NCBI GenBank assembly: GCA_947561715.1
Contig: OX387197.1
Location: 15,187,001-15,251,000, forward strand
DNA from: Ascidia mentula
Lineage: Eukaryota; Chordata; Ascidiacea; Phlebobranchia; Ascidiidae
Length of the DNA stretch: 64,000 nt
Direction of reading: 5' to 3'
Shown here: positions 1 to 64,000 of the stretch, piece by piece
Numbering within the stretch: the stretch's first letter is position 1
Layout of the letters: every line of letters starts with the position of its first letter
Translations under genes and position numbers: made by a program
Notes under the pieces: model-generated
Databases searched by the model: none
Seen by the model: the letters and a program-made list of their open reading frames with translations, nothing else
What the model was told of the DNA's origin: nothing

Positions 1-392
1 CTAGTTCCGCTGCTCCATCCACAGACTGCTTTCCAATTATGTTCATTACTCTGTGGTGGATGTCTGTTGGTTGAACAGCAGTATTTGAACCTCACTTTCT
101 CTGTTCCACTTTGAAACATGTTTTTTTTGGCAGTGCTCTTCAAATCCCAGAGATATTCGATGAATTCACCTTAAAACACACATTTAAAGGTAAGGATACG
201 GAAACAATACAATAAACTTACGTTGATGGTGATTGTTTTCCACGCTTGTTGCTTTGAGGCAAACGTTACTTCACTGGAAAACTAACCCAAAATGTGTTTG
301 GCACTTCGTTCCACGCCGGACACTAACGCAGCTACTTCATCTGTGGTCCACCTCGGTGCACGCTTTTTCACTTTATTACTTTCAGACTGCAT
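1..392 (-). pseudogene. Harbinger-type Myb/SANT-like partner gene, partial
   Basis: Reading the minus strand from an ATG at 392, the translation contains KKRAPRWTTDEVAALVSGVE, a trihelix/Myb-SANT start of the kind found in the DNA-binding partner protein of PIF/Harbinger transposons. It runs to about 286, where a GG|GTTAG donor is plausible. A second exon near 170-1 contains LWDLKSTAKKN, the third-helix signature (W.LKS.AKK). The gene runs off the window edge. A paralogue on the plus strand (540-910) shows the same two blocks, which supports the reading although both are short. The role is inferred from the family: binding element ends and carrying the transposase into the nucleus. Confidence 0.5.
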
Positions 393-539
393 ATTCCTAA
401 TTTGCTTTAACTAATGTACACAATCAACAGATCTATCGTAAAGTGTTGCTATCTTATCTTAGTATGAAATACCGCAAGTCTGAAAAGTTGCGCCCTTGTA
501 CGAGGTCCTAACGAGATGTGGTCGGCATACCATTTTTGA

Positions 540-910
540 TTTTGGATACAAAAAGCAGTAAATCTGTAAAAACGCGATCTCCAAGATGGACAGCTGTTGA
601 AGTAGAAGCATTTGTTAATGCAGTGGAAAAAATTCTGGGTTCATTTTCACCAGACATTACAGTTGCAACAAGCGTGTAAAGTAGTGACAAGTATGGTAAG
701 ATTTCAGCACAATATTTTTTTATTACTGCTGTACATAGATTATGATATTTGCAGGTCAATTCAGTTAATATCAGTGGTGTTAATCGCACAATTGACCAAG
801 TGGAACATAAGTGTTGGGATTCAAAAAGTGTTGCAAAAAAGTCAGTGTCGGAATGGAAAAAAGAATCAACTAAAACGGTTGATGGTGTTAACAAAGCTTG
901 CATTATCAAA
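540..910 (+). pseudogene. Harbinger-type Myb/SANT-like partner gene
   Basis: The plus-strand translation near 575-660 reads RSPRWTAVEVEAFVNAVEKI, and after a probable intron (acceptor TTTGCAG at about 754) VNRTIDQVEHKCWDSKSVAK. Together they make a trihelix/Myb-SANT-like domain, paralogous to the piece at 1-392 on the other strand. A stop between the two blocks is removed if an intron is allowed. It converges on the minus-strand transposase piece at 1081-1740, the usual layout of a two-gene Harbinger element. No start codon or element ends could be fixed. Confidence 0.5.
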
Positions 911-1080
911 TCATCAACATAATTGGACAACCATCAGTTTATGAATTTGCATTTTTACAATTTGTGCATGTGTTTTTCAATTTTCTTTTGTAAAAGCCAA
1001 ATCTGTCAGGGTTTTTATTCAATCTTGTTCACTGTTTTTTATTGCCCTACTTCATTAGTTTCATATTCTTCAGTGTTCTG

Positions 1081-1740
1081 TTACCTACTTGCTGTGCAGC
1101 CACTTTTTTCAATGAACAAACTCAAAAACATTTCACAAACATCACTATGTTGGAATGTAGAAACAATTGAATCTCTCACTGTACTACCTTGCAAGTCATG
1201 AATTTCATTTGTTGTCGTGGTGTCTAGTAGTGAATCTATGTCAGCATTTGCTGGCAGTGGCACATTGTAAAGGCGACAAATATTGTGCAGAATGAAACAA
1301 CACATTGTAATTTTACAAACTTGTAGAGGTGAAAAACATAACCTTCCTCCTGTGTGATCAATAATTCTCCATCTCTGTTTTAAAACACCAAATGCCCTAA
1401 ACAACAAAGCTTTATTATCATTTATGTTAATGTTATGAGATATCCAGACAAGTGTAACTTACTTCTCTATAGTTGACCGTGTTTGTTTGTGAACCTTATT
1501 ATACTTCTGTTGTGAAGGGGTACTTAGATGGCTAAGAGGTATCATTAACCAAGGTTTTAATGGATAACCACCGTCACCCAGCAAAATGTCATCGTGATAT
1601 TTTCCACTCTCTAACTCCTGGTACACATTATTTGATTGCCGCATTATGAATGAATCATGACATGAGCCATGCCACTTGCATACCACATCCACAAACACCA
1701 TATTGGCGTCACATATAGCCTGCAACAATAATTTGAAGTC
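1081..1740 (-). pseudogene. PIF/Harbinger transposase, C-terminal half
   Basis: Two exons are visible on the minus strand. The upstream one (about 1730-1455) has ICDANMVFVDVVCKWHGSCHDS and LLGDGGYPLKPWLMIPL; the downstream one (about 1399-1081) has AFGVLKQRWRIID and CCFILHNIC. These are hallmark blocks of the DDE_Tnp_4 superfamily (HARBI1-like). The intron between them has a clean GTAAGT donor near 1453 and a TTTAG acceptor, and restores the reading EKAFGVLK. A TTGCAG acceptor lies just above the first exon, but the N-terminal exons (helix-turn-helix and first catalytic Asp) are absent: minisatellite and another Harbinger element lie there instead. The copy is therefore 5' truncated. Confidence 0.75.
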
Positions 1741-1879
1741 AAAACCAATTTATGACAAGGGAAAAGTATGCTTGGAATGGTAACCCTTTCTGTTGACAAA
1801 GATGTTCTTCCTCACTTGGAGGGAATGAAACCGTGCAATTGATTGGAGACACCCTGTTTGGCAGGGTGCCTCTAAAATT

Positions 1880-1966
1880 CCATCGTAGACATTGAATCTT
1901 GGCATTGAGCGCATATAGTCCAGGCATCGTAGGCATTGAATCTTGGCATTGTGCGCATAGAGTCTA
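1880..1966. repeat. 44-bp minisatellite, left part
   Basis: Two copies of a 44-bp unit (CATCGTAGRCATTGAATCTT followed by GGCATTGNGCGCATANAGTC) lie side by side. The array is cut at 1966 by a Harbinger element and continues at 4428 on its other side, so it predates that insertion. Confidence 0.75.
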
Positions 1967-2159
1967 GGGCCGTATTAGGAGACCTGACTTGAGTTTGACC
2001 CGAGTCAGACTTGGCAGAAATAACGGTATTACAAGACCAGACTCAACTCAGAAGATGGAGTCAGACTTAGGTAAGACTTAACCCTATTTGAGTTTGACTT
2101 GAGTTACTGTGGTATTACAAGAGGTAGACACACAGGTAAAAGTTCAATTGATAAGATGG

Positions 2160-2944
2160 ATACAGATAATTCAAAGAAAAAGGGCAAATATTTAACTGAT
2201 GGACAGAATATCAGTTTTATATGCGGTATAGGCTTACAAAAGGAACGTACCAATTTATGCCACTGTTGGTGCCCCCAATTTTACAGTTGACTGTAGTTTT
2301 GAGATTTTATGCTGCAGGAGATTTGGAAGGCGTTTCACAGCCTACAGTAAGCTTACTGGTGAAAAAAAGAAGTCAAGTAGTCCAAAAAATGTACTTGGGC
2401 AATCAAGAAAGGTTTATGAGAAAGCTGAGTTTCCTGGTGTAATAGGAGCTATTGATTGCACCCATATAAAAATACAGTCTCCTGGAGGTCCAGATGCTGA
2501 ACTATTCAGAAACAGAAAGGGATATTTTTCGATTAATGTGCAGGCTGTTTGTGATGCAAACATGTCTTTTTCAAATATTGTTGCCAGATGGAGAGGGTCT
2601 GTACATGACTCCAGAATATTTGAAAACTCTTGGAAAGTGGACAATACAAAAATATTCTTCTGGGTGATGGTGGTTACCCATGCAAGCCTTACCTTATGAC
2701 ACCATTTTCAACTCCCCAAACCTCTGCCCAAATTAAATACAAAAAGTCCCATGTGAAAACAAGAAATATGTGGAAAAGGATATTTCCCTGTCTTTCACAA
2801 GGCTTAAGAGTCCATGTTCAAACAGCTTTGTCTGTTATTGTTGCAACTGCAGTGCTCTACAACTTTGCAATGAAATATAGGTATGTTGCATTTCATCTCA
2901 TATGGTCATTTATGAACCTTTCAAAATTGTCAAGGTTTTTGTAA
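2160..2944 (+). pseudogene. PIF/Harbinger transposase
   Basis: The plus strand encodes, in order, a helix-turn-helix-like block (LRFYAAGDLEGVSQPTVSLL), the first catalytic Asp block (PGVIGAIDCTHIKIQ), the second (VARWRGSVHDSRIFENS), GDGGYPCKPYLMTPF, and a C-terminal helix block ending AVLYNFAMKYR. These are the DDE_Tnp_4 landmarks. The blocks fall in two or three frames, with changes near 2430 and 2625, so the present copy is disrupted. The N-terminus is short against a typical 350-400-residue transposase; an upstream exon may exist in 2100-2220. It pairs with the Myb-like gene at 3386-4121 within the same inverted ends. Confidence 0.8.
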
Positions 2945-3385
2945 GAAATATTTGTGCTACAACTTTAGTTTCATTCATTCTTGTCATTCTTTGACTAAGT
3001 ACATTGAAGAAGAAGTACTTGAGGTCCAACACAATAGTACAGACAGCACTCAACAGCCGAGCTAGGAATAGTGTGTCAGGACTGACCAGAACTAGTGCAA
3101 AACCACTTTTCAGCTTAGTCTGATGTAGTTTTTGTGTTTGAAAGTCATGTGTATGTGCTTCATGAACTTTACAACATTTTTTGGGGTTAATACAAAACGA
3201 GTATATTTTATTTCAAAAGTTGTAGAGTCAAGAAAGTGTGAAAACAGAACTACAGAAAAAAACGAGTTACAAAAACCTAACTGATTAAAATATTTTCCTC
3301 TTGCAGTTGTTTCGACATAAGTTTCATTTTTAATTCATGCTTTTTTTTGCAAACAATCTATTTCCAAATTAACTTTTTTAACTCT

Positions 3386-4121
3386 TCATTCATGTTCAAG
3401 TTTTTGAGACTCCAATAAAAAGTTTTCTAATTCATTTTGGGGACGTTTTTGATTTTTTTGGGGTTTATGAAAACTGATGTTAGCAGATGAAGTTGAGTTG
3501 GACAGGTAGGTTGAAGTTGGTGTGACAGGTTCAGAATTGATGGGTTCAAATAAGACAGCATCATTAGCTGTCTCATTTATCATCTACACATCTTCAAATA
3601 GTAAAAAAAAAATTAGATTGGAATTTATTCAAATATCTTATGTTTTCAGCTCAACTAACCAGAGTTGCAACTATCTGCAGGCACTTCAACTGCAAAAAAG
3701 CTGTCTGCGTCATCGTTAAAATTATTTTCAAGTGGGTCAAATTGTGAAGGAATCAATTGATAAATTTTTTGGGAAATTTCCGGAGTATCAGCCTCCTCCC
3801 CCTGTTTTCCTGCGCTCTCTTTTTTCATGTGCAATGTCTTTTTTGGATCTAAAAGTGAAAGATATGAAAACCTCAAGATATTTCCTTGCATCAAGGGAGT
3901 AGCCTACATACCTGGCTTTTAAGTTGGCCCAACACTTTTTTAAGTTGATTCCAACCAAACTTTTGGACGTTTGGGTTACTATTAAACTCTGTGGCCAAAT
4001 TTTCCCAAGCCTTCCTTTTTTTGTTTAAAGAAGTGCAGTCGTTGTGTTTATTTTCAAGTGTGTGTATGTTACATTTTACAAGTTCGGTTTCAGTGAAAAC
4101 ACACCTTTTTTTGCTATCCAT
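3386..4121 (-). CDS. Myb/SANT-like protein of the Harbinger element
   Basis: Three minus-strand exons can be proposed. Exon 1 (4121 to about 3912) starts MDSKKRCVFTETELVKCNIH and contains a trihelix/Myb-like core with KKRKAWENLATEFN and a C-terminal LKKVLGQLKSQ; it ends at a GTATGT donor. Exon 2 (about 3850-3665) is acidic and follows a CACTTTTAG acceptor. Exon 3 (about 3585-3386) carries a polar tail with a Lys/Gln-rich helix. The family role is binding subterminal repeats of the transposon and bringing the transposase to the nucleus. No stop interrupts exon 1, so this half of the element looks better kept than the transposase. Confidence 0.65.
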
Positions 4122-4427
4122 GTTTGTACTGTGGCAAAATACGAGAAGGTTTTTACTTATGCGTGTACATTTACATTAATTTAGCAAAATAAAACAGTAA
4201 ACAATACCTTTGACCTTGTTGCGCAGACAACTGCCGACGCCAACGCTATGTGGCGCATTTGAGTTATCGATGACGTAATAACTCGACGCAAGTCTGACTT
4301 GAAAGTGCAAACTTCAGTGAGACTTAAGAAACCTTTTGTAATACCGTGTGCCTGTTGATAAGCGAGCGCACTTAAGTCTCGCTTTTATAAGCAAGCCAAG
4401 CTTAAGCCTTGTTCTATAATACGGCCC

Positions 4428-4500
4428 TAGGCATCGTAGGCATAGAGTCTTACCATTGTGCGCATAGAGTGTAGGCATTGTACGCATAGAGTCGAGCAAG
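4428..4500. repeat. Minisatellite, right part
   Basis: Units related to GCATTGTGCGCATAGAGTC continue here directly after the right Harbinger end, completing the array split at 1966. The following stretch to about 4750 shows no recognisable gene. Confidence 0.65.
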
Positions 4501-4759
4501 GTATAAATTTTATACGTGATTAGATATTGGCTGTAGGTAGTCGCAATCGACCGTTTTTCTACTTTGCCACATCTTTGACAAGCAACTTATAGACTAGTAA
4601 ACACGGTGCTTGGCATTCCTCTACACAACATATTTGACTATACCAGCCAAATGTAGGATTTGCTTTGAATATTCGGATTGGACGGAATGTTAGAATGCCT
4701 ATTAGTCGACTGAAACATTTATAACCCTGATACAGTGTTTCTGTAGGAGAACTTCTATA

Positions 4760-5060
4760 ATGGCAACATACAAATGCAACATATGCTCGGTTCCATGCAT
4801 CAAGGACTGAATAGCCTTTACAAAATGCGACAGTTGGACACACTTAAATTGCTTGAAACTTGGATAAACAAAAAAAACTTTCGTTTTTTTGCGCAAATTG
4901 CAGCTGTACCCACAACAAATACAATTACTATGAAGCACTGTACAGACTAAAAATGATAGCAAAAGGCACTTCTAAAAAATCGTTTCAACATTTCGTCGAA
5001 CAAGAAATCATTGACAATTTATGTGAAGGCAATTTCCAAACAACAAGCCAACATTTTCAT
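4760..5060 (+). pseudogene. PHD-type zinc finger at the head of a MULE-like gene
   Basis: From the ATG at 4760 the translation reads MATYKCNICSVPC, then a frame-disrupted FTKCDSWTHLNCLKLG, and in another frame FFCANCSCTHN. Cysteine and histidine spacing (CxxC, C, WxHxxC, CxxC) fits a PHD finger. Stops and frame changes break it. From memory of related cnidarian and mollusc gene families, a PHD finger sits N-terminal to an OTU/vertnin-like domain and a MULE-type transposase, which is the order found here. It probably directed the transposase to chromatin. Confidence 0.5.
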
Positions 5061-5523
5061 TGACCAAGTTTCTACAAATTTGCTGAAAACACTTGCTCCA
5101 AACATCCTTAACGGAAACTGTTTTTACAGAAGCATCTCATATGCTCTTTATGGGACACATCCACAGTTTTACCAAGAATCAAGTAAACAATACATTGATG
5201 CAGTGAGGGATGTTAGAGTGGTAGCTCCATCGTTTGATAGTTTGATGTCAGCAGTAACAACTGGAGAGTATGCTGAAATACTACACTTGTATGCAGCAAT
5301 AGGACATACATTCCAATCATACATGCCATCCACAGGACCTCTGGATAATAGAAGCTCTGCATACACAAGAAAAATTGTCGAGCGAGGAATTAAAAATACT
5401 AAATCACCTTTATTTACCAAAATGTGGACCACGGCGATCAACAAACCTATTTTGATTCATAACTTTTTTCCAAATCATTTAGTAGTTTTACAAAAAAAAA
5501 TTTCAAAATTTGAGTACATATGA
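5011..5523 (+). pseudogene. OTU/vertnin-like domain of the MULE-like gene
   Basis: A 170-residue open stretch contains NGNCFYRSISYALYGTHPQF, close to the DGNCLFRA block that holds the catalytic Cys of OTU cysteine proteases (here Asp is replaced by Asn), and later NHLVVLQ, resembling the region of the catalytic His. Vertnin and related transposon proteins share this fold. The domain follows the PHD piece and precedes an acidic linker and the transposase. Whether it ever had peptidase activity cannot be told; the Cys and His are present. It ends at a stop at 5521 while the linker continues in other frames. Confidence 0.55.
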
Positions 5524-6180
5524 AATCGGTTCAGATGCTGAAAGTGCAGAGATTGAAGGTAGTGAGTCACATGTGCAGTACGATGCTGAAATAGATGATT
5601 GTTCTGAACCTGAAAATATAGGTGATTGCCCTGAAACCAAATAAGTCAGGAGATTGAAGGTAGTGACTCAGATGTGCAGTACGATGCTGAATAGGTGATT
5701 GCCCTGAACCCGAAAAAATAGATGATTGCCCTGAACCTAAAAAGGAGAAAAGAGTAAGTCAGGAGATGGAAGGTAGTGACTGAGATGTGCAGTAAGATGC
5801 TGAAATAGGTGATTGCTACAACAAAAAAGTGAAAATGGAAAAAGACTATGTCAAGAGATGGAAGGTAGTGACTCACAGTCACAGGATGAAAGTAGTGTAA
5901 CAAGAGAAACAGAAATTCATAAAAGTTTTGGAAAACAGTGAAAGTAAAGAAGATATAAACAAATGGTCGTAAAAATAAAGAAATGAATGATTGTGAACAA
6001 AAACTGGACACAAGTGAATTTTTGCCAACTCCCAAAGTAGTCACTATTCTCACAAACAAAAATACTTCCACATTACAAGCAATACCATTTGGGAAATGGT
6101 TACAAGCAAAAATTTTATGATGACTGTGGAAGCTGGCCAAAGGGGTCATATGTCTCAACATACTATCTAAAAAAAAAATT
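5524..6180 (+). other. Acidic repeated linker between OTU-like and transposase parts
   Basis: An approximately 60-bp unit (GAGATGGAAGGTAGTGACTC, then words for DVQYDAE, IGDCPEPE and KKE) recurs four to five times between 5545 and 5890, encoding acidic peptide repeats when read in frame. Frames slip between units. This looks like a decayed acidic spacer rather than a separate gene. Confidence 0.4.
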
Positions 6181-7470
6181 TAAACAGGTTTATTTTTACA
6201 AAAAAATTTTACTTCCGTAAGCCAAAGGACAATGAATATACACCAATTTTCCCACAACCAACCCAAGCAGAATTAATAAAAACCACAAAGTACACATCAA
6301 AGCACAAGGCAGACAACAACTACAAACGTAAAGTTACCTGGATAAATTATTTTGGAATTGAAGAAATTTTGCCACTATACCTGGTTGAATATTTGGGCTT
6401 ATTTCCCAGTCTTCTTCCTCGTGAAAATTCGAAACAAAATTTAAATGACTACATGAGAATCAATCCCGACTTGCTTGATGATTTTAGAAAGCAGGTACCC
6501 TTCAAAACAGCCAAAAATATTTATGACGAAACATTGGCTAAAGAAACAGACATACTAAAAACGGCAAATAACTTACAGCAGTTGCACAATCTGAAATACA
6601 ATGAAAAGAAGAAAGTTGGCAAAGACCAAAAATTCATACGAAAAAATTATAGTGATGACTTGCTCCCATTTGTCCGAATCCAAGCCGGTCTCAATAATCT
6701 TGTTCGAGGACAAACAAATTTTAGATATTCAAAGACTCTGTTGCAATAAAAATACAGTACTCTGTGTCGACAAAACTTACAACCTAGGGCAAACTTACCT
6801 GACAACCACAGTTTTTCAAAACAGTTCTGTAGATAGAATAAAAACAGGAAAATCACTGCTCTTTTTGGGACCAGCATTCCTTCATGCTAAATCTGATATG
6901 CAAACATTTGAAATTTTCACTGTGGTGCAGAACAATACATCTTTGGCACAGATAATGAAAAGGCCATACATCAAGCTATCCTACATTCTTTTCCTGGTGC
7001 AATCCATATATTATGCTGTCGTCACTTGCGTCAAAACTTGGAGCGCTACCTTGCAGATAGAGTAGGTGTTAGCATGAGTTACTTTTAGCAAAGGATGAAA
7101 TAGAATATAGTAATGAGGAAACTAAGGTTCTTGAGACCGTTTCATATGAACATCCAAGCATTGCTTCCTACCTCAACTCAAAAATAAAGTATGGAAACAC
7201 AAAGACAAAATAAGCATGCAGTGGAAAAACAATTTTGCAGAAAGTATGAAACAGGTTGGACACAGTTGAAATTGCCAGAGTTAATAACAATGTTGCATGA
7301 ACAACTAGAAAAGGCATTAATTGGACTGGATCCCTTCACTCTCAACAAATCATTTTTATCCCACAAAATTGCATATGAAAACTGGTGCCAATTATCAAGC
7401 GAACAAAGAAAAAAACACTTCTTACATTTTATGAAGTTCTCTGGCAAACCAACCTTTTCCAGTGTATCCA
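6181..7470 (+). pseudogene. MULE-like DDE transposase
   Basis: The N-terminal block (about 6210-6430) reads FRKPKDNEYTPIFPQP and later LYLVEYLGLFPSLLPRENS. The core has LCVDKTYNLGQTYLTTTVFQ (about 6755-6815), holding the first catalytic Asp, then LFLGPAFLH. In a shifted frame follow YIFGTDNEKAIHQAIL with the second Asp and HILCCRHLRQNLERYL with the CxxH motif (about 6930-7060). These are MULE superfamily landmarks. The last part (7190-7470) keeps a helical tail with WCQLSSEQRKKHFLHFMKF; I did not locate the catalytic Glu. At least three frame changes show it is dead. No terminal repeats were found. Confidence 0.6.
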
Positions 7471-8457
7471 CTGATGAAAAGTTGCACACTGTATGTCTCT
7501 CAGTGTGCCCAACTTCTTGTATATGTTCGATATATGCATATCGATGCAATTAAAGAATTCCTGTTTTACGAACCACTTTCGGAAACCACAAAGGCCACAG
7601 ACGTATTTTATTTGCCAAGCAAGACTCCAACTGGAAGGAAAATATAGGTAGTTTGTGTACAGACGGAGCACCTGCAATGCTCGGAGAAACATTGGTAAAG
7701 AGGGAAGCTCCCTACATCATTGTGACTCATTGCTTTCTCCACCGGCATGCATTGACATCAAAGGTTTTATCAATGCCCTTGAAAGAAATTTTGTCAACTT
7801 CTGTGAAGGTCGTCAACTTTATTAGAGCTAGGGCTTTGAATCATCGCCTATTCAACAGGCTTTGTCAGGAAATGGGTGCACAACATGAAGTTCAAGTCTT
7901 GAAGCGTTTGGTGGAACTGAGAAAGGAAAAGTCCTCTTTCCGAGAAGTTTGACTCTAAGGAATTTATGTATGCTTTAGCTTACTTGACAGATATTTTTAG
8001 TAACATGAATGATGTGAATTTATCGATGCAAGGACCAGCTGTAACAATTATGGGCGTTACCGAAAGACTGCAAGCTTTTCAAGGTAAGCTTCCTCTGTTG
8101 AAAAGGAGACTGGAGACAGACAACTTCACAAACTTCTCAATGCTTGAGGAAAGCTCTCTCCCCACGGAATCGATAATAGAAAAGCCATCTCTCCTTCTCT
8201 GCGTGCAAATATGTCCGAAACTTTAGATGAATTATTGCTCAGATGATCTGAATTACCCATTTCTTGCGGATTTATCTACTATACCTGATGACGACCTTGC
8301 CTTATTGAGTGTATCCTTGTGTAAAACAAGTGTATCCTTGTCTGGTAAAGAGAGACATGGCTGCTCTTATACCTTTTGCTATGCGTGTTGCTTTGTCAAA
8401 GACCACTCCACAATTTCGTGCTCTTGTTGAAGACAAACAACAACAACCTTCTCATTG
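7460..8457 (+). pseudogene. hAT transposase remnant, ZBED5/Buster-like
   Basis: Plus-strand blocks in order: CAQLLVYVRYMHIDAIKEF, GSLCTDGAPAMLGETLVK, THCFLHRHALTSKVL, VKVVNFIRARALNHRLFN, YALAYLTDIFSNMNDVNLSM, ERLQAFQGKL and, at the end, SKTTPQFRALVEDKQQQPSH with a stop at about 8457. This is the characteristic chain of ZBED5/GTF2IRD2-type hAT proteins. The conserved HTEVRWLSRG block expected after QVL is missing, indicating a small internal deletion near 7895, and several frame changes follow. The BED finger and N-terminal half are absent. It lies directly against the 3' side of the LTR fossil. Confidence 0.75.
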
Positions 8458-9724
8458 AAAAAGTTTCCGAGCAGGCGAGTAAATGATTACGCACCTTCAT
8501 GTTGTTTCTCACCCGACCAGCAGACAGCGAAAAAAACACTGTGGCGTGCTTGCTCTTTTTCGTAGTAAATCGAATGATGCGAACATGGCGTGACACATGA
8601 CACGTGAGAGAATCGCAAGAAAAAGCTAGCAAGCACTGAAACTAACGCAACCCGCGACGGTACATCTTTACAACATATTATGTCGCTACATTACTCCCCC
8701 CTCCCCCCCAAAAGCGGGTTTTGCACTTTTTGGAGGTCGGCCTCTTTTTTAGGCTTTGGTGTAAGAACTGGCTGTGTTGCATCAACGAGACTGTTTGCCG
8801 AGTTCCAGAAATATCTAACACAAAATATTTGTCGTCGCGGGTTACAAGGTCCCTGATATGGTGAATGTAAAGGAGGACAGTATCCATCTTTCCGAACAAA
8901 CACATACTCGCAAGTAAAAAGCAAATCAGGAACAAAAGTACGATAAGTTCGATGGCGGGACATCGGTACAGGTAGAACACGGGAAACGGAACTGCGAAGC
9001 GTTTTAAGAAATTGCGAGGGTTCAAATCACCCGGTACAGCGATCGGTTCGCCATATACCAGCACAGCGCTGGAGGATTGAAGATCATCTTTCGGCATGGC
9101 CCTGATTCCCAGCAACACCCATGGCACCTCATATATCCAATTTGAAGAGTTGAGTCTGGCCATTAAGGAACTTTTTAAGTGTCGGTGAAAACGTTCCACA
9201 AGACCATTTGCCTGAGGCCGGAAAGCTGTTGTGCAGTTGCGCTTAATACCAATAACGTTGGTAACAGTCGCCCACAGATGCGATGTAAATTGCGAACCTC
9301 TATCGGAGGTAACTTGAGATGGAACGCCAAATCGGGCTATCCAATGGTAGATAAGAGCACGTGCGCAAGTTTCTGTGGTAGCATCGGGCATAGGTATAGC
9401 CACCTAGTAATCCGATCAACGATTGTGAATAAGTATTTGTTACTTTGGCATTGTGGAAAAGGCCCCACAATGTCAACGTTGATGTGTTGAAAACGCCTTG
9501 CAGCTGTAGGATAATGCTTCAATGGTGCACGCGTGTGTCTGCCAACTTTTGCCTTCTGGCAAGCATTGCACTGTTAAGCCCATGTGCGAACTTGCTTATT
9601 CATGCCATGCCAGACAAATTTACTTGATACCAGCTTCTGTGTGGTTCGAACAGAAGGATGCGCCAACCCGTGAATCACGTCAAATACACGACGTTGCCAT
9701 GGTTGTGGAATGATTGGTCGAGGG

Positions 9725-11030
9725 CAGGGTTGCCAGGGTGGCGGTTTTCCCGCCCAATTGGGCTGGTTTTCAACATCGAGTTGCGTTTTTTTTTTGCGGG
9801 TTGCGGGTTTTTAAAAGACACTGTTATCTATTCCAAATGCATTATCAGCCTCGATTTGATACTTTGAAAGGGAGAAACGGCGAGTTTCTCCGACAAAAGA
9901 AACAATTGCATGGCATTGTATTCAGAGGAACACAAGATCCAAGACGGAAAACTAAACAATTCAGTTTCCAAACAACGCTATTGTTGCAAGCAAAATGATA
10001 ATTGTCTGTTGTGTGCTCACTGCTTCCATACCTCACACAAATTTTCCAATCATTTTACGCGACTGGATTGTAGTGAGAGTACGCAAAGTTTTGATTTGAA
10101 AGTATTGGTACATTAACAAGAGCATGGGAAAGTGGGCAAAATACGGCAAACAGTACAATCAAGACTGGGAAAAAGATAGCAAGTTGAAAACAAACATCAA
10201 GCAGCTGGAAGCCTTGGACAACCTTTCTCCATCTGTCGTTCTCAGCAGGAAGAGACCAACATTAAAACAATTGTCGTTTCTGCCCCTGTACCAAGGTCGG
10301 CTAGGGGATTTGGAAAACCAGTGGGAACGCCTTCCAAGTTTGCAATGGGATCATTCCGATGATGACGCTGAAGTTGAGCGGTTTTGGATAACTGTTGCAC
10401 AGTATCGCGATGCAGCTGGAGAAGCTGTTTTTTCCGAACTTGGTAATTTTGCTGTGGCATTGTTGTCCCTTCCGTTTAGCAATGCCGCTGTCGAAAGGTC
10501 ATTTTCACAAATGAATTTAACAAAAAATAAATTACGCAATAGAATGGAGCAAGAAATGCTGGAGGCCATAATGCACACAAAAAGTCATCTGTGGCGTAAA
10601 AAAATATGTTGCAATGGTTTCGTGCCGACAGCCTCCATGTTCGCTCGATTTACGCAACACATGTATGATAAAATTGAGACAGCTACGTCTATGTAAAATT
10701 CCATTTCTTTACAAATTGTTGATTTGCGTTTCTGTGTTGAGATTATCTTCACTGGTTTACTGATAGTTGTTTTTATTTATGTGTACAATATATATTTTTA
10801 AAAACTTTTTATTTGAAAACAGTTTAGGTATTGGTCGAATTTTAGAACCCTCTGGAAACGTCAGTACGTGATCTAAAATATGTGTAAAAATTATGCCAGT
10901 ACATCGTAGGACGGCTTAGTCGTCGGCGTTGAAAGATTGAAGTGGCATTCATTTTTGTGTTGCTGTTAATAAAAGTTGAATTGGCCTGTTTTGGGGTTTT
11001 CTTTTATATTTATGTGAAAAAGTTTCTTGA
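9725..11030 (+). mobile_element. hAT deletion derivative inserted in the LTR fossil
   Basis: The left end starts CAGGGTTGCCAG at 9725, a common hAT terminal sequence, followed by GGGCGGTTTT-like words; the right end near 10975-11030 has only a weak GGCCTGTTTTGGGGTTTTC counterpart and lacks a clear inverted repeat. Inside is one open frame (10124-10696) joining the two extremes of a hAT transposase. The element interrupts integrase-upstream sequence of the minus-strand LTR fossil, which resumes on both sides. The exact right boundary and the 8-bp target duplication could not be fixed. Confidence 0.65.
10124..10696 (+). CDS. Internally deleted hAT transposase, C-terminal dimerisation domain
   Basis: A 190-residue open frame begins MGKWAKYGKQYNQDWEKDSK, the typical opening of BED-less KAT/hAT proteins, and passes within about 100 residues to the C-terminal dimerisation domain (Dimer_Tnp_hAT): AVALLSLPFSNAAVERSFSQ, then MNLTKNKLRNRMEQEMLEAI. 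The RNase H-like catalytic core, normally 300-400 residues, is missing, so the product could not transpose but could still dimerise. No stop interrupts it. Whether it is expressed is unknown; it resembles a defective copy left after internal deletion rather than a host gene. Confidence 0.75.
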   Translation: MGKWAKYGKQYNQDWEKDSKLKTNIKQLEALDNLSPSVVLSRKRPTLKQLSFLPLYQGRLGDLENQWERLPSLQWDHSDDDAEVERFWITVAQYRDAAGEAVFSELGNFAVALLSLPFSNAAVERSFSQMNLTKNKLRNRMEQEMLEAIMHTKSHLWRKKICCNGFVPTASMFARFTQHMYDKIETATSM

Positions 11031-12499
11031 AACTTTAACTTGATAAGCGCTGTGCGGTACTTCTTGGCTTTGTTGAGCAGCAGCGAGGGCGTTGTAATCA
11101 AGGTCGTGCTTGGTCTGCAGAGGCAATGTACGACCGGGACAATGAATCTGCAACAACATTTTGTTTTCCCTCTACGTGTCTAACATCCGTTGTAAATTCG
11201 GATATAGCAGTTAAATGGCGTTGCTGTCGTGCAGAAAGAGGTTCTGACTGCTTCTTCTACGCGGTGAACGTTCGACCTTCAAGAAAATAGCGAAAGTGGC
11301 GAACAGAAAGGTGCAACGCCAAGAGTTCACGATCAAAAGTGCTGTACTTTGTTTCTGCGGGTCGCAGATGCTTGCTGAAGAAAGCCAACGGCTTCCAAAT
11401 TCCATTGATTTGCTGCTCCAATAGCTTTATCCGACGCATCGATGGTTAATGCCGTTGGAGCCCGTGGTTGCGGATGGCACAAAATGGTTGCACGTTGCAG
11501 AGCCATTTTTGCGTTTTCAAAGGAGGCAATTAATTCAGGTGTCCACTGCAGCTGTAAATTTTTACCAGAAAATTGTTTATAGATTGGGGACATGATTTTA
11601 GCAGCTGTACCAGCAAACTCTTGTAGGCCCTTAATCGTAGTTGGGGGCGGAAAACGTTGAATGGCTAAAACCGTTGCAATCAATTCGATGTCCCAGAAAA
11701 TCAATTTGCGTTTTTCCGAAAACGCATTTATTGACGTTAAGGACAAGGCCATTGTCTGCAAGTCGTTGAAATAGTTGTTTGAGATGTGTGCGGTGAACCT
11801 TTAACGAGGAACTCGTCCATAAGTCTTTGAAAAGCTTGAGCAGCGTTCTTTCCAAAAGGCATGCGAAGGAACTCAAATAAACCAAAGGGGGTGATGACGG
11901 CTGTCTTTGGAATGTCGGTTTTAGCAACTGGCACCTGGTGGTATCCGCGCACCAAATTAATTTTTGAAAACACTTTTGCTCCATCAAGCCGAGAACTAAA
12001 GTCCTGAATGTGCGGTATATTGTAACGGTCTGGTATTGTGGCAGCATTCAGACGGCGATAATCGCCACACGGTCGCCAATCACCGGAGGATTTCGGCACC
12101 ATATGTAATGGTGATGCCCATGGACTGGAAGATCTGCGAATAATACCCAGTTGCAACATTTTAGAAAAGTCGCGTTTTGCGTGAACTGGTGGACCGTCAG
12201 TTGGAATATACCTGATGTTTTGGCGTTGCTGCGGAGAACTTGGGAGTAGTTATGGAAGGAAACTGCGTTAGCAATTGTGCGTAAATGTTGTTACTTGTCG
12301 AAAGTGCGTTGATTGTTGAGGAAGAAGAAGTTAGGCCTGATTTATCGACAAGTGCAGGGGAAGGTGAAGGTTCGCGTGAGGGTTTGACCAGCGAAGTGCC
12401 TGACATATCGGAAATGCTCTTTCTCCCCATCCATTTCAAAGTGATCCACAGGTACATCGTTTCGGACAGTTTCATTCTCCCACTGCCATATTTAATTTA

Positions 12500-13090
12500 T
12501 TCTTCGATGATGAAGTTGTTAATCGTTTAGTTGACATGACAAACCTTTATGCGTATCGCGATAGAGGAAAACATGGATTTGCAACCGACAAAAATGAAAT
12601 AAGACTTTTTTTTGTCAATGTTATTGTTGTCTGTATATAATGCTCTACCCCGCTGAAAAATGTATTGGGAAAATTCATCGGATGTTTTTAATGAAGCGAT
12701 GTCGCAATGTCCAGGAACCGATTCGAGGAAAGAAGACCAAATGCCTGAAATTTTCACCCAATTCTACTAATATCTGCGTTAATGAATCGATGCTTTCGTA
12801 CTATGGAAGACACAGCAGCAAACAACGCATTGTCGGAAAACCTGTGAGAATGGGGTATAAAATGTGGGTTATGGCGGAGAGCAACGGCTACGTTATTCAA
12901 TTTGATCCTTACTAAGGCGCGAAAGGAAAAACTCCTTCAAAGCGCTCTAAATCCAGTTGGTGTCTTGGAGAAAAAGTGGTATTGGATTGCCCATGGGTCA
13001 CTCATATCATGTGTTTTTTGACAATTTTTTTGCATTTTCACGATTATTGTGTCTGGGCAACCACAACATAAAAGCCACTGGAACTCAGGC
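12500..13090 (+). pseudogene. piggyBac transposase fragment
   Basis: Plus-strand blocks are FDDEVVNRLVDMTNLYA (12505 on), MYWENSSDVFNEAMS, AMSRNRFEE, CVNESMLSYYGRHSSKQRIV then GKPVRMGYKMWVMAESNGYV, LGEKVVLDCP, SYHVFFDNFF and NIKATGT. This is the PGBD/DDE_Tnp_1_7 series, including the first catalytic Asp region (here NES in place of the usual DES) and the DNFF block. Frame changes separate the blocks. Both the N-terminus and the cysteine-rich C-terminus are missing, cut by LTR-fossil sequence on the left and a foldback element on the right. Confidence 0.8.
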
Positions 13091-13742
13091 TTGACTAATA
13101 TCCTGACTTGAGCACCAGTGTTTCCAAAAAAAATTCAGGAAAAATAGCCATGCAATCTGTGCGTTGCAATTGCCTGACTTTCGTGATTGTGTGTTGCAAT
13201 TGCCTGACTTTCGTGAATGCGTGTTGGAATTGCCGGACTTCTGTGTTTTGGAATTGCCTGACTTTCGTGAATGTGTGTTGGAATTGCCTGACTTTCGTGA
13301 ATGCGTATTGGAATTGCCTGTCTTTCGTGATTGTGTTTTGGAATTGCCTGACTTTCGTGATTGTGTTTTGCAATTGCCTGACTTTCGTGATTGTGTGTTG
13401 GATTCGCAGAACATTCTCATCTTCAGACTTTCTATAGGTCTTTCAAGGGTCTAAGTAACAGCGCAAATACTCCCAATCTCACAAAAGCTGCGCAATTCCA
13501 CCCTAAGTAACAGCGCAAATACTCCCAATCACACAAAAGCTGCGCAATTCCTGCGCCCATACTAAAACAAAAGTCATGCATTTAAAATACAAACATATGC
13601 AAGTCAGGCAATTTCAACGCACATTCACGATAACCAGGCAATTGCAACACATAATCACGAAAGTCAGGCAATCAGGCGACTTTTCCTAAAAATAGTTTTG
13701 GAAACACTGCTGTTGAAGTCAGGCAGTCAGGATTTTAGTCAA
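13091..13742. mobile_element. Foldback/MITE-like element with minisatellite arms
   Basis: The left end reads TTGACTAATATCCTGACT and the right end, inverted, TTGACTAAAATCCTGACT. Inside each end is a shared CAGTGTTTCCAAAA block and then inverted copies of the same 30-bp minisatellite. No protein is encoded; open frames through it are low-complexity translations of the repeat. It lies between the piggyBac piece and the protease part of the LTR fossil. Its superfamily is unknown; target duplications are not clear. Confidence 0.7.
13163..13410. repeat. 30-bp minisatellite in foldback left arm
   Basis: About eight copies of GAATTGCCTGACTTTCGTGA plus a variable 10-bp tail (ATGTGTGTTG and similar) lie head to tail. 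Two to three inverted copies lie at 13607-13675 in the right arm. Confidence 0.85.
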
Positions 13743-15199
13743 ACCGTGGAACTATCCGCAGTAATCGGGTTGGTAATACAACCAAAGTTAACTCAGCTAA
13801 CAGTATTACGAAAAACTTATTATGAACAAACCAACGAGGAAGCAAACTTACATCAGAACCAGTATCAACTAAAAAGGAAAGATTATGGCGTTTATCAAAT
13901 ACAGAAAAAGTCCGTTTTACACAAAAGCCTCCCCTTCCAGTACGAGAAGAAGAGGCAACTACCGGTTTTTTGTATACCGGAACTGGGAATTCAACCGACA
14001 AGGAGGGTCACAACGTTTAGCACTAGGGCCGTACAGCGCATGATAATAACACAGATCACCAGACCCTTTCGACCAACCCTGGTCAGACCGGTTATTCCGC
14101 TGAAAACCGTTTGCAGGCCTCGCCTTCTGCCGACTCTGCCATTGTTGGCCCGAGTCTTGCCAAACATTCCGCGGGCCTGAGGGGCGCGTCTGCTGGCGAA
14201 AATTTGCCGATCGCGGACGAAACTCTCTACCGCGAAATCCTGAATCAAAACCCCGCGAACCGGAACTAACTTGTGTAGACAATGCGTTTATCTGCTCGAA
14301 TAGCTTATTCATTCGTCTGTCGACATGATCATTTATGAGCATTTGTGAAGACACAGAAGAAGGCACAGCCTCAGATTTACCCAAATCATGAACATCAAGC
14401 TTATGCGAACTAAGAGACATCATCGAGTCAGCCTTTAATGCCAAATTCTCCAAACTATCCTCATAATCCGTCGACAATATCAAACGAACGCTCGCTGGCA
14501 ATTTATCGATGAAAAAACGCTTCAATAATCTCTCGGTTGACGCGTCCAATGGACCCGGATGATTTAACAACGCGATCATTTCATTTAACAAGTCAGTGGG
14601 GCGTCTGTTCTGCAAAGTGGTTTCATTCAAAAGCTTATTCAAACGGGTGATGTCACTTTGCTCGTAATACCGCAATAAAGCTTGCTTTAATGTCGAATAG
14701 GGAAACTGATCACTATCAATATTCAAAATAGCGTTGCCCACCTTTGCAATCTGGTCCTGGTTAAGACATGAAACAGCATAATTGAACATTTCAGACTCAC
14801 TCGAAACGTCGCAATTAGACAAAATGGCCTCAAAACTTCGAAACCAAGCCTTCGGTAACTTGAGCCAGAATTCCGGCAAACGCATTTTTGGCGCCTGTTC
14901 CGCCAAACCTCTACGACCAGTACGATTACCAAAAAAATAGCGATTAGAGCCATCTCTATTGAACTCGGTATCATCAGAAAAAATTGGGCGTGGGGTTTGT
15001 AATTTACTGGAACTAACATTTAGAAGCTCAGTGTCTGCCAAAAGCGTACCCCCTTGAGACGTGGCTGACGTGCTTGGACCAGCAGGGCCATTATCAGTCA
15101 TTGCGAAAGTCGTGCTAGCAATGACCGCACTAGTGCCGGAAAAAGTTACCCCAAGTTTGGGCGTCGAGGTTTTACTGACTTATTTTTGTATAAATCATT

Positions 15200-16490
15200 T
15201 ATTTTTCCAATATCGGGATTTAATGGGTTAAGAACAACATTAAACAACATGCTAGGCTAAAATAACTTAAGAACAACTTTCTGAAAACATACATGATTTG
15301 CACCAACGCCAATGCGCGGGGGTCATAGGTTAAGTTGTGCTACGCGCGTTTTTGCTGTGTAGAAAATGATCGGCGTTGCAGATGTGGACAGTTGGGAGTT
15401 TGCGGGAACATTGTAAGCTGTTTGGTTTGCAAACCAATGACAAACAAAGGCGTAGGCGTAACATTGCTTTGGTCTTTTCCGCATATGTCATGGCCTACAA
15501 GAGTATTTCCCGTATTTCCTAAAAAGAGCAACTGCTTGACCCGTGTGATGGCATCACAAAGGACAATCTGCTTTGTCTAAATGAGAAAGATGTAGATTTT
15601 TTTATATTAAACCATTGAAATGCTCCCTACTGCAGAAGTACTGAATTTTCACATCCAAGTGTACACCATCACAAAAGATTCTTCATCTGGAGAAATTTTG
15701 CAGGCATACTGCACCTGCACAGATAAGTTGTTTGGGTAGTCAAAAATTGTGAAGTAGCCTAAAATAGGAAATCAGCGAAACCACTGCATTTTTTTTAGAA
15801 TAAATGCAATCAAAGCTACAGCAACTAAATTAAATGAGAAATCGTGCACTTTCTCCTTTCAAAAATTTATGGGTTTATTGAAAGCTAAATGTTGTACTTT
15901 GTTTAGTACCTCCTTTTTGTTCGATGCCTTTGTTTGTTCCTTTCAGTTTACTGTCACATTACCTCATGTAATTGAAAATTCTTGTATTCACACAGTGCTG
16001 GTTGATGTATTAATGTTATGTGCAAACATTTGTATTCAACTTTCAAGAGAGCAACAATTTAAAATAAACCATGTGAACAATATTTCTGCGGACTAAGTAG
16101 TTCCATTAGATTACACCGAGCAGCGCACATCATGACAATATCATCAACAAAATACAAAACATTTTCAACCGTATTGCTTGTTCTACATATATACGATATT
16201 GGCCAATTGTTAACTTTTCTGGACCTCCTACCAAGTGGCTTCAATAAATCACAATTAGCCCGTTTACATGGCGGGGCTTTTTGAATAACGGCCGGCCAAC
16301 ACAAGCGGCCTTTGCGGCCGCTTTTCGTTATGCGTTTACATGGCCGATTGAAGGCCGCGATCTCAACAGACGAGTGTTCTTTTCTACAGTGCTAGTTGCT
16401 GTACGCTGCTAAATATTATACAGAGATGACCCTCATGAACGATTACGTGATTGCAAAAAACATGTTCATAAATAATGTCACCAGATTGTT
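15200..16490. other. No gene recognised
   Basis: I see no supported gene. A GC-rich patch at 16255-16375 (CCCGTTTACATGG and GCGGCCGC words, the first repeated at about 16330) may be the left end or promoter of the Harbinger copy that follows. Confidence 0.4.
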
Positions 16491-16496
16491 TGTTAT

Positions 16497-17745
16497 GAGA
16501 CGAAATTTGTTGTGGAAATGGCGGACAAGAAAGAGAAAACGTTTGTTTGTGATGTTGTGTGTAATACTTTCTAAACAGACCAACAAATCTCGGAGATTTT
16601 GGATGATGAAACGGTAAAATACGTTTTAATATTGTTTTCCCAACTTATAATACCTACTGTCATATTTCCAAGATCCACAGAATGGTGGAACTTTGCCTTT
16701 TCCAATTATTCTGATGAACACTGGGTTCAAAACTTTCGGATGACCAAATGAACCTTTCTTAGGATTTTAAATGAAATTAAAGAACATTTAGCACCAGGTA
16801 AAGGTTGAGTGCCAAGTAAAAAAATATATATAATAATTTTGTGATCATACAGATGAAAGGGCAGTTAGAGAGGCAATTTCTATTGAAAAAAAGACTTGCA
16901 ATTGCTTTATTTCAACTCGCATCTTCAGCTGAATTTAGAACAACTGGTATTGTTTTTGGGGTATCAAAATCTTCTGTTCACAACTGCATTCATAGGTACA
17001 ATTGAAATTAACTGCAATTTGGTGGTGACAGGATTTTATGTGGCAACCATCTATAGCACCCCATACTTGAGGAAACTTGTTGCACCTTTGATTGTATTTA
17101 GCCAACTCCAATTTGGTGTTGCAGGTTTTGCAAAGCCATGGTAAAAAATATTAACAAATACATTAAAATTCCTAATGACGAGGAGGCAATGGAGTTGGCT
17201 AAATACAATCAAAGGTGCAACAAGTTTCCTCAAGTATGGGGTGCTATAGATGGTTGCCACATTCATGTTTTACATCAACCGAAAAATGTTTCCAGTTGAT
17301 GTGCATACAGTTAGATATTTAATTGTATGAAATTTTAGATTTTTAGATGTCAGTATAAAAATGCCAGGATCTAGTCACGATGCTGCAGTTCTGAAAAAGT
17401 CAAATTTGTACCAATTTGCTGATCAGCTTTTACCTAAGGTATCCTACTCATTTGTCATTGCCAAATTTTATGAGGTTTCTGGTCTAGGGTGTCATACTGA
17501 TTAAAGATGTAAAGATTCCATTAATGATGACTGGAGATGCAGCTTACCCATTATTGCCATGGCTTATTAAGCCATACACTGGATCGAGGCTGACCCCTGA
17601 ACAGGTTTCATTTAACTGTTACCACAGCACATCAAGGATTGTGGTTGAAAATGCATTTGGAAGATTAAAGGCAAGGTGGAGAATTTTACAAAAAAAAATT
17701 GCGATTCCTGTTAATCAATTTTTTTCATTAAACATACATCATACA
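16497..17745 (+). pseudogene. HARBI1-like Harbinger transposase with introns
   Basis: Several plus-strand exons are visible. Exon 1 ends near 16615 (NKSRRFWMMKR, then GTAAAA). Exon 2 (about 16675-16798) has TEWWNFAFSNYSDEHWVQNF and ends at GTAAAG. Exon 3 (about 16852-17000) reads REAISIEKRLAIALFQLASS and VFGVSKSSVHNCIHRY, the helix-turn-helix. Then come FPQVWGAIDGCHIHVLHQP (first Asp, about 17215-17275), SIKMPGSSHDAAVLKKSNLY (second Asp), and MMTGDAAYPLLPWLIKPY with VVENAFGRLKARWRIL (17525-17690), which includes the catalytic Glu region. An inverted duplication of coding sequence (17038-17262) and a stop in exon 2 show that it is disrupted. The partner gene converges on it at 17937-18600. Confidence 0.8.
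17038..17262. repeat. 73-bp perfect inverted repeat inside the transposase
   Basis: Bases 17038-17110 are the exact reverse complement of 17190-17262, with a 79-bp spacer. The right arm is the coding sense copy around the first catalytic Asp; the left arm is an antisense duplicate. Confidence 0.9.
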
Positions 17746-17936
17746 TGTAACTCATACTAGACACTCCCACTTCTTCATTTGTAGTATCTTGCTCTGTTCT
17801 GCTTTCTACATCTAACTCTTCATCAGCACAAAATTATATCAAAAAAACTTCCTCTGATTTGGATTATTTTAAACATTTATAAAACTTTTTTATGGGCTGC
17901 AGACAGGGCCACTGCTTTGACCTGTTTTAAAATTAA

Positions 17937-18600
17937 TTACAACTCATTAGAAATTACCGATGATTTAAAAAATGTAATATGCATCCTGTTCAGTGGAGGG
18001 TCCAGCCTGCTCCACATTCTCCAAGTTAATAACGCTTTCGTCATTGACTGTCCCAAATGGTTCTGATGACTCTGGTGTTGGTGGAATGATTGACTCAACT
18101 CCACTGTCTCCAACAACTGCCTAAAGGAATAAAAACATTGTTTATTCCAGAAACAAGGCTCATCACTTTGTATAAATATAAAGCACTTACAGTGTTCCTT
18201 GGTCTTGTTGCTAAAATTCTGCTCATTGCAGAAAAATATGGCCATTTTAGTGCCTTTGTCGATGCTGCACCGGACTTGTTTAACTCGCCAGATAAATCAT
18301 GATATGTTTCTTTTACCTTCTTCCACTTATTTTTTATTTGTATCCTGCAATATATTTGGTACGACAATGGAAAGTGACAATCATAAAAAGCACTGTTTTA
18401 CTTTGAAAAATTGTATCCCTTTTTCTTCATTTCTTCAACTACTGCTTCATGCAAAACACTTGTCCGAACATTTTTGCAATCAATTCTTTGCATTAATTTA
18501 CTTTCATCAATACATGCTATTAGGTCCAATGTTGCCGAATCCGTCCACTTTGCTCTTGTATCTTCCATACTGATATTGCGTGAAATAAAAACCAAACTAA
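17937..18600 (-). CDS. Myb/SANT-like partner of the Harbinger transposase
   Basis: On the minus strand, exon 1 (18595 to about 18400) reads MEDTRAKWTDSATLDLIACI, then EAVVEEMKKKGYNFSK; exon 2 (about 18355-18190) has IQIKNKWKKVKETYHDLSGE and GAASTKALKWPYFSAMSRIL. This is the trihelix/Myb_DNA-bind_4 pattern (W at the start of helix 1, KWKKLK in helix 3, then WPYF). A third exon near 18125-17940 supplies an acidic tail. Convergent layout with the HARBI1-like gene marks both as parts of one element. No clear terminal inverted repeats were found. Confidence 0.65.
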
Positions 18601-18639
18601 TAATTATTTTAACTATGCACCTCTAAAGCTGTCTACAAA

Positions 18640-20485
18640 CATTATCAACTCCCACTAAACACAGACGGCACGCCAAAAAACATCTTAGCACAGCAAACAA
18701 AACTCCTTACATTGCAAAACTCTGCGCCAGAGGCACCATAAGCCAAGTTGTCGACGTACCGTCGTCGAAAACAGGCAGTTTTTGAAAAGCCACTTTCGGC
18801 TGGATCACCTCCGGAGCAGGTCCGTTTAAAAGCCACATTTTGTGCTGAAATTTGGCCACAAAGTCGCGACCGCCTCTTCCATCCCAAACAAAATGAAACG
18901 GTTTTGATTTGCAATTAAATTTGCAGTGCTAAATCTTTTTTTCCAGCGGTTCAAATCGGTATCTCATGAATGTTATCACTAACTCATCATCAAATAACAG
19001 ACATATATAGATTTATTTGATTCTTGTTGCATTACAACTTGAACCTTTCCAATATTTCATCCCAACAGATCTCTTTTCTATTAACTGAAAACTGATTTTT
19101 TTTTAATTTTACCAATTTATCAATTGTTTCCTGACATGTACTTGTGTTGGGAATATAACTTAAATCGTGGTTTCCTAACTTTTATGACCCATGTGTAAAT
19201 TAGGAACTAGATTTAGTGTTGTTGGCCTGCCTTTAACAAAGTTGCAGGGAATTGGGGTGTTTATTTGTTGTTTGCGTATTCAGCTGCGACTGCGTTTCCC
19301 GATTATTCAGTAGACACCAAGATAACGAATATGTGCAGAATAACAGACGATTGATTCCACACAAAGGCGAGCCAAAATGTAGGATGAATCTCACCACAAA
19401 AAAAAACAGAATATATACACACTCTATAACAAGCAAGTATGCGATCGCGGGAGCCCACGATGCAGTCATTACGATCAATTCTCTTTGACATCTTATACTG
19501 GTGTTTACCTGAGCGGTGCAAAACTGCAAGTCATTCCAATACGCCACAGAAAGTTACTAAAAAGCTTGAAAAACACATTACAGCATAGCACGCTACAAAG
19601 TGCTGTTTGGAGCAAATGCGAGTCCATTTACATTTTTCACAACCTTCCCTTTTAACACAATTCACCCATCGATGGAGAATCACATACTCACCGCCGCACC
19701 GCCTACATCCAAGGTTCTCCACCGACGCAGTTTGAATTTCAGGTTTACAACCAAAGCCTTGTAACAAACAAAAAAATGATTATTACCAAAACTTCGCTCA
19801 CGAAGCACAACTTTACCTTTCGTGCAAATAGCAAAATGCAGTAGGAATTAATAATCACTAAACAAAAACAAGTACAGCTTATGCTCCTTTATAGAATTTT
19901 TTTTAACTTGGCTTCCTTTTCTCACCCATGCCGACCGAAAACATTTAAAAACTGTTTTGTTTTTGGGAGAAAATGAACAAGTCCACATTCAGCTAAAATA
20001 GCAGTTGAAACTGTGATGACTTTTACAATGTAATCCGGTTAGTTTGCATGACGTCTACAAATGAAGATTATGGAGGGTAGTCGGCTTCCCTGACAATTTG
20101 TCTCGATGATGCTACCGCAATGAGTCTCAATTGAAGGTCGGCTGACCTGTTGGCTAATTGCCACGGAATTGTCTGTTCACCTGTGCTCTCGGCTGAGATG
20201 CAGGCAGGCAGAATAACTCCAATTATAGTTTATTCATCGAATCGAAATCAGAATGGAATAGAATCGAATGGTCAGAAAGGCGAAAGCGTTACCGTATAAA
20301 CTGGAAGTCAGGCGATATTGTGAGAGAAAGGCAGTGTGCTCGTTAATACCATGTGGATAAGTCTCTGGGGCATTATTTAAGATAAGTGTCCATGTTAAAC
20401 AAAACTCCCCCCAATGATGGACACGGGAAAAAGGTCTTATCAAAACAGCCTCCAGCTGCGCCGTTGTCCCACGTGCGGCTTTGCA
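18640..20485. other. No gene assigned; one cysteine-rich reading frame
   Basis: A minus-strand frame (19767-19560) contains GCRRCGGEYV and EGCEKCKWTRICSK, resembling the zinc-binding tails of the LINE ORF1 proteins further right but too short and isolated to assign. A conserved-looking minus-strand stretch at 18645-18914 lies upstream of the Myb-like gene. The rest shows nothing I can name. Confidence 0.35.
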
Positions 20486-20489
20486 ATGC

Positions 20490-20732
20490 AATTGCGGTCG
20501 GTTTCAAATGGATCGACCGTTGGCACAATTCCGGCCGAAACAACAGGCCGGGAAGCTAACGCTTGCGCGTAGTTTATAGTTTTTGCTGCCATTTGTGCGT
20601 CTCCAAATATATCGCACGGGCTGGCCAACAAATAGCAGCCCTTAGAAGGGCTGGGGTGGCTTTGCACAGTGGCCTCAGTTAGTTTTCTGCAGACGAAAAC
20701 TTGTAAACTGTATAAATCACTGCTTTAGATAG
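20490..20732 (-). mobile_element. LINE fragment E1 (5' UTR and ORF1 start)
   Basis: Only the 5' UTR and the first ORF1 codons survive: NYAQALASRPVVSAGIVP then VDPFETD, matching E4 and E6. The sequence diverges near 20500 and meets the 3' end of E2 at about 20733. The UTR stem conserved in other copies has lost most of its upper-coordinate partner. Confidence 0.75.
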
Positions 20733-23403
20733 ACGCGGGCTGACAGCCGCCATCACGAATATCACACAATGTTTTGAAAGGAATTGAGGGAAAAGGGGAG
20801 AAATTCAAGAAAAGGAGGGCGGAAAGTTAAAAAAAGTTTACAATAATGGCTAGACGAAAAAGCACTATGCAAAAATACAATTACATACGTCGAGGACGCT
20901 GCACGAAAAATTTACACAATGGTAGACGATAACTGATGTACGGAAACAATTACACAATTGCAGACAATAACGGATGTATGGAAAAAATACACAATTTTCA
21001 GACGACCAAAGGATGTACAAAAATTTTAGTGTTGCAGACGACAAAAAATTGATAGTGTGATATTGGTTGCCCGGGGAATTGGTTATAGGTGAGGTGATTC
21101 ACGACGTTGGCCAGGATACCTTCAAGGTCAGCGTTTGACCTGTTCTTTTGCAAGGTTAGACGAAAGTGCATAGTGCGTTTCTGTGTCCGGGTCAGGTGTT
21201 GGGGTATATTAATTAAAGGGCGGGGGTCATGTTTAATTCGGTTTCGGCTCTTCCAGATGGTGTGGGTGAGGGAGGTGTTTAGCAGGGCTACAAGAGTTGC
21301 AGAGTATGGGTTGTTTTACAGGGGAGTTTTAGGGAAAGTTAAATAAACTGGGGTGTCGAAGTATAAGAATGTATTGTTGAGGAGGGAGTTGAGGGTGTTT
21401 TTTACTGAGGGATAGAGGGGCAGGTATGAAAGAGGTGACTGAATGTTTCTGGGTGGTAATTGCATAGATGGCATTGGGGGGCTAAATCGAAAGGTAGGTA
21501 GGACTTCTGGCAATTCAGGGGGAGGATTTTATGGACTAGTCGGTAATTTGGGGAAAACGGGGTGGTGGATTTGTGACCAGTCTGTGTGACTGAATGGATA
21601 CTGGGTGTCGTTTATTAAGCGGATATAAAGGGGTTTAGATTTGGAGCAGATTAGGTCTTGTTTAGAGGGTTCAATGGTGTTGATGAGGGAAAAAATGTGC
21701 TGATAGTGAGTGGAGGGAGTTGTAGCATGGGGGAGATTATTTCTTTTGCGGAGGCTGCATTAATTTGATAGGGGGAGGCCGAGGTTGTATTCCAAGAGGG
21801 AGAGTTGGGGAGTTGTTGGGGTGTCTAAGATTCTGTGTTTGTAAAATCTTTTTGGGAAAGAGAAGGGATAGATCAGCGTAGAGGGGGAGATTTACCGCGC
21901 CGTAACCACCAAGGTCACGGCAGGATGTTGATGGGCAGTGTTGGTAGGTTTGGGCCTCCGACAAAGTTTGCCATAATGCCGTCGATGCATTTTGAATCAA
22001 AAGTGAGAAACGGGTTGCTTGTAGATTTGGCGCAGGCAGGATTGACTGCTTTTTGCCATGCCGCGGTGATGTCCGATGGTGCGCCTATTGGGGTATTTAA
22101 CGGTGTTATAGATTCTGACTTAAGGTTGGGTCGTCGAGGGGAGGTCGAAGAATGGCAATCGCTTCGGTTAAGTTTTTAAGAAAAATAATCAATGAGGCCG
22201 AGGGCTTCGGTGAGGGAGTGCCGATGAGCCACCACTAGGGTGACGTCATCGGCGTTAGCGATTGCCTTGGGTGTGTTGCGGCATGGCACTTGGGTTGGAT
22301 CGACAGAAGCGTTGTTTTGTAGGGCAACGAGGAGCGGATTTAGGGCAATCAGGAAAAGGTTCAGACAAAGGGGGTCTCCTTGTCTGATGCCGTTTACGAA
22401 GGCCCGGGAGTTGGCGCTAGAGTGAAGTGCAGAAAGATAATTAGTAAAGCAAGTGGGAAAGCGTTTGAGAGTTAACTGAAGAAGTAGCCAGGAAAATGAA
22501 ACAGAATTAAAGGCTTTTTTGCGTCGGTTGCTTCTGTAGTCTTGCGGTGTGCGCCGCACTGCTCCTTTTCTCTCGTTGTAGCAGCTGACACAACGTCGGG
22601 TGCTTCTGACGTCTTGCGGAGTTCACCGCACTCCTCTTTATTGGCTGTTGTAGCCATCGACCCAGCGTCGGTGGCTTCTGACGTCTTCTCTATCTCGACG
22701 CTTTGCGCCTTATCGGCCTTGGTTCTCGCTGCTTCGCGTTTCGCAGCTGCTTGCTTTTCGAACACTTCTTTATGGAAGCTTGGGCAGTCAACTTTGACGT
22801 GCCCCATTTCATGGGAAAAATCACATCTTTTTGGCTGCCCGGGATAGTCAGCTTCAATTTGATTGTTTGCTAGACGCAAGCGCTCTGGTATTGGATTTAA
22901 TTTCAGCACTGACGCCTTCATGTACATAACGCGTCGGCCTCCATCAACGTTATAGTCATCAAACATCTTCCACCCTCAAAAGACAGGGGCGTACTTTTTA
23001 AAGTAATCTATTATTAGAGCTGGCATTTTAATGGTTGGTGGTACTTTGTTAAGGAAAACCCTTATTGCATCGTCGCAGCGAGCTGTAACGAACACTGCTT
23101 TTTGGCTGTTTCTTAATGCGCCAGCCAAGTTGCGCGACTTTTCCATTGTAGGAGTAAAGAATTTAACTCTTCCATTGGGGTAGTTAAACAGCCCAGTTAA
23201 CGATAGGCGAATGCTAACTTTCTCCTTCTTCAGAAGGGCATAGATTTCGGCGCGTTTGAGCCCGGGATTAAAGCGGGCGTCGAGTTCTAAGTTTTCGTCC
23301 GTCTTAAACGTATCTTCCGGCACAGATTGGCCCAGCTACAACGCTGGCATAACTCATGTCTGGTACAGATTTGTGTGTCGAAACAGCAGACACGCACTGG
23401 TCG
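20733..23403 (-). mobile_element. LINE copy E2, internally deleted
   Basis: The copy reads from a 5' UTR (23403) through ORF1 (ATG at 23357, MSYASVVAG as in E12; RRM-like region and CCHC knuckle, here CDFSHEMGHVKVDC with one Cys changed to Ser). At about 22518 it jumps into the reverse-transcriptase part of ORF2 (KAFNSVSFSWLLLQLTLKRF). All the endonuclease and the early RT are missing. The remaining ORF2 (22510 to about 21110) holds RQGDPLCLNLFLIALNPLLV and ANADDVTLVVAHRHS in the RT core, with several frame changes. The 3' UTR (21100-20733) has a tandem 38-bp repeat and ends in the family's terminal hairpin. At its 5' side it is joined, without SL sequence, to the RT of E3. Confidence 0.8.
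20860..21055. repeat. 38-bp tandem repeat in E2 3' UTR
   Basis: About four to five imperfect copies of ACACAATTGCAGACGACAAA plus GGATGTACGGAAAA lie here; two further copies occur at the same place in E4 (25810-25880). Confidence 0.65.
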
Positions 23404-25360
23404 TGTCTAAGTTTTAGTTGGGGAAGAAGCCATGGGATAGAAATAGAATCAAAAGCTTTTTGGAAATCAAGTGAAATGAAGAAAGAGTGCGAATTTATTA
23501 AGGAGGTGTGATAATAAAGGTCGCGAAGGAGGGAAGTGGGGTCAGATGTTGAGTTACCGGGTGTGGAGAATTGGTTTTGGGAGAGAATTGAAGAGATGAA
23601 GGGTTTCATGCGGAGGTTGAGGATCTTGTGGAGTCTGTATTGAGGAGGGAAATTGGCCGGTAGTTATTCAAGAGGGTCGGGTCGCTTTTTTTATGGATAA
23701 GGGTGAGGTGTCCAATGTTAAATTCCAGGGGGGTACATGCATTAAGGTAGGAGTAGATTAAGGTAGGAGAGGGTGCGTATATATTAACTAAGTGAAAGTT
23801 GTGGGTCAGGGTTGATATATCGGCCGCAATAATGCGACCGTCAGAGTCAGAAGTTGAATTAAGAATTCGGAGGCTGGAGGAGTTTAGAAGAACTGCGACA
23901 CCCCCGTAGGCAGAGCCTTTTAGAGGTGCCGAGTTTAAGGGGATTGGGCCGGAATGGACTTCCTTAGGGATTCGGTGGTAGAGTGAGTTTCTTGGAGGCA
24001 AAAAAGGTCAAAGTTCAAAGAGGAAAGGTACCGAAATAGGGCCCTTCTCTTGGTTGCCTGGCCTAAGCCGTTAACGTTCAGAGTGCAAATGCGTAGATAA
24101 GAAATTGGCGCCATTATAAAAACAAAATAAAAACGAAGTCACGTGGTCAGTGGGGTTATTTTAAAAACAGGTGGAATTAAAGTCGTCCGATATATTCGCT
24201 TTACAACTACAAACAACTTTTTCTCCGGGCAAAAGATTGTAAACCGCGCGGGCGTTGGGGCGCGCGTGAGTGACGCCTCTGGAGACTTCACGCCCCTTTG
24301 TGTGACGTCAGCCGTCACGGTCGGGGGCGCACGGTCCGCAGCTGATGTTTTGCGCTTGCTCGCTATGACGTCAGCCGTCACAGTCAATGGTTCAGCACTT
24401 GCGACAACAGCTGTCGCGTTGCCGGTTTCACCTGGCGCGCTCTTATCAGTGGCGCCAGGTGTAACATCTGGCACATGCAGGTGCACAGATGGTGTGACCT
24501 CAGCGGTGGCTTGCATATTTTGCATTTTTTTGGCTGGCCGTTGTATTTTATCTCGACCACGTTCTTGCCAAGTCGAACCCGCTCTGGGATCGGGTTCTCT
24601 TTAAGCACAGACACTTTCATAATAATAATTTGCTTGCCTCCGTATAGGCCGCAATCGTCATTGGTTTTCCACCCTCTTAGTGTTGGGGCGTACTTGGCAA
24701 AATATGCGAGGAGCCCTTGCATTGGTATACGCGGGGGGACCTTGGTAAGTGTAACACATTCTTCATCTTCACATCTCGCGGTTGCGTAAACCGGCTTTCC
24801 GGTCGCTCGAAGTGCTATGGCGAATTCACGCGCCTTATCCTTGGTGGGGCAGTAAAACTTTACTCTGCCGTTAGAGAACTGCAACAGACCTTCTAGGAAG
24901 GTCCGCCAACGAATGTTATGTTGCCGCAGCAACGTTAAGATTTCGGGACGCTTCAGCCAGGGATTGAAACGGGCGTCCACTTACAAATTCTCGTCCGTGT
25001 CGAACGGACCTTTAGCTTGCACAGATCGGGCCGCCACACTGGGCCCGGCTACAGCTTTTGCAAAATTTATAACAGAGATATTGCAAAACAGAAAATTGGT
25101 GTGTCAAGTGACAAAGGACACACCCTGGCCGCTTGTCGCCTAACCTCTACTAAACAATACGAAATAGTGGCCCTAAAAAGGGCCGGGCTGACTAAACAAG
25201 CGACCTCAAGAATCTCCTCCAAACTCATTCACAGCTGACAATTACGTTTCAAAAGAAGTTCCAAAAATAAACTGGTAAATCCTTCCGATAACTGCTTTGA
25301 ACAACTTGCAAATGATTAAATAGAGAAAATAGCTTGTCGAAACAGTAGGTAACTCACGTA
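23404..25360 (-). mobile_element. LINE copy E3, internally deleted, 5' end in an SL gene
   Basis: The 5' end (about 25358) abuts an SL gene at the family junction. The 5' UTR includes the paired element at 25127-25205. ORF1 (about 25065-24130) has DARFNPWLKRPEILTLL, an RRM-like region and PKKCKICKPP, where the CCHC knuckle has been lost by a deletion. The initiator region is altered. ORF2 keeps its start (about 24110) and endonuclease up to NIYAPS, then jumps near 23740 to RT sequence (GHLTLIHKKSDPTLLNNYRP), and ends at PWLLPQLKLRH where E2 begins. Subfamily: closest to E7. Confidence 0.8.
25127..25205 (-). other. 5' UTR paired RNA element of E3
   Basis: GGTCGCTTG (plus 25205-25197 read on the minus strand) can pair with CAAGCGGCC (25135-25127), enclosing a GGCCCT-AAAA-AGGGCC-type hairpin. 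Same place relative to ORF1 as in E7 and E12. Confidence 0.6.
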
Positions 25361-25649
25361 CGATGCTTGCCTTATTCAAATAGATTGGGGGTCCGGGACA
25401 GAGGGGCAGGTTGGGCTTGTGGCTACTTTCGGTGCTTGCGCCGTCGTGGGCACTCGGAATGGCAATTTTCAACACCGAGTGCAGCGGGTATAATTACCAC
25501 GATGGCATCGACAAAAACAGTAGCCTATGTCTACCCCTGGACAGTAATGACATAAAGACAGTAATGGCATAATGAGCGCGAATCGGCACCGACGCAGCAA
25601 CGGCAGCAGGGGGTCTCTTGCCAAACGATTAAGTCAAAAAAGTAGCCCA
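25361..25649 (-). repeat. SL repeat remnant between E3 and E4
   Basis: This is one spacer of the SL array carrying two half genes. At 25361-25386 is a leader half, AATCTATTTGAATAAG, with donor GC instead of GT and an A-type upstream region. At 25631-25649 is the downstream half, TGGGCTACTTTTTTGACTT. E3 is inserted in the first gene, E4 in the second. The spacer is diverged from the perfect arrays at right, so these SL halves are old pseudogenes. Confidence 0.85.
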
Positions 25650-27828
25650 TTTCTATTTTATTCGGGCGGGCTAACAGCCGCTACCACGAATATCACACTA
25701 CGTTATAACTACACTGAAGTAGAAGAGGTATGTAGAGAGAGAGGGCGAAAAGTACAAATAGAAACAATAATAAAGTGTAGCGATACGAAAACAGGTACGA
25801 AAAGAAAAATACAATTGTAGACGACAAAGACAACGTACGGAAAAATGGGTACACAATTGCAGACGACAAAGGATTTTTAATACAATATTTGATTTGGTTG
25901 CCCGGGGAGTTGGATTTAATTAAAGGAACTGACGACGTCGGCCAAGACACCTTCGAGGTCGGCATTTGACCTGTTCCGTTGCAAAGTTAGGCGAAAGTGC
26001 ATAGTGCGTTTCAGGGTCCGGGTCAGGTGTTCGGGTATGTTAGTTAAAGGGCGGGAGTCATGCTTAATTCGGTTTCTTGTTTTCCAGATGGTGTGGGTGA
26101 GGGAGGTGTTTAGCAGAGCTACAAGGGTTGCGGAGTATGGATCGTTTGACAGGGGAGTTCTGGGGAAAGTTAAGTAAACGGGGGTATCGAAATATGCAAA
26201 TGTGTTATTGAGGAGGGAGTTCAGGGTGTTTTTAACAAGGGATAGAACGGGTTGTATCGCGGGACAGGTATGAAAAAGGTGTGTAAATGTTTCCAGGGGG
26301 TAGTTGCAGAGGTGTCACTGGGGGGAAAGATAGGACTTCTGGCATTTCAGGGGGAGGATTTTATGTACTAGTCGATAATTGAACGTTTTGAGGTAGTTGG
26401 GGAAGATGGGGTGGTGGATCTGTGACTAGTCTGTGTGTGTGAATGGGTGCTGGGAATCGTTTGTTATGCGGGTATAGAGGGGTTTTGATTTGGGACAGAG
26501 TAATTCTTGTTCGGTTGGTTTGAAGGAATTTATAAGGGAGAGAATATATTGATAGTGAGTGGAGGGTGATGTGGCGTTGGGGAGGTTGTTTCTGATTCTT
26601 AGATTGTATAAATTTGATAGGGGGAGAGTTGGGGAGATGTTGGGGTGTCCAGTATACGGTGTTGACAGGAAAGAGAATGGATAGGTCAGCGTAGAGGGGT
26701 GCATTCGCCGCGCCGTAACCACCAAGGTCACGGCGGGCTGCCAGGATGTTGATGGGCAGAGTTGGTAGATTTGGGCCTCCGACAAAGCTTGCCACAATGC
26801 CGTCGACCCGCTCTCGTTGCTGGGGTGGTAGGGGGTAAATTTTAGCCAAGTAAGAAATTTCGAGTAAAGTAAAGTTTTGGAGAGAATGCATTTTGAATCG
26901 AAAGTGCCACCGCCGACTCGCTCTTATCTTTAACTTGCTGTTATTCAGCACCTGCGTCTCTGGCTGCAGGTGCAGCAGCTTTTCGCTCTTGCACGTGACT
27001 GGCAAAGCTTGGGCATTCTCTTTTGACGTGGCCCATTTCGTGACAAAAATCACACTTCTTGGGCTGTCCTTCGTATGTTACTTTGATCGTTTTTTTGCCC
27101 AGACGCAGGCGCTCGGGAATATGGTTCTGGGCCAGAACTGAGCTCTTCATTAATATTACGCGTTTGCCACCATACACGCTTTCTTCATCGTACACCTTCC
27201 ACCCCTTTTTAACTGGGGCGAACTTCGACATGAAGTTTAGTAATGCCGCCATTTTGATGCGTGGGTGAACTTTAGATAAGAACATCCGAATTTCATCATC
27301 ACAGTGGGCGTAGACTGCTTTCCCACTGGCTCTGATAGTGGCTGCGAGCTCCTTAGCCTTCTCTGCGGAAGCGCAGTTAAACACGACTTTCCCGTTCGGG
27401 TAAGGGATAACGCACTCTAAAGCCCGAATGGTCACTTTCAGTTCCTTCAAGAGCTTGTAAAGTTCTGCTTTCTCGAGCCCAAGGTTAAAACGGGCTTCCA
27501 CGTCAAGATTTGGGTCGGTTTCGAATAGATCGACCGCTGGCACAATTCCGGCCGAAACAACAGGCCGGGAAGCTAACGCTTGCGCGTAGTTTACTTTTGC
27601 TGGGTTTTGTGCGTCTCCACAAATAACGCTCGGCCACTGGCAGCTCACCTCTCCTCTCAAAACAAAAGCAGCCCTTACAAGGGCTGGGCTGGCTTTGCTC
27701 AGTGGCCTCAATCAGTCTGTCACAACAGATCATAAATCAGAAAACTAAGACGAAAACTTGAAAACTGAATATTCACTGCTGATTGATAGACTCGAAATAA
27801 ATTGCTGTATAGCTATAATATAGCAATA
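25650..27828 (-). mobile_element. LINE copy E4, internally deleted, 3' end in an SL gene
   Basis: The 3' end reads GGCTGTTAGCC (hairpin), CCGAATAAAATA, a four-base filler GAAA, then SL sequence TGGGCTAC. ORF1 (about 27600-26945) begins after VNYAQALASRPVVSAGIVPA and includes DLFETDPNLDVEARF, an RRM-like region and the knuckle CDFCHEMGHVKREC. Soon after the knuckle, near 26910, it jumps to ORF2 downstream of the RT catalytic core (FRFKMHSLQNFTLLEISYLA, then KIYPLPPQQRERVDGIV), so endonuclease and RT motifs are missing. The C-terminal ORF2 part (26900-25930) is frame-shifted in several places. The 5' UTR has the paired element (27632-27707) and at 27828 runs into the broken RT of the next copy. 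Confidence 0.8.
27632..27707 (-). other. 5' UTR paired RNA element of E4
   Basis: GGCCACTG (27707-27700) pairs with CAGTGGCC (27639-27632) around a CAGCCC/GGGCTG hairpin. Both arms differ from E12 and E7 in a matched way. Confidence 0.65.
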
Positions 27829-29620
27829 TTTTTGAAAATCGAGAGAAACGAAAAACGAATTTGAATTAATTGAAGAAGCGTGAGAGTGTAAGTCGCGTAA
27901 GAGTGTGGTTGCGTCTGAGGTAGAGGATCCGGGGGTAGCAAATTGGTTGTGGGAGAGTATTAATGAAATAAAGGGCTTGATACGAAGGTTTAGGATTTTG
28001 TGAAGGATTTTGAGGTCAGTGTTAAGTAGGGAGATAGGGCGGTAATTGGTCAAAAGTGTGGGGTCGTTTTTCTTGTGAATAAATGTTATATGGCCTAAAT
28101 TGAATTCCAAGGGGGTGTATGCGTTTTGATAGGTGAAGTTGAGGGCTTGGGTAAGGTCGGACCCGATTAGGTCCCAGCAACGAGTACAAAACTCGCTACT
28201 GAGCCCATCGGGCCCGGGGGTTTTGTTAGGGGAAAAGAGGGAAAGGGCTTTTTTTACTTCGGACATTGTGATGGGGGCTGAGAGGGAATCTAAGTACTGA
28301 TCAGGGATTAATTTGGAAGGAAGTTGGGCAAATTTGTCACTGGGGGGCGGCAAGGGAAGTTGTTGGGATGTGTATAATTCTTCGTAAAATTTGCGGGTGT
28401 GTTCTAATATTTCCTTGGGGGTTGTTAGAGGGAGTCCATGGGGATCTTGAAATTCGAGAATGGGGGGTTTTCTGCGGGAAGGAAAAAGTTGTGCGTAGAG
28501 GGTTTTATCGGCTATGTTTTTGAATTGGGGATCGGAAGAAAGTGATTTAATGAGGGAAGAGCGGGCATTGGACAGGTAGGTACTATTAAGGGACTTTTTG
28601 AGGGATTGGAATTGGGCTAAGTTGTGTGGGGTTGGGTGATCGTTAACTATTTGGCGGGAGGATTCGAACTGCTGGTGTAGGAGGAGGGTTTCGGAGCGGT
28701 GATGTTGTGCTAGGCGTTTGGAGTGTGTCTGGAGGAGGGATTTAAATTTAATCTTAAGGGTGAGCCAGAAGTCCATGGGATTTGATTGTAAAGGTCCTAG
28801 GGTTTGCCAAAGGGGGTGGTAACGTTGGGCAAGATCTTGTTGGAAGTCAGGGTCAAGGAGGGTGGAGGTGTTATTCTTCCAGGAGCCTTTGCCCCTGGGT
28901 GGAGAGGAGATAATGTTGAGGGTGAGGGTAACTAGATCGTGATCGGAGAAGGGACATGGAGTGAAGGTATGTTGCTTAGGGATCAATGGGGGGGGAAATG
29001 TAAACTCTGTCTATACGGGATTGGGTTCCAGGGGCGCGAAGGGAGAATTGACAAAGGGAGGGATAAAGAGTACGGAAGGAGTCTTGGAGGTTAAAGGTGG
29101 ATATTAAATTAATCAAGGGGGGGTTAGGCCGGCGTGATTGTGCAGGGGGATAGATATTTATCGAGGGTTGGGTTTAGGACGCAATTAAAATCGCCGGCCA
29201 GAATTAAGGTGTGGGGTGAAGTTAAATATGGGTAGAGGGAGTCAAAAAAGTTATTACGAAGGGTAAAATTCTGGGCACCGGAGGGAGCGTAAATATTAAT
29301 ATATGGAAGGTATGGGTGAGGGTTGAGATGTCGGTCGCAATAATGCGACCGGCAGAGTCAGAAAATGAATTGAGAATTTGAAGTGTGGAGGAGTTTAGAA
29401 GAACTGCGACACCACCTTGGGCATAGCCTGTCGGAGGTGCCGAGTTTAAGAGGATGGGGCCAGAAGTTCATTCGGACTTCCACAGGGATTCGGTCTGGGA
29501 AAAAAGGTCAAAGTTCAAGGAGGAAAGGTACCGGAACAGGGCTTTTCTCTTCGGTGCCTGGCCTAGGCCGTTAACATTAAGGGTGCAAATTAGTACAAAG
29601 GACGCCATTTTATTCATAAT
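27829..29620 (-). pseudogene. LINE ORF2 of E5, N-terminal part (endonuclease and RT start)
   Basis: The frame opens with MASFVLICTLNVNG near 29606 and covers the APE endonuclease, though frame changes break 29000-29500. From 28986 a long open stretch gives KQHTFTPCPFSDHDLVTLTL (endonuclease C-terminal block with catalytic His), the linker, NKTPGPDGLSSEF, TNYRPISLLNTDLKILHKIL and SLDFQK. The RT is cut immediately before its first catalytic Asp would be completed, and the frame then runs 27 codons into the 5' UTR of E4. Confidence 0.8.
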
Positions 29621-29654
29621 AAAAAAAAACACACAAATAGGGGGGTGGTTTATT

Positions 29655-30430
29655 TAATAAAAGGTTGAGTTAAAATCATCAGGAATTTTAGCTTTACATG
29701 AACAAAATATGCTTTCCCCGGGCATTAAAGTGTAAGGGATGCCACAAGTACAACTTATCAGCAAGCGGTTGCACTTTTTATTTGTGCATCGGGATGGGCT
29801 AATGTACGCTTCATCCGCAGCCCAATTGCCACAGCGACATTTGAAATGTGCTGTGTCGCATAAACATTTAATTTGCTCGCCTGCATATGCTTTGCAGCAC
29901 AGCATGACGTCTTCTTCTTGGGCGAAGGTGTTGAGCTTGTCTTCCGTTTGCGGGATCGCACCTTGGTAAACTTTTCTTCGTCCCGCTTGTTTGGTTTGGG
30001 CGTGGATGACGCCATTGGTTGGTCGCGTACATCCATTGAAATGGTTGAAGTTGGGGCGGTATCAGCCAACACGGGCTGCAGGATACTGCGACGAACCGCC
30101 TCTGGTGTCTTGATGTTGTTGACAACATTGGACGTTGGGGCGCTAGAGGGTGATTGCGCCTCTGAAGTCTTGTTGTTGTTGTTGCTGGGAGTTGTAGCGG
30201 TGTTAGCCAACTCGGGCTGCTGCATACTGTGTTGTACCGCCTCTGGTGTCTTGCTTTCTTCGCCAACACTGGGCGTTGGGGCGCTAGAGGTTGTAAGCAC
30301 CTCTGTAGACTTCGCGCCGCTTCCCGTGACGTCAGCTGTCACGGTTGGCGGCGCATCTTCAGTGGCAACAGCTGTCACGTCTTTCTTATTCACAGGTGTG
30401 ACTTCATTAAAGGAAACAATATGGGACGCC
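29655..30430 (-). pseudogene. LINE ORF1 C-terminal part (E5)
   Basis: This segment encodes the proline/threonine-rich repeats (PPTVTADVTGSGAKSTEV, KTPEAVQHSMQQPELA and KTPEAVRRSILQPVLA) and, across a frame change, the cysteine-rich tail with CLCDTAHFKCRCGNW, PSRCTNKKCNRLLISCTCG and FCSCKAKIPDDFNSTF. An upstream in-frame reading MASHIVSFN comes from the foreign block's ORF2 start. Confidence 0.75.
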
Positions 30431-30443
30431 ATTATGACATTAT

Positions 30444-31826
30444 TTAATATTTTTTCAGTCCAATCTCGATGTCCCACTCAAATTCCATGCCGCACGGACA
30501 ACGAAAGGGTTCGCCAGGGTTTATGAGCTGCGCAAATACTTTGCCACAGTCACAGTTAATTATTTTATGTTTACACACAGCATTACAACAATCAATGCTC
30601 ATCGTTGACTTAGGGACGCGATTCATCGCGTTACATACACATATGATAGAGTACCTTTCGCATTGGATACATTCGAAGGTGCCCTCCTCCTTTCGGAATT
30701 GTGGTTGAAAGTCCTGACAACATGGCATAAGCCGCATTGTGCTTCGACATGTCGGATATTTGCAGACTTTACTCCCCACTTCCACAAGGAACAGTTCATC
30801 TCTGCAACATTGAACCGCCACAGTCCATTCTTTCGAGCATCCCCAGCAGCGTGTTGATTTAGATTTGGAGGTAACCAAGATTTCCTCTTTACATTCTGGA
30901 CAGTTCAAGGAAATTACGCTTTCGCAAAGACTAATTGACTTGCTTTTAGGCAGGTCTTCAGGGCTTCTTGTTGGTCGTTTTCTTGTGGTCCGCTTATCGA
31001 TGGGCGTGCTTGCGTGAGGTGATTCCGTGGCTTGGAACTCATCGGTCAAGTTGTAATCAGCTACAGTGTTTGGCACTTTGGCACTATCGCCCTTTGGGCT
31101 CTTATCAGTTGTAGTCGCAGCTTTCTTATCAGGTTGCTCCAGACTTGCACCTGGTGCTCCGGGATTTTTGTTACCTTGCTTTTGCTTCAATTCTGATGTG
31201 TTTGCACGTTTTGATGGCTGAACATTTGCAAGCTCTGGGAAATACAATTTACGTTTTGGGCAAACGAATTGTTTGTGACCCTTTTCCCCGCAGTATTTAC
31301 AGGTTGCTACCTGACCATGGTAGGTAACATAAAATTCGCAGTCCAAAATTCTAATGTAGCTTGGGATTGGGTTATCTTCTAGGTCGGATACATTCATTGT
31401 GGCGATACGCATGCCTGAAAGCAAACCTTCTCTTCCTTTACGATGTATCATCTTGGAAACATTCCCATATTTTTTTGTCAACTCTTCTGCGATTGCCTGG
31501 TTTGGAAAGGGTATTGGAACCCATCCTACAGCGACATTAACTTCGTCGCTTTCATAAAGTCGTAGGTGTTTTATCCCTTCTAGGGTACTAAGCTTTGCAT
31601 ATACGTCGAGCACATGTTCTCTAGATGTACAGGTAATGTCAAAAGAGTTTCCCCTCATTTCAGCTATTCCAGTAAGCTATTTGATTGAGTACTGTAGATT
31701 ATTAAGAGTTTCTAACACATTTTCTCTTTTCAAAATGCCTTCCGCCTTCAAACTTAGACAGTTTGGCCTTCTCCATTCGGCCGACTTTTTATATGCTACT
31801 TGCGCGTAACTTGGCTTTTCTGCCAT
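30444..31826 (-). pseudogene. ORF1 of a distinct LINE family, embedded
   Basis: From an ATG at 31826 the protein starts MAEKPSYAQVAYKKSAEWRR, meets one stop about 49 codons in, and is then open for 404 codons (31658-30444). It has an RRM-like region with VGWVPIPFPNQAIAEELTKK, a CCHC knuckle CKYCGEKGHKQFVC, a charged linker (KRTTRKRPTRSPEDLPKSKS) and a long cysteine-rich tail containing CPECKEEI, CWGCSKEW, CCRDEL, CIQCERYSIICVC and CNAVCKHKIINCDCG. Architecture equals that of the host LINE but the sequence is only distantly related, so it represents another family. The first codons of its ORF2 (MASHIVSFN) remain downstream before the host element resumes. The 5' UTR starts abruptly near 31858. 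Confidence 0.75.
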
Positions 31827-31861
31827 TTCTCGCACGTCCGCACACTACGCGTGCTACAGGT

Positions 31862-33029
31862 AGAATGCTGGGGCGGTATCAGCCAACACGGGCTGCAGGA
31901 TACTGCGACGTACCGCCTCTGGTGTCTTGATGTTTTTAACAACATTGGACGTTGGGGCGCTAGAGGGTGATTGCGACTCTGAGGACTTGTTGTTGTTGGA
32001 AGTTGTAGCGGTGTCAGCCAACTCGGGCTGCTGCATACTGTGTTGTACCGCCTCTGGTGTCTTGCTTTCTTCGCCAACATTGGGCGTTGGGGCGCTAGAG
32101 GTTGTAAGCACCTCTGTAGACTTCGCGCCGCTTCCCGTGACGTCAGCTGTCACGGTTGGCGGCGCATCTTCAGTGGCAACAGCTGCCACACCTTGCTTGT
32201 TCACAGGTGTAACTTCACGTGTCACACCTGGAGTTGTAACGGCTTTATCTACCGCTTATGAAGCCTTCGCATTTTGCGTCGGGACGGCCTTATCAGCCGC
32301 CTCTGGCGCCTTCTCATCGAGCGTTGCGACGAGCGCACCTGCGCCCGCCAACGCCGACTCGCTCTTATCTTTGACTTGCTGCTTTTGCGCGCCTGCGTCT
32401 TTGGCTGCTTTTCGCTCTTCTATATAGTTTGCGAAACTAGGGCACTCGCGTTTCACGTGGCCCATTTAATGGCAAAAATCGCACTTTTTGGGCTGGCCTT
32501 CGTATGTCACCTCGATAGTTTTTTTGCCCAGACGCTGGCGCTCGGAAATATGGTTTTGGGCCAATACAGAGCTCTTCATAATTATGACGCGTTTGCCGCC
32601 ATATACACCTTCCTCATCATACACTTTCCACCCCTTTTTGACTGGGGCGAACTTCGTCATGAAATTTAGCAAGGCTGCCATTTTAATTCGCGGGTGAACT
32701 TTAGATAGAAACACCCGAATTTCGTCGTCACAATGGGCGTTAGCGTAAACTGCTTTCCCACTGGCTCTGATTGTGGCAGCGAGCTCTTTCGCCTTTTCTG
32801 CTGCAGCGCAGTTAAACACGACTTTTCCGTTTGGGTAGGGAATTACGCCCTCCAAAGATCGAATGCTCACTTTCAATAGCTTCAAGAGCTTGTAAAGCTC
32901 TGCTTTCTTGAGCCCAGGGTTAAAGTGGGCTTCAACGTCAAGATTTGGGTCGGTTTCAAATGGATCGACCGCTGGCACAATTCCGGCCGAAACAACAGGC
33001 TGGGAAACTAACGCTTGCGCGTAATTCAT
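31862..33029 (-). pseudogene. LINE ORF1 N-terminal part (E6)
   Basis: Starts MNYAQALVSQPVVSAGIVPA at 33029 and includes DPNLDVEAHFNPGLKKAELY, an RRM-like region, YGGKRVIIMKSSVLAQ and the knuckle CDFCHxMGHVKREC, which contains a stop in place of the Glu codon at about 32466. The frame continues through repeats to LADTAP (31868), where the foreign block begins. Confidence 0.8.
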
Positions 33030-33074
33030 ATTTTGTGCTGCCTTTTGTGCGTCTCCAACAAAATCGCACGGGCT

Positions 33075-33150
33075 GGCCACTGGCAGCTCACCTCTCCTTT
33101 CAAACAAAAAGCAGCCCTTAGAAGGGCTGGGCTGGCTTTGCGCAGTGGCC
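33075..33150 (-). other. 5' UTR paired RNA element of E6
   Basis: GGCCACTG (33150-33143) pairs with CAGTGGCC (33082-33075), enclosing CAGCCC-TTCTAA-GGGCTG (33129-33112). It lies about 45 bases upstream of the ORF1 ATG. Confidence 0.65.
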
Positions 33151-33264
33151 TCAGATAGTCTACAACAGATCATTAACCAGAAAAACTAAGACGAAAACTT
33201 GTAAAACTGGCCGAATTCACTGCTTTATATAGACTCAAATAATTTCCAATATAGTAACTCCGGT

Positions 33265-33542
33265 GTGATGCTTACTGTGTTCAAACAGAATGGGGGTCCG
33301 GGGCGAAGGGGCAGGTTGGGCTTGTGGCTACTTTCGGTGCTTGCGCCGTCGCGGGCACTCGGAACGGCGATTTTTAAAACCAAGTGCAGCGGGTGGGGTG
33401 TAATTACCACGGTGGCATCGACAAAAACGGTATGCCTGCCCCTGGACAGTAATGAGGCATAATGAGCGCGAGTCGGCACCGACGCGGCAACGACAGCAGG
33501 GGGTCTCTTGTTGCCAAACGATTAAGTCAAAAAAGTAGCCCA
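33265..33542 (-). repeat. SL repeat remnant between E6 and E7
   Basis: At 33265-33291 is the leader half of an SL-A gene (ATTCTGTTTGAACACA then GTAAGCATCAC), whose last exon bases are altered. At 33525-33542 is the downstream half of an SL-B gene (TGGGCTACTTTTTTGACT). One array spacer separates them. E6 is inserted in the first, E7 in the second, both at the family site. Confidence 0.88.
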
Positions 33543-33679
33543 TTAATATTTTATTCGGGGCACCTGATTGTCCCCACGAAAATCGGACGAGTTAACAAGG
33601 AAAGATACAACAATAAAAAAAAAACACACTATATAAATTTAAACTGTGAGGAGAATTGTCGGCAAAAAGTGCCATCTGG

Positions 33680-34175
33680 TGGTCGTTTACACATTATATG
33701 GTTAATCGTTAGTGGGAGCTAACGTTTTGCGAGAAAATGGCAAAAAATGTATAGAAAAGTGTAAACGGGGAATATATCGACCCCTAGTGGTTGGTCCGTC
33801 GGGAAGTTTTCGTCCACGAGTGGGCGCGATTAAATGGCGAGCGAAAATAACAAGAATAAACAGTCAACACAATAACACAAAAAATAAAAACGTTCGGGGG
33901 AAATATACCGACCCCTAGTGGTTGGTCTGTCATGTAATTTTGACCCACAGGTGGGCGTAATTTAATGGCGAGCGGTAAACAACAAATGCGAATGATAACA
34001 CAATCACAGACGGGAAAAGGTAGTGTCATCCAGTGGTTATTTGGTGGAGACTGCATAGTCCACGAGTGGACGCTATTGTGGGGCGTTTTGCAGTTATTTC
34101 GGCAATTGCCGTAGATGGTCTCGTACATTATTTTTGGTCATCCGCAAGTGGGCGCAATTATTGGGTGTCGGTATT
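33680..34175. repeat. About 125-bp repeats in the E7 3' UTR
   Basis: Three to four imperfect units share GACCCCTAGTGGTTGGTC, CCACGAGTGGGCGC and AATTTAATGGCGAGCG. The same repeat occupies the 3' UTR of E12. Confidence 0.75.
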
Positions 34176-34179
34176 TGTC

Positions 34180-37100
34180 TGGTAAAGGGTGTTGACAACG
34201 TCGGCCAGGACTTCCTCGAGAAAGGGGTTGTCCCTATTTCGCTGTATAGATAGTTTTAAGCGTAAAGAGGTTTTGCAGGATGTTATCAAGTGCCTGGGTA
34301 TGTCATTGATGGGTCGTGTGTCATGTTTGATTCTGTTTCGTATTTTTCAGATAGTGTGTGTTAGTGAGGTGTTTAAAAGTGCTCCTAATGTTTTCGTGTA
34401 AGGTGTTATATTATGAAGTGTTGGGAAGGCGATGTGTAAAGGTGTGTCAAAAGGACAGGTGTTTAGATCAGATAAAGTTTGAAAGGCGTTGCGAATCAAG
34501 GAGAGAAGAGGCTGAATGGAAAGACAATCGTGGAATAGATGAGAAAAAGTTTCAAAGGGGTAATTGCATAAGTAACAGTGAGGTTGCTGGTCCAGGGGAA
34601 GGTAGGATTTTTGACAGTTTAGCGGTAAAATTTTATGGGTAAGCCGGTAATTAAAGGATTTTAAGTAATTCGGGAATATCGGGTGGTGGATTTGGACCCA
34701 GTCGTTGAATTGGTGAGGTGTCGTAGCGTTGTCAATAATACGGAGGTATAGGGGTTTTGTTTTGTGTGACATCAGCTCGGCTTCTGTGAGGTTCAAGGTT
34801 TTTAAAAGTTCTAACAGGAATTTGTAGTGGGGAGAGGGTGTGATTGCCTGCGGGAGAAAGTTTCTGGTTCGTAGGTGGAAAAGTTTGCTGAGGGAGAGGC
34901 CAAGGTTGTATTCGATGAATGAAAGCTGTGCGGTTGTCGGGGTTTCTAAAAGGCGGTGGTTATAATATTGTTTGATAGGATAGAGAAGTGATAGGTCAGC
35001 GTAGAGGGGAATGTTTGACGCGCCGTAACCGCCATAGTCACGACGGGCTGCCAGGATGTTAATTGGCAAGGTTGGATTGTTTGGGCCGACGACGAACTTT
35101 ACCACAATGCCGTCGATCCGTTCTCGTTGCAGGGTTGGTAGGGGGTAAGTTTTAGCGAGGTATGAAATTTGGGGTAAAAGTATAGTCTTAGTGAGGATGC
35201 ATTTAGAATCAAAAGTGAGAAACGGGTTGCTGATAGATTTGGCGCGGGATTGCAAAGAGGTGACTGCCTTGTGCCATGCCGCGGTAATGTCCGATGGTGC
35301 GCCTATTGGGGTATTTAACGGTGTTATAGACTTAGGGTTCCATTTTATCTGAGATAAGGTTGGGTCGTCATGGGGGGGTCGAAGAATGCCGAGGGCTTTG
35401 GTGAGGGAATGCCGATGAGCCACCACTAGGGTGACGTCATCGATCGGCGTAAGCGATTGCCTTGGGTGTGTTGCGGCACGGCACGGGGGTTGAATCAATA
35501 GAAGCGTCGTTTTGTAGGGCAACGAGGAGCGGATCTAGGGCAATCAGGAAGAGGTTCAGACTAAGGGGGTCACCTTGTCTGACTCCTCTCCTGATGGGAA
35601 AGTCCCTTGTGGCAAAGCCGTTTACGAAGGCCCGGGAGTTGGCGCTAGAGTGAAGTGCAGAAAGATAATTAGTAAAGCAAGTCGGAAAGCGTTTGAGATG
35701 TAACTGGAGAAGTAGCCATGAAAATGAAACTGAGTCGAAAGCTTTTTGAAAATCTAGGGAAACGAAGAAGGTGTCCGAATTGATTGAGGATGCGTGGTGG
35801 TGGAGATCGCGTAAGAGTAGAGTTGCGTTGGAGGTTGAAGAGCCGAGAATAGCGAATTGATTACTTGAGAGAATGTCGGGTATAAAGGGTTTCAAGCGGA
35901 GGTTCAAGAGTTTGTGTAGGATTTTTAGGTCTGTGTTTAACAAAGAAATAGGGCGGTAATTATTTAACAGGGTGAGATCGTTTTTTTTATGAATAAGGGT
36001 CAAATGTCCGAGGTTGAATTCTGATGGGGTATATGAATTGAAGTATGAAAAATTAGGCGCGTCGGTGAGGTCGGCCCCGATCAGGTCCCAGTAGTGCGAG
36101 TAAAACTCGATGCTGAGACCGTCGGGGCCGGGGGTTTTGCCAGTGGGAAAGAGAGGGAAAGGGTTTGTTTAATTTCCTGTTGTGTGATGGGGCGCGAAAG
36201 TGCTTCGAGGTGTTGTTCCGGGATAGGTTTGGGAGGAATTCTAATGAAATGGTTATCAGGGCTGGGTGCTGGTAGTTGTTGGTCCGCGTAGAGGGTTTCG
36301 AAAAAATGTCGGGTATGTGAGAGGAGTTCCTTAGGAGTGGATCGAGGGGGACTGTGGTTATCCTGGAGTTCGAGTATGGGGGCGTGGCGGCGGGTGGGGA
36401 TTAACTTAGAATAAAGGGTTTTATCAGCTATATTTTTAAATTGAGGGTCAGAAGAAAGGGATCGGAGGATAGATGTGCGGGATTTTGAGATGTAGAGTTC
36501 CTTAAGGGATTTTTTGGCGGATTGGAATTTATCGAAATTTACAGGTGATGGGTCGTCGTTGAGGATTTGGCGGTAGGTTTCAAATTGTTGCTGTAGGGTT
36601 TGGGTTTCTTTGCGTGATTGTTGGGCCAGGAGTTTTGAATGGGTTTGTGTGATCTGTTTAAATTTAAATTTTAGTGTTAACCAGTAGTCCAGGGGGTTGG
36701 AGTGAAGGGGAGCCAAGGTTTGCCATAAAGGGTAGATTTGTCTAAGATTTTGGGAAAACTGAGGGTCATGGAGGGTATTTACATTATTTTTCCAGGATCC
36801 ACGGCCTCTTGGGGGTGCGGAAATGAGGTTTAGAGTTGTTAGCACTGCGTCGTGGTCGGAAAAGGGGCAAGGCGAAAAGGAATGATGTTTAGGAATTAAT
36901 TGTCTTGATGTGTATAATCTATCGATGCGTGACTGGGTCCCTGGGGCGCGACGTGAGTATTGACGGAGGGTTGGGTGGAGAATTCGAAAGGTGTCTTGTA
37001 GGTCAAAAGTGGCTATTAATTTAATGAGTGAATGACTTGGTTGGCGGTTGGCTGTTGGGGGTGTCTGTCCAGGGCGGGGTCTACTACACAGTTGAAATCA

Positions 37101-37546
37101 CCGGCGAATACTATGGGGTGGGAAGAGGAGATATACGGGAAGAGGGAGTCGAAGAATTTGTTGTTGAATATATAATTTTTTGTGCCGGAGGGTGCGTATA
37201 TATTAACCAAGTGAAAGGTGTGGGTCAGGGTTGATATGTCGGCCGCAATGATGCGACCTTCAGAGTCAGAAACGGAATTAAGGATTTGGAGATTGGAGGA
37301 ATTCAGAAGAACTGCGACACCCCCCAGGCAGAGCCTTTTAGAGGTGCCGAGTTTAAGAGGATGGGGCCGTGGGTCCATTCGGACTTCCACAGGGATTCGG
37401 TATGGGGGGGTAGAGTGAGTTTCTTGTAAGCAAAAAAGGTCAAAGTTCAAAGAGGAAAGGTACCGAAACAGGGCCCTTCTCTTGGTTGCCTGGCCTAAGC
37501 CGTTAACGTTTAACGTACATATACGCAAATAAGATGTAGGCGCCAT
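34180..37546 (-). pseudogene. LINE ORF2 of E7, disrupted
   Basis: Starts MAPTSYLRICTLNVNGLG at 37546. Endonuclease blocks LQETHSTP, FAGDFNCVVDPALDRHP and RLYTSRQLIPKH are present, and the linker 36845-36081 is intact. The RT gives NYRPISLLNTDLKILHKLLN, FVSLDFQKAFDSVSFSWLL and RRGVRQGDPLSLNLFLIALD. Near the YADD motif (about 35440) a frame change splits AIAYAD from DVTLVV. The C-terminal part (35522-34347) is open, with CYLCNYPFETFSHLFHDC, a C-X2-C-X8-H-X4-C motif like that at the end of L1 ORF2. Four to five frame changes in all make the copy inactive. Confidence 0.85.
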
Positions 37547-37605
37547 TGTGACTTTAAACGAAAACAAAACATAAACAAAGTCACGTGGTATTAATTTGGG
37601 TCGTT

Positions 37606-39222
37606 CTAAAGACAGGTGGTGTTGAAGTCATTCGGAATGACCGTTTCACAACTACACACGGTTTGTTCCCCGGGCAATAGATTAAAAGTGGCGCCGCAGT
37701 TGCAACTAATTAAAAGCCGTTGGCATTTTTTGTTCGTGCAGCGGGATGGGCTTATATAAGCCTCATCCGGAGCCCAATTGCCGCAGCGGCATTTTAAATG
37801 TAGGGTTCCGCATAAGCATACAATATTCTTGCCTGTGTACGCGGTATGGCAACATGCCGTTTTCTTCGGAATCGGTGGTGATTCGCTCTGCTTCCGTTTG
37901 CGCGAACGTACTTCGGTGAATAGCTCGTCGTCCCGCACTAGTGGTTTCGGTGTGGATGTGGCCACAGGTAATGATTGGTGTGTTGGGGTTGTAGCGGTAG
38001 CGGTATCGGCCAACTCGGGCCGCGGGATACGGTGATGTACCGCCTCTGGTGTCTTGCTATCTCGAACACCGGTGACCGTTGCGGCGCTAGAGGGTGGTAG
38101 CGCCTCTGCAGACTTGTTGTTGTTGTGACGCGTAGTAGCGGTATTAGCCAACTCGGGCTGCGGGATGCGTCGATGTACCGCCTCTGGTGTCTTGTCTGTT
38201 ATTCCTTTAACGAGCGTTGGGGCGCTAGAGAGTGGCGCCTCTGGAGACTTTACGCCGCTTCTTGTGACGTCAGCTGTCACGGTCGGGGGCGAACGGTCAA
38301 CAGCTGGTTCGCCAGGTGTGACGTCAGCCGTCACAGTCGATGGCGCAGCGCCAGCAACAACAGGTGTCGTTTTTGGATTTCCACCTGGCGCAATCTTATC
38401 ACCGACGCCAGGTGTGACATCTGGCACATGCAGGTGCACAGATGTTGCGACGTCTAAGGTCGCTTGTTTGTTATGGTCCGGCGCATTGTCAGCTGCCGCA
38501 TTTGACGTTGTGGCGTTAGACATGTTTGCCTCTGGAGCCTTCTTATCTGGACGGTTTTCTTGTTCTTGCACATTCGGCGCTTTATCGCCGGCACTTTCTT
38601 TCACGGCTGACTGCCTTCGCTCTTCGGCTTGCCTTGCAAAGCTTGGACAGTCACTTTTAACATGGCCCATCTCCATACAAAAATCGCACTTCTTGGGCTG
38701 GCCGTTATATTTTACTTCAACCACATTTTTGCCGAGGCGCACCCGTTCTGGAATTGGGTTGTCTTTCAACACAGAACCCTTCACAATGATAATGCGTTTG
38801 CCTCCGTAGAGGCCATAGTCATCGTTTGTTTTCCACCCTCTAATTGTAGAGGCGTATTTTGCAAAATAGGCGAGTAGCGTTTGCATCGGGATGTGCGAGA
38901 GGGTCACACACTCTTCGTCCTCGCAACGTGCGGTTGCGTACACAGGCTTTCCTGTCGCTCTCAGCGCCATGGCGAATTCACGGGCCTTATCTTTTGATGG
39001 GCAGTAAAATTTAACTCTGCCATTCGAAAATTGTAATAGACCTTCAGGGAAGGTCCGCCAGCGAATGTTATGTTGGCGCAACAAAGCCAAAATCTCTGGA
39101 TGCTTCAGCCCTGGGTTGAAACGGGCGTCTACCTCCAGGTTCTCGTCCGTATCAAACGGATCTTTTACTGGCACAGATCGGGCCGCCACACTGGGCCCGG
39201 CTACAGCTTTTGCATAATTCAT
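37606..39222 (-). CDS. LINE ORF1 protein of E7
   Basis: A 538-residue open frame starts MNYAKAVAGPSVAARSVPVK. An RRM-like region spans about residues 25-170 (FNPGLKHPEILALLRQHNIR, then YGGKRIIIVKGSVLKDNPIP), followed by the CCHC knuckle CDFCMEMGHVKSDC near 185-198. A long Pro/Thr/Ala-rich linker repeats KTPEAVHHRIPRPELADTAT and PPTVTADVT. The tail has about 14 cysteines (CLCGTLHLKCRCGNW, RCTNKKCQRLLISCNCG, VCSCETVIPNDFN). Such proteins bind element RNA and accompany the RT. The upstream in-frame ATG at 39255 is less likely because the ATG chosen here aligns with MSYASVVAG in E12. ORF2 starts about 60 bases after its stop. Confidence 0.85.
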   Translation of the reverse strand: MNYAKAVAGPSVAARSVPVKDPFDTDENLEVDARFNPGLKHPEILALLRQHNIRWRTFPEGLLQFSNGRVKFYCPSKDKAREFAMALRATGKPVYATARCEDEECVTLSHIPMQTLLAYFAKYASTIRGWKTNDDYGLYGGKRIIIVKGSVLKDNPIPERVRLGKNVVEVKYNGQPKKCDFCMEMGHVKSDCPSFARQAEERRQSAVKESAGDKAPNVQEQENRPDKKAPEANMSNATTSNAAADNAPDHNKQATLDVATSVHLHVPDVTPGVGDKIAPGGNPKTTPVVAGAAPSTVTADVTPGEPAVDRSPPTVTADVTRSGVKSPEAPLSSAPTLVKGITDKTPEAVHRRIPQPELANTATTRHNNNKSAEALPPSSAATVTGVRDSKTPEAVHHRIPRPELADTATATTPTHQSLPVATSTPKPLVRDDELFTEVRSRKRKQSESPPIPKKTACCHTAYTGKNIVCLCGTLHLKCRCGNWAPDEAYISPSRCTNKKCQRLLISCNCGATFNLLPGEQTVCSCETVIPNDFNTTCL

Positions 39223-39268
39223 GTTGCAAAACAGAATTTGGTGCGTCAAAGACAACAGAACACACCCT

Positions 39269-39347
39269 GGCCGCTTGCCGCCTAACCTCTACTAAACAAT
39301 ACGAAATAGTGGCCCTAAAAAGGGCCGGGCTGGCTAAACAAGCGACC
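39269..39347 (-). other. 5' UTR paired RNA element of E7
   Basis: GGTCGCTTG (39347-39339) pairs with CAAGCGGCC (39277-39269) with one U-G pair, enclosing the perfect hairpin GGCCCT-TTTT-AGGGCC (39326-39311). Confidence 0.65.
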
Positions 39348-39740
39348 TCAAGTATCTCCTCCAAACACATTCACAGCTGACAATTTAGTTTCAAAAGAAG
39401 TTCCAAAAAATAAACTGGTAAATTCTTCCGATAACTGCCCTGAACAACTTGTAAATGATTAAATAGAGAAAATATTTTTTTTTTTTTTTTTTATATTTTA
39501 TTCGGGCACTTTAAAGGTGCCCAGCGAGTAACGAAAAAACGATAAACAACAGAAACTAGCGCAAACAAAGGATAGATACAGTATTTACAGATATTTACAG
39601 GAAGAGAGCGCGACATAAAAGAGGAGAATTACACTATTATTGTTATTATTATGGAAGAGAACGCAAGTAAAGAGGAGAGTTACACTGTTAACTGGGAGAG
39701 GAAGAAAGCGCTAAAAAGGGGTACACTCTGTGGGGTCCTG

Positions 39741-42700
39741 TTATCTATGTAAAAAATCTCTGGCTTTGGCAAGTACCACCTCGAGGAGGGGGTCTGGCCT
39801 TGTCCGCAGTAACTGATATTTAAGGTTTAGCGATTGTCGGAAGGATTGGGTCAGCTTTCTTGGGATATTTCTAGCATCATTGGGGTTCTTTTTAACTTTA
39901 TTTCGGGTTTTCCATATTGTGTGGGTAAGGGTGGTGTTTAAAATAATGATGAGTGCTCGGTGCTCGGGTGTATTATCGTTAAGTAGTTGGGGAAAATATA
40001 AATAAGTAGGATTATCGAAATAATAGGGGTTTTGTGGCATCAGTGCTCTAAGAACTGAAATAACTTAAGAACGAAGTGGTTGAATTTGGGTGCATTCAAA
40101 AAATAAATGTTTGTTAGTTTCGTATTTGTTAGAACAAAAGGTACAAAAGCAATCATTGTCTAAAAGAAAGGGGGTATATGTCGACTTAAGGGGTAGCAAA
40201 TTATAAGTAATACGAAAATTAAAAGTCTTTAAATAATTGGGTATAGAAGGATGATGAACCAAGGACCAATCTGTCAACTGAAAAGGGGTTGATTCGGGAT
40301 TTGTCAAACGCAAATAAAGAGGTTTTAACTTAGGAGAAAGTAACTCAGATTCAGTGGGAGCAAACTTAAAAGTAAGGTCCAAAAGATATTTGTAGAAAGG
40401 AGAAGGTGTTGTGGCATGAGGTAAATTATTTCGGGTGCGTAAATTAAAAAACTTAGAGAGGGGTAAACCAATATTGAACTCAACGAAAGAAAGAGCAGGG
40501 GTTGTGGGGGTATCCAAAATTCTATGTTTATAGTAGTTTTTAACAGGAAAGAGAAAAAATAGATTTGAGTAAAGTGGTATGTTGGCGACGCCATACCCGC
40601 CAAGGTCACGCGACGCCGCCAGGGTTTGGATGGGAAGGGTAGGATTGTGGTGACCCCCAACGAAGCCTGCCACAATGCTGTCTACCGCTTCCCGCTGTCC
40701 TTCAGGGAGAGGGTACGATTTTGCTAGATAAGATATATGGGGAAGGAGTAATGTTTTAGTGAGAATGCTTTTTGAATCATAGGTCAGAAAGGGGTCGCTT
40801 ATAGAGGAGACACGGGTACGTAAAGAGAAAATGGCTTTGCGCCATGCCGCGGTGATTGAGCTGGGGTGTCCTATTGGTATATTTAATGGGCTTATGGCCT
40901 TATTGTTCCAAGTTATACGGTATTGGGTAAAATTATGAGGGGGATTGATGGTGGCGATCGCCTGGGTTTTGGTGGGATTAACGGTTAAGCCTGATGTACT
41001 GGAAAATTTTGTGACGAGGTCGAGGGCAAGTAAGAGGGAGTCGCGGCCGGTCACCGCTAGGGTGACATCGTCCGCGTAGGCGATCGCTTTGGGAACGTTG
41101 CGACATGGTGCGGGAATAGATCTAATTGGGTGGTTTTGAAGGGCAGCAAGAAGCGGGTCGACAGCAATCAGGAAGAGGGTCAGGCTAAGGGGGTCACCTT
41201 GCCTAACACCTCTCCTGATCGGGAAACCCGTTGTGGCAAACCCGTTGAGGAGGGCTTGTGATGAGGATGAAGAATAGAGTGAAGATAAAAAATCAGTAAA
41301 AAGCGGGGGAAAGCGTTTTAGTTTTAATTGCAAGAGGAGCCAGTCATGAGAGATGGAATCGAAAGCTTTTCGGAAGTCAAGAGAGATAAAAAAGGAGTCC
41401 GAATTACGTTTTTTAGCTGAATAGTGAAGGTCGCGGAGGAGGGTAGTTGCATGAGAAGACGTAAAACCAAGTTGGGCAAACTGATTAGGGGAAATTAACT
41501 GTGAAATAAAAGGGGTAATACGTAAATTAAGTGTTTTAGTCAAAATTTTATAATCTAAATTAAGAAGGGATATGGGGCGATAGTTTGATAATAAAGAAGG
41601 GTCAGATTTTTTGAAAATAAGAGTAATGTGGTTAGGAGGGGTATAAGCGTTAAGAAAGGTCACAATTAAGGGCTGATGTGAGGTCGGCCCCGATCAGGTC
41701 CCAGAACAGTTTGTAAAACTCTGAACTGAGACCGTCGGGGCCGGGGGTTTTACCATAGGGAAAAAGAAAAAACAATTTTTTAATTTCTGAAACTGAAAAG
41801 GGGGCAGATACATTTTCTAAAAAAGAATCAGGAATAAACTTAGGAGGTTGTTTAAGAAAAATGTTCGTGGGGGCTGGTAACTCAAGATTTTGATTAGAAT
41901 ATAACAACTTAAAAAAATCAAAAGTATGTGAAAGCATTTCTTTGGGGGTAGTTAAAGCAAGGCCAACAGAATCTTGTAACTCAAAAATAGGGGGATTAAG
42001 TTTTAAAGGAAGAAGTTTTGCGTAAAGGGCTTTGTCAATGATGGGTTCAAAATTAGGGTCTGAAGATAAGGATTTAAGTAAATTAGAACGGGAAGATTCC
42101 AAATGAAAATTAAGTAAGGATTTTTTAACAGAATAAAAGAATTAAAATGTTCTTTCAACGGAGAGAAATTAAGAGTAGTTCTGATGGTGTCAAGGGATTG
42201 TTGGAGGGAAAAAACATAATCACGTGATTCTTTAATTAAACGTTTCGAATGGGAAATTATAAGGGATTTAATTTAAACTTTAAGGGATAACCAAAAATCA
42301 AGGGGGTTGTTAAACATAGGAGCTAGTGAAGACCAAATAACATAATGACGGTTTAAATCATAAACAAAAAAGAGGTCGTAAAAGGTTTTGACATTATTTT
42401 TCCATGGGCCTCTGCCCCTTGGTGGAGCAGAGACCAAATTAAGAGTAAGGATAACAAAATCATGATCGGAATAGGGACAGGTAATAAAAGCATGATTTTT
42501 AGGCGTTAAATTAGGAGTAACATAAATTCTATCCAAACGGGACTGAAAATTAAAAGAACGACGGGAAAATTGAACTAAATCGGGGTGGAATATACGAAAA
42601 GAGTCTATACGAAAAACTTAAAAAGGTTAGTTAATTGTGCTAGATTTGTGCTGGGGGGAGAGGTTTTGATAGGGGGAAATTTATCTAATGAAGGGTTTTC

Positions 42701-43111
42701 AACACAATTAAAATCTCCAGCCAAAATTATAGGGTGCGGTGATGTAACATAGTTAAAAAATAAATTATTACTAACCGGGTTTCCAGAGGGGGCGTAGATG
42801 TTGACAATATGGAGGGTGTGGGTGCGGGTTGAGATGTCGACCGCGATAATACGGCCGGCAGAGTCAGAAACAGATTTTAGAATTTGAAGGTTCGGAGAAT
42901 TGAGAAGAACTGCGACACCCCCTTTGGCGTAGCCTTCGTAGGGTGCCGAGTTTAAGAGGGCAGGGCCGGAAGTCCATTCGGACTTCCAGAGAGATTCGGT
43001 TTGGGGTGAAGAGTGAGTCTCCTGTAGGAGATAGATGTCAAAAGCTAAAGAGGAAAGATGGCGGAACAAGGCCTGCCTTTTGGTGGCCAGGCCCATGCCA
43101 TTTACATTCAA
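39741..43111 (-). pseudogene. LINE ORF2 of E8, disrupted
   Basis: The endonuclease part (43111-42605) reads NVNGMGLATKRQALFRHLSS, LLQETHSSP and LAGDFNCVENPSLDKFP; RIYVTPNLTPKNHAF and CPYSDHDFVILTLNL follow at 42536. The long open stretch 41663-40065 carries the RT: NYRPISLLNLDYKILTKTLN, SLDFRKAFDSISHDWLL, RRGVRQGDPLSLTLFLIAVD and AIAYADDVTLAVTGRDS, then CTFCSNKYETNKHLFFEC. The C-terminus continues in another frame at 40040. Around four frame changes lie between endonuclease and RT (42100-42600) and at the 3' side. Confidence 0.85.
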
Positions 43112-43253
43112 AGTACAAATTTTTATTTGTGACGTAATTACTTTTGGTTATTTTAACAAAAAATACAAGAACAAACATACAAACTACGAAAAAATACACT
43201 AACAGGTCCATTATTATTGAAGTTTCCATTACAAATGATTAATTAATATGAAT

Positions 43254-44366
43254 TTATATTGTTGTTTGGTTGAAATCAGTTGGTATGCGGACCCCACAGT
43301 TACACGTTATTTTTTCTTTTTCTTTTACTCGGTAAAATTCTTTACATGTGCATTGCACGCATAATACAGTACAACCGGGGCATCTTACTTTGGTCCCATA
43401 ATCCACAGCAGGGCTCCAAGTACCACATTCGCACTTTAAGTATAATTTTTCGCATTGGCACGTAAAGTCACTGACCTCGCTTGGGATTCGTGTGCGGCAG
43501 CACCTTGTATAGGAGTTCCTTGATCTCCTGTTGCGTTTGCGTGGTTGCGGTGTGCTGGTGTGTGGTTCTGGTAGAGCCAGCCCGGTGCTGTTCGCAGTTG
43601 ACAAGAAGTCAGAGGGAACTCCTTCTGATGACGTTGTGTCGGTGTCGGTGTCGGTGTCACCGACACAACGTCATCAGAAGGAGTTCCCTCTGACTTCTTG
43701 TCCCTCTGACTTCTTGTGGTGGGGTTGTTGCTGTTGCTGCTCCTGTTGGTGGTTCTTGCGGCGGAGTTGCGGGCACTCCTCCTTTTCGTGGCCCATTTCT
43801 CGGCAATAGTTGCAGTGCGGTGCTTGGCTAGGGTAATAGAAAGAAAGTTTTACTCCATCGAGCCATACCTCGCGGCCAATTGGATGGGTCTTTATAGTCG
43901 AGGTCTTGACCATGAAAGCTCTTTTCCCCGCTTCCTTTCGCCGAGGATCCAGCATATTCCAGTGACGGGTTACTGGGGAGTGTCCTTGTACAAAATTCTT
44001 CACCGTTTGGGTGCTCATCCACGGTGGGACATAGGAAACGACCATTCTTTCGATGTCTTCTGTGTACGGTTCTGCGTACACGGGTCGTCTGGTGCTCATC
44101 AATTCTGCTGCGAATTGTTTTGCATGATTTTCAGTAATAGTACAAAAAGTCACCTTGCCGGCTGGGTATTGTATGAATCCTTTCAGCCGGTCAAGGTCGA
44201 ACTTCATGGCATCGAGGATCTCGTAGATCTCCGTCCTCTTTAAACCGGGATTGAATCGAGCCTCGATCTCTCCGCGTCGGTCGACTGGGTAGGTTCTGGC
44301 GGGAACACCTCCTGTTGATTTGGCGGCGGTGGGCGCCATGGGCGCCGAGGCTACTGCTGCATAGCT
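43254..44366 (-). pseudogene. LINE ORF1 of E8
   Basis: From the truncated start the frame reads SYAAVASAPMAPTAAKSTGG, then EARFNPGLKRTEIYEILDAM, an RRM-like region, PPWMSTQTVKNFVQGHSPVT and the knuckle CNYCREMGHEKEEC, followed by a Gln-rich stretch. After a foldback at 43600-43702 the frame changes; the C-terminal part (43604-43254) gives RRSRNSYTRCCRTRIPSEVS, CQCEKLYLKCECGTWSP, CPGCTVLCVQCTC and CNCGVRIPTDFNQTTI. Confidence 0.8.
43600..43702. repeat. Perfect 45-bp inverted repeat in E8 ORF1
   Basis: Bases 43600-43644 are the exact reverse complement of 43658-43702; the 13-base loop is made of TCGGTG repeats. A 16-bp direct repeat (CCCTCTGACTTCTTGT) follows. Confidence 0.92.
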
Positions 44367-44640
44367 TCTTTCTTTTTTTTTATTTTTTTATTCGGGCAAC
44401 GTAAATAACGACCACGAATTAAAGCAACAGGCGTAATAAACTGAGCGGTTAAAGTTTAACTGAGGTGGGAGACGGCGTAAAAATAAAGGTCTGGACACTA
44501 ACGGAATTGCGATAAAGCGCGAATAAACGATTGTGTTAAATCACAATGTTGTATTGTAGTCCTCCGGGATTTTGATTCCACAAGGGCATGCAACTCTGGC
44601 GGTCGCATAGAAACGGCCACAGTTGCAACGGATCACTGAA
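44367..44640 (-). mobile_element. LINE fragment E9: ORF1 tail plus 3' UTR and poly(A)
   Basis: The minus strand reads IRCNCGRFYATARVACPCGI then KIPEDYNTTL and a stop near 44545, the cysteine-rich end of an ORF1, followed directly by about 150 bases of 3' UTR, CCCGAATAAA and a mixed poly(A). No ORF2 is present, so it is a deletion derivative or a truncated copy of an ORF1-only element. Its left neighbour is the ORF1 start of E8. Immediately upstream, TTTTTTTTTCAG resembles a splice acceptor. Confidence 0.65.
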
Positions 44641-44734
44641 AAAAAAATTGGGTGTGTAGAGGCCAAATATATTGGGTGTTTGCCACAAACCATGTTGGGT
44701 TCATTCGTGGGGAAACCCAATAAACTTAACTGGG

Positions 44735-44880
44735 TTGTAAAAACCCAAAATACAGTTTGGGTTTTTAGTGTTCAATACCCAAAATACAGTTTGGGTTTTT
44801 AGTGTTCAATACCCACAATACAGTTTGGGTTTTTATTGTTCAATACCCAAAATTCAGTTTGGGTACTTAGACTTAATGCA
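44735..44880. repeat. 34-bp minisatellite
   Basis: About four copies of CAATACCCAAAATACAGTTT plus GGGTTTTTAGTGTT lie in tandem; single TTGGGTT words scatter from 44650 to 44935. Confidence 0.85.
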
Positions 44881-45125
44881 TTACACCACAGGAACTTTTT
44901 GGGTTGCTAGAACCAAACATCATGCCACTTTTGGGTTACTGCATCCTGCCTGGTAATTGAGGATATAAAATGCAAACGTGATAATCATTATAGACTGCAA
45001 TTTATTTGCAGCGTTTCACATGAACACAACAAACGCAAAAGAAGCAAAAGCTGTGGCATAGCACAAATGTATATCGTACAGGTGCTGAAATCAAATTGTC
45101 CAAGTACATACTAGAGCCATAAAAA

Positions 45126-45309
45126 TCAATGAGAGCTGCAGACAGTAGTGCACACTGTTTCGACCTGTAGGGTCTCACCAGTGCATCTGGTGACTGCAGC
45201 ACTAATCTAGCATTTTAACCAGCAGGCACTGTGTCCGCCACAGTCACCAGATGCAGTAATGAGACCTTGCAGGTAGAAACAGTGTGCACCACTGTCTCAG
45301 CTCTCGTTA
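45126..45309. mobile_element. MITE-like inverted-repeat element
   Basis: About 75 bp at 45126-45200 are inverted, with some mismatches, at 45237-45309 (GAGAGCTGMAGACAGTRGTG, GCACACTGTTTC, TGCATCTGGTGACTG) around a 36-base centre. It encodes nothing. Confidence 0.7.
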
Positions 45310-45379
45310 GTTTTAGTTTTTAAACATCAAGCAATAATTACCTTAATCTTTGTAGTTACATTACAGTTTACAGTGCCTA

Positions 45380-46557
45380 AATGAGGTTTAAAGACATTGC
45401 CAGTTCCTTGACACTACTATAAGCCCCAGGAACATACATCTTTAACCAATACAATTGTAGAAACTGCAAAGCACGTAGCACATGTGGACAATATTCGTAA
45501 TTGAGCACATAATAGTACGCAAACATTGAAATGATTGCCTGGATCAATGACTTCACTTCTAAAGTTGCCACCTTCTCACAGAAGATTAAATATTTCTTAG
45601 GGATATTAATTGATCCGTAGACTACCAGAAAAGGCTGAAGACGATCAGGTATCTCATTGAAGATGTCATGATGAGTAGTGTTGGCCTGTCAATACAAGTA
45701 ATAGCAGAAAAATGAATTACAAGTACATCTGAATTACAATTACACATCTCAGCCTTGGAAAATGAATGTTTATTGATATTCGACTTCAAACAGGTTAATC
45801 ATTTACCATCTCATCAGAACCCTAGGCTAATTATGTACATATAAATATGATTTACCGGGCAAAGATCGATCAAGTATTTTTCGGGTCCACATTTCTTTTT
45901 GGTGTTGCAGCGTAACAGGTTACATAGTAACCATACCCCAATGATGATTACAGTTTCTTAAACAAATCACATATCATAACTTTATGGTGTCCACTGTACA
46001 AACTGTTTACTTTTCAATAATATTTACACAAAGACATTTTTTATCAATGGTTTAACTACATTAAAATCAGTTTCTAAACTTTAGATTTGTTCAAATATTA
46101 TGCAACTCACCAATGGGATACGGCTCGTCAACAGGTAGATGTTGAAGAACCTTAGTTATAGACATTGATTTCTTTGGCCTAGCTTGAGCATATTGTATTA
46201 TTTTGGTAAAAAGTGGCCTTGCACTGCTTTCAAGTTCTTTTTCAGTTTGTTCCCAACTTCCACATCTTGAAAATTCTCTCATGAGCTGAAAAATTGTAAA
46301 TGTTTTTTTTTAAAACATATCAGTTTGACAATGATACTGTAGTGAAACTAATTAAAAACAATATGCAACTTTACCTCATCATACAAAAATAAAGCCGGCC
46401 ATTCCTTTTTAAGCAAATTTGGTGTGGGATTTTCTTCCAAAATATACTGCTTACGAAACTCAAATGTTTCGGTCATAAGATAACTTTTTGGTTTCGGAGC
46501 ACTTGAGCTTTTGAAAATTCTGTTTGAAGCATCTAAACCACAATTTGATTGATACAT
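45380..46557 (-). pseudogene. SAMD3-like gene piece, three exons
   Basis: Minus-strand exons are 46557-46370 (TFEFRKQYILEENPTPNLLK and KEWPALFLYDE, donor GTAAAG), 46285-46100 (after TTTTTCAG: LMREFSRCGSWEQTEKELES and ITKVLQHLPVDEPYPIG, donor GTGAGT) and about 45687-45380 (after TATTGACAG: THHDIFNEIPDRLQPFLVVY and YYYVLNYEYCPHVLRALQFL, stop at 45380). A short extra exon near 45915-45858 (CGPEKYLIDLCPG) is possible. The first two join in phase. The WPALF block and the C-terminal YxxNxxY-like helix recall SAMD3-like and similar uncharacterised proteins common in fish and invertebrates; this is recognition by pattern only. The 5' part is lost where LINE E10 begins. It may be a trapped host gene fragment. 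Confidence 0.45.
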
Positions 46558-46590
46558 ATACTTGGGACAAAATTTGCATAGAAATCCAAT

Positions 46591-46946
46591 CCAGAGGGGG
46601 CGTAGATGTTGACAATATGGAGGGTGTGGGTGCGGGTTGAGATGTCGACCGCGATAATACGGCCGGCAGAGTCAGAAACAGATTTTAGAATTTGGAGGTT
46701 CGGAGAATTGAGAAGAACTGCGACACCCCCTTTGGCGTAGCCATCGTAGGGTGCCGAGTTTAAGAGGGCAGGGCCGGAAGTCCATTCGGACTTCCAGAGG
46801 GATTCGGTTTGGGGTAAAGAGTGAGTCTCCTGGAGGAGATAGATGTCAAAAGCTAAAGAGGAAAGATGGCGGAACAAGGCCTGCCTTTTGGTGGCCAGGC
46901 CCATGCCATTTACGTTTAGAGTGCAAATTTTTACGTGTGACGTCAT
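46591..46946 (-). pseudogene. LINE ORF2 of E10, N-terminal fragment
   Basis: Starts MTSHVKICTLNVNGMGLATK and covers the first half of the APE endonuclease (LLQETHSLPQTESLWKSEW, GYAKGGVAVLLNSPNLQIL) before the break. Nearly identical to E8 over its length. Confidence 0.85.
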
Positions 46947-47064
46947 TATGTTTAAGTAATTTTACAAGAGATACAGACACAATAAAATAAGACACAACAA
47001 TAAATTCCAACAAGTCCATTATTATTATAAAAACATTCATTATTTTGCGTAGTTAAAATTAAGT

Positions 47065-48306
47065 TTAAATTGTGGTTTGGTTAAAATCAATTGGTATTCG
47101 GACCCCACAGTTACATGTTATTTTTTCTTTTGGTTTTAAACGGTAAAATTCCTTACACATACATTGAACGCATAATGCGTCACAGCCCGGACATCTTAAT
47201 TTGGTCCCGTAATTCACAGCAGGGCTCCAAAACCCGCATTCACATTTTATATGTCGTTTCTCGCAGACGCAAGAGAAGTCACTGACCTCACTAGGTATCC
47301 TTGTTCTGCAGCACTTGGTGTAGTTGTTGCTTCTCCTCCTCCTCTTTCTTGGTTGCGGGGTGCTTGTTTTAATTCCAAGTGTAAGGAGCCCGATATTGGC
47401 TGCTGGTGAGAGGGAGTCGGATGGAACTCCAGGTGATGAGGTGGTGGTAGTTGTGATGGAGGTGGAGGTGGTGTCATTGTCGGAGTCGGTACTTTCGTCA
47501 TCTTCTTCGTCGCTCCTCTTGCGTTGGGAATGTTGCTCTTCTAGCTGATGGGGATCTTCCTGCTGTTGGGGATGGTGGTCTTCAGGTTGCAAGTTCTCTT
47601 GTTGCCGTTGTTCTTCGGGTTGTTGTTGCTCTTCAGGAAGGGGGTGTTGCTGCTGTTGGTGGTTTTGTTGCTGCCGCTCTTTTTTCTTCAGGAGTTGTGG
47701 ACATGTTTCCTTCTCGTGTCCTGCCTCGTGGCAATAATTGCAGTGGGCAGCCTGGGTTGCATAATAGAAGTTAAGCTTTTTCGAGTCTAGCCATACCTCT
47801 CGTGGAATTGGGTGCTGTTTCAATACAGAGGCCTTCAATAGAAATGCTCTTTTCCCTTGTTCTTTTCTTCGATTGTCAAGCATCTGCCAGTTTTTGGTCA
47901 CCGGTGCGAAGTTCTTGAGGAAGGTAATGATTCTGCGTTGCGTCATCCATGGTGGCACATAGGAGACAACAACCCTTTCGATATCTTCGATGTATGCGTC
48001 TGCATACACCGCTTTCCCAGTGTTGTTGAGGGAGGCAGCAAATTCCTTTGCACAAGCAGAGTTATTGGTATAGAAGGTTACCTTTCCTTGTGGGTACTGG
48101 ATGAATCCTTTCAGCCAATCCATGGGAAACTTCATGGCATCCAACAGCTCATAGATTTCGCTTCTCTTTAGTCCAGGGTTGAATCTGGTTTCAACCTCAC
48201 CCGTCCGGTCGATGGTATAAGGGGGACCGCCGCCGGCACCGCCTACCGTTTGTTGTACTGCCGCAGGTGGTGCCGACGACGTCGATGCTACTGCCGCATA
48301 GCTGCG
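47065..48306 (-). CDS. LINE ORF1 of E10, start codon lost
   Basis: An open frame of about 410 codons reads from SYAAVASTSSAPPAAVQQTV through TRFNPGLKRSEIYELLDAMK, an RRM-like region, LKASVLKQHPIPREVWLDSK and the knuckle CNYCHEAGHEKETC. A Gln/Glu/Pro-rich segment follows (repeated QQQ, PEEQ, PEDHH), then an acidic Asp/Ser run and a cysteine-rich tail (CCRTRIPSEVSDFSCVCEKR, CECGFWSP, CPGCDALCVQCMCKEF, CNCGVRIPIDFNQTTI). An in-frame stop (TAA) precedes the first codons and the initiator ATG has been replaced at the junction, so no original start remains; the first in-frame ATG is at 48144. Confidence 0.8.
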   Translation of the reverse strand, partial: RSYAAVASTSSAPPAAVQQTVGGAGGGPPYTIDRTGEVETRFNPGLKRSEIYELLDAMKFPMDWLKGFIQYPQGKVTFYTNNSACAKEFAASLNNTGKAVYADAYIEDIERVVVSYVPPWMTQRRIITFLKNFAPVTKNWQMLDNRRKEQGKRAFLLKASVLKQHPIPREVWLDSKKLNFYYATQAAHCNYCHEAGHEKETCPQLLKKKERQQQNHQQQQHPLPEEQQQPEEQRQQENLQPEDHHPQQQEDPHQLEEQHSQRKRSDEEDDESTDSDNDTTSTSITTTTTSSPGVPSDSLSPAANIGLLTLGIKTSTPQPRKRRRRSNNYTKCCRTRIPSEVSDFSCVCEKRHIKCECGFWSPAVNYGTKLRCPGCDALCVQCMCKEFYRLKPKEKITCNCGVRIPIDFNQTTI

Positions 48307-48313
48307 GGGTTAA

Positions 48314-48315
<2 letters not shown>

Positions 48316-48344
<29 letters not shown>

Positions 48345-51300
48345 ATTTGGGCGCGTTAAATCACATCCACGAATATCAAACACGGTAAACAAAAAATATG
48401 ACAGTAATAAATAACAATGCAAGGTACAACGATAATATATATTTTACACTACAATTGAGGGGAAAGGAAGAAAGATGGAGGTTTTGAAGAAGTGGTGTGG
48501 AAAGGCGAAAGGTAAAAAGGAAGACATGGTTGAAAAAATACAATTTTGCTTGATTTGCCGGGGAGAGTGTCAATTATTTTTCAGAAAGGTGGCGGTGTCG
48601 GCCAAGACGCCTTCGAGAAAAGGGTCGTCCCTGTTTCGTTGTATAGCCAGTTTAAAGTTGATAGATGACTTAAAGGATGTTATCAGGTAGTGAGGGATGT
48701 TATTCAAGGGGCGGGGGTCGTGGTGGATTCGATTGCGGGTTTTCCAGATGATGTGTGATAGTGCGGTGTTGAGAAGGGTGGTGAGGGTTGTGGCGTATTT
48801 TGAGGTAGGCTCTGGGAGTTTGGGGAATCTAAGGTGTGCCGGGGTGTCGAAGTAGGTGGAGGTGTTTTTTAGGAGTGAATTTAGGGTGTGTTTTACTAAA
48901 AATAATAGGGGCTGGATAGAGGGACAGTTGTGGAACAGATGGGTAAAGGTTTCAAAGGGAAAAGCGCAGAAGTGACAATGGGGGGTCTGGTCTAAAGGAA
49001 GAAAGGATTTTTGGCATTTTAGGGGGAGGATTCTGTGGGTGAGGCGATAGTTGAAGGTTTTTAAGTAATTGGGAAAAATGGGGTTGTGAATTTGTTTCCA
49101 GTCTGTGATATTAAAGGGATTCTGAGGGGGGTTTGTTAATCTAATGTAGAGGGGTTTTGATTTGGGGGAAAGAAGTTCTAATTCGGAGGGTTTGATTGAA
49201 GAAATAAGGGAGAGTAGGTATTGATAATGGGGGGATGGACGGAAAGCGTGAGGGAGGTTATTTCTAATTCTGAGGTCGAGTAATTTAGCCAAGGGGATAC
49301 CAATGTTATATTCTATGAGTGAAAGCTGGGGGGTTGTGGGGGTGTCCAGGGTTCTGTGTGAGTAGTATTGCTTAAGAGGAGAAAGAAGTGAGAGATCAGC
49401 AAAGAGGGGGATGTTTGCCGCGCCGTAACCACCTAGGTCACGGCGGGCTGCCAAGATCTTAATAGGCAATGGAGGGTTTTTTGGGCCGACGACAAAGTCT
49501 ACCACGATGCCGTCGATCCGCTCTCGCTGCTGGGTTGATAGGGGGTAGGTTTTGGCCAGATAAGAAATGTGTGGTAAAAGTATAGTTTTGGTAAGAATGC
49601 ATTTGGAGTCGAAAGTGAGAAAGGGGTTGCTGATAGATGTGGCTCGGGTTCGTAAAGAGAGAATTGCTTTGTGCCATGCCGCTTTAATTGCAGAGGGTTT
49701 TCCAATGGGTACGTTAAGTGGCTCTATTTTGTCATCGTTCCAATTAATCTGACGTAATAGGGGATCGTTCAAAGGCGGGTGGAGAGTGGCAATTGCTTGG
49801 GTCTTGGTATTGTTTAGCTTAAGGCCAGAGAATTTACTAAATTTATCAATAAGGAGTAGTGCCTGTGATAGGGAGTGCCGATGCGCCACCATAAGGGTGA
49901 CGTCATCGGCATAAGCAATTGCCTTGGGTGTGTTTCGACATGGCACGGGGATAGATGATATAGAAGGGTGGTGTTGGAGGGCAACGAGGAGCGGATCTAA
50001 GGCGATCAGGAAGAGGTTCAGGCTAAGGGGGTCACCTTGCCTGACTCCTCTCCTGACCGGAAAGTCCATCGTGGCAAAACCGTTGACGAAGGCCCGGGAG
50101 GTGGCGGAAGAATGGAGCGCAGAAAGATAATTAGTAAAGAGAGGGGGAAAGCGTTTGAGTTTGAGCTGGCGAGAGAGCCAAGGGAAGGAAATAGAATCAA
50201 AGGCTTTTTGAAAGTCAAGAGAGACGAAAAAAGAATCTGAATGAGTGGAGGAGGCATGATGATATAGGTCGCGTAATAGGGATGTTAAATTTGATGTGGA
50301 ATTTCCGGTTGTTGCAAATTGATTGGGGGAAAGTATGGAGGGTATGAAGGGCTTGAGTCTAAGGTTGAGGATTTTATGGAGGATTTTGAGATCTGTGTTG
50401 AGGAGAGAGATGGGGCGATAGTTAGTTAAGAGGGTTGGGTCGTTTTTCTTGTGTATGAGGGTGAGATGGCCGAGGTTAAATTCTGAGGGGATGTATGCAT
50501 GTGTGTAGGAATAGTTTAGGGCTTGGGTGAGGTCGGCCCCGATAAAGTCCCAGCAGAGCGAGTAGAACTCGATGCTGAGACCATCGGGACCGGGGGTTTT
50601 ACCAGTGGGGAAGAGAGAAAGGGCTTTTTTAACTTCGTATTGTGTTATCGGGTTTAAAAGAACGTCAAGGTATTTATCGGGAATGGAATTTTGAGGAAGG
50701 CTATTAAAGTCGTGGCCGGGGTTAGAGGGGAGGTGTTGATCTGAATAGAGGGCTGTAAAGAAGGTGCGTGTATGTGATAGGATTTCTTTGGGATTTGAGA
50801 GAGGGAGTCCATGGGGGTCCTGTAATTCTAATATGGGGGGATGTCTGCGTGTGGGTAAAAGTTGTGAGTAGAGGGATTTGTCTGTTATATTTTTAAAATG
50901 GGGATCAGAGGAAAGGGATTTGATCAAGGAAGAGCGTGCTTGGGAAATGTAGTTATCTTTGAGGGATTTTTTAAGGGATTGAAAAAGGGACAAGTTCTGG
51001 GAGGTTGGGTAGTCGTTTAATGTTTGGCGGGCGTTATTAAGTTGTTGTTGTTGTAGGGTGTGTGTAAGGGTACGGCGTTGGAGGGCTAAGCGTTTCGAAT
51101 GAGTCTGCAGGAGGGATTTAAATTTAACTTTGAGAGCGAGCCAATGGTCCATGGGGTTGGGATGGAAAGGGGGAGCCAGGGTTGTCCAGAGGGGGTAGAG
51201 GCGTGCGAGGTCTTCTAGAAAGGCGGGATCTGTGAGGGTGGAGGTGTTGTTTTTCCAGGAGCCTTTGCCCCTGGGAGGGGAAGAGATAAGGTTAAGAGTT

Positions 51301-51990
51301 ACAATTACTAGGTCATGGTCTGAAAAGGGACAAGGGATGAAGGAATGTTGTTTAGGGATTAAAGAGGGAGTTAGGTAAATTCTATCTATTCTTGATTGGG
51401 AATTAGTGGCGCGGCGGGAGAATTGACGTGAGGTTGGGTGGAGGGTGCGGAAGGAGTCGTGAAGGTCGAGGGTGGCTAATAGTTTAATTAAGGTGTGACT
51501 AGTATGGCGGGTCTGTACGGGGGGGTGTTTATCAAGGGCTGGGTTGAGGACGCAGTTAAAATCTCCGGCAAAAATTGAGGGGTGATTTGAGGTTAGGTAA
51601 GGGTAAAGGGAGTCAAAAAAATTATTGTTTTGTGTGTGGTTATTCTTTCCGGAGGGGGCATAAATATTTACAAGGTGAAAGGTATGGGTGAGGGTTGAGA
51701 TGTCGGCTGCAATAATGCGGCCGGCAGAGTCAGAAACTGAAGTGAGAATTTGAAGGTTGGAGGAGTTTAGAAGAACTGCGACACCTCCTGAGGCAGAGCC
51801 TTTCAGAGGTGCCGAGTTTAAGAGGATGGGGCCGGAAGTCCATTCAGACTTCCAGAGGGATTCGGTTTGGGGAGTAGAGTGAGTTTCTTGAAGACAATAA
51901 AGGTCAAAGTTCAAAGAGGAAAGGTACCGGAACAGGGCTTTTCTCTTAGGTGCTTGGCCTAGGCCGTTAACATTTAAAGTGCACAGACGG
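48316..51990 (-). mobile_element. LINE copy E11, ORF2 only, poly(A)-ended
   Basis: The 3' end (CGCGCCCAAATAAA then about 28 A) abuts E10. The 3' UTR is short (48350-48569). ORF2 is uninterrupted. At 51990 the copy is cut near the ORF2 start and joined to the upstream region of an SL-B repeat, about 30 bases before the leader start position. ORF1 and 5' UTR are absent, so this is a 5'-truncated insertion. Confidence 0.85.
48570..51990 (-). CDS. LINE ORF2 protein of E11 (endonuclease-reverse transcriptase)
   Basis: About 1,139 open codons belong to the LINE. The APE endonuclease opens with RLCTLNVNGLGQAPKRKALF and has LQETHSTPQTESLWKSEW, FAGDFNCVLNPALDKHP, SRIDRIYLTPSLIPKQHSF and CPFSDHDLVIVTLNL. 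The RT has NYRPISLLNTDLKILHKILN, SLDFQKAFDSISFPWLS, RRGVRQGDPLSLNLFLIALD and AIAYADDVTLMVAHRHS. The C-terminal motif is CHFCAFPFETFTHLFHNC. The usual first nine or so residues are missing. The frame is open upstream for a further 45 codons of SL-repeat DNA to an ATG at 52124, giving a hybrid 1,184-codon frame whose N-terminus is not a LINE sequence. All catalytic motifs look intact. Confidence 0.88.
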
Positions 51991-52353
51991 CTTGTGGGTA
52001 ATTTTGCCGGTTGCCCCATCGCAGGCACTCGGACTGGCGACTTTGAACACTGAGTGCCGCGGTTGCAACCCCCATTTGCGTGGACAAGGAACTGTCCTGG
52101 ACAGCAACATGGCCTACTGAGCACAGCACGCGTGCTCTATGACGTAGACAATTTATATTGTGACAGAGGTCTACACGCTAGGACTTTCCCGCCTCTGCAA
52201 CTGACTTCCACAGAAATACCGACGTGTGGCTTGAAGTACGCAGCAGGAGGGATCCTGCTGGACGGTGCGACACGGCCTACGATGAGCGCGAATCGGCGGC
52301 CGCACGCGTCGGGGCAGCAACAGCAGGGGGCGCTCGCAAACGATTGAGTGGAA

Positions 52354-52399
52354 AAAGTGGCCCGAGCAGGGCGCGATGCTTACCTTATTCAAACAGAAT
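52354..52399 (-). ncRNA. SL RNA gene, SL-A type (1)
   Basis: The minus strand from 52399 reads leader ATTCTGTTTGAATAAG (16 nt), donor GTAAGCATCGC, hairpin GCCC-TGCTC-GGGC and the Sm-like CACTTTTTCC. It differs from the Ciona leader only by A to G at position 6. The 46-nt length is set by analogy with the Ciona SL RNA; the true 3' end is not visible. The product would donate the 16-nt capped leader to pre-mRNAs by trans-splicing. Confidence 0.8.
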
Positions 52400-52635
52400 G
52401 GGGGTCCGGGGCGAAGGGGCAGGTTGGGCTTGTGGCTACTTTCGGTGCTTGCGCCGTCGCGGGCACTCGGAACGGCGATTTTCAACACCGAGTGCAGCGG
52501 GTGTAATTACCACGGCGGGCGGCATCGACAAAAACGGTATGCCTGCCCCTGGACAGTAATGAGGCATAATGAGCGCGAGTCGGCACCGACGCAGCAACGG
52601 CAGCAGGGGGTCTCTCGCAAAACGATTAAGTCAAA

Positions 52636-52681
52636 AAAGTAGCCCAAGCAGGGCGTGATGCTTACCTTATTCAAATAGAAT
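52636..52681 (-). ncRNA. SL RNA gene, SL-B type (1)
   Basis: The minus strand from 52681 reads ATTCTATTTGAATAAG, identical to the published Ciona intestinalis SL, then GTAAGCATCAC, hairpin GCCC-TGCTT-GGGC and TACTTTTTTGA (Sm-like). Relative to SL-A the stem is kept and changes fall in the loop and flanks. The 3' end is set by analogy at 46 nt. Confidence 0.92.
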
Positions 52682-52698
52682 GCCGGTCCGTGGCAGGG

Positions 52699-52725
52699 GC
52701 ACAGCTTGGGCTTGTGGGTAATTTT
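52699..52725 (-). promoter_or_regulatory. Candidate SL gene proximal promoter element
   Basis: CACAAGCCCAAGCTG lies at -35 to -21 of SL-B and CCACAAGCCCAACCTG at the matching place of SL-A (52420-52435). It is one of the longest blocks conserved between the two upstream regions. SL genes are snRNA-like Pol II genes, so a proximal sequence element is expected in this general area; there is no TATA box. Further out, an inverted GCACTCGG..CCGAGTGC pair (about -75 to -110) is also shared. Confidence 0.4.
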
Positions 52726-53073
52726 GCCGGTTGCCCCATCGCAGGCACTCGGACTGGCGACTTTGAACACTGAGTGCCGCGGTTGCAACCCCCATTTGCG
52801 TGGACAAGGAACTGTCCTGGACAGCAACATGGCCTACTGAGCACAGCACGCGTGCTCTATGACGTAGACAATTTATATTGTGACAGAGGTCTACACGCTA
52901 GGACTTTCCCGCCTCTGCAACTGACTTCCACAGAAATACCGACGTGTGGCTTGAAGTACGCAGCAGGAGGGATCCTGCTGGACGGTGCGACACGGCCTAC
53001 GATGAGCGCGAATCGGCGGCCGCACGCGTCGGGGCAGCAACAGCAGGGGGCGCTCGCAAACGATTGAGTGGAA

Positions 53074-53119
53074 AAAGTGGCCCGAGCAGGGCGCGATGCT
53101 TACCTTATTCAAACAGAAT
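53074..53119 (-). ncRNA. SL RNA gene, SL-A type (2)
   Basis: Same sequence as SL-A copy 1, one 720-bp unit further; leader at 53104-53119. Confidence 0.8.
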
Positions 53120-53355
53120 GGGGGTCCGGGGCGAAGGGGCAGGTTGGGCTTGTGGCTACTTTCGGTGCTTGCGCCGTCGCGGGCACTCGGAACGGCGATT
53201 TTCAACACCGAGTGCAGCGGGTGTAATTACCACGGCGGGCGGCATCGACAAAAACGGTATGCCTGCCCCTGGACAGTAATGAGGCATAATGAGCGCGAGT
53301 CGGCACCGACGCAGCAACGGCAGCAGGGGGTCTCTCGCAAAACGATTAAGTCAAA

Positions 53356-53401
53356 AAAGTAGCCCAAGCAGGGCGTGATGCTTACCTTATTCAAATAGAA
53401 T
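53356..53401 (-). ncRNA. SL RNA gene, SL-B type (2)
   Basis: Identical to SL-B copy 1; leader at 53386-53401. Confidence 0.92.
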
Positions 53402-53793
53402 GCCGGTCCGTGGCAGGGGCACAGCTTGGGCTTGTGGGTAATTTTGCCGGTTGCCCCATCGCAGGCACTCGGACTGGCGACTTTGAACACTGAGTGCCGC
53501 GGTTGCAACCCCCATTTGCGTGGACAAGGAACTGTCCTGGACAGCAACATGGCCTACTGAGCACAGCACGCGTGCTCTATGACGTAGACAATTTATATTG
53601 TGACAGAGGTCTACACGCTAGGACTTTCCCGCCTCTGCAACTGACTTCCACAGAAATACCGACGTGTGGCTTGAAGTACGCAGCAGGAGGGATCCTGCTG
53701 GACGGTGCGACACGGCCTACGATGAGCGCGAATCGGCGGCCGCACGCGTCGGGGCAGCAACAGCAGGGGGCGCTCGCAAACGATTGAGTGGAA

Positions 53794-53839
53794 AAAGTGG
53801 CCCGAGCAGGGCGCGATGCTTACCTTATTCAAACAGAAT
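53794..53839 (-). ncRNA. SL RNA gene, SL-A type (3)
   Basis: Leader at 53824-53839, identical to SL-A copy 1. Confidence 0.8.
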
Positions 53840-54075
53840 GGGGGTCCGGGGCGAAGGGGCAGGTTGGGCTTGTGGCTACTTTCGGTGCTTGCGCCGTCGC
53901 GGGCACTCGGAACGGCGATTTTCAACACCGAGTGCAGCGGGTGTAATTACCACGGCGGGCGGCATCGACAAAAACGGTATGCCTGCCCCTGGACAGTAAT
54001 GAGGCATAATGAGCGCGAGTCGGCACCGACGCAGCAACGGCAGCAGGGGGTCTCTCGCAAAACGATTAAGTCAAA

Positions 54076-54121
54076 AAAGTAGCCCAAGCAGGGCGTGATG
54101 CTTACCTTATTCAAATAGAAT
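54076..54121 (-). ncRNA. SL RNA gene, SL-B type (3)
   Basis: Leader at 54106-54121, identical to SL-B copy 1. Confidence 0.92.
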
Positions 54122-54513
54122 GCCGGTCCGTGGCAGGGGCACAGCTTGGGCTTGTGGGTAATTTTGCCGGTTGCCCCATCGCAGGCACTCGGACTGGCGA
54201 CTTTGAACACTGAGTGCCGCGGTTGCAACCCCCATTTGCGTGGACAAGGAACTGTCCTGGACAGCAACATGGCCTACTGAGCACAGCACGCGTGCTCTAT
54301 GACGTAGACAATTTATATTGTGACAGAGGTCTACACGCTAGGACTTTCCCGCCTCTGCAACTGACTTCCACAGAAATACCGACGTGTGGCTTGAAGTACG
54401 CAGCAGGAGGGATCCTGCTGGACGGTGCGACACGGCCTACGATGAGCGCGAATCGGCGGCCGCACGCGTCGGGGCAGCAACAGCAGGGGGCGCTCGCAAA
54501 CGATTGAGTGGAA

Positions 54514-54559
54514 AAAGTGGCCCGAGCAGGGCGCGATGCTTACCTTATTCAAACAGAAT
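54514..54559 (-). ncRNA. SL RNA gene, SL-A type (4)
   Basis: Leader at 54544-54559, identical to SL-A copy 1. Confidence 0.8.
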
Positions 54560-54795
54560 GGGGGTCCGGGGCGAAGGGGCAGGTTGGGCTTGTGGCTACT
54601 TTCGGTGCTTGCGCCGTCGCGGGCACTCGGAACGGCGATTTTCAACACCGAGTGCAGCGGGTGTAATTACCACGGCGGGCGGCATCGACAAAAACGGTAT
54701 GCCTGCCCCTGGACAGTAATGAGGCATAATGAGCGCGAGTCGGCACCGACGCAGCAACGGCAGCAGGGGGTCTCTCGCAAAACGATTAAGTCAAA

Positions 54796-54841
54796 AAAGT
54801 AGCCCAAGCAGGGCGTGATGCTTACCTTATTCAAATAGAAT
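54796..54841 (-). ncRNA. SL RNA gene, SL-B type (4)
   Basis: Leader at 54826-54841, identical to SL-B copy 1. Confidence 0.92.
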
Positions 54842-55233
54842 GCCGGTCCGTGGCAGGGGCACAGCTTGGGCTTGTGGGTAATTTTGCCGGTTGCCCCATC
54901 GCAGGCACTCGGACTGGCGACTTTGAACACTGAGTGCCGCGGTTGCAACCCCCATTTGCGTGGACAAGGAACTGTCCTGGACAGCAACATGGCCTACTGA
55001 GCACAGCACGCGTGCTCTATGACGTAGACAATTTATATTGTGACAGAGGTCTACACGCTAGGACTTTCCCGCCTCTGCAACTGACTTCCACAGAAATACC
55101 GACGTGTGGCTTGAAGTACGCAGCAGGAGGGATCCTGCTGGACGGTGCGACACGGCCTACGATGAGCGCGAATCGGCGGCCGCACGCGTCGGGGCAGCAA
55201 CAGCAGGGGGCGCTCGCAAACGATTGAGTGGAA

Positions 55234-55279
55234 AAAGTGGCCCGAGCAGGGCGCGATGCTTACCTTATTCAAACAGAAT
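55234..55279 (-). ncRNA. SL RNA gene, SL-A type (5)
   Basis: Leader at 55264-55279; last complete gene before the E12 insertion. Confidence 0.8.
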
Positions 55280-55508
55280 GGGGGTCCGGGGCGAAGGGGC
55301 AGGTTGGGCTTGTGGCTACTTTCGGTGCTTGCGCCGTCGCGGGCACTCGGAACGGCGATTTTCAACACCGAGTGCAGCGGGTGTAATTACCACGGCGGGC
55401 GGCATCGACAAAAACGGTATGCCTGCCCCTGGACAGTAATGAGGCATAATGAGCGCGAGTCGGCACCGACGCAGCAACGGCAGCAGGGGGTCTCTCGCAA
55501 AACGATTA

Positions 55509-55526
55509 AGTCAAAAAAGTAGCCCA
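55509..55526 (-). pseudogene. SL-B gene, downstream half split by E12
   Basis: TGGGCTACTTTTTTGACT follows the 3' end of E12. The matching leader half is at 61670-61694 on the other side. The eight bases GCCCTGCT normally between them are absent from both halves. Confidence 0.88.
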
Positions 55527-55531
55527 GGCAC

Positions 55532-55562
55532 TATTTTATTCGGGGCACATCCTGTCCCCACG
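55532..55562 (-). other. 3' terminal hairpin and tail of E12
   Basis: Minus strand: GGGGACAGGATGTGCCCC can fold (GGGG/CCCC, CA/TG, one bulged A), followed by GAATAAAATA. Equivalent hairpins with other sequences end E2, E4, E7 and E8. It may be the RT recognition site. Confidence 0.6.
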
Positions 55563-55674
55563 AATATCACATCAAAGTTGAACAAGGTAAAAGGAGAACG
55601 CAACGAATAAAAGAATGGGTTTGACAATACACAGCGAAAAACAGAAAACGCAAAACACATAAAAATAATCGCAT

Positions 55675-56180
55675 GGGGAGCTATTGACCCCTAGTGGTTG
55701 GTTTAGTGTAGTGTAACTGACCACGTGTTGGCGCAGCTCAATGGCGGGCGAAGGCAATAGTCATGAATGGCAACAGAAAGGAAAAGGAGCGTATCGGACT
55801 CTGTACCGACCCCTAGTGGTTAGTCTGGCGTGGTGTTACTGACCACGTGTATGCGCAATTTAATGGCGAGCGACAAGGGTGAACACGGATAATAACGCAA
55901 AAGGGAAAAAAGGGCAACGGGAATCCGTATCGACCCCTAGTGCTTAGTTTCTGATGTGGCTTAAGACCACTCGCGGCGTAATTAACTGACGAGCGTGTAA
56001 TAACGAGTGCGAGTACAGAAATAAAGGCACAATGGCGCACGCTTCCCAAAGTAGGTAGCGTCATCTAGTGGTAATTTTCTGGATATTTTCTAGTCCACGA
56101 GTGGGCGATAATGTACGAAGGGAAAAGACGCTAAATCGCGTGGCCAAGTTTAAAAATTTATGTTCCGCGAGTGGGCGCTT
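55675..56180. repeat. About 123-bp repeats in the E12 3' UTR
   Basis: Four imperfect units start near 55687, 55810, 55932 and 56055, sharing CCCTAGTGGTTGGT, GACCACGTGT and AATGGCGAGCG. Confidence 0.75.
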
Positions 56181-59100
56181 TTATGGGGTGTCGGTATGCG
56201 TGATGTTGAGCGTGTTTACGACATCGGCCAGGATTTCCTCGAGAAAGGGGTTGTCCCTATTTCGCTGGACAGCGAGTCTTAAGCGAAAGGAGGATTTGCA
56301 GGATGTTACTAAGTGGCTGGGTATGTCGTTGATGGGGCGTGTGTCGTGTTTAATTCTGTTGCGTGTTTTCCAGATAGTGTGTGTTAGTGCGGTGTTTAAC
56401 AGTGCTCCTAATGTTTTTGTGTAGGGTGTTGTGTTGTGAAGTTGTGGAAATGTGATGTGTAAAGGGGTGTCGAAAGGACAGGTGTTTAGGTCAGATAAAG
56501 TTCGAAAGATGCCGCGAACTAAGGTGAGCAGAGGTTGAATGGAAGGACAGTTGTGGAATAGGTGAGTAAAAGTTTCAAAGGGGAATTTGCACAGGTAGCA
56601 GTGGGGTTGTTGATCCAAAGGAAGGTACGATTTTTGACAGTTTAACGGAAGAATTTTATGTGTTAGCCGAAAATTAAAGGTTTTGAGATAGTTTGGAAAG
56701 ATTGGGTGGTGAATTTGGTGCCAGTCGTTAAAGGGATGTGGTGTGTTGGTTTCGTCGATGATCCGGAGATAGAGGGGTTTGAGTTTTTTGGTCATGAGCT
56801 CAGTTTCGGTGAGTTTGAAAGATTTGAGAAGATTGAGAATATGAAGATAGTGCGGAGAAGGTGTTGAAGCGTGTGGAAGAAAGTTTCTAGAACGAAGGTC
56901 AAAAAGTTTGCTAAGGGGAAGTCCAATGTTGTATTCTATAAAGGAAAGTTGTGGAGAGGTTGGGGATTCCAAAAGGCGGTGATTGTAATATTGCTTTATA
57001 GGAGAGAGAAGTGATAGGTCAGCGTAGAGGGGAATGTTTGCCGCGCCGTAACCGCCATGGTCACGACGGGCTGCCAGGATGTTGATTGGCAATGTTGGGT
57101 TGTTTGGGCCGACGACGAACTTTACCACAATGCCGTCGATCCGTTCTCGTTGCTGGGGAGATAAAGGGTAAGTTTTACCAAGGTAAGAAATTTGGGGCAG
57201 AAGTAAAGTTTTTGAGAGGATGCATTTAGAATCAAAGGTAAGAAACGGGTTGCTGATAGATTTGGCGCGGGATTGCAAAGAGGTAATTGTTTTGTGCCAT
57301 GTCGCGGTAATGTCTGATGGTGCGCCTATCGGGGTGTTTAACGGAGTTATCGATTTAGGGTTCCACTTTATATTACACAAGGTCGGGTCGTCCATGGGAG
57401 GTCGAAGGATGGCAATCGCTTCGGTTTTGGTGGGGTTTAGTTTTAATCCAGAAAATTTACCAAAATAATCAATGAGGCCGAGGGCTTTGGTGAGGGAATG
57501 CCGATGCGCCACCACTAGGGTGACGTCATCAGCGTAAGCGATTGCCTTGGGTGTGTTGCGGCATGGCACTGGGGTTGAGTCGATAGAAGAATTATTTTGA
57601 AGGGCAACGAGGAGCGGATCTAGGGCAATCAGGAAGAGGTTCAGACTAAGGGGGTCACCTTGTCTGACTCCTCTCCTGATGGGAAAGTCCCTTGTGGCAA
57701 ATCCGTTTATGAAGGCCCGGGAGTTGGCGCTAGAGTGAAGTGCAGAAAGGTAATTAGTAAAGCAAGTGGGAAAGCGTTTAAGAGTTAACTGGAGGAGTAG
57801 CCAAGAAAATGAAACAGAATCGAAGGCTTTTTGAAAATCGAGGGAAATGAAGTAAGTGTCCGAATTGATGGAGGAAGCGTGATGGTGGAGATCGCGTAGG
57901 AGAGAAGTTGCGTCGGTGGTGGAAGAGCCGGGGGTAGCGAATTGATTTGAAGAAAGAATTTCGGGTATGAAGGGTTTGAGTCTGAGATTTAGAAGTTTGT
58001 GAAGAATTTTAAGGTCCGTATTTAGAAGAGAGATTGGCCGGTAATTAGTTAGAAGAGTGGGGTCATTTTTTTTGAAGAGAAGGGTAAGATGTCCAAGGTT
58101 GTATTCTGAAGGGGTGTAGGAATTGAAATATGAAAAGTTAAGAGCTTGGGTGAGGTCGGCCCCGATGAGGTCCCAGTACAGCGAGTAAAACTCGCTGCTG
58201 AGACCGTCGGGACCGGGGGTTTTGCCGGAGGGAAAGAGGGAAAGAGTTTTTCTAATTTCGTGTTGCGTGATGGGATTTGATAAGGTTTCAGTGTGTTGGT
58301 CCGGAATTAATTTAAGGGGAATTTTAGCGAATAAATTAGAGGGGTCAGGTATTGGAAGGTTTTGATTAGAGTATAGAGTTTCGAAGAATTGCCGAGTGTG
58401 AGAAAGAAGTTCCTTGGGGGTAGAGAGAGGGAGGCCGTGGTCGTCTTGTAGTTCGAAGATGGGATTGTGAATTCGTGAGGGTAGTAATTCGGAGTAGAGT
58501 AATTTATCGGTAATGTTTTTAAAATGGGAGTCGGAGGAAAGAGATTTTAGAATAGAGTCACGGGATTTAGAAAGGTAGAGAGAATTTAGGGATTTTTTAA
58601 TAGATTGAAAGGAGCGAAAGTTTTCAGAAGAGGGATTGTCGTTGAGAATTTGGCGGGCGGTGTCGAGTTGTTGATGTAGGGTGTAGGTTTCTTCTCGGGA
58701 TTGTTTAGCCAAACGTTTCGAATGTGTTTTTATCAGGGATTGAAATTTAAATTTAAGTGTCAGCCAGAAATCCATGGGGTTAGAGTGTAAAGGAGCGAGA
58801 GTTTGCCAAAGAGGATAGAAGCGATGAAAGTCGAGACGGAAAAGAGGGTCGTTGAGAGTTTTCGTATTATTTTTCCATGTGCCACGGCCTCTGGGTGGAG
58901 AAGAGATAAGGTTAAGAAAGACCGAAACTGAGTCATGGTCCGAAAAGGGGCAAGGAGTAAAAAGATGATTGTTGGGAGATAATGAAGAGGAAAGGTAAAT
59001 ACGGTCTATTCTAGATTGAGAATTTGGGGCGCGGCGGGAAAATTGACGGAGATTTGGGTTTAAAAGCCGAAAGGAATCCTGTAAATTGAAAGTGGTTAGT

Positions 59101-59630
59101 AATTTTATGAGGTTATAGCTGGGTTGTCGATTGGGTAGTGATGGGTGTCTGTCTAAGGTAGGGTCGGTTACGCAATTAAAATCACCAGTAAAAACAATTG
59201 GGTGGGTAGAAGAGATATAGGGGTAGAGAGAGTCGAAGAATTTGTTATTGAATATGTAATTTTTTGTGCCGGAGGGTGCGTATATATTAACTAAGTGAAA
59301 GGTATGGGTCAGGGTTGATATATCGGCCGCAATAATGCGACCGTCAGAGTCAGAAGTTGAATTAAGAATTCGGAGGCTGGAGGAGTTTAGAAGAACTGCG
59401 ACACCCCCGTAGGCAGAGCCTTTTAGAGGTGCCGAGTTTAAGAGGATGGGGCCGTGGGTCCATTCGGACTTCCACAGGGATTCGGTATGGGGGGTAGAGT
59501 GAGTTTCTTGGAGACAAAAAAGGTCAAATTTCAAAGAGGAAAGGTACCGAAATAGGGCTCTTCTCTTGGAGGCTTGACCGATGCCGTTGACGTTCAGTGT
59601 ACATATGGACAGATAACTTGTCGGCGCCAT
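56181..59630 (-). CDS. LINE ORF2 protein of E12 (endonuclease-reverse transcriptase)
   Basis: A 1,149-residue protein from the ATG at 59630 (MAPTSYLSICTLNVNG), chosen because E7 starts at the same place; an in-frame ATG lies six codons upstream. The APE endonuclease occupies residues 1-240: N14, E42 in LQETHS, D150/N152 in TGDFNC, D209 in SRIDRIY and the terminal SDHD near 230. RT follows: NYRPISLLNTD (529-539), LDFQKAFD (597-604), RRGVRQGDPLSLNLF (652-666) and AYADDV (698-703). A C-X2-C-X8-H-X4-C motif (C1011, C1014, H1023, C1028) matches the L1-type C-terminus. The enzyme would nick the SL gene and copy element RNA in place. No stop or frame change is seen. Confidence 0.93.
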   Translation of the reverse strand: MAPTSYLSICTLNVNGIGQASKRRALFRYLSSLKFDLFCLQETHSTPHTESLWKSEWTHGPILLNSAPLKGSAYGGVAVLLNSSSLRILNSTSDSDGRIIAADISTLTHTFHLVNIYAPSGTKNYIFNNKFFDSLYPYISSTHPIVFTGDFNCVTDPTLDRHPSLPNRQPSYNLIKLLTTFNLQDSFRLLNPNLRQFSRRAPNSQSRIDRIYLSSSLSPNNHLFTPCPFSDHDSVSVFLNLISSPPRGRGTWKNNTKTLNDPLFRLDFHRFYPLWQTLAPLHSNPMDFWLTLKFKFQSLIKTHSKRLAKQSREETYTLHQQLDTARQILNDNPSSENFRSFQSIKKSLNSLYLSKSRDSILKSLSSDSHFKNITDKLLYSELLPSRIHNPIFELQDDHGLPLSTPKELLSHTRQFFETLYSNQNLPIPDPSNLFAKIPLKLIPDQHTETLSNPITQHEIRKTLSLFPSGKTPGPDGLSSEFYSLYWDLIGADLTQALNFSYFNSYTPSEYNLGHLTLLFKKNDPTLLTNYRPISLLNTDLKILHKLLNLRLKPFIPEILSSNQFATPGSSTTDATSLLRDLHHHASSINSDTYFISLDFQKAFDSVSFSWLLLQLTLKRFPTCFTNYLSALHSSANSRAFINGFATRDFPIRRGVRQGDPLSLNLFLIALDPLLVALQNNSSIDSTPVPCRNTPKAIAYADDVTLVVAHRHSLTKALGLIDYFGKFSGLKLNPTKTEAIAILRPPMDDPTLCNIKWNPKSITPLNTPIGAPSDITATWHKTITSLQSRAKSISNPFLTFDSKCILSKTLLLPQISYLGKTYPLSPQQRERIDGIVVKFVVGPNNPTLPINILAARRDHGGYGAANIPLYADLSLLSPIKQYYNHRLLESPTSPQLSFIEYNIGLPLSKLFDLRSRNFLPHASTPSPHYLHILNLLKSFKLTETELMTKKLKPLYLRIIDETNTPHPFNDWHQIHHPIFPNYLKTFNFRLTHKILPLNCQKSYLPLDQQPHCYLCKFPFETFTHLFHNCPSIQPLLTLVRGIFRTLSDLNTCPFDTPLHITFPQLHNTTPYTKTLGALLNTALTHTIWKTRNRIKHDTRPINDIPSHLVTSCKSSFRLRLAVQRNRDNPFLEEILADVVNTLNITHTDTP

Positions 59631-59721
59631 CATATACATAAAAAACAAAACATTGTGTTAAAGCAAATACAAAAAGTAAACGACCAAAAAAAATTTTGTT
59701 GCGTATCAATATGTGCGGTTT

Positions 59722-61407
59722 TTACAGTGTCGATGCATTAAAATCAGTGGGCAGCACGGTTCCGCATGAGCACCGTGCCACCTCTCCATGTTTAAGGTCG
59801 CGGAGAGATCCGCAGCTGCACGCAATTAATAGCCTGCGGCATGTTTTGTTGGTACAACGCGATGGGTTATAATAGTTTTTATCTGGAGCCCAGTTTCCGC
59901 AAGTACATTTGACATGGATGTCACCACAGAGGCATGTCATATTATTATACTTATTGTTTAGGGCGGAGCGGCAACATTTTGTACGCATTGTTTTCGGTGA
60001 CGTACCGCTTTTATGGCGTTTTATCACCTGGGTAAAGCCTTCCTCATCGGTTGTCGACGATTCCTTTCGATGCTTCGGCGTTGACGTCGCTGACGGGTTG
60101 GCGAACAGCTGGGCCAACGCGGAGTGTTGGGTGTGTTCGGGTGACGCAGGTTTGGTTGTGTTATCCACCGCGCCCTCGTGCGGCTTCTCGTTTGTGTTGG
60201 TGTTGTCGCCTGGTGAGACGGTTTGTTGCACGCACGTTGATGTGACGTCAGACGTCAACATGGGTATCTCGTCAGTTGTTACTGCGCCCGCGTCAGCTGT
60301 TGTTGCTCCCGCGTCGGCTGTTGTTGTTCCCACGTCATCGTCAGCTGTTGTTGCGCCCGCGTCAGCTGATGTTGTTGCTCCCGCGTCAGCTGTTGTTGTT
60401 GCGTGGGCGTTATCGCACGCCTCTAGCACCGTGCGGGGATCGTTGCGTTGCATCTCCTCGCTCGTTGCGGCAACCGACCCAGCGTCGGTTGCTTCTGGAG
60501 TCTTGCGGTGTTCGCCGCGCTGGTTCTTATCAGTAGTTGTAACAACCGACCCAGCGTCGGTTGCTTCTGCAGTCTTGCGGTGTTCGCCGCACTGCTCTTT
60601 ATCTCTCGTTGTAGCACCTGACACAACGTCGGGTGCTTCTGACGTCTTGCGGAGTTCACCGCACTGCTCTTTATTGGCTGTTGTAGCCACCGACCCGGCG
60701 TCGATGGCTTCTGACGTCTTCTCTATCTCTACGCTTTGCGCCTTATCGGCCTTGCTTCTCGCTGCTTCGCGTTTCGCAGCTGCAGCTGCTTGCTTTTCGG
60801 AAACTTCCTTACGAAAGCTTGGGCAGTCAACCTTGACATGTCCCATTTCGTGACAAAAATCACAACGTTTTGGCTGCCCGGGGTAGTCAACCTCAATTTG
60901 GTTGTTCGATAGGCGCAAGCGCTCTGGTATCGGATTCAATTTCAGTACCGACGCCTTCATATACATAACACGTCGGCCTCCGTAAACGTTATAATCATCA
61001 AACATCTTCCACCCGCGATAGACAGGGGCGTACTTTTTAAAGTAATCCATTAGGGCTGGCATTTTTATGGTTGGTGGAACTTTGTTCAGGAAAACCCTTA
61101 TTTCATCGTCGCAGCGAGCTGTAGCGAACACTGCTTTTTGGCTGTTTCGTAATGCGGCAGCCAAGTTGCGCGCCTTTTCCATTGTTGGAGTAAAGAATTT
61201 AACCCGTCCATTGGGGTAATTAAACAGCCCAGTTAGAGATAGTCGAACACTGACTTTCTCCTTCTTCAGAAGCGCATAAATTTCGGCGCGTTTGAGCCCG
61301 GGGTTAAAGCGAGCGTCAACTTCTAGGTTTTCGTCCGTCTTGAACGGATCCTCTGGCACAGATTGGGCCGGCACACTTGGCCCAGCTACAACACTGGCAT
61401 AGCTCAT
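59722..61407 (-). CDS. LINE ORF1 protein of E12
   Basis: 561 residues from ATG 61407 (MSYASVVAGPSVPAQSVPED); an upstream in-frame ATG at 61464 lies in the conserved UTR. Residues 30-175 form an RRM-like region (DARFNPGLKRAEIYALLKKE, then YGGRRVMYMKASVLKLNPIP). The CCHC knuckle is C182, C185, H190, C195. A linker then repeats a 23-24-residue unit four times (KTSEATDAGSVATT..KEQCGEHR), followed by an Asp/Ala/Thr run (ADAGATT). The tail (about 480-561) holds some 14 cysteines: CCRSALNNKYNNMTCLCGD, KCTCGNW, RCTNKTCRRLLIACSCG and RCSCGTVLPTDFN. Likely an RNA-binding chaperone of the element particle. The acidic repeats vary in number between copies. Confidence 0.92.
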   Translation of the reverse strand: MSYASVVAGPSVPAQSVPEDPFKTDENLEVDARFNPGLKRAEIYALLKKEKVSVRLSLTGLFNYPNGRVKFFTPTMEKARNLAAALRNSQKAVFATARCDDEIRVFLNKVPPTIKMPALMDYFKKYAPVYRGWKMFDDYNVYGGRRVMYMKASVLKLNPIPERLRLSNNQIEVDYPGQPKRCDFCHEMGHVKVDCPSFRKEVSEKQAAAAAKREAARSKADKAQSVEIEKTSEAIDAGSVATTANKEQCGELRKTSEAPDVVSGATTRDKEQCGEHRKTAEATDAGSVVTTTDKNQRGEHRKTPEATDAGSVAATSEEMQRNDPRTVLEACDNAHATTTADAGATTSADAGATTADDDVGTTTADAGATTADAGAVTTDEIPMLTSDVTSTCVQQTVSPGDNTNTNEKPHEGAVDNTTKPASPEHTQHSALAQLFANPSATSTPKHRKESSTTDEEGFTQVIKRHKSGTSPKTMRTKCCRSALNNKYNNMTCLCGDIHVKCTCGNWAPDKNYYNPSRCTNKTCRRLLIACSCGSLRDLKHGEVARCSCGTVLPTDFNASTL

Positions 61408-61447
61408 TCTGGCACAAAATTGTGTGTTCAAAAAACAGACACACACT
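61408..61447 (-). promoter_or_regulatory. Splice-acceptor-like sequence before ORF1 start
   Basis: The minus strand reads CTGTTTTTTGAACACACAAT, TTTGTGCCAG and then A-ATG: a pyrimidine stretch and CAG one base before the ORF1 ATG. E2 has TCTGTACCAG-AC-ATG in the same place. It could accept trans-splicing of the SL; E7 and E6 are less convincing. Confidence 0.3.
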
Positions 61448-61520
61448 GGTCGCTGGCAGATCACCTCTCCTACCTAAGGCAGCAGCCCTGAAAAGGGCCG
61501 GGCTAACTAACACAGCGACC
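61448..61520 (-). other. 5' UTR paired RNA element of E12
   Basis: GGTCGCTG (61520-61513) pairs with CAGCGACC (61455-61448) around a GCCC-TTTTCA-GGGC hairpin (61498-61485), 41 bases upstream of the ORF1 ATG. Confidence 0.65.
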
Positions 61521-61669
61521 GCAAGCCTCCTCAAGAATATCATAAACAAACAGGCAAATTGAGACTGAAAGCGGTTCCAAATAAATGTAAAGACTTCCAA
61601 AACTCTCCTCACGCAATTTGATTATTATGAAAAATGGCTAGGCTTGTAAATCGATAGAGTAACTCAGGT

Positions 61670-61694
61670 GTGATGCTTACTTTTCAAATAGAAT
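61670..61694 (-). pseudogene. SL-B gene, leader half split by E12
   Basis: ATTCTATTTGAA-AA-GTAAGCATCAC directly precedes the 5' end of E12. Two bases are missing around the exon-intron joint compared with intact SL-B. Confidence 0.88.
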
Positions 61695-62086
61695 GCCGGT
61701 CCGTGGCAGGGGCACAGCTTGGGCTTGTGGGTAATTTTGCCGGTTGCCCCATCGCAGGCACTCGGACTGGCGACTTTGAACACTGAGTGCCGCGGTTGCA
61801 ACCCCCATTTGCGTGGACAAGGAACTGTCCTGGACAGCAACATGGCCTACTGAGCACAGCACGCGTGCTCTATGACGTAGACAATTTATATTGTGACAGA
61901 GGTCTACACGCTAGGACTTTCCCGCCTCTGCAACTGACTTCCACAGAAATACCGACGTGTGGCTTGAAGTACGCAGCAGGAGGGATCCTGCTGGACGGTG
62001 CGACACGGCCTACGATGAGCGCGAATCGGCGGCCGCACGCGTCGGGGCAGCAACAGCAGGGGGCGCTCGCAAACGATTGAGTGGAA

Positions 62087-62132
62087 AAAGTGGCCCGAGC
62101 AGGGCGCGATGCTTACCTTATTCAAACAGAAT
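62087..62132 (-). ncRNA. SL RNA gene, SL-A type (6)
   Basis: Leader ATTCTGTTTGAATAAG at 62117-62132; first complete gene right of E12. Confidence 0.8.
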
Positions 62133-62368
62133 GGGGGTCCGGGGCGAAGGGGCAGGTTGGGCTTGTGGCTACTTTCGGTGCTTGCGCCGTCGCGGGCACT
62201 CGGAACGGCGATTTTCAACACCGAGTGCAGCGGGTGTAATTACCACGGCGGGCGGCATCGACAAAAACGGTATGCCTGCCCCTGGACAGTAATGAGGCAT
62301 AATGAGCGCGAGTCGGCACCGACGCAGCAACGGCAGCAGGGGGTCTCTCGCAAAACGATTAAGTCAAA

Positions 62369-62414
62369 AAAGTAGCCCAAGCAGGGCGTGATGCTTACCT
62401 TATTCAAATAGAAT
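62369..62414 (-). ncRNA. SL RNA gene, SL-B type (5)
   Basis: Canonical leader at 62399-62414. Confidence 0.92.
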
Positions 62415-62806
62415 GCCGGTCCGTGGCAGGGGCACAGCTTGGGCTTGTGGGTAATTTTGCCGGTTGCCCCATCGCAGGCACTCGGACTGGCGACTTTGAA
62501 CACTGAGTGCCGCGGTTGCAACCCCCATTTGCGTGGACAAGGAACTGTCCTGGACAGCAACATGGCCTACTGAGCACAGCACGCGTGCTCTATGACGTAG
62601 ACAATTTATATTGTGACAGAGGTCTACACGCTAGGACTTTCCCGCCTCTGCAACTGACTTCCACAGAAATACCGACGTGTGGCTTGAAGTACGCAGCAGG
62701 AGGGATCCTGCTGGACGGTGCGACACGGCCTACGATGAGCGCGAATCGGCGGCCGCACGCGTCGGGGCAGCAACAGCAGGGGGCGCTCGCAAACGATTGA
62801 GTGGAA

Positions 62807-62852
62807 AAAGTGGCCCGAGCAGGGCGCGATGCTTACCTTATTCAAACAGAAT
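62807..62852 (-). ncRNA. SL RNA gene, SL-A type (7)
   Basis: Leader at 62837-62852, as SL-A copy 1. Confidence 0.8.
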
Positions 62853-63088
62853 GGGGGTCCGGGGCGAAGGGGCAGGTTGGGCTTGTGGCTACTTTCGGTG
62901 CTTGCGCCGTCGCGGGCACTCGGAACGGCGATTTTCAACACCGAGTGCAGCGGGTGTAATTACCACGGCGGGCGGCATCGACAAAAACGGTATGCCTGCC
63001 CCTGGACAGTAATGAGGCATAATGAGCGCGAGTCGGCACCGACGCAGCAACGGCAGCAGGGGGTCTCTCGCAAAACGATTAAGTCAAA

Positions 63089-63134
63089 AAAGTAGCCCAA
63101 GCAGGGCGTGATGCTTACCTTATTCAAATAGAAT
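63089..63134 (-). ncRNA. SL RNA gene, SL-B type (6)
   Basis: Leader at 63119-63134, as SL-B copy 1. Confidence 0.92.
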
Positions 63135-63526
63135 GCCGGTCCGTGGCAGGGGCACAGCTTGGGCTTGTGGGTAATTTTGCCGGTTGCCCCATCGCAGGCA
63201 CTCGGACTGGCGACTTTGAACACTGAGTGCCGCGGTTGCAACCCCCATTTGCGTGGACAAGGAACTGTCCTGGACAGCAACATGGCCTACTGAGCACAGC
63301 ACGCGTGCTCTATGACGTAGACAATTTATATTGTGACAGAGGTCTACACGCTAGGACTTTCCCGCCTCTGCAACTGACTTCCACAGAAATACCGACGTGT
63401 GGCTTGAAGTACGCAGCAGGAGGGATCCTGCTGGACGGTGCGACACGGCCTACGATGAGCGCGAATCGGCGGCCGCACGCGTCGGGGCAGCAACAGCAGG
63501 GGGCGCTCGCAAACGATTGAGTGGAA

Positions 63527-63572
63527 AAAGTGGCCCGAGCAGGGCGCGATGCTTACCTTATTCAAACAGAAT
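63527..63572 (-). ncRNA. SL RNA gene, SL-A type (8)
   Basis: Leader at 63557-63572, as SL-A copy 1. Confidence 0.8.
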
Positions 63573-63808
63573 GGGGGTCCGGGGCGAAGGGGCAGGTTGG
63601 GCTTGTGGCTACTTTCGGTGCTTGCGCCGTCGCGGGCACTCGGAACGGCGATTTTCAACACCGAGTGCAGCGGGTGTAATTACCACGGCGGGCGGCATCG
63701 ACAAAAACGGTATGCCTGCCCCTGGACAGTAATGAGGCATAATGAGCGCGAGTCGGCACCGACGCAGCAACGGCAGCAGGGGGTCTCTCGCAAAACGATT
63801 AAGTCAAA

Positions 63809-63854
63809 AAAGTAGCCCAAGCAGGGCGTGATGCTTACCTTATTCAAATAGAAT
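63809..63854 (-). ncRNA. SL RNA gene, SL-B type (7)
   Basis: Leader at 63839-63854; last gene in the window. Confidence 0.92.
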
Positions 63855-64000
63855 GCCGGTCCGTGGCAGGGGCACAGCTTGGGCTTGTGGGTAATTTTGC
63901 CGGTTGCCCCATCGCAGGCACTCGGACTGGCGACTTTGAACACTGAGTGCCGCGGTTGCAACCCCCATTTGCGTGGACAAGGAACTGTCCTGGACAGCAA

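Follow-up and report, generated by a model that had tools for sequence, protein, structure and literature searches.

LINEs resident in spliced leader (SL) RNA genes are known from trypanosomatids (SLACS, CZAR, and CRE) and nematodes (NeSL) (PMC3636483, PMC2696322); they are described with a single ORF and a PD-(D/E)XK-like endonuclease that follows the reverse transcriptase (RT), the insertion of NeSL being accompanied by a deletion of target bases (PMC3636483). In the literature consulted, SL-gene LINEs carry restriction-like endonucleases, and APE-type target-specific LINEs belong to the Tx1 and R1 clades (PMC4640811, PMC3706591, PMC2696322, PMC8869645, PMC3636483, PMC4122922). Among the Tx1 members, Keno (U2), Mutsu (5S rRNA), and Dewa (tRNA-Leu) use an APE-derived endonuclease to enter multicopy small-RNA genes (PMC4640811, PMC3706591), and in sea squirts the target-preferring LINEs Utopia and YURE occur in Ciona (PMC4640811); the latter belong to the restriction-like endonuclease lineage and lie in U2 genes or U2-derived satellites, not in SL genes. 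No earlier report of an APE LINE in SL genes was found in the literature covered, most subscription journals and Repbase lying outside it. Here, E12, a LINE with two ORFs and an APE endonuclease, was found within an SL RNA gene, and we put at roughly 0.8 the probability that it belongs to an APE-type radiation that uses this gene as both landing site and promoter, by the five-step scheme set out below.

The window is the whole 64,000-nucleotide stretch analyzed (C1:15187001-15251000), within a genome of 195.8 Mb in 79 contigs. Its right part is occupied by an array of 720-bp repeat units, and every unit contains a pair of minus-strand SL genes, SL-B (ATTCTATTTGAATAAG followed by GTAAGCATCACGCCCTGCTTGGGCTAC) and SL-A (ATTCTGTTTGAATAAG followed by GTAAGCATCGCGCCCTGCTCGGGCCAC). 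The leader of SL-B is identical to the published 16-nt Ciona intestinalis SL (PMC7986045). A tunicate host is also weakly supported by two GH6 matches that barely exceed the cut-off, as compared with 0 of 14 controls. Predicted folds of the SL RNA contain a GCCC-loop-GGGC hairpin, with z scores of -0.64, -0.57, and -1.33 that do not clearly beat shuffled sequences, and no Rfam family reached its gathering score in positions 50001-64000 of the window. Many further relatives, often broken and at 64-88% nucleotide identity, lie in the window in the same orientation. At approximately 39473-39490, 44385-44400, and 48320-48345, poly(A) tails abut the 5' part of a following element, so that LINEs form head-to-tail chains.

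Table 1. Positions in the window of the SL arrays, of E12 with its parts, and of the element joints (a slash marks the splice donor or an element boundary)
Feature	Position	Strand	Remarks
SL array left of E12, 720-bp units, the first of them incomplete	51989..55526	minus	
SL array, continuation right of E12	61695..64000	minus	
Uninterrupted SL-B gene, example	54799..54841	minus	
E12 element including SL-derived leader	55527..61694	minus	Flanks identical to SL-B unit outside the leader; both joints recur genome-wide
E12 SL leader and intron start (5' joint), ATTCTATTTGAAAA/GTAAGCATCAC	61670..61694	minus	Splice donor altered; intact SL genes have AATAAG/GTAAGC
E12 ORF1, 561 aa	59722..61407	minus	Zinc knuckle and cysteine-rich C terminus
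E12 ORF2, 1155 aa as listed (first ATG at residue 4)	56181..59648	minus	APE endonuclease, reverse transcriptase, C-terminal CCHC
E12 3' end, CGAATAAAATAGTGCC	55527..55542	minus	Joint recurs genome-wide
Interrupted SL-B gene, start of 3' half (TGGGCTAC)	55519..55526	minus	
E12 3' joint, CGAATAAAATAGTGCC/TGGGCTAC	55519..55542	minus	
E7 3' joint, CGAATAAAATATTAA/TGGGCTAC	33535..33557	minus	In SL-B gene
E4 3' joint, CGAATAAAATAGAAA/TGGGCTAC	25642..25664	minus	In SL-B gene
E6 leader and 5' joint, ATTCTGTTTGAACACA GTAAGCATCAC	33265..33291	minus	Donor altered to ACACA/GT; SL-A-type unit
E3 leader and 5' joint, ATCTATTTGAATAAG GCAAGCATC	25357..25385	minus	Donor altered to AAG/GC

The ORF2 protein of E12 matches the Pfam models Exo_endo_phos (8.9e-15) and RVT_1 (7.2e-33) and contains the motifs NVNG, QETH, GDFN, SDHD, and YADD, with the APE residues preceding the RT, which bears out the proposal of the earlier note on this DNA that the endonuclease is of the APE and not the restriction-like type. 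The Pfam scan of E12 returned no restriction-like endonuclease. Residues 6-894 align to L1 ORF2, and the closest solved proteins, a comparison confined among LINEs to L1 and R2, are L1 ORF2 (best 1.6e-59) followed by R2 (9e-22). The APE type, together with the wide lead of L1 ORF2 over R2, indicates that E12 is not a CRE/NeSL-type element, and membership of CRE, SLACS, or NeSL was rejected on the order APE before RT, although insertion into SL genes is shared. Moreover, SLACS, CZAR, CRE, and NeSL have one ORF with the endonuclease after the RT and target the leader exon, whereas E12 has two ORFs with APE before RT and its group hits the SL intron. An N-terminal APE endonuclease followed by RT is the arrangement of APE-type LINEs, and its combination with a specific target is a feature of the Tx1 clade that R1-clade elements have too; the likeness of E12 to Keno, Mutsu, and Dewa, whose targets differ from the SL gene, is one of features. 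The model Exo_endo_phos_2, which we take to mark R1-type endonucleases, was matched only below the cut-off (1.7e-4). ORF1 matched nothing in Pfam above the cut-off, the L1-type Transposase_22 included, and its predicted structure (mean pLDDT 47) is too poor for judging the fold.

Comparison of the flanks confirmed that E12 splits one SL-B gene, with both halves present and only GCCCTGCT missing between them: the 300 nt of 3' flank are 100% identical to the adjacent SL-B unit and the 300 nt of 5' flank differ from it solely by two 1-nt deletions at the splice donor. The 3' ends of E12, E7, and E4 were likewise found, as had been claimed, directly before TGGGCTAC of an SL gene. A genome-wide search (196 Mb) for the joint pattern CGAATAAAATA-N(0-12)-TGGGCTAC, which is itself conditioned on the SL flank, gave 29 matches as compared with 0 for the reversed-pattern control, and these are located on C1 (15.21-16.02 Mb) and C71 (13.00-13.79 Mb), in two SL arrays that differ in sequence. 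The 4-5 nt between CGAATAAAATA and TGGGCTAC read GTGCC, GTATC, GAAA, GAAT, or TTAA; the earlier note had taken such bases as filler, but three family E copies at non-SL sites (L019, L021, and L030) also end in GAA, indicating that they are at least partly the element's own end.

Counts free of that conditioning cover family A, family E, and seven copies of family D, with family C outside them. All seven matches to the last 300 nt of E12 (≥96% identity) end at [T/C]GGGCTAC of an SL gene, so that unrelated flanks, which the earlier note had named as evidence against targeting, are not the rule among close copies of E12. The sequence GCCCGAATAAAATA occurs at 46 places. Judged by the 3' end, 25 of them are family E copies, 22 of which are inserted in SL genes; the remaining 21 have other 3' ends and none is at an SL gene. 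A poly(A) tail marks family D, whose joint lies 3-4 nt further upstream, with TGCTTGGGC following it on C1 and TGTCCGGGC on C71; four of its six readable 3' ends are in SL genes and two are not, the seventh copy (C13), in which the 3' flank is masked, having been excluded. The SL-site specificity of these LINEs is strong, but not absolute. Thus, targeting of the SL RNA gene at one site is supported genome-wide by recurring joints with controls of 0, whereas the single family originally claimed is in fact several (A, C, D, and E), with the joint of D shifted. At one non-SL copy (L086, C1:2.699 Mb) the 3' end is followed by CTATC, then by CGGGCTA, a 7-nt piece of the SL target beyond which the DNA is unrelated.

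At the other end of the elements, the 5' joints of E12, E6, and E3 do lie in SL genes, although the sequence they were said to share does not hold, E3 having GCAAGCATC instead of GTAAGCATC. E4 and E7 lie in SL-B genes; E3 and E6 lie in SL units next to these genes and not within them. The 5' joint pattern has 62 matches in the genome (reversed-pattern control, 0), and with 2 further leaders and 20 of a second type a total of 84 5' places was assembled. In the 57 of these that were read, a non-random sample in which informative-looking places came first and some were picked for lying outside arrays, the SL upstream region precedes the 5' end in 36 and other DNA in 21, the latter representing 16 distinct sites. 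Read by eye, 14 of these 16 start at SL +1 to +4 (+1 in eight, +2 in three, +3 in one, and +4 in two), with L111 and L175 ambiguous. Of six dispersed SL-leader copies tested, three are bordered by target duplications, which are 22 nt long in family E (C52), 19 nt on C71, and 12 nt in family D (C1), and three show none; the copy with the 22-nt duplication begins exactly at SL +1. The "+2 nt" boundary that had been proposed for the 5' end was not borne out as the element end, as copies elsewhere start at SL +1, and on this sequence evidence the 5' half of the SL gene is part of the element. Since copies inserted elsewhere begin there and retain intron bases, the element RNA evidently starts at SL +1, and the dispersed copies appear to derive from unspliced transcripts begun at the SL start rather than from trans-spliced mRNAs.

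The leader carried by the elements differs from that of intact SL genes at the splice donor. In uninterrupted SL genes matching the leader pattern, which does not cover SL-A genes with TGTTTGA, AATAAG/GTAAGC is found in 1,662 of 1,664 and the donor is altered in two, whereas the AG/GT donor is altered in 73 of 74 element leaders, either by GT to GC or by loss of the -1 G (AAAA, AATAA, ACACA, and AAACA). The sole element leader with an intact donor (L133, C71:13942391) sits in a degenerate SL unit. As most leaders are shared within families or by duplication these counts are not independent, and the donor may have changed separately only three or four times; where GT persists and the -1 G alone is lost, as in several altered donors, the donor may be weakened rather than dead. 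One explanation is drift, in which an SL gene already dead would no longer need its donor. Insertion deletes GCCCTGCT from the host gene, so that the copy is probably useless as an SL RNA, and a small number of changes shared by families fits such decay. However, the first 11 leader bases are kept in array copies with the changes sitting at the donor, families lost the donor in different ways (GC for GT or loss of the -1 G), and many copies have an open ORF2, which implies that the elements are young. Drift is consequently regarded as unlikely, though deserving of some weight, and selection on the donor is preferred. In the 16.9-17.9 Mb region of C70, approximately two dozen copies related to the 3' part of E12 carry SL-type leaders in which the donor is GC. 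L112 and L176 share identical 5' flanks, and this region is therefore probably an amplified segment.

The recurrence of the joints could also result from a few old SL-unit insertions multiplied by unequal crossing-over with no site-specific integration, as the earlier note had cautioned for duplication of one block. E12 and a copy 15.5 kb away are identical, flanks included, and the 33 SL-inserted 3' ends (L039-L067, L004, L005, L006, and L033) collapse to 27 groups when merged where both sides agree. These ends nevertheless comprise 10 element lineages (<95% identity) at the same joint, families A, E, and D are each present in both SL arrays (C1 and C71) although the array units differ, and the poly(A)-tailed family D joins 3-4 nt away. 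Block duplication was rejected as the sole cause and is very improbable as an account of the joints; homology-driven gene conversion could raise copy number within the arrays.

Template jumping makes chimeric LINE copies in other systems and could in principle add the leader anew at each insertion by a jump onto SL RNA, with no inheritance. It is given hardly any credence here, because leader variants are family-specific and common to the array and dispersed copies of a family, which argues that they travel with the element, and because, within each family, leader and element meet at a constant joint. Trans-splicing of LINE mRNA as the leader source, conceivable if the host, like Ciona, adds this SL exon to mRNAs (PMC7986045), was rejected with near certainty as the start of the SL intron (G[T/C]AAGCAT) is present in the dispersed copies but absent from trans-spliced mRNA.

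Inheritance of the SL leader by the element is the reading retained. The sizes of the element families are lower bounds, as 40 of 971 candidates were scored. Families A and B are sisters in the tree (support 92), with C outside and D and E further out on weaker deeper nodes (46 and 58). Family B (86-87% identity over ORF2; about 91% to A in the RT region) is dispersed, with at least seven copies with open ORF2 on C52, C67, C72, and C73. In five of seven copies its 5' end is TCTGGTTTCTCTTCACACGC or near it, with no SL leader, and the stretches of the other two stop short of the 5' end; five of the seven 3' stretches end in CTCGAATAAAATAATCG, one in poly(A), and one in another sequence. Both copies tested have target duplications, of 14 and 17 nt. 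The simplest reading of these sequences is that family B lost SL targeting, the alternative being repeated gain. With A bound to SL genes and B dispersed, the gain or loss of target specificity falls on a short branch, and the endonuclease changes behind specificity thereby become testable.

In the proposed scheme, insertion takes place at one position in the short SL intron, adjoining [T/C]GGGCTAC, as the junctions show. The ORF2 APE endonuclease would nick the bottom strand at this site and target-primed reverse transcription would begin. Transcription of the element would be driven by the SL promoter from SL +1, the start recorded in its DNA copies. At the end of the cDNA, the leader may then pair with the upstream SL gene to give the precise 5' joint, which would place the new copy again behind an SL promoter. 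The leader of E6 carries an SL-A-specific base yet an altered donor, and this single base fits a 5' joint formed by pairing within the leader. Finally, the altered donor may have been selected to spare the full-length RNA from splicing. It is also judged reasonably probable that a chordate LINE radiation with the SL gene as landing site and promoter carries the 5' end of the SL RNA as a component of its own, altered the donor more than once to escape splicing, and gave rise to a family B that dropped the leader and dispersed again.

This proposal has a parallel in R2, which lies in 28S rRNA genes and is co-transcribed with its target gene (PMC3636483). The R2 endonuclease is, in contrast to that of E12, restriction-like. 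A ribozyme releases R2 RNA from the rRNA; the E12 group, unlike R2, keeps the 5' end of the host gene on the element. We know of no altered host leader in Keno, Mutsu, or Dewa. The presence of an APE lineage in the same gene as LINEs with restriction-like endonucleases suggests that a multicopy, strongly used target was chosen convergently, and the element copies appear to record their own transcription start in DNA. Retention of the promoter and leader with an altered donor suggests a way for a LINE to live in a trans-splicing gene.

Several other loci have related features. On C52 (12.98-13.04 Mb), three poly(A)-tailed relatives (L022, L024, and L026) terminate immediately before the start codon of histone H3 or in the A-run there, and a fourth (L025) ends in the H2A 5' leader, as does L023 with another 3' end; these are possibly histone-gene-preferring sister LINEs. 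At C52:14.097 Mb (L029), a LINE 3' end is followed by sequence resembling the H2A 5' leader and then by a LINE-like 5' region, an arrangement that would suit a histone leader carried like the SL leader. Lastly, at C71:13789.4-13796.5 kb (L067 and L136), an altered SL leader, AAAACA/GTAAGCATC, precedes approximately 7 kb with no obvious LINE ORF.
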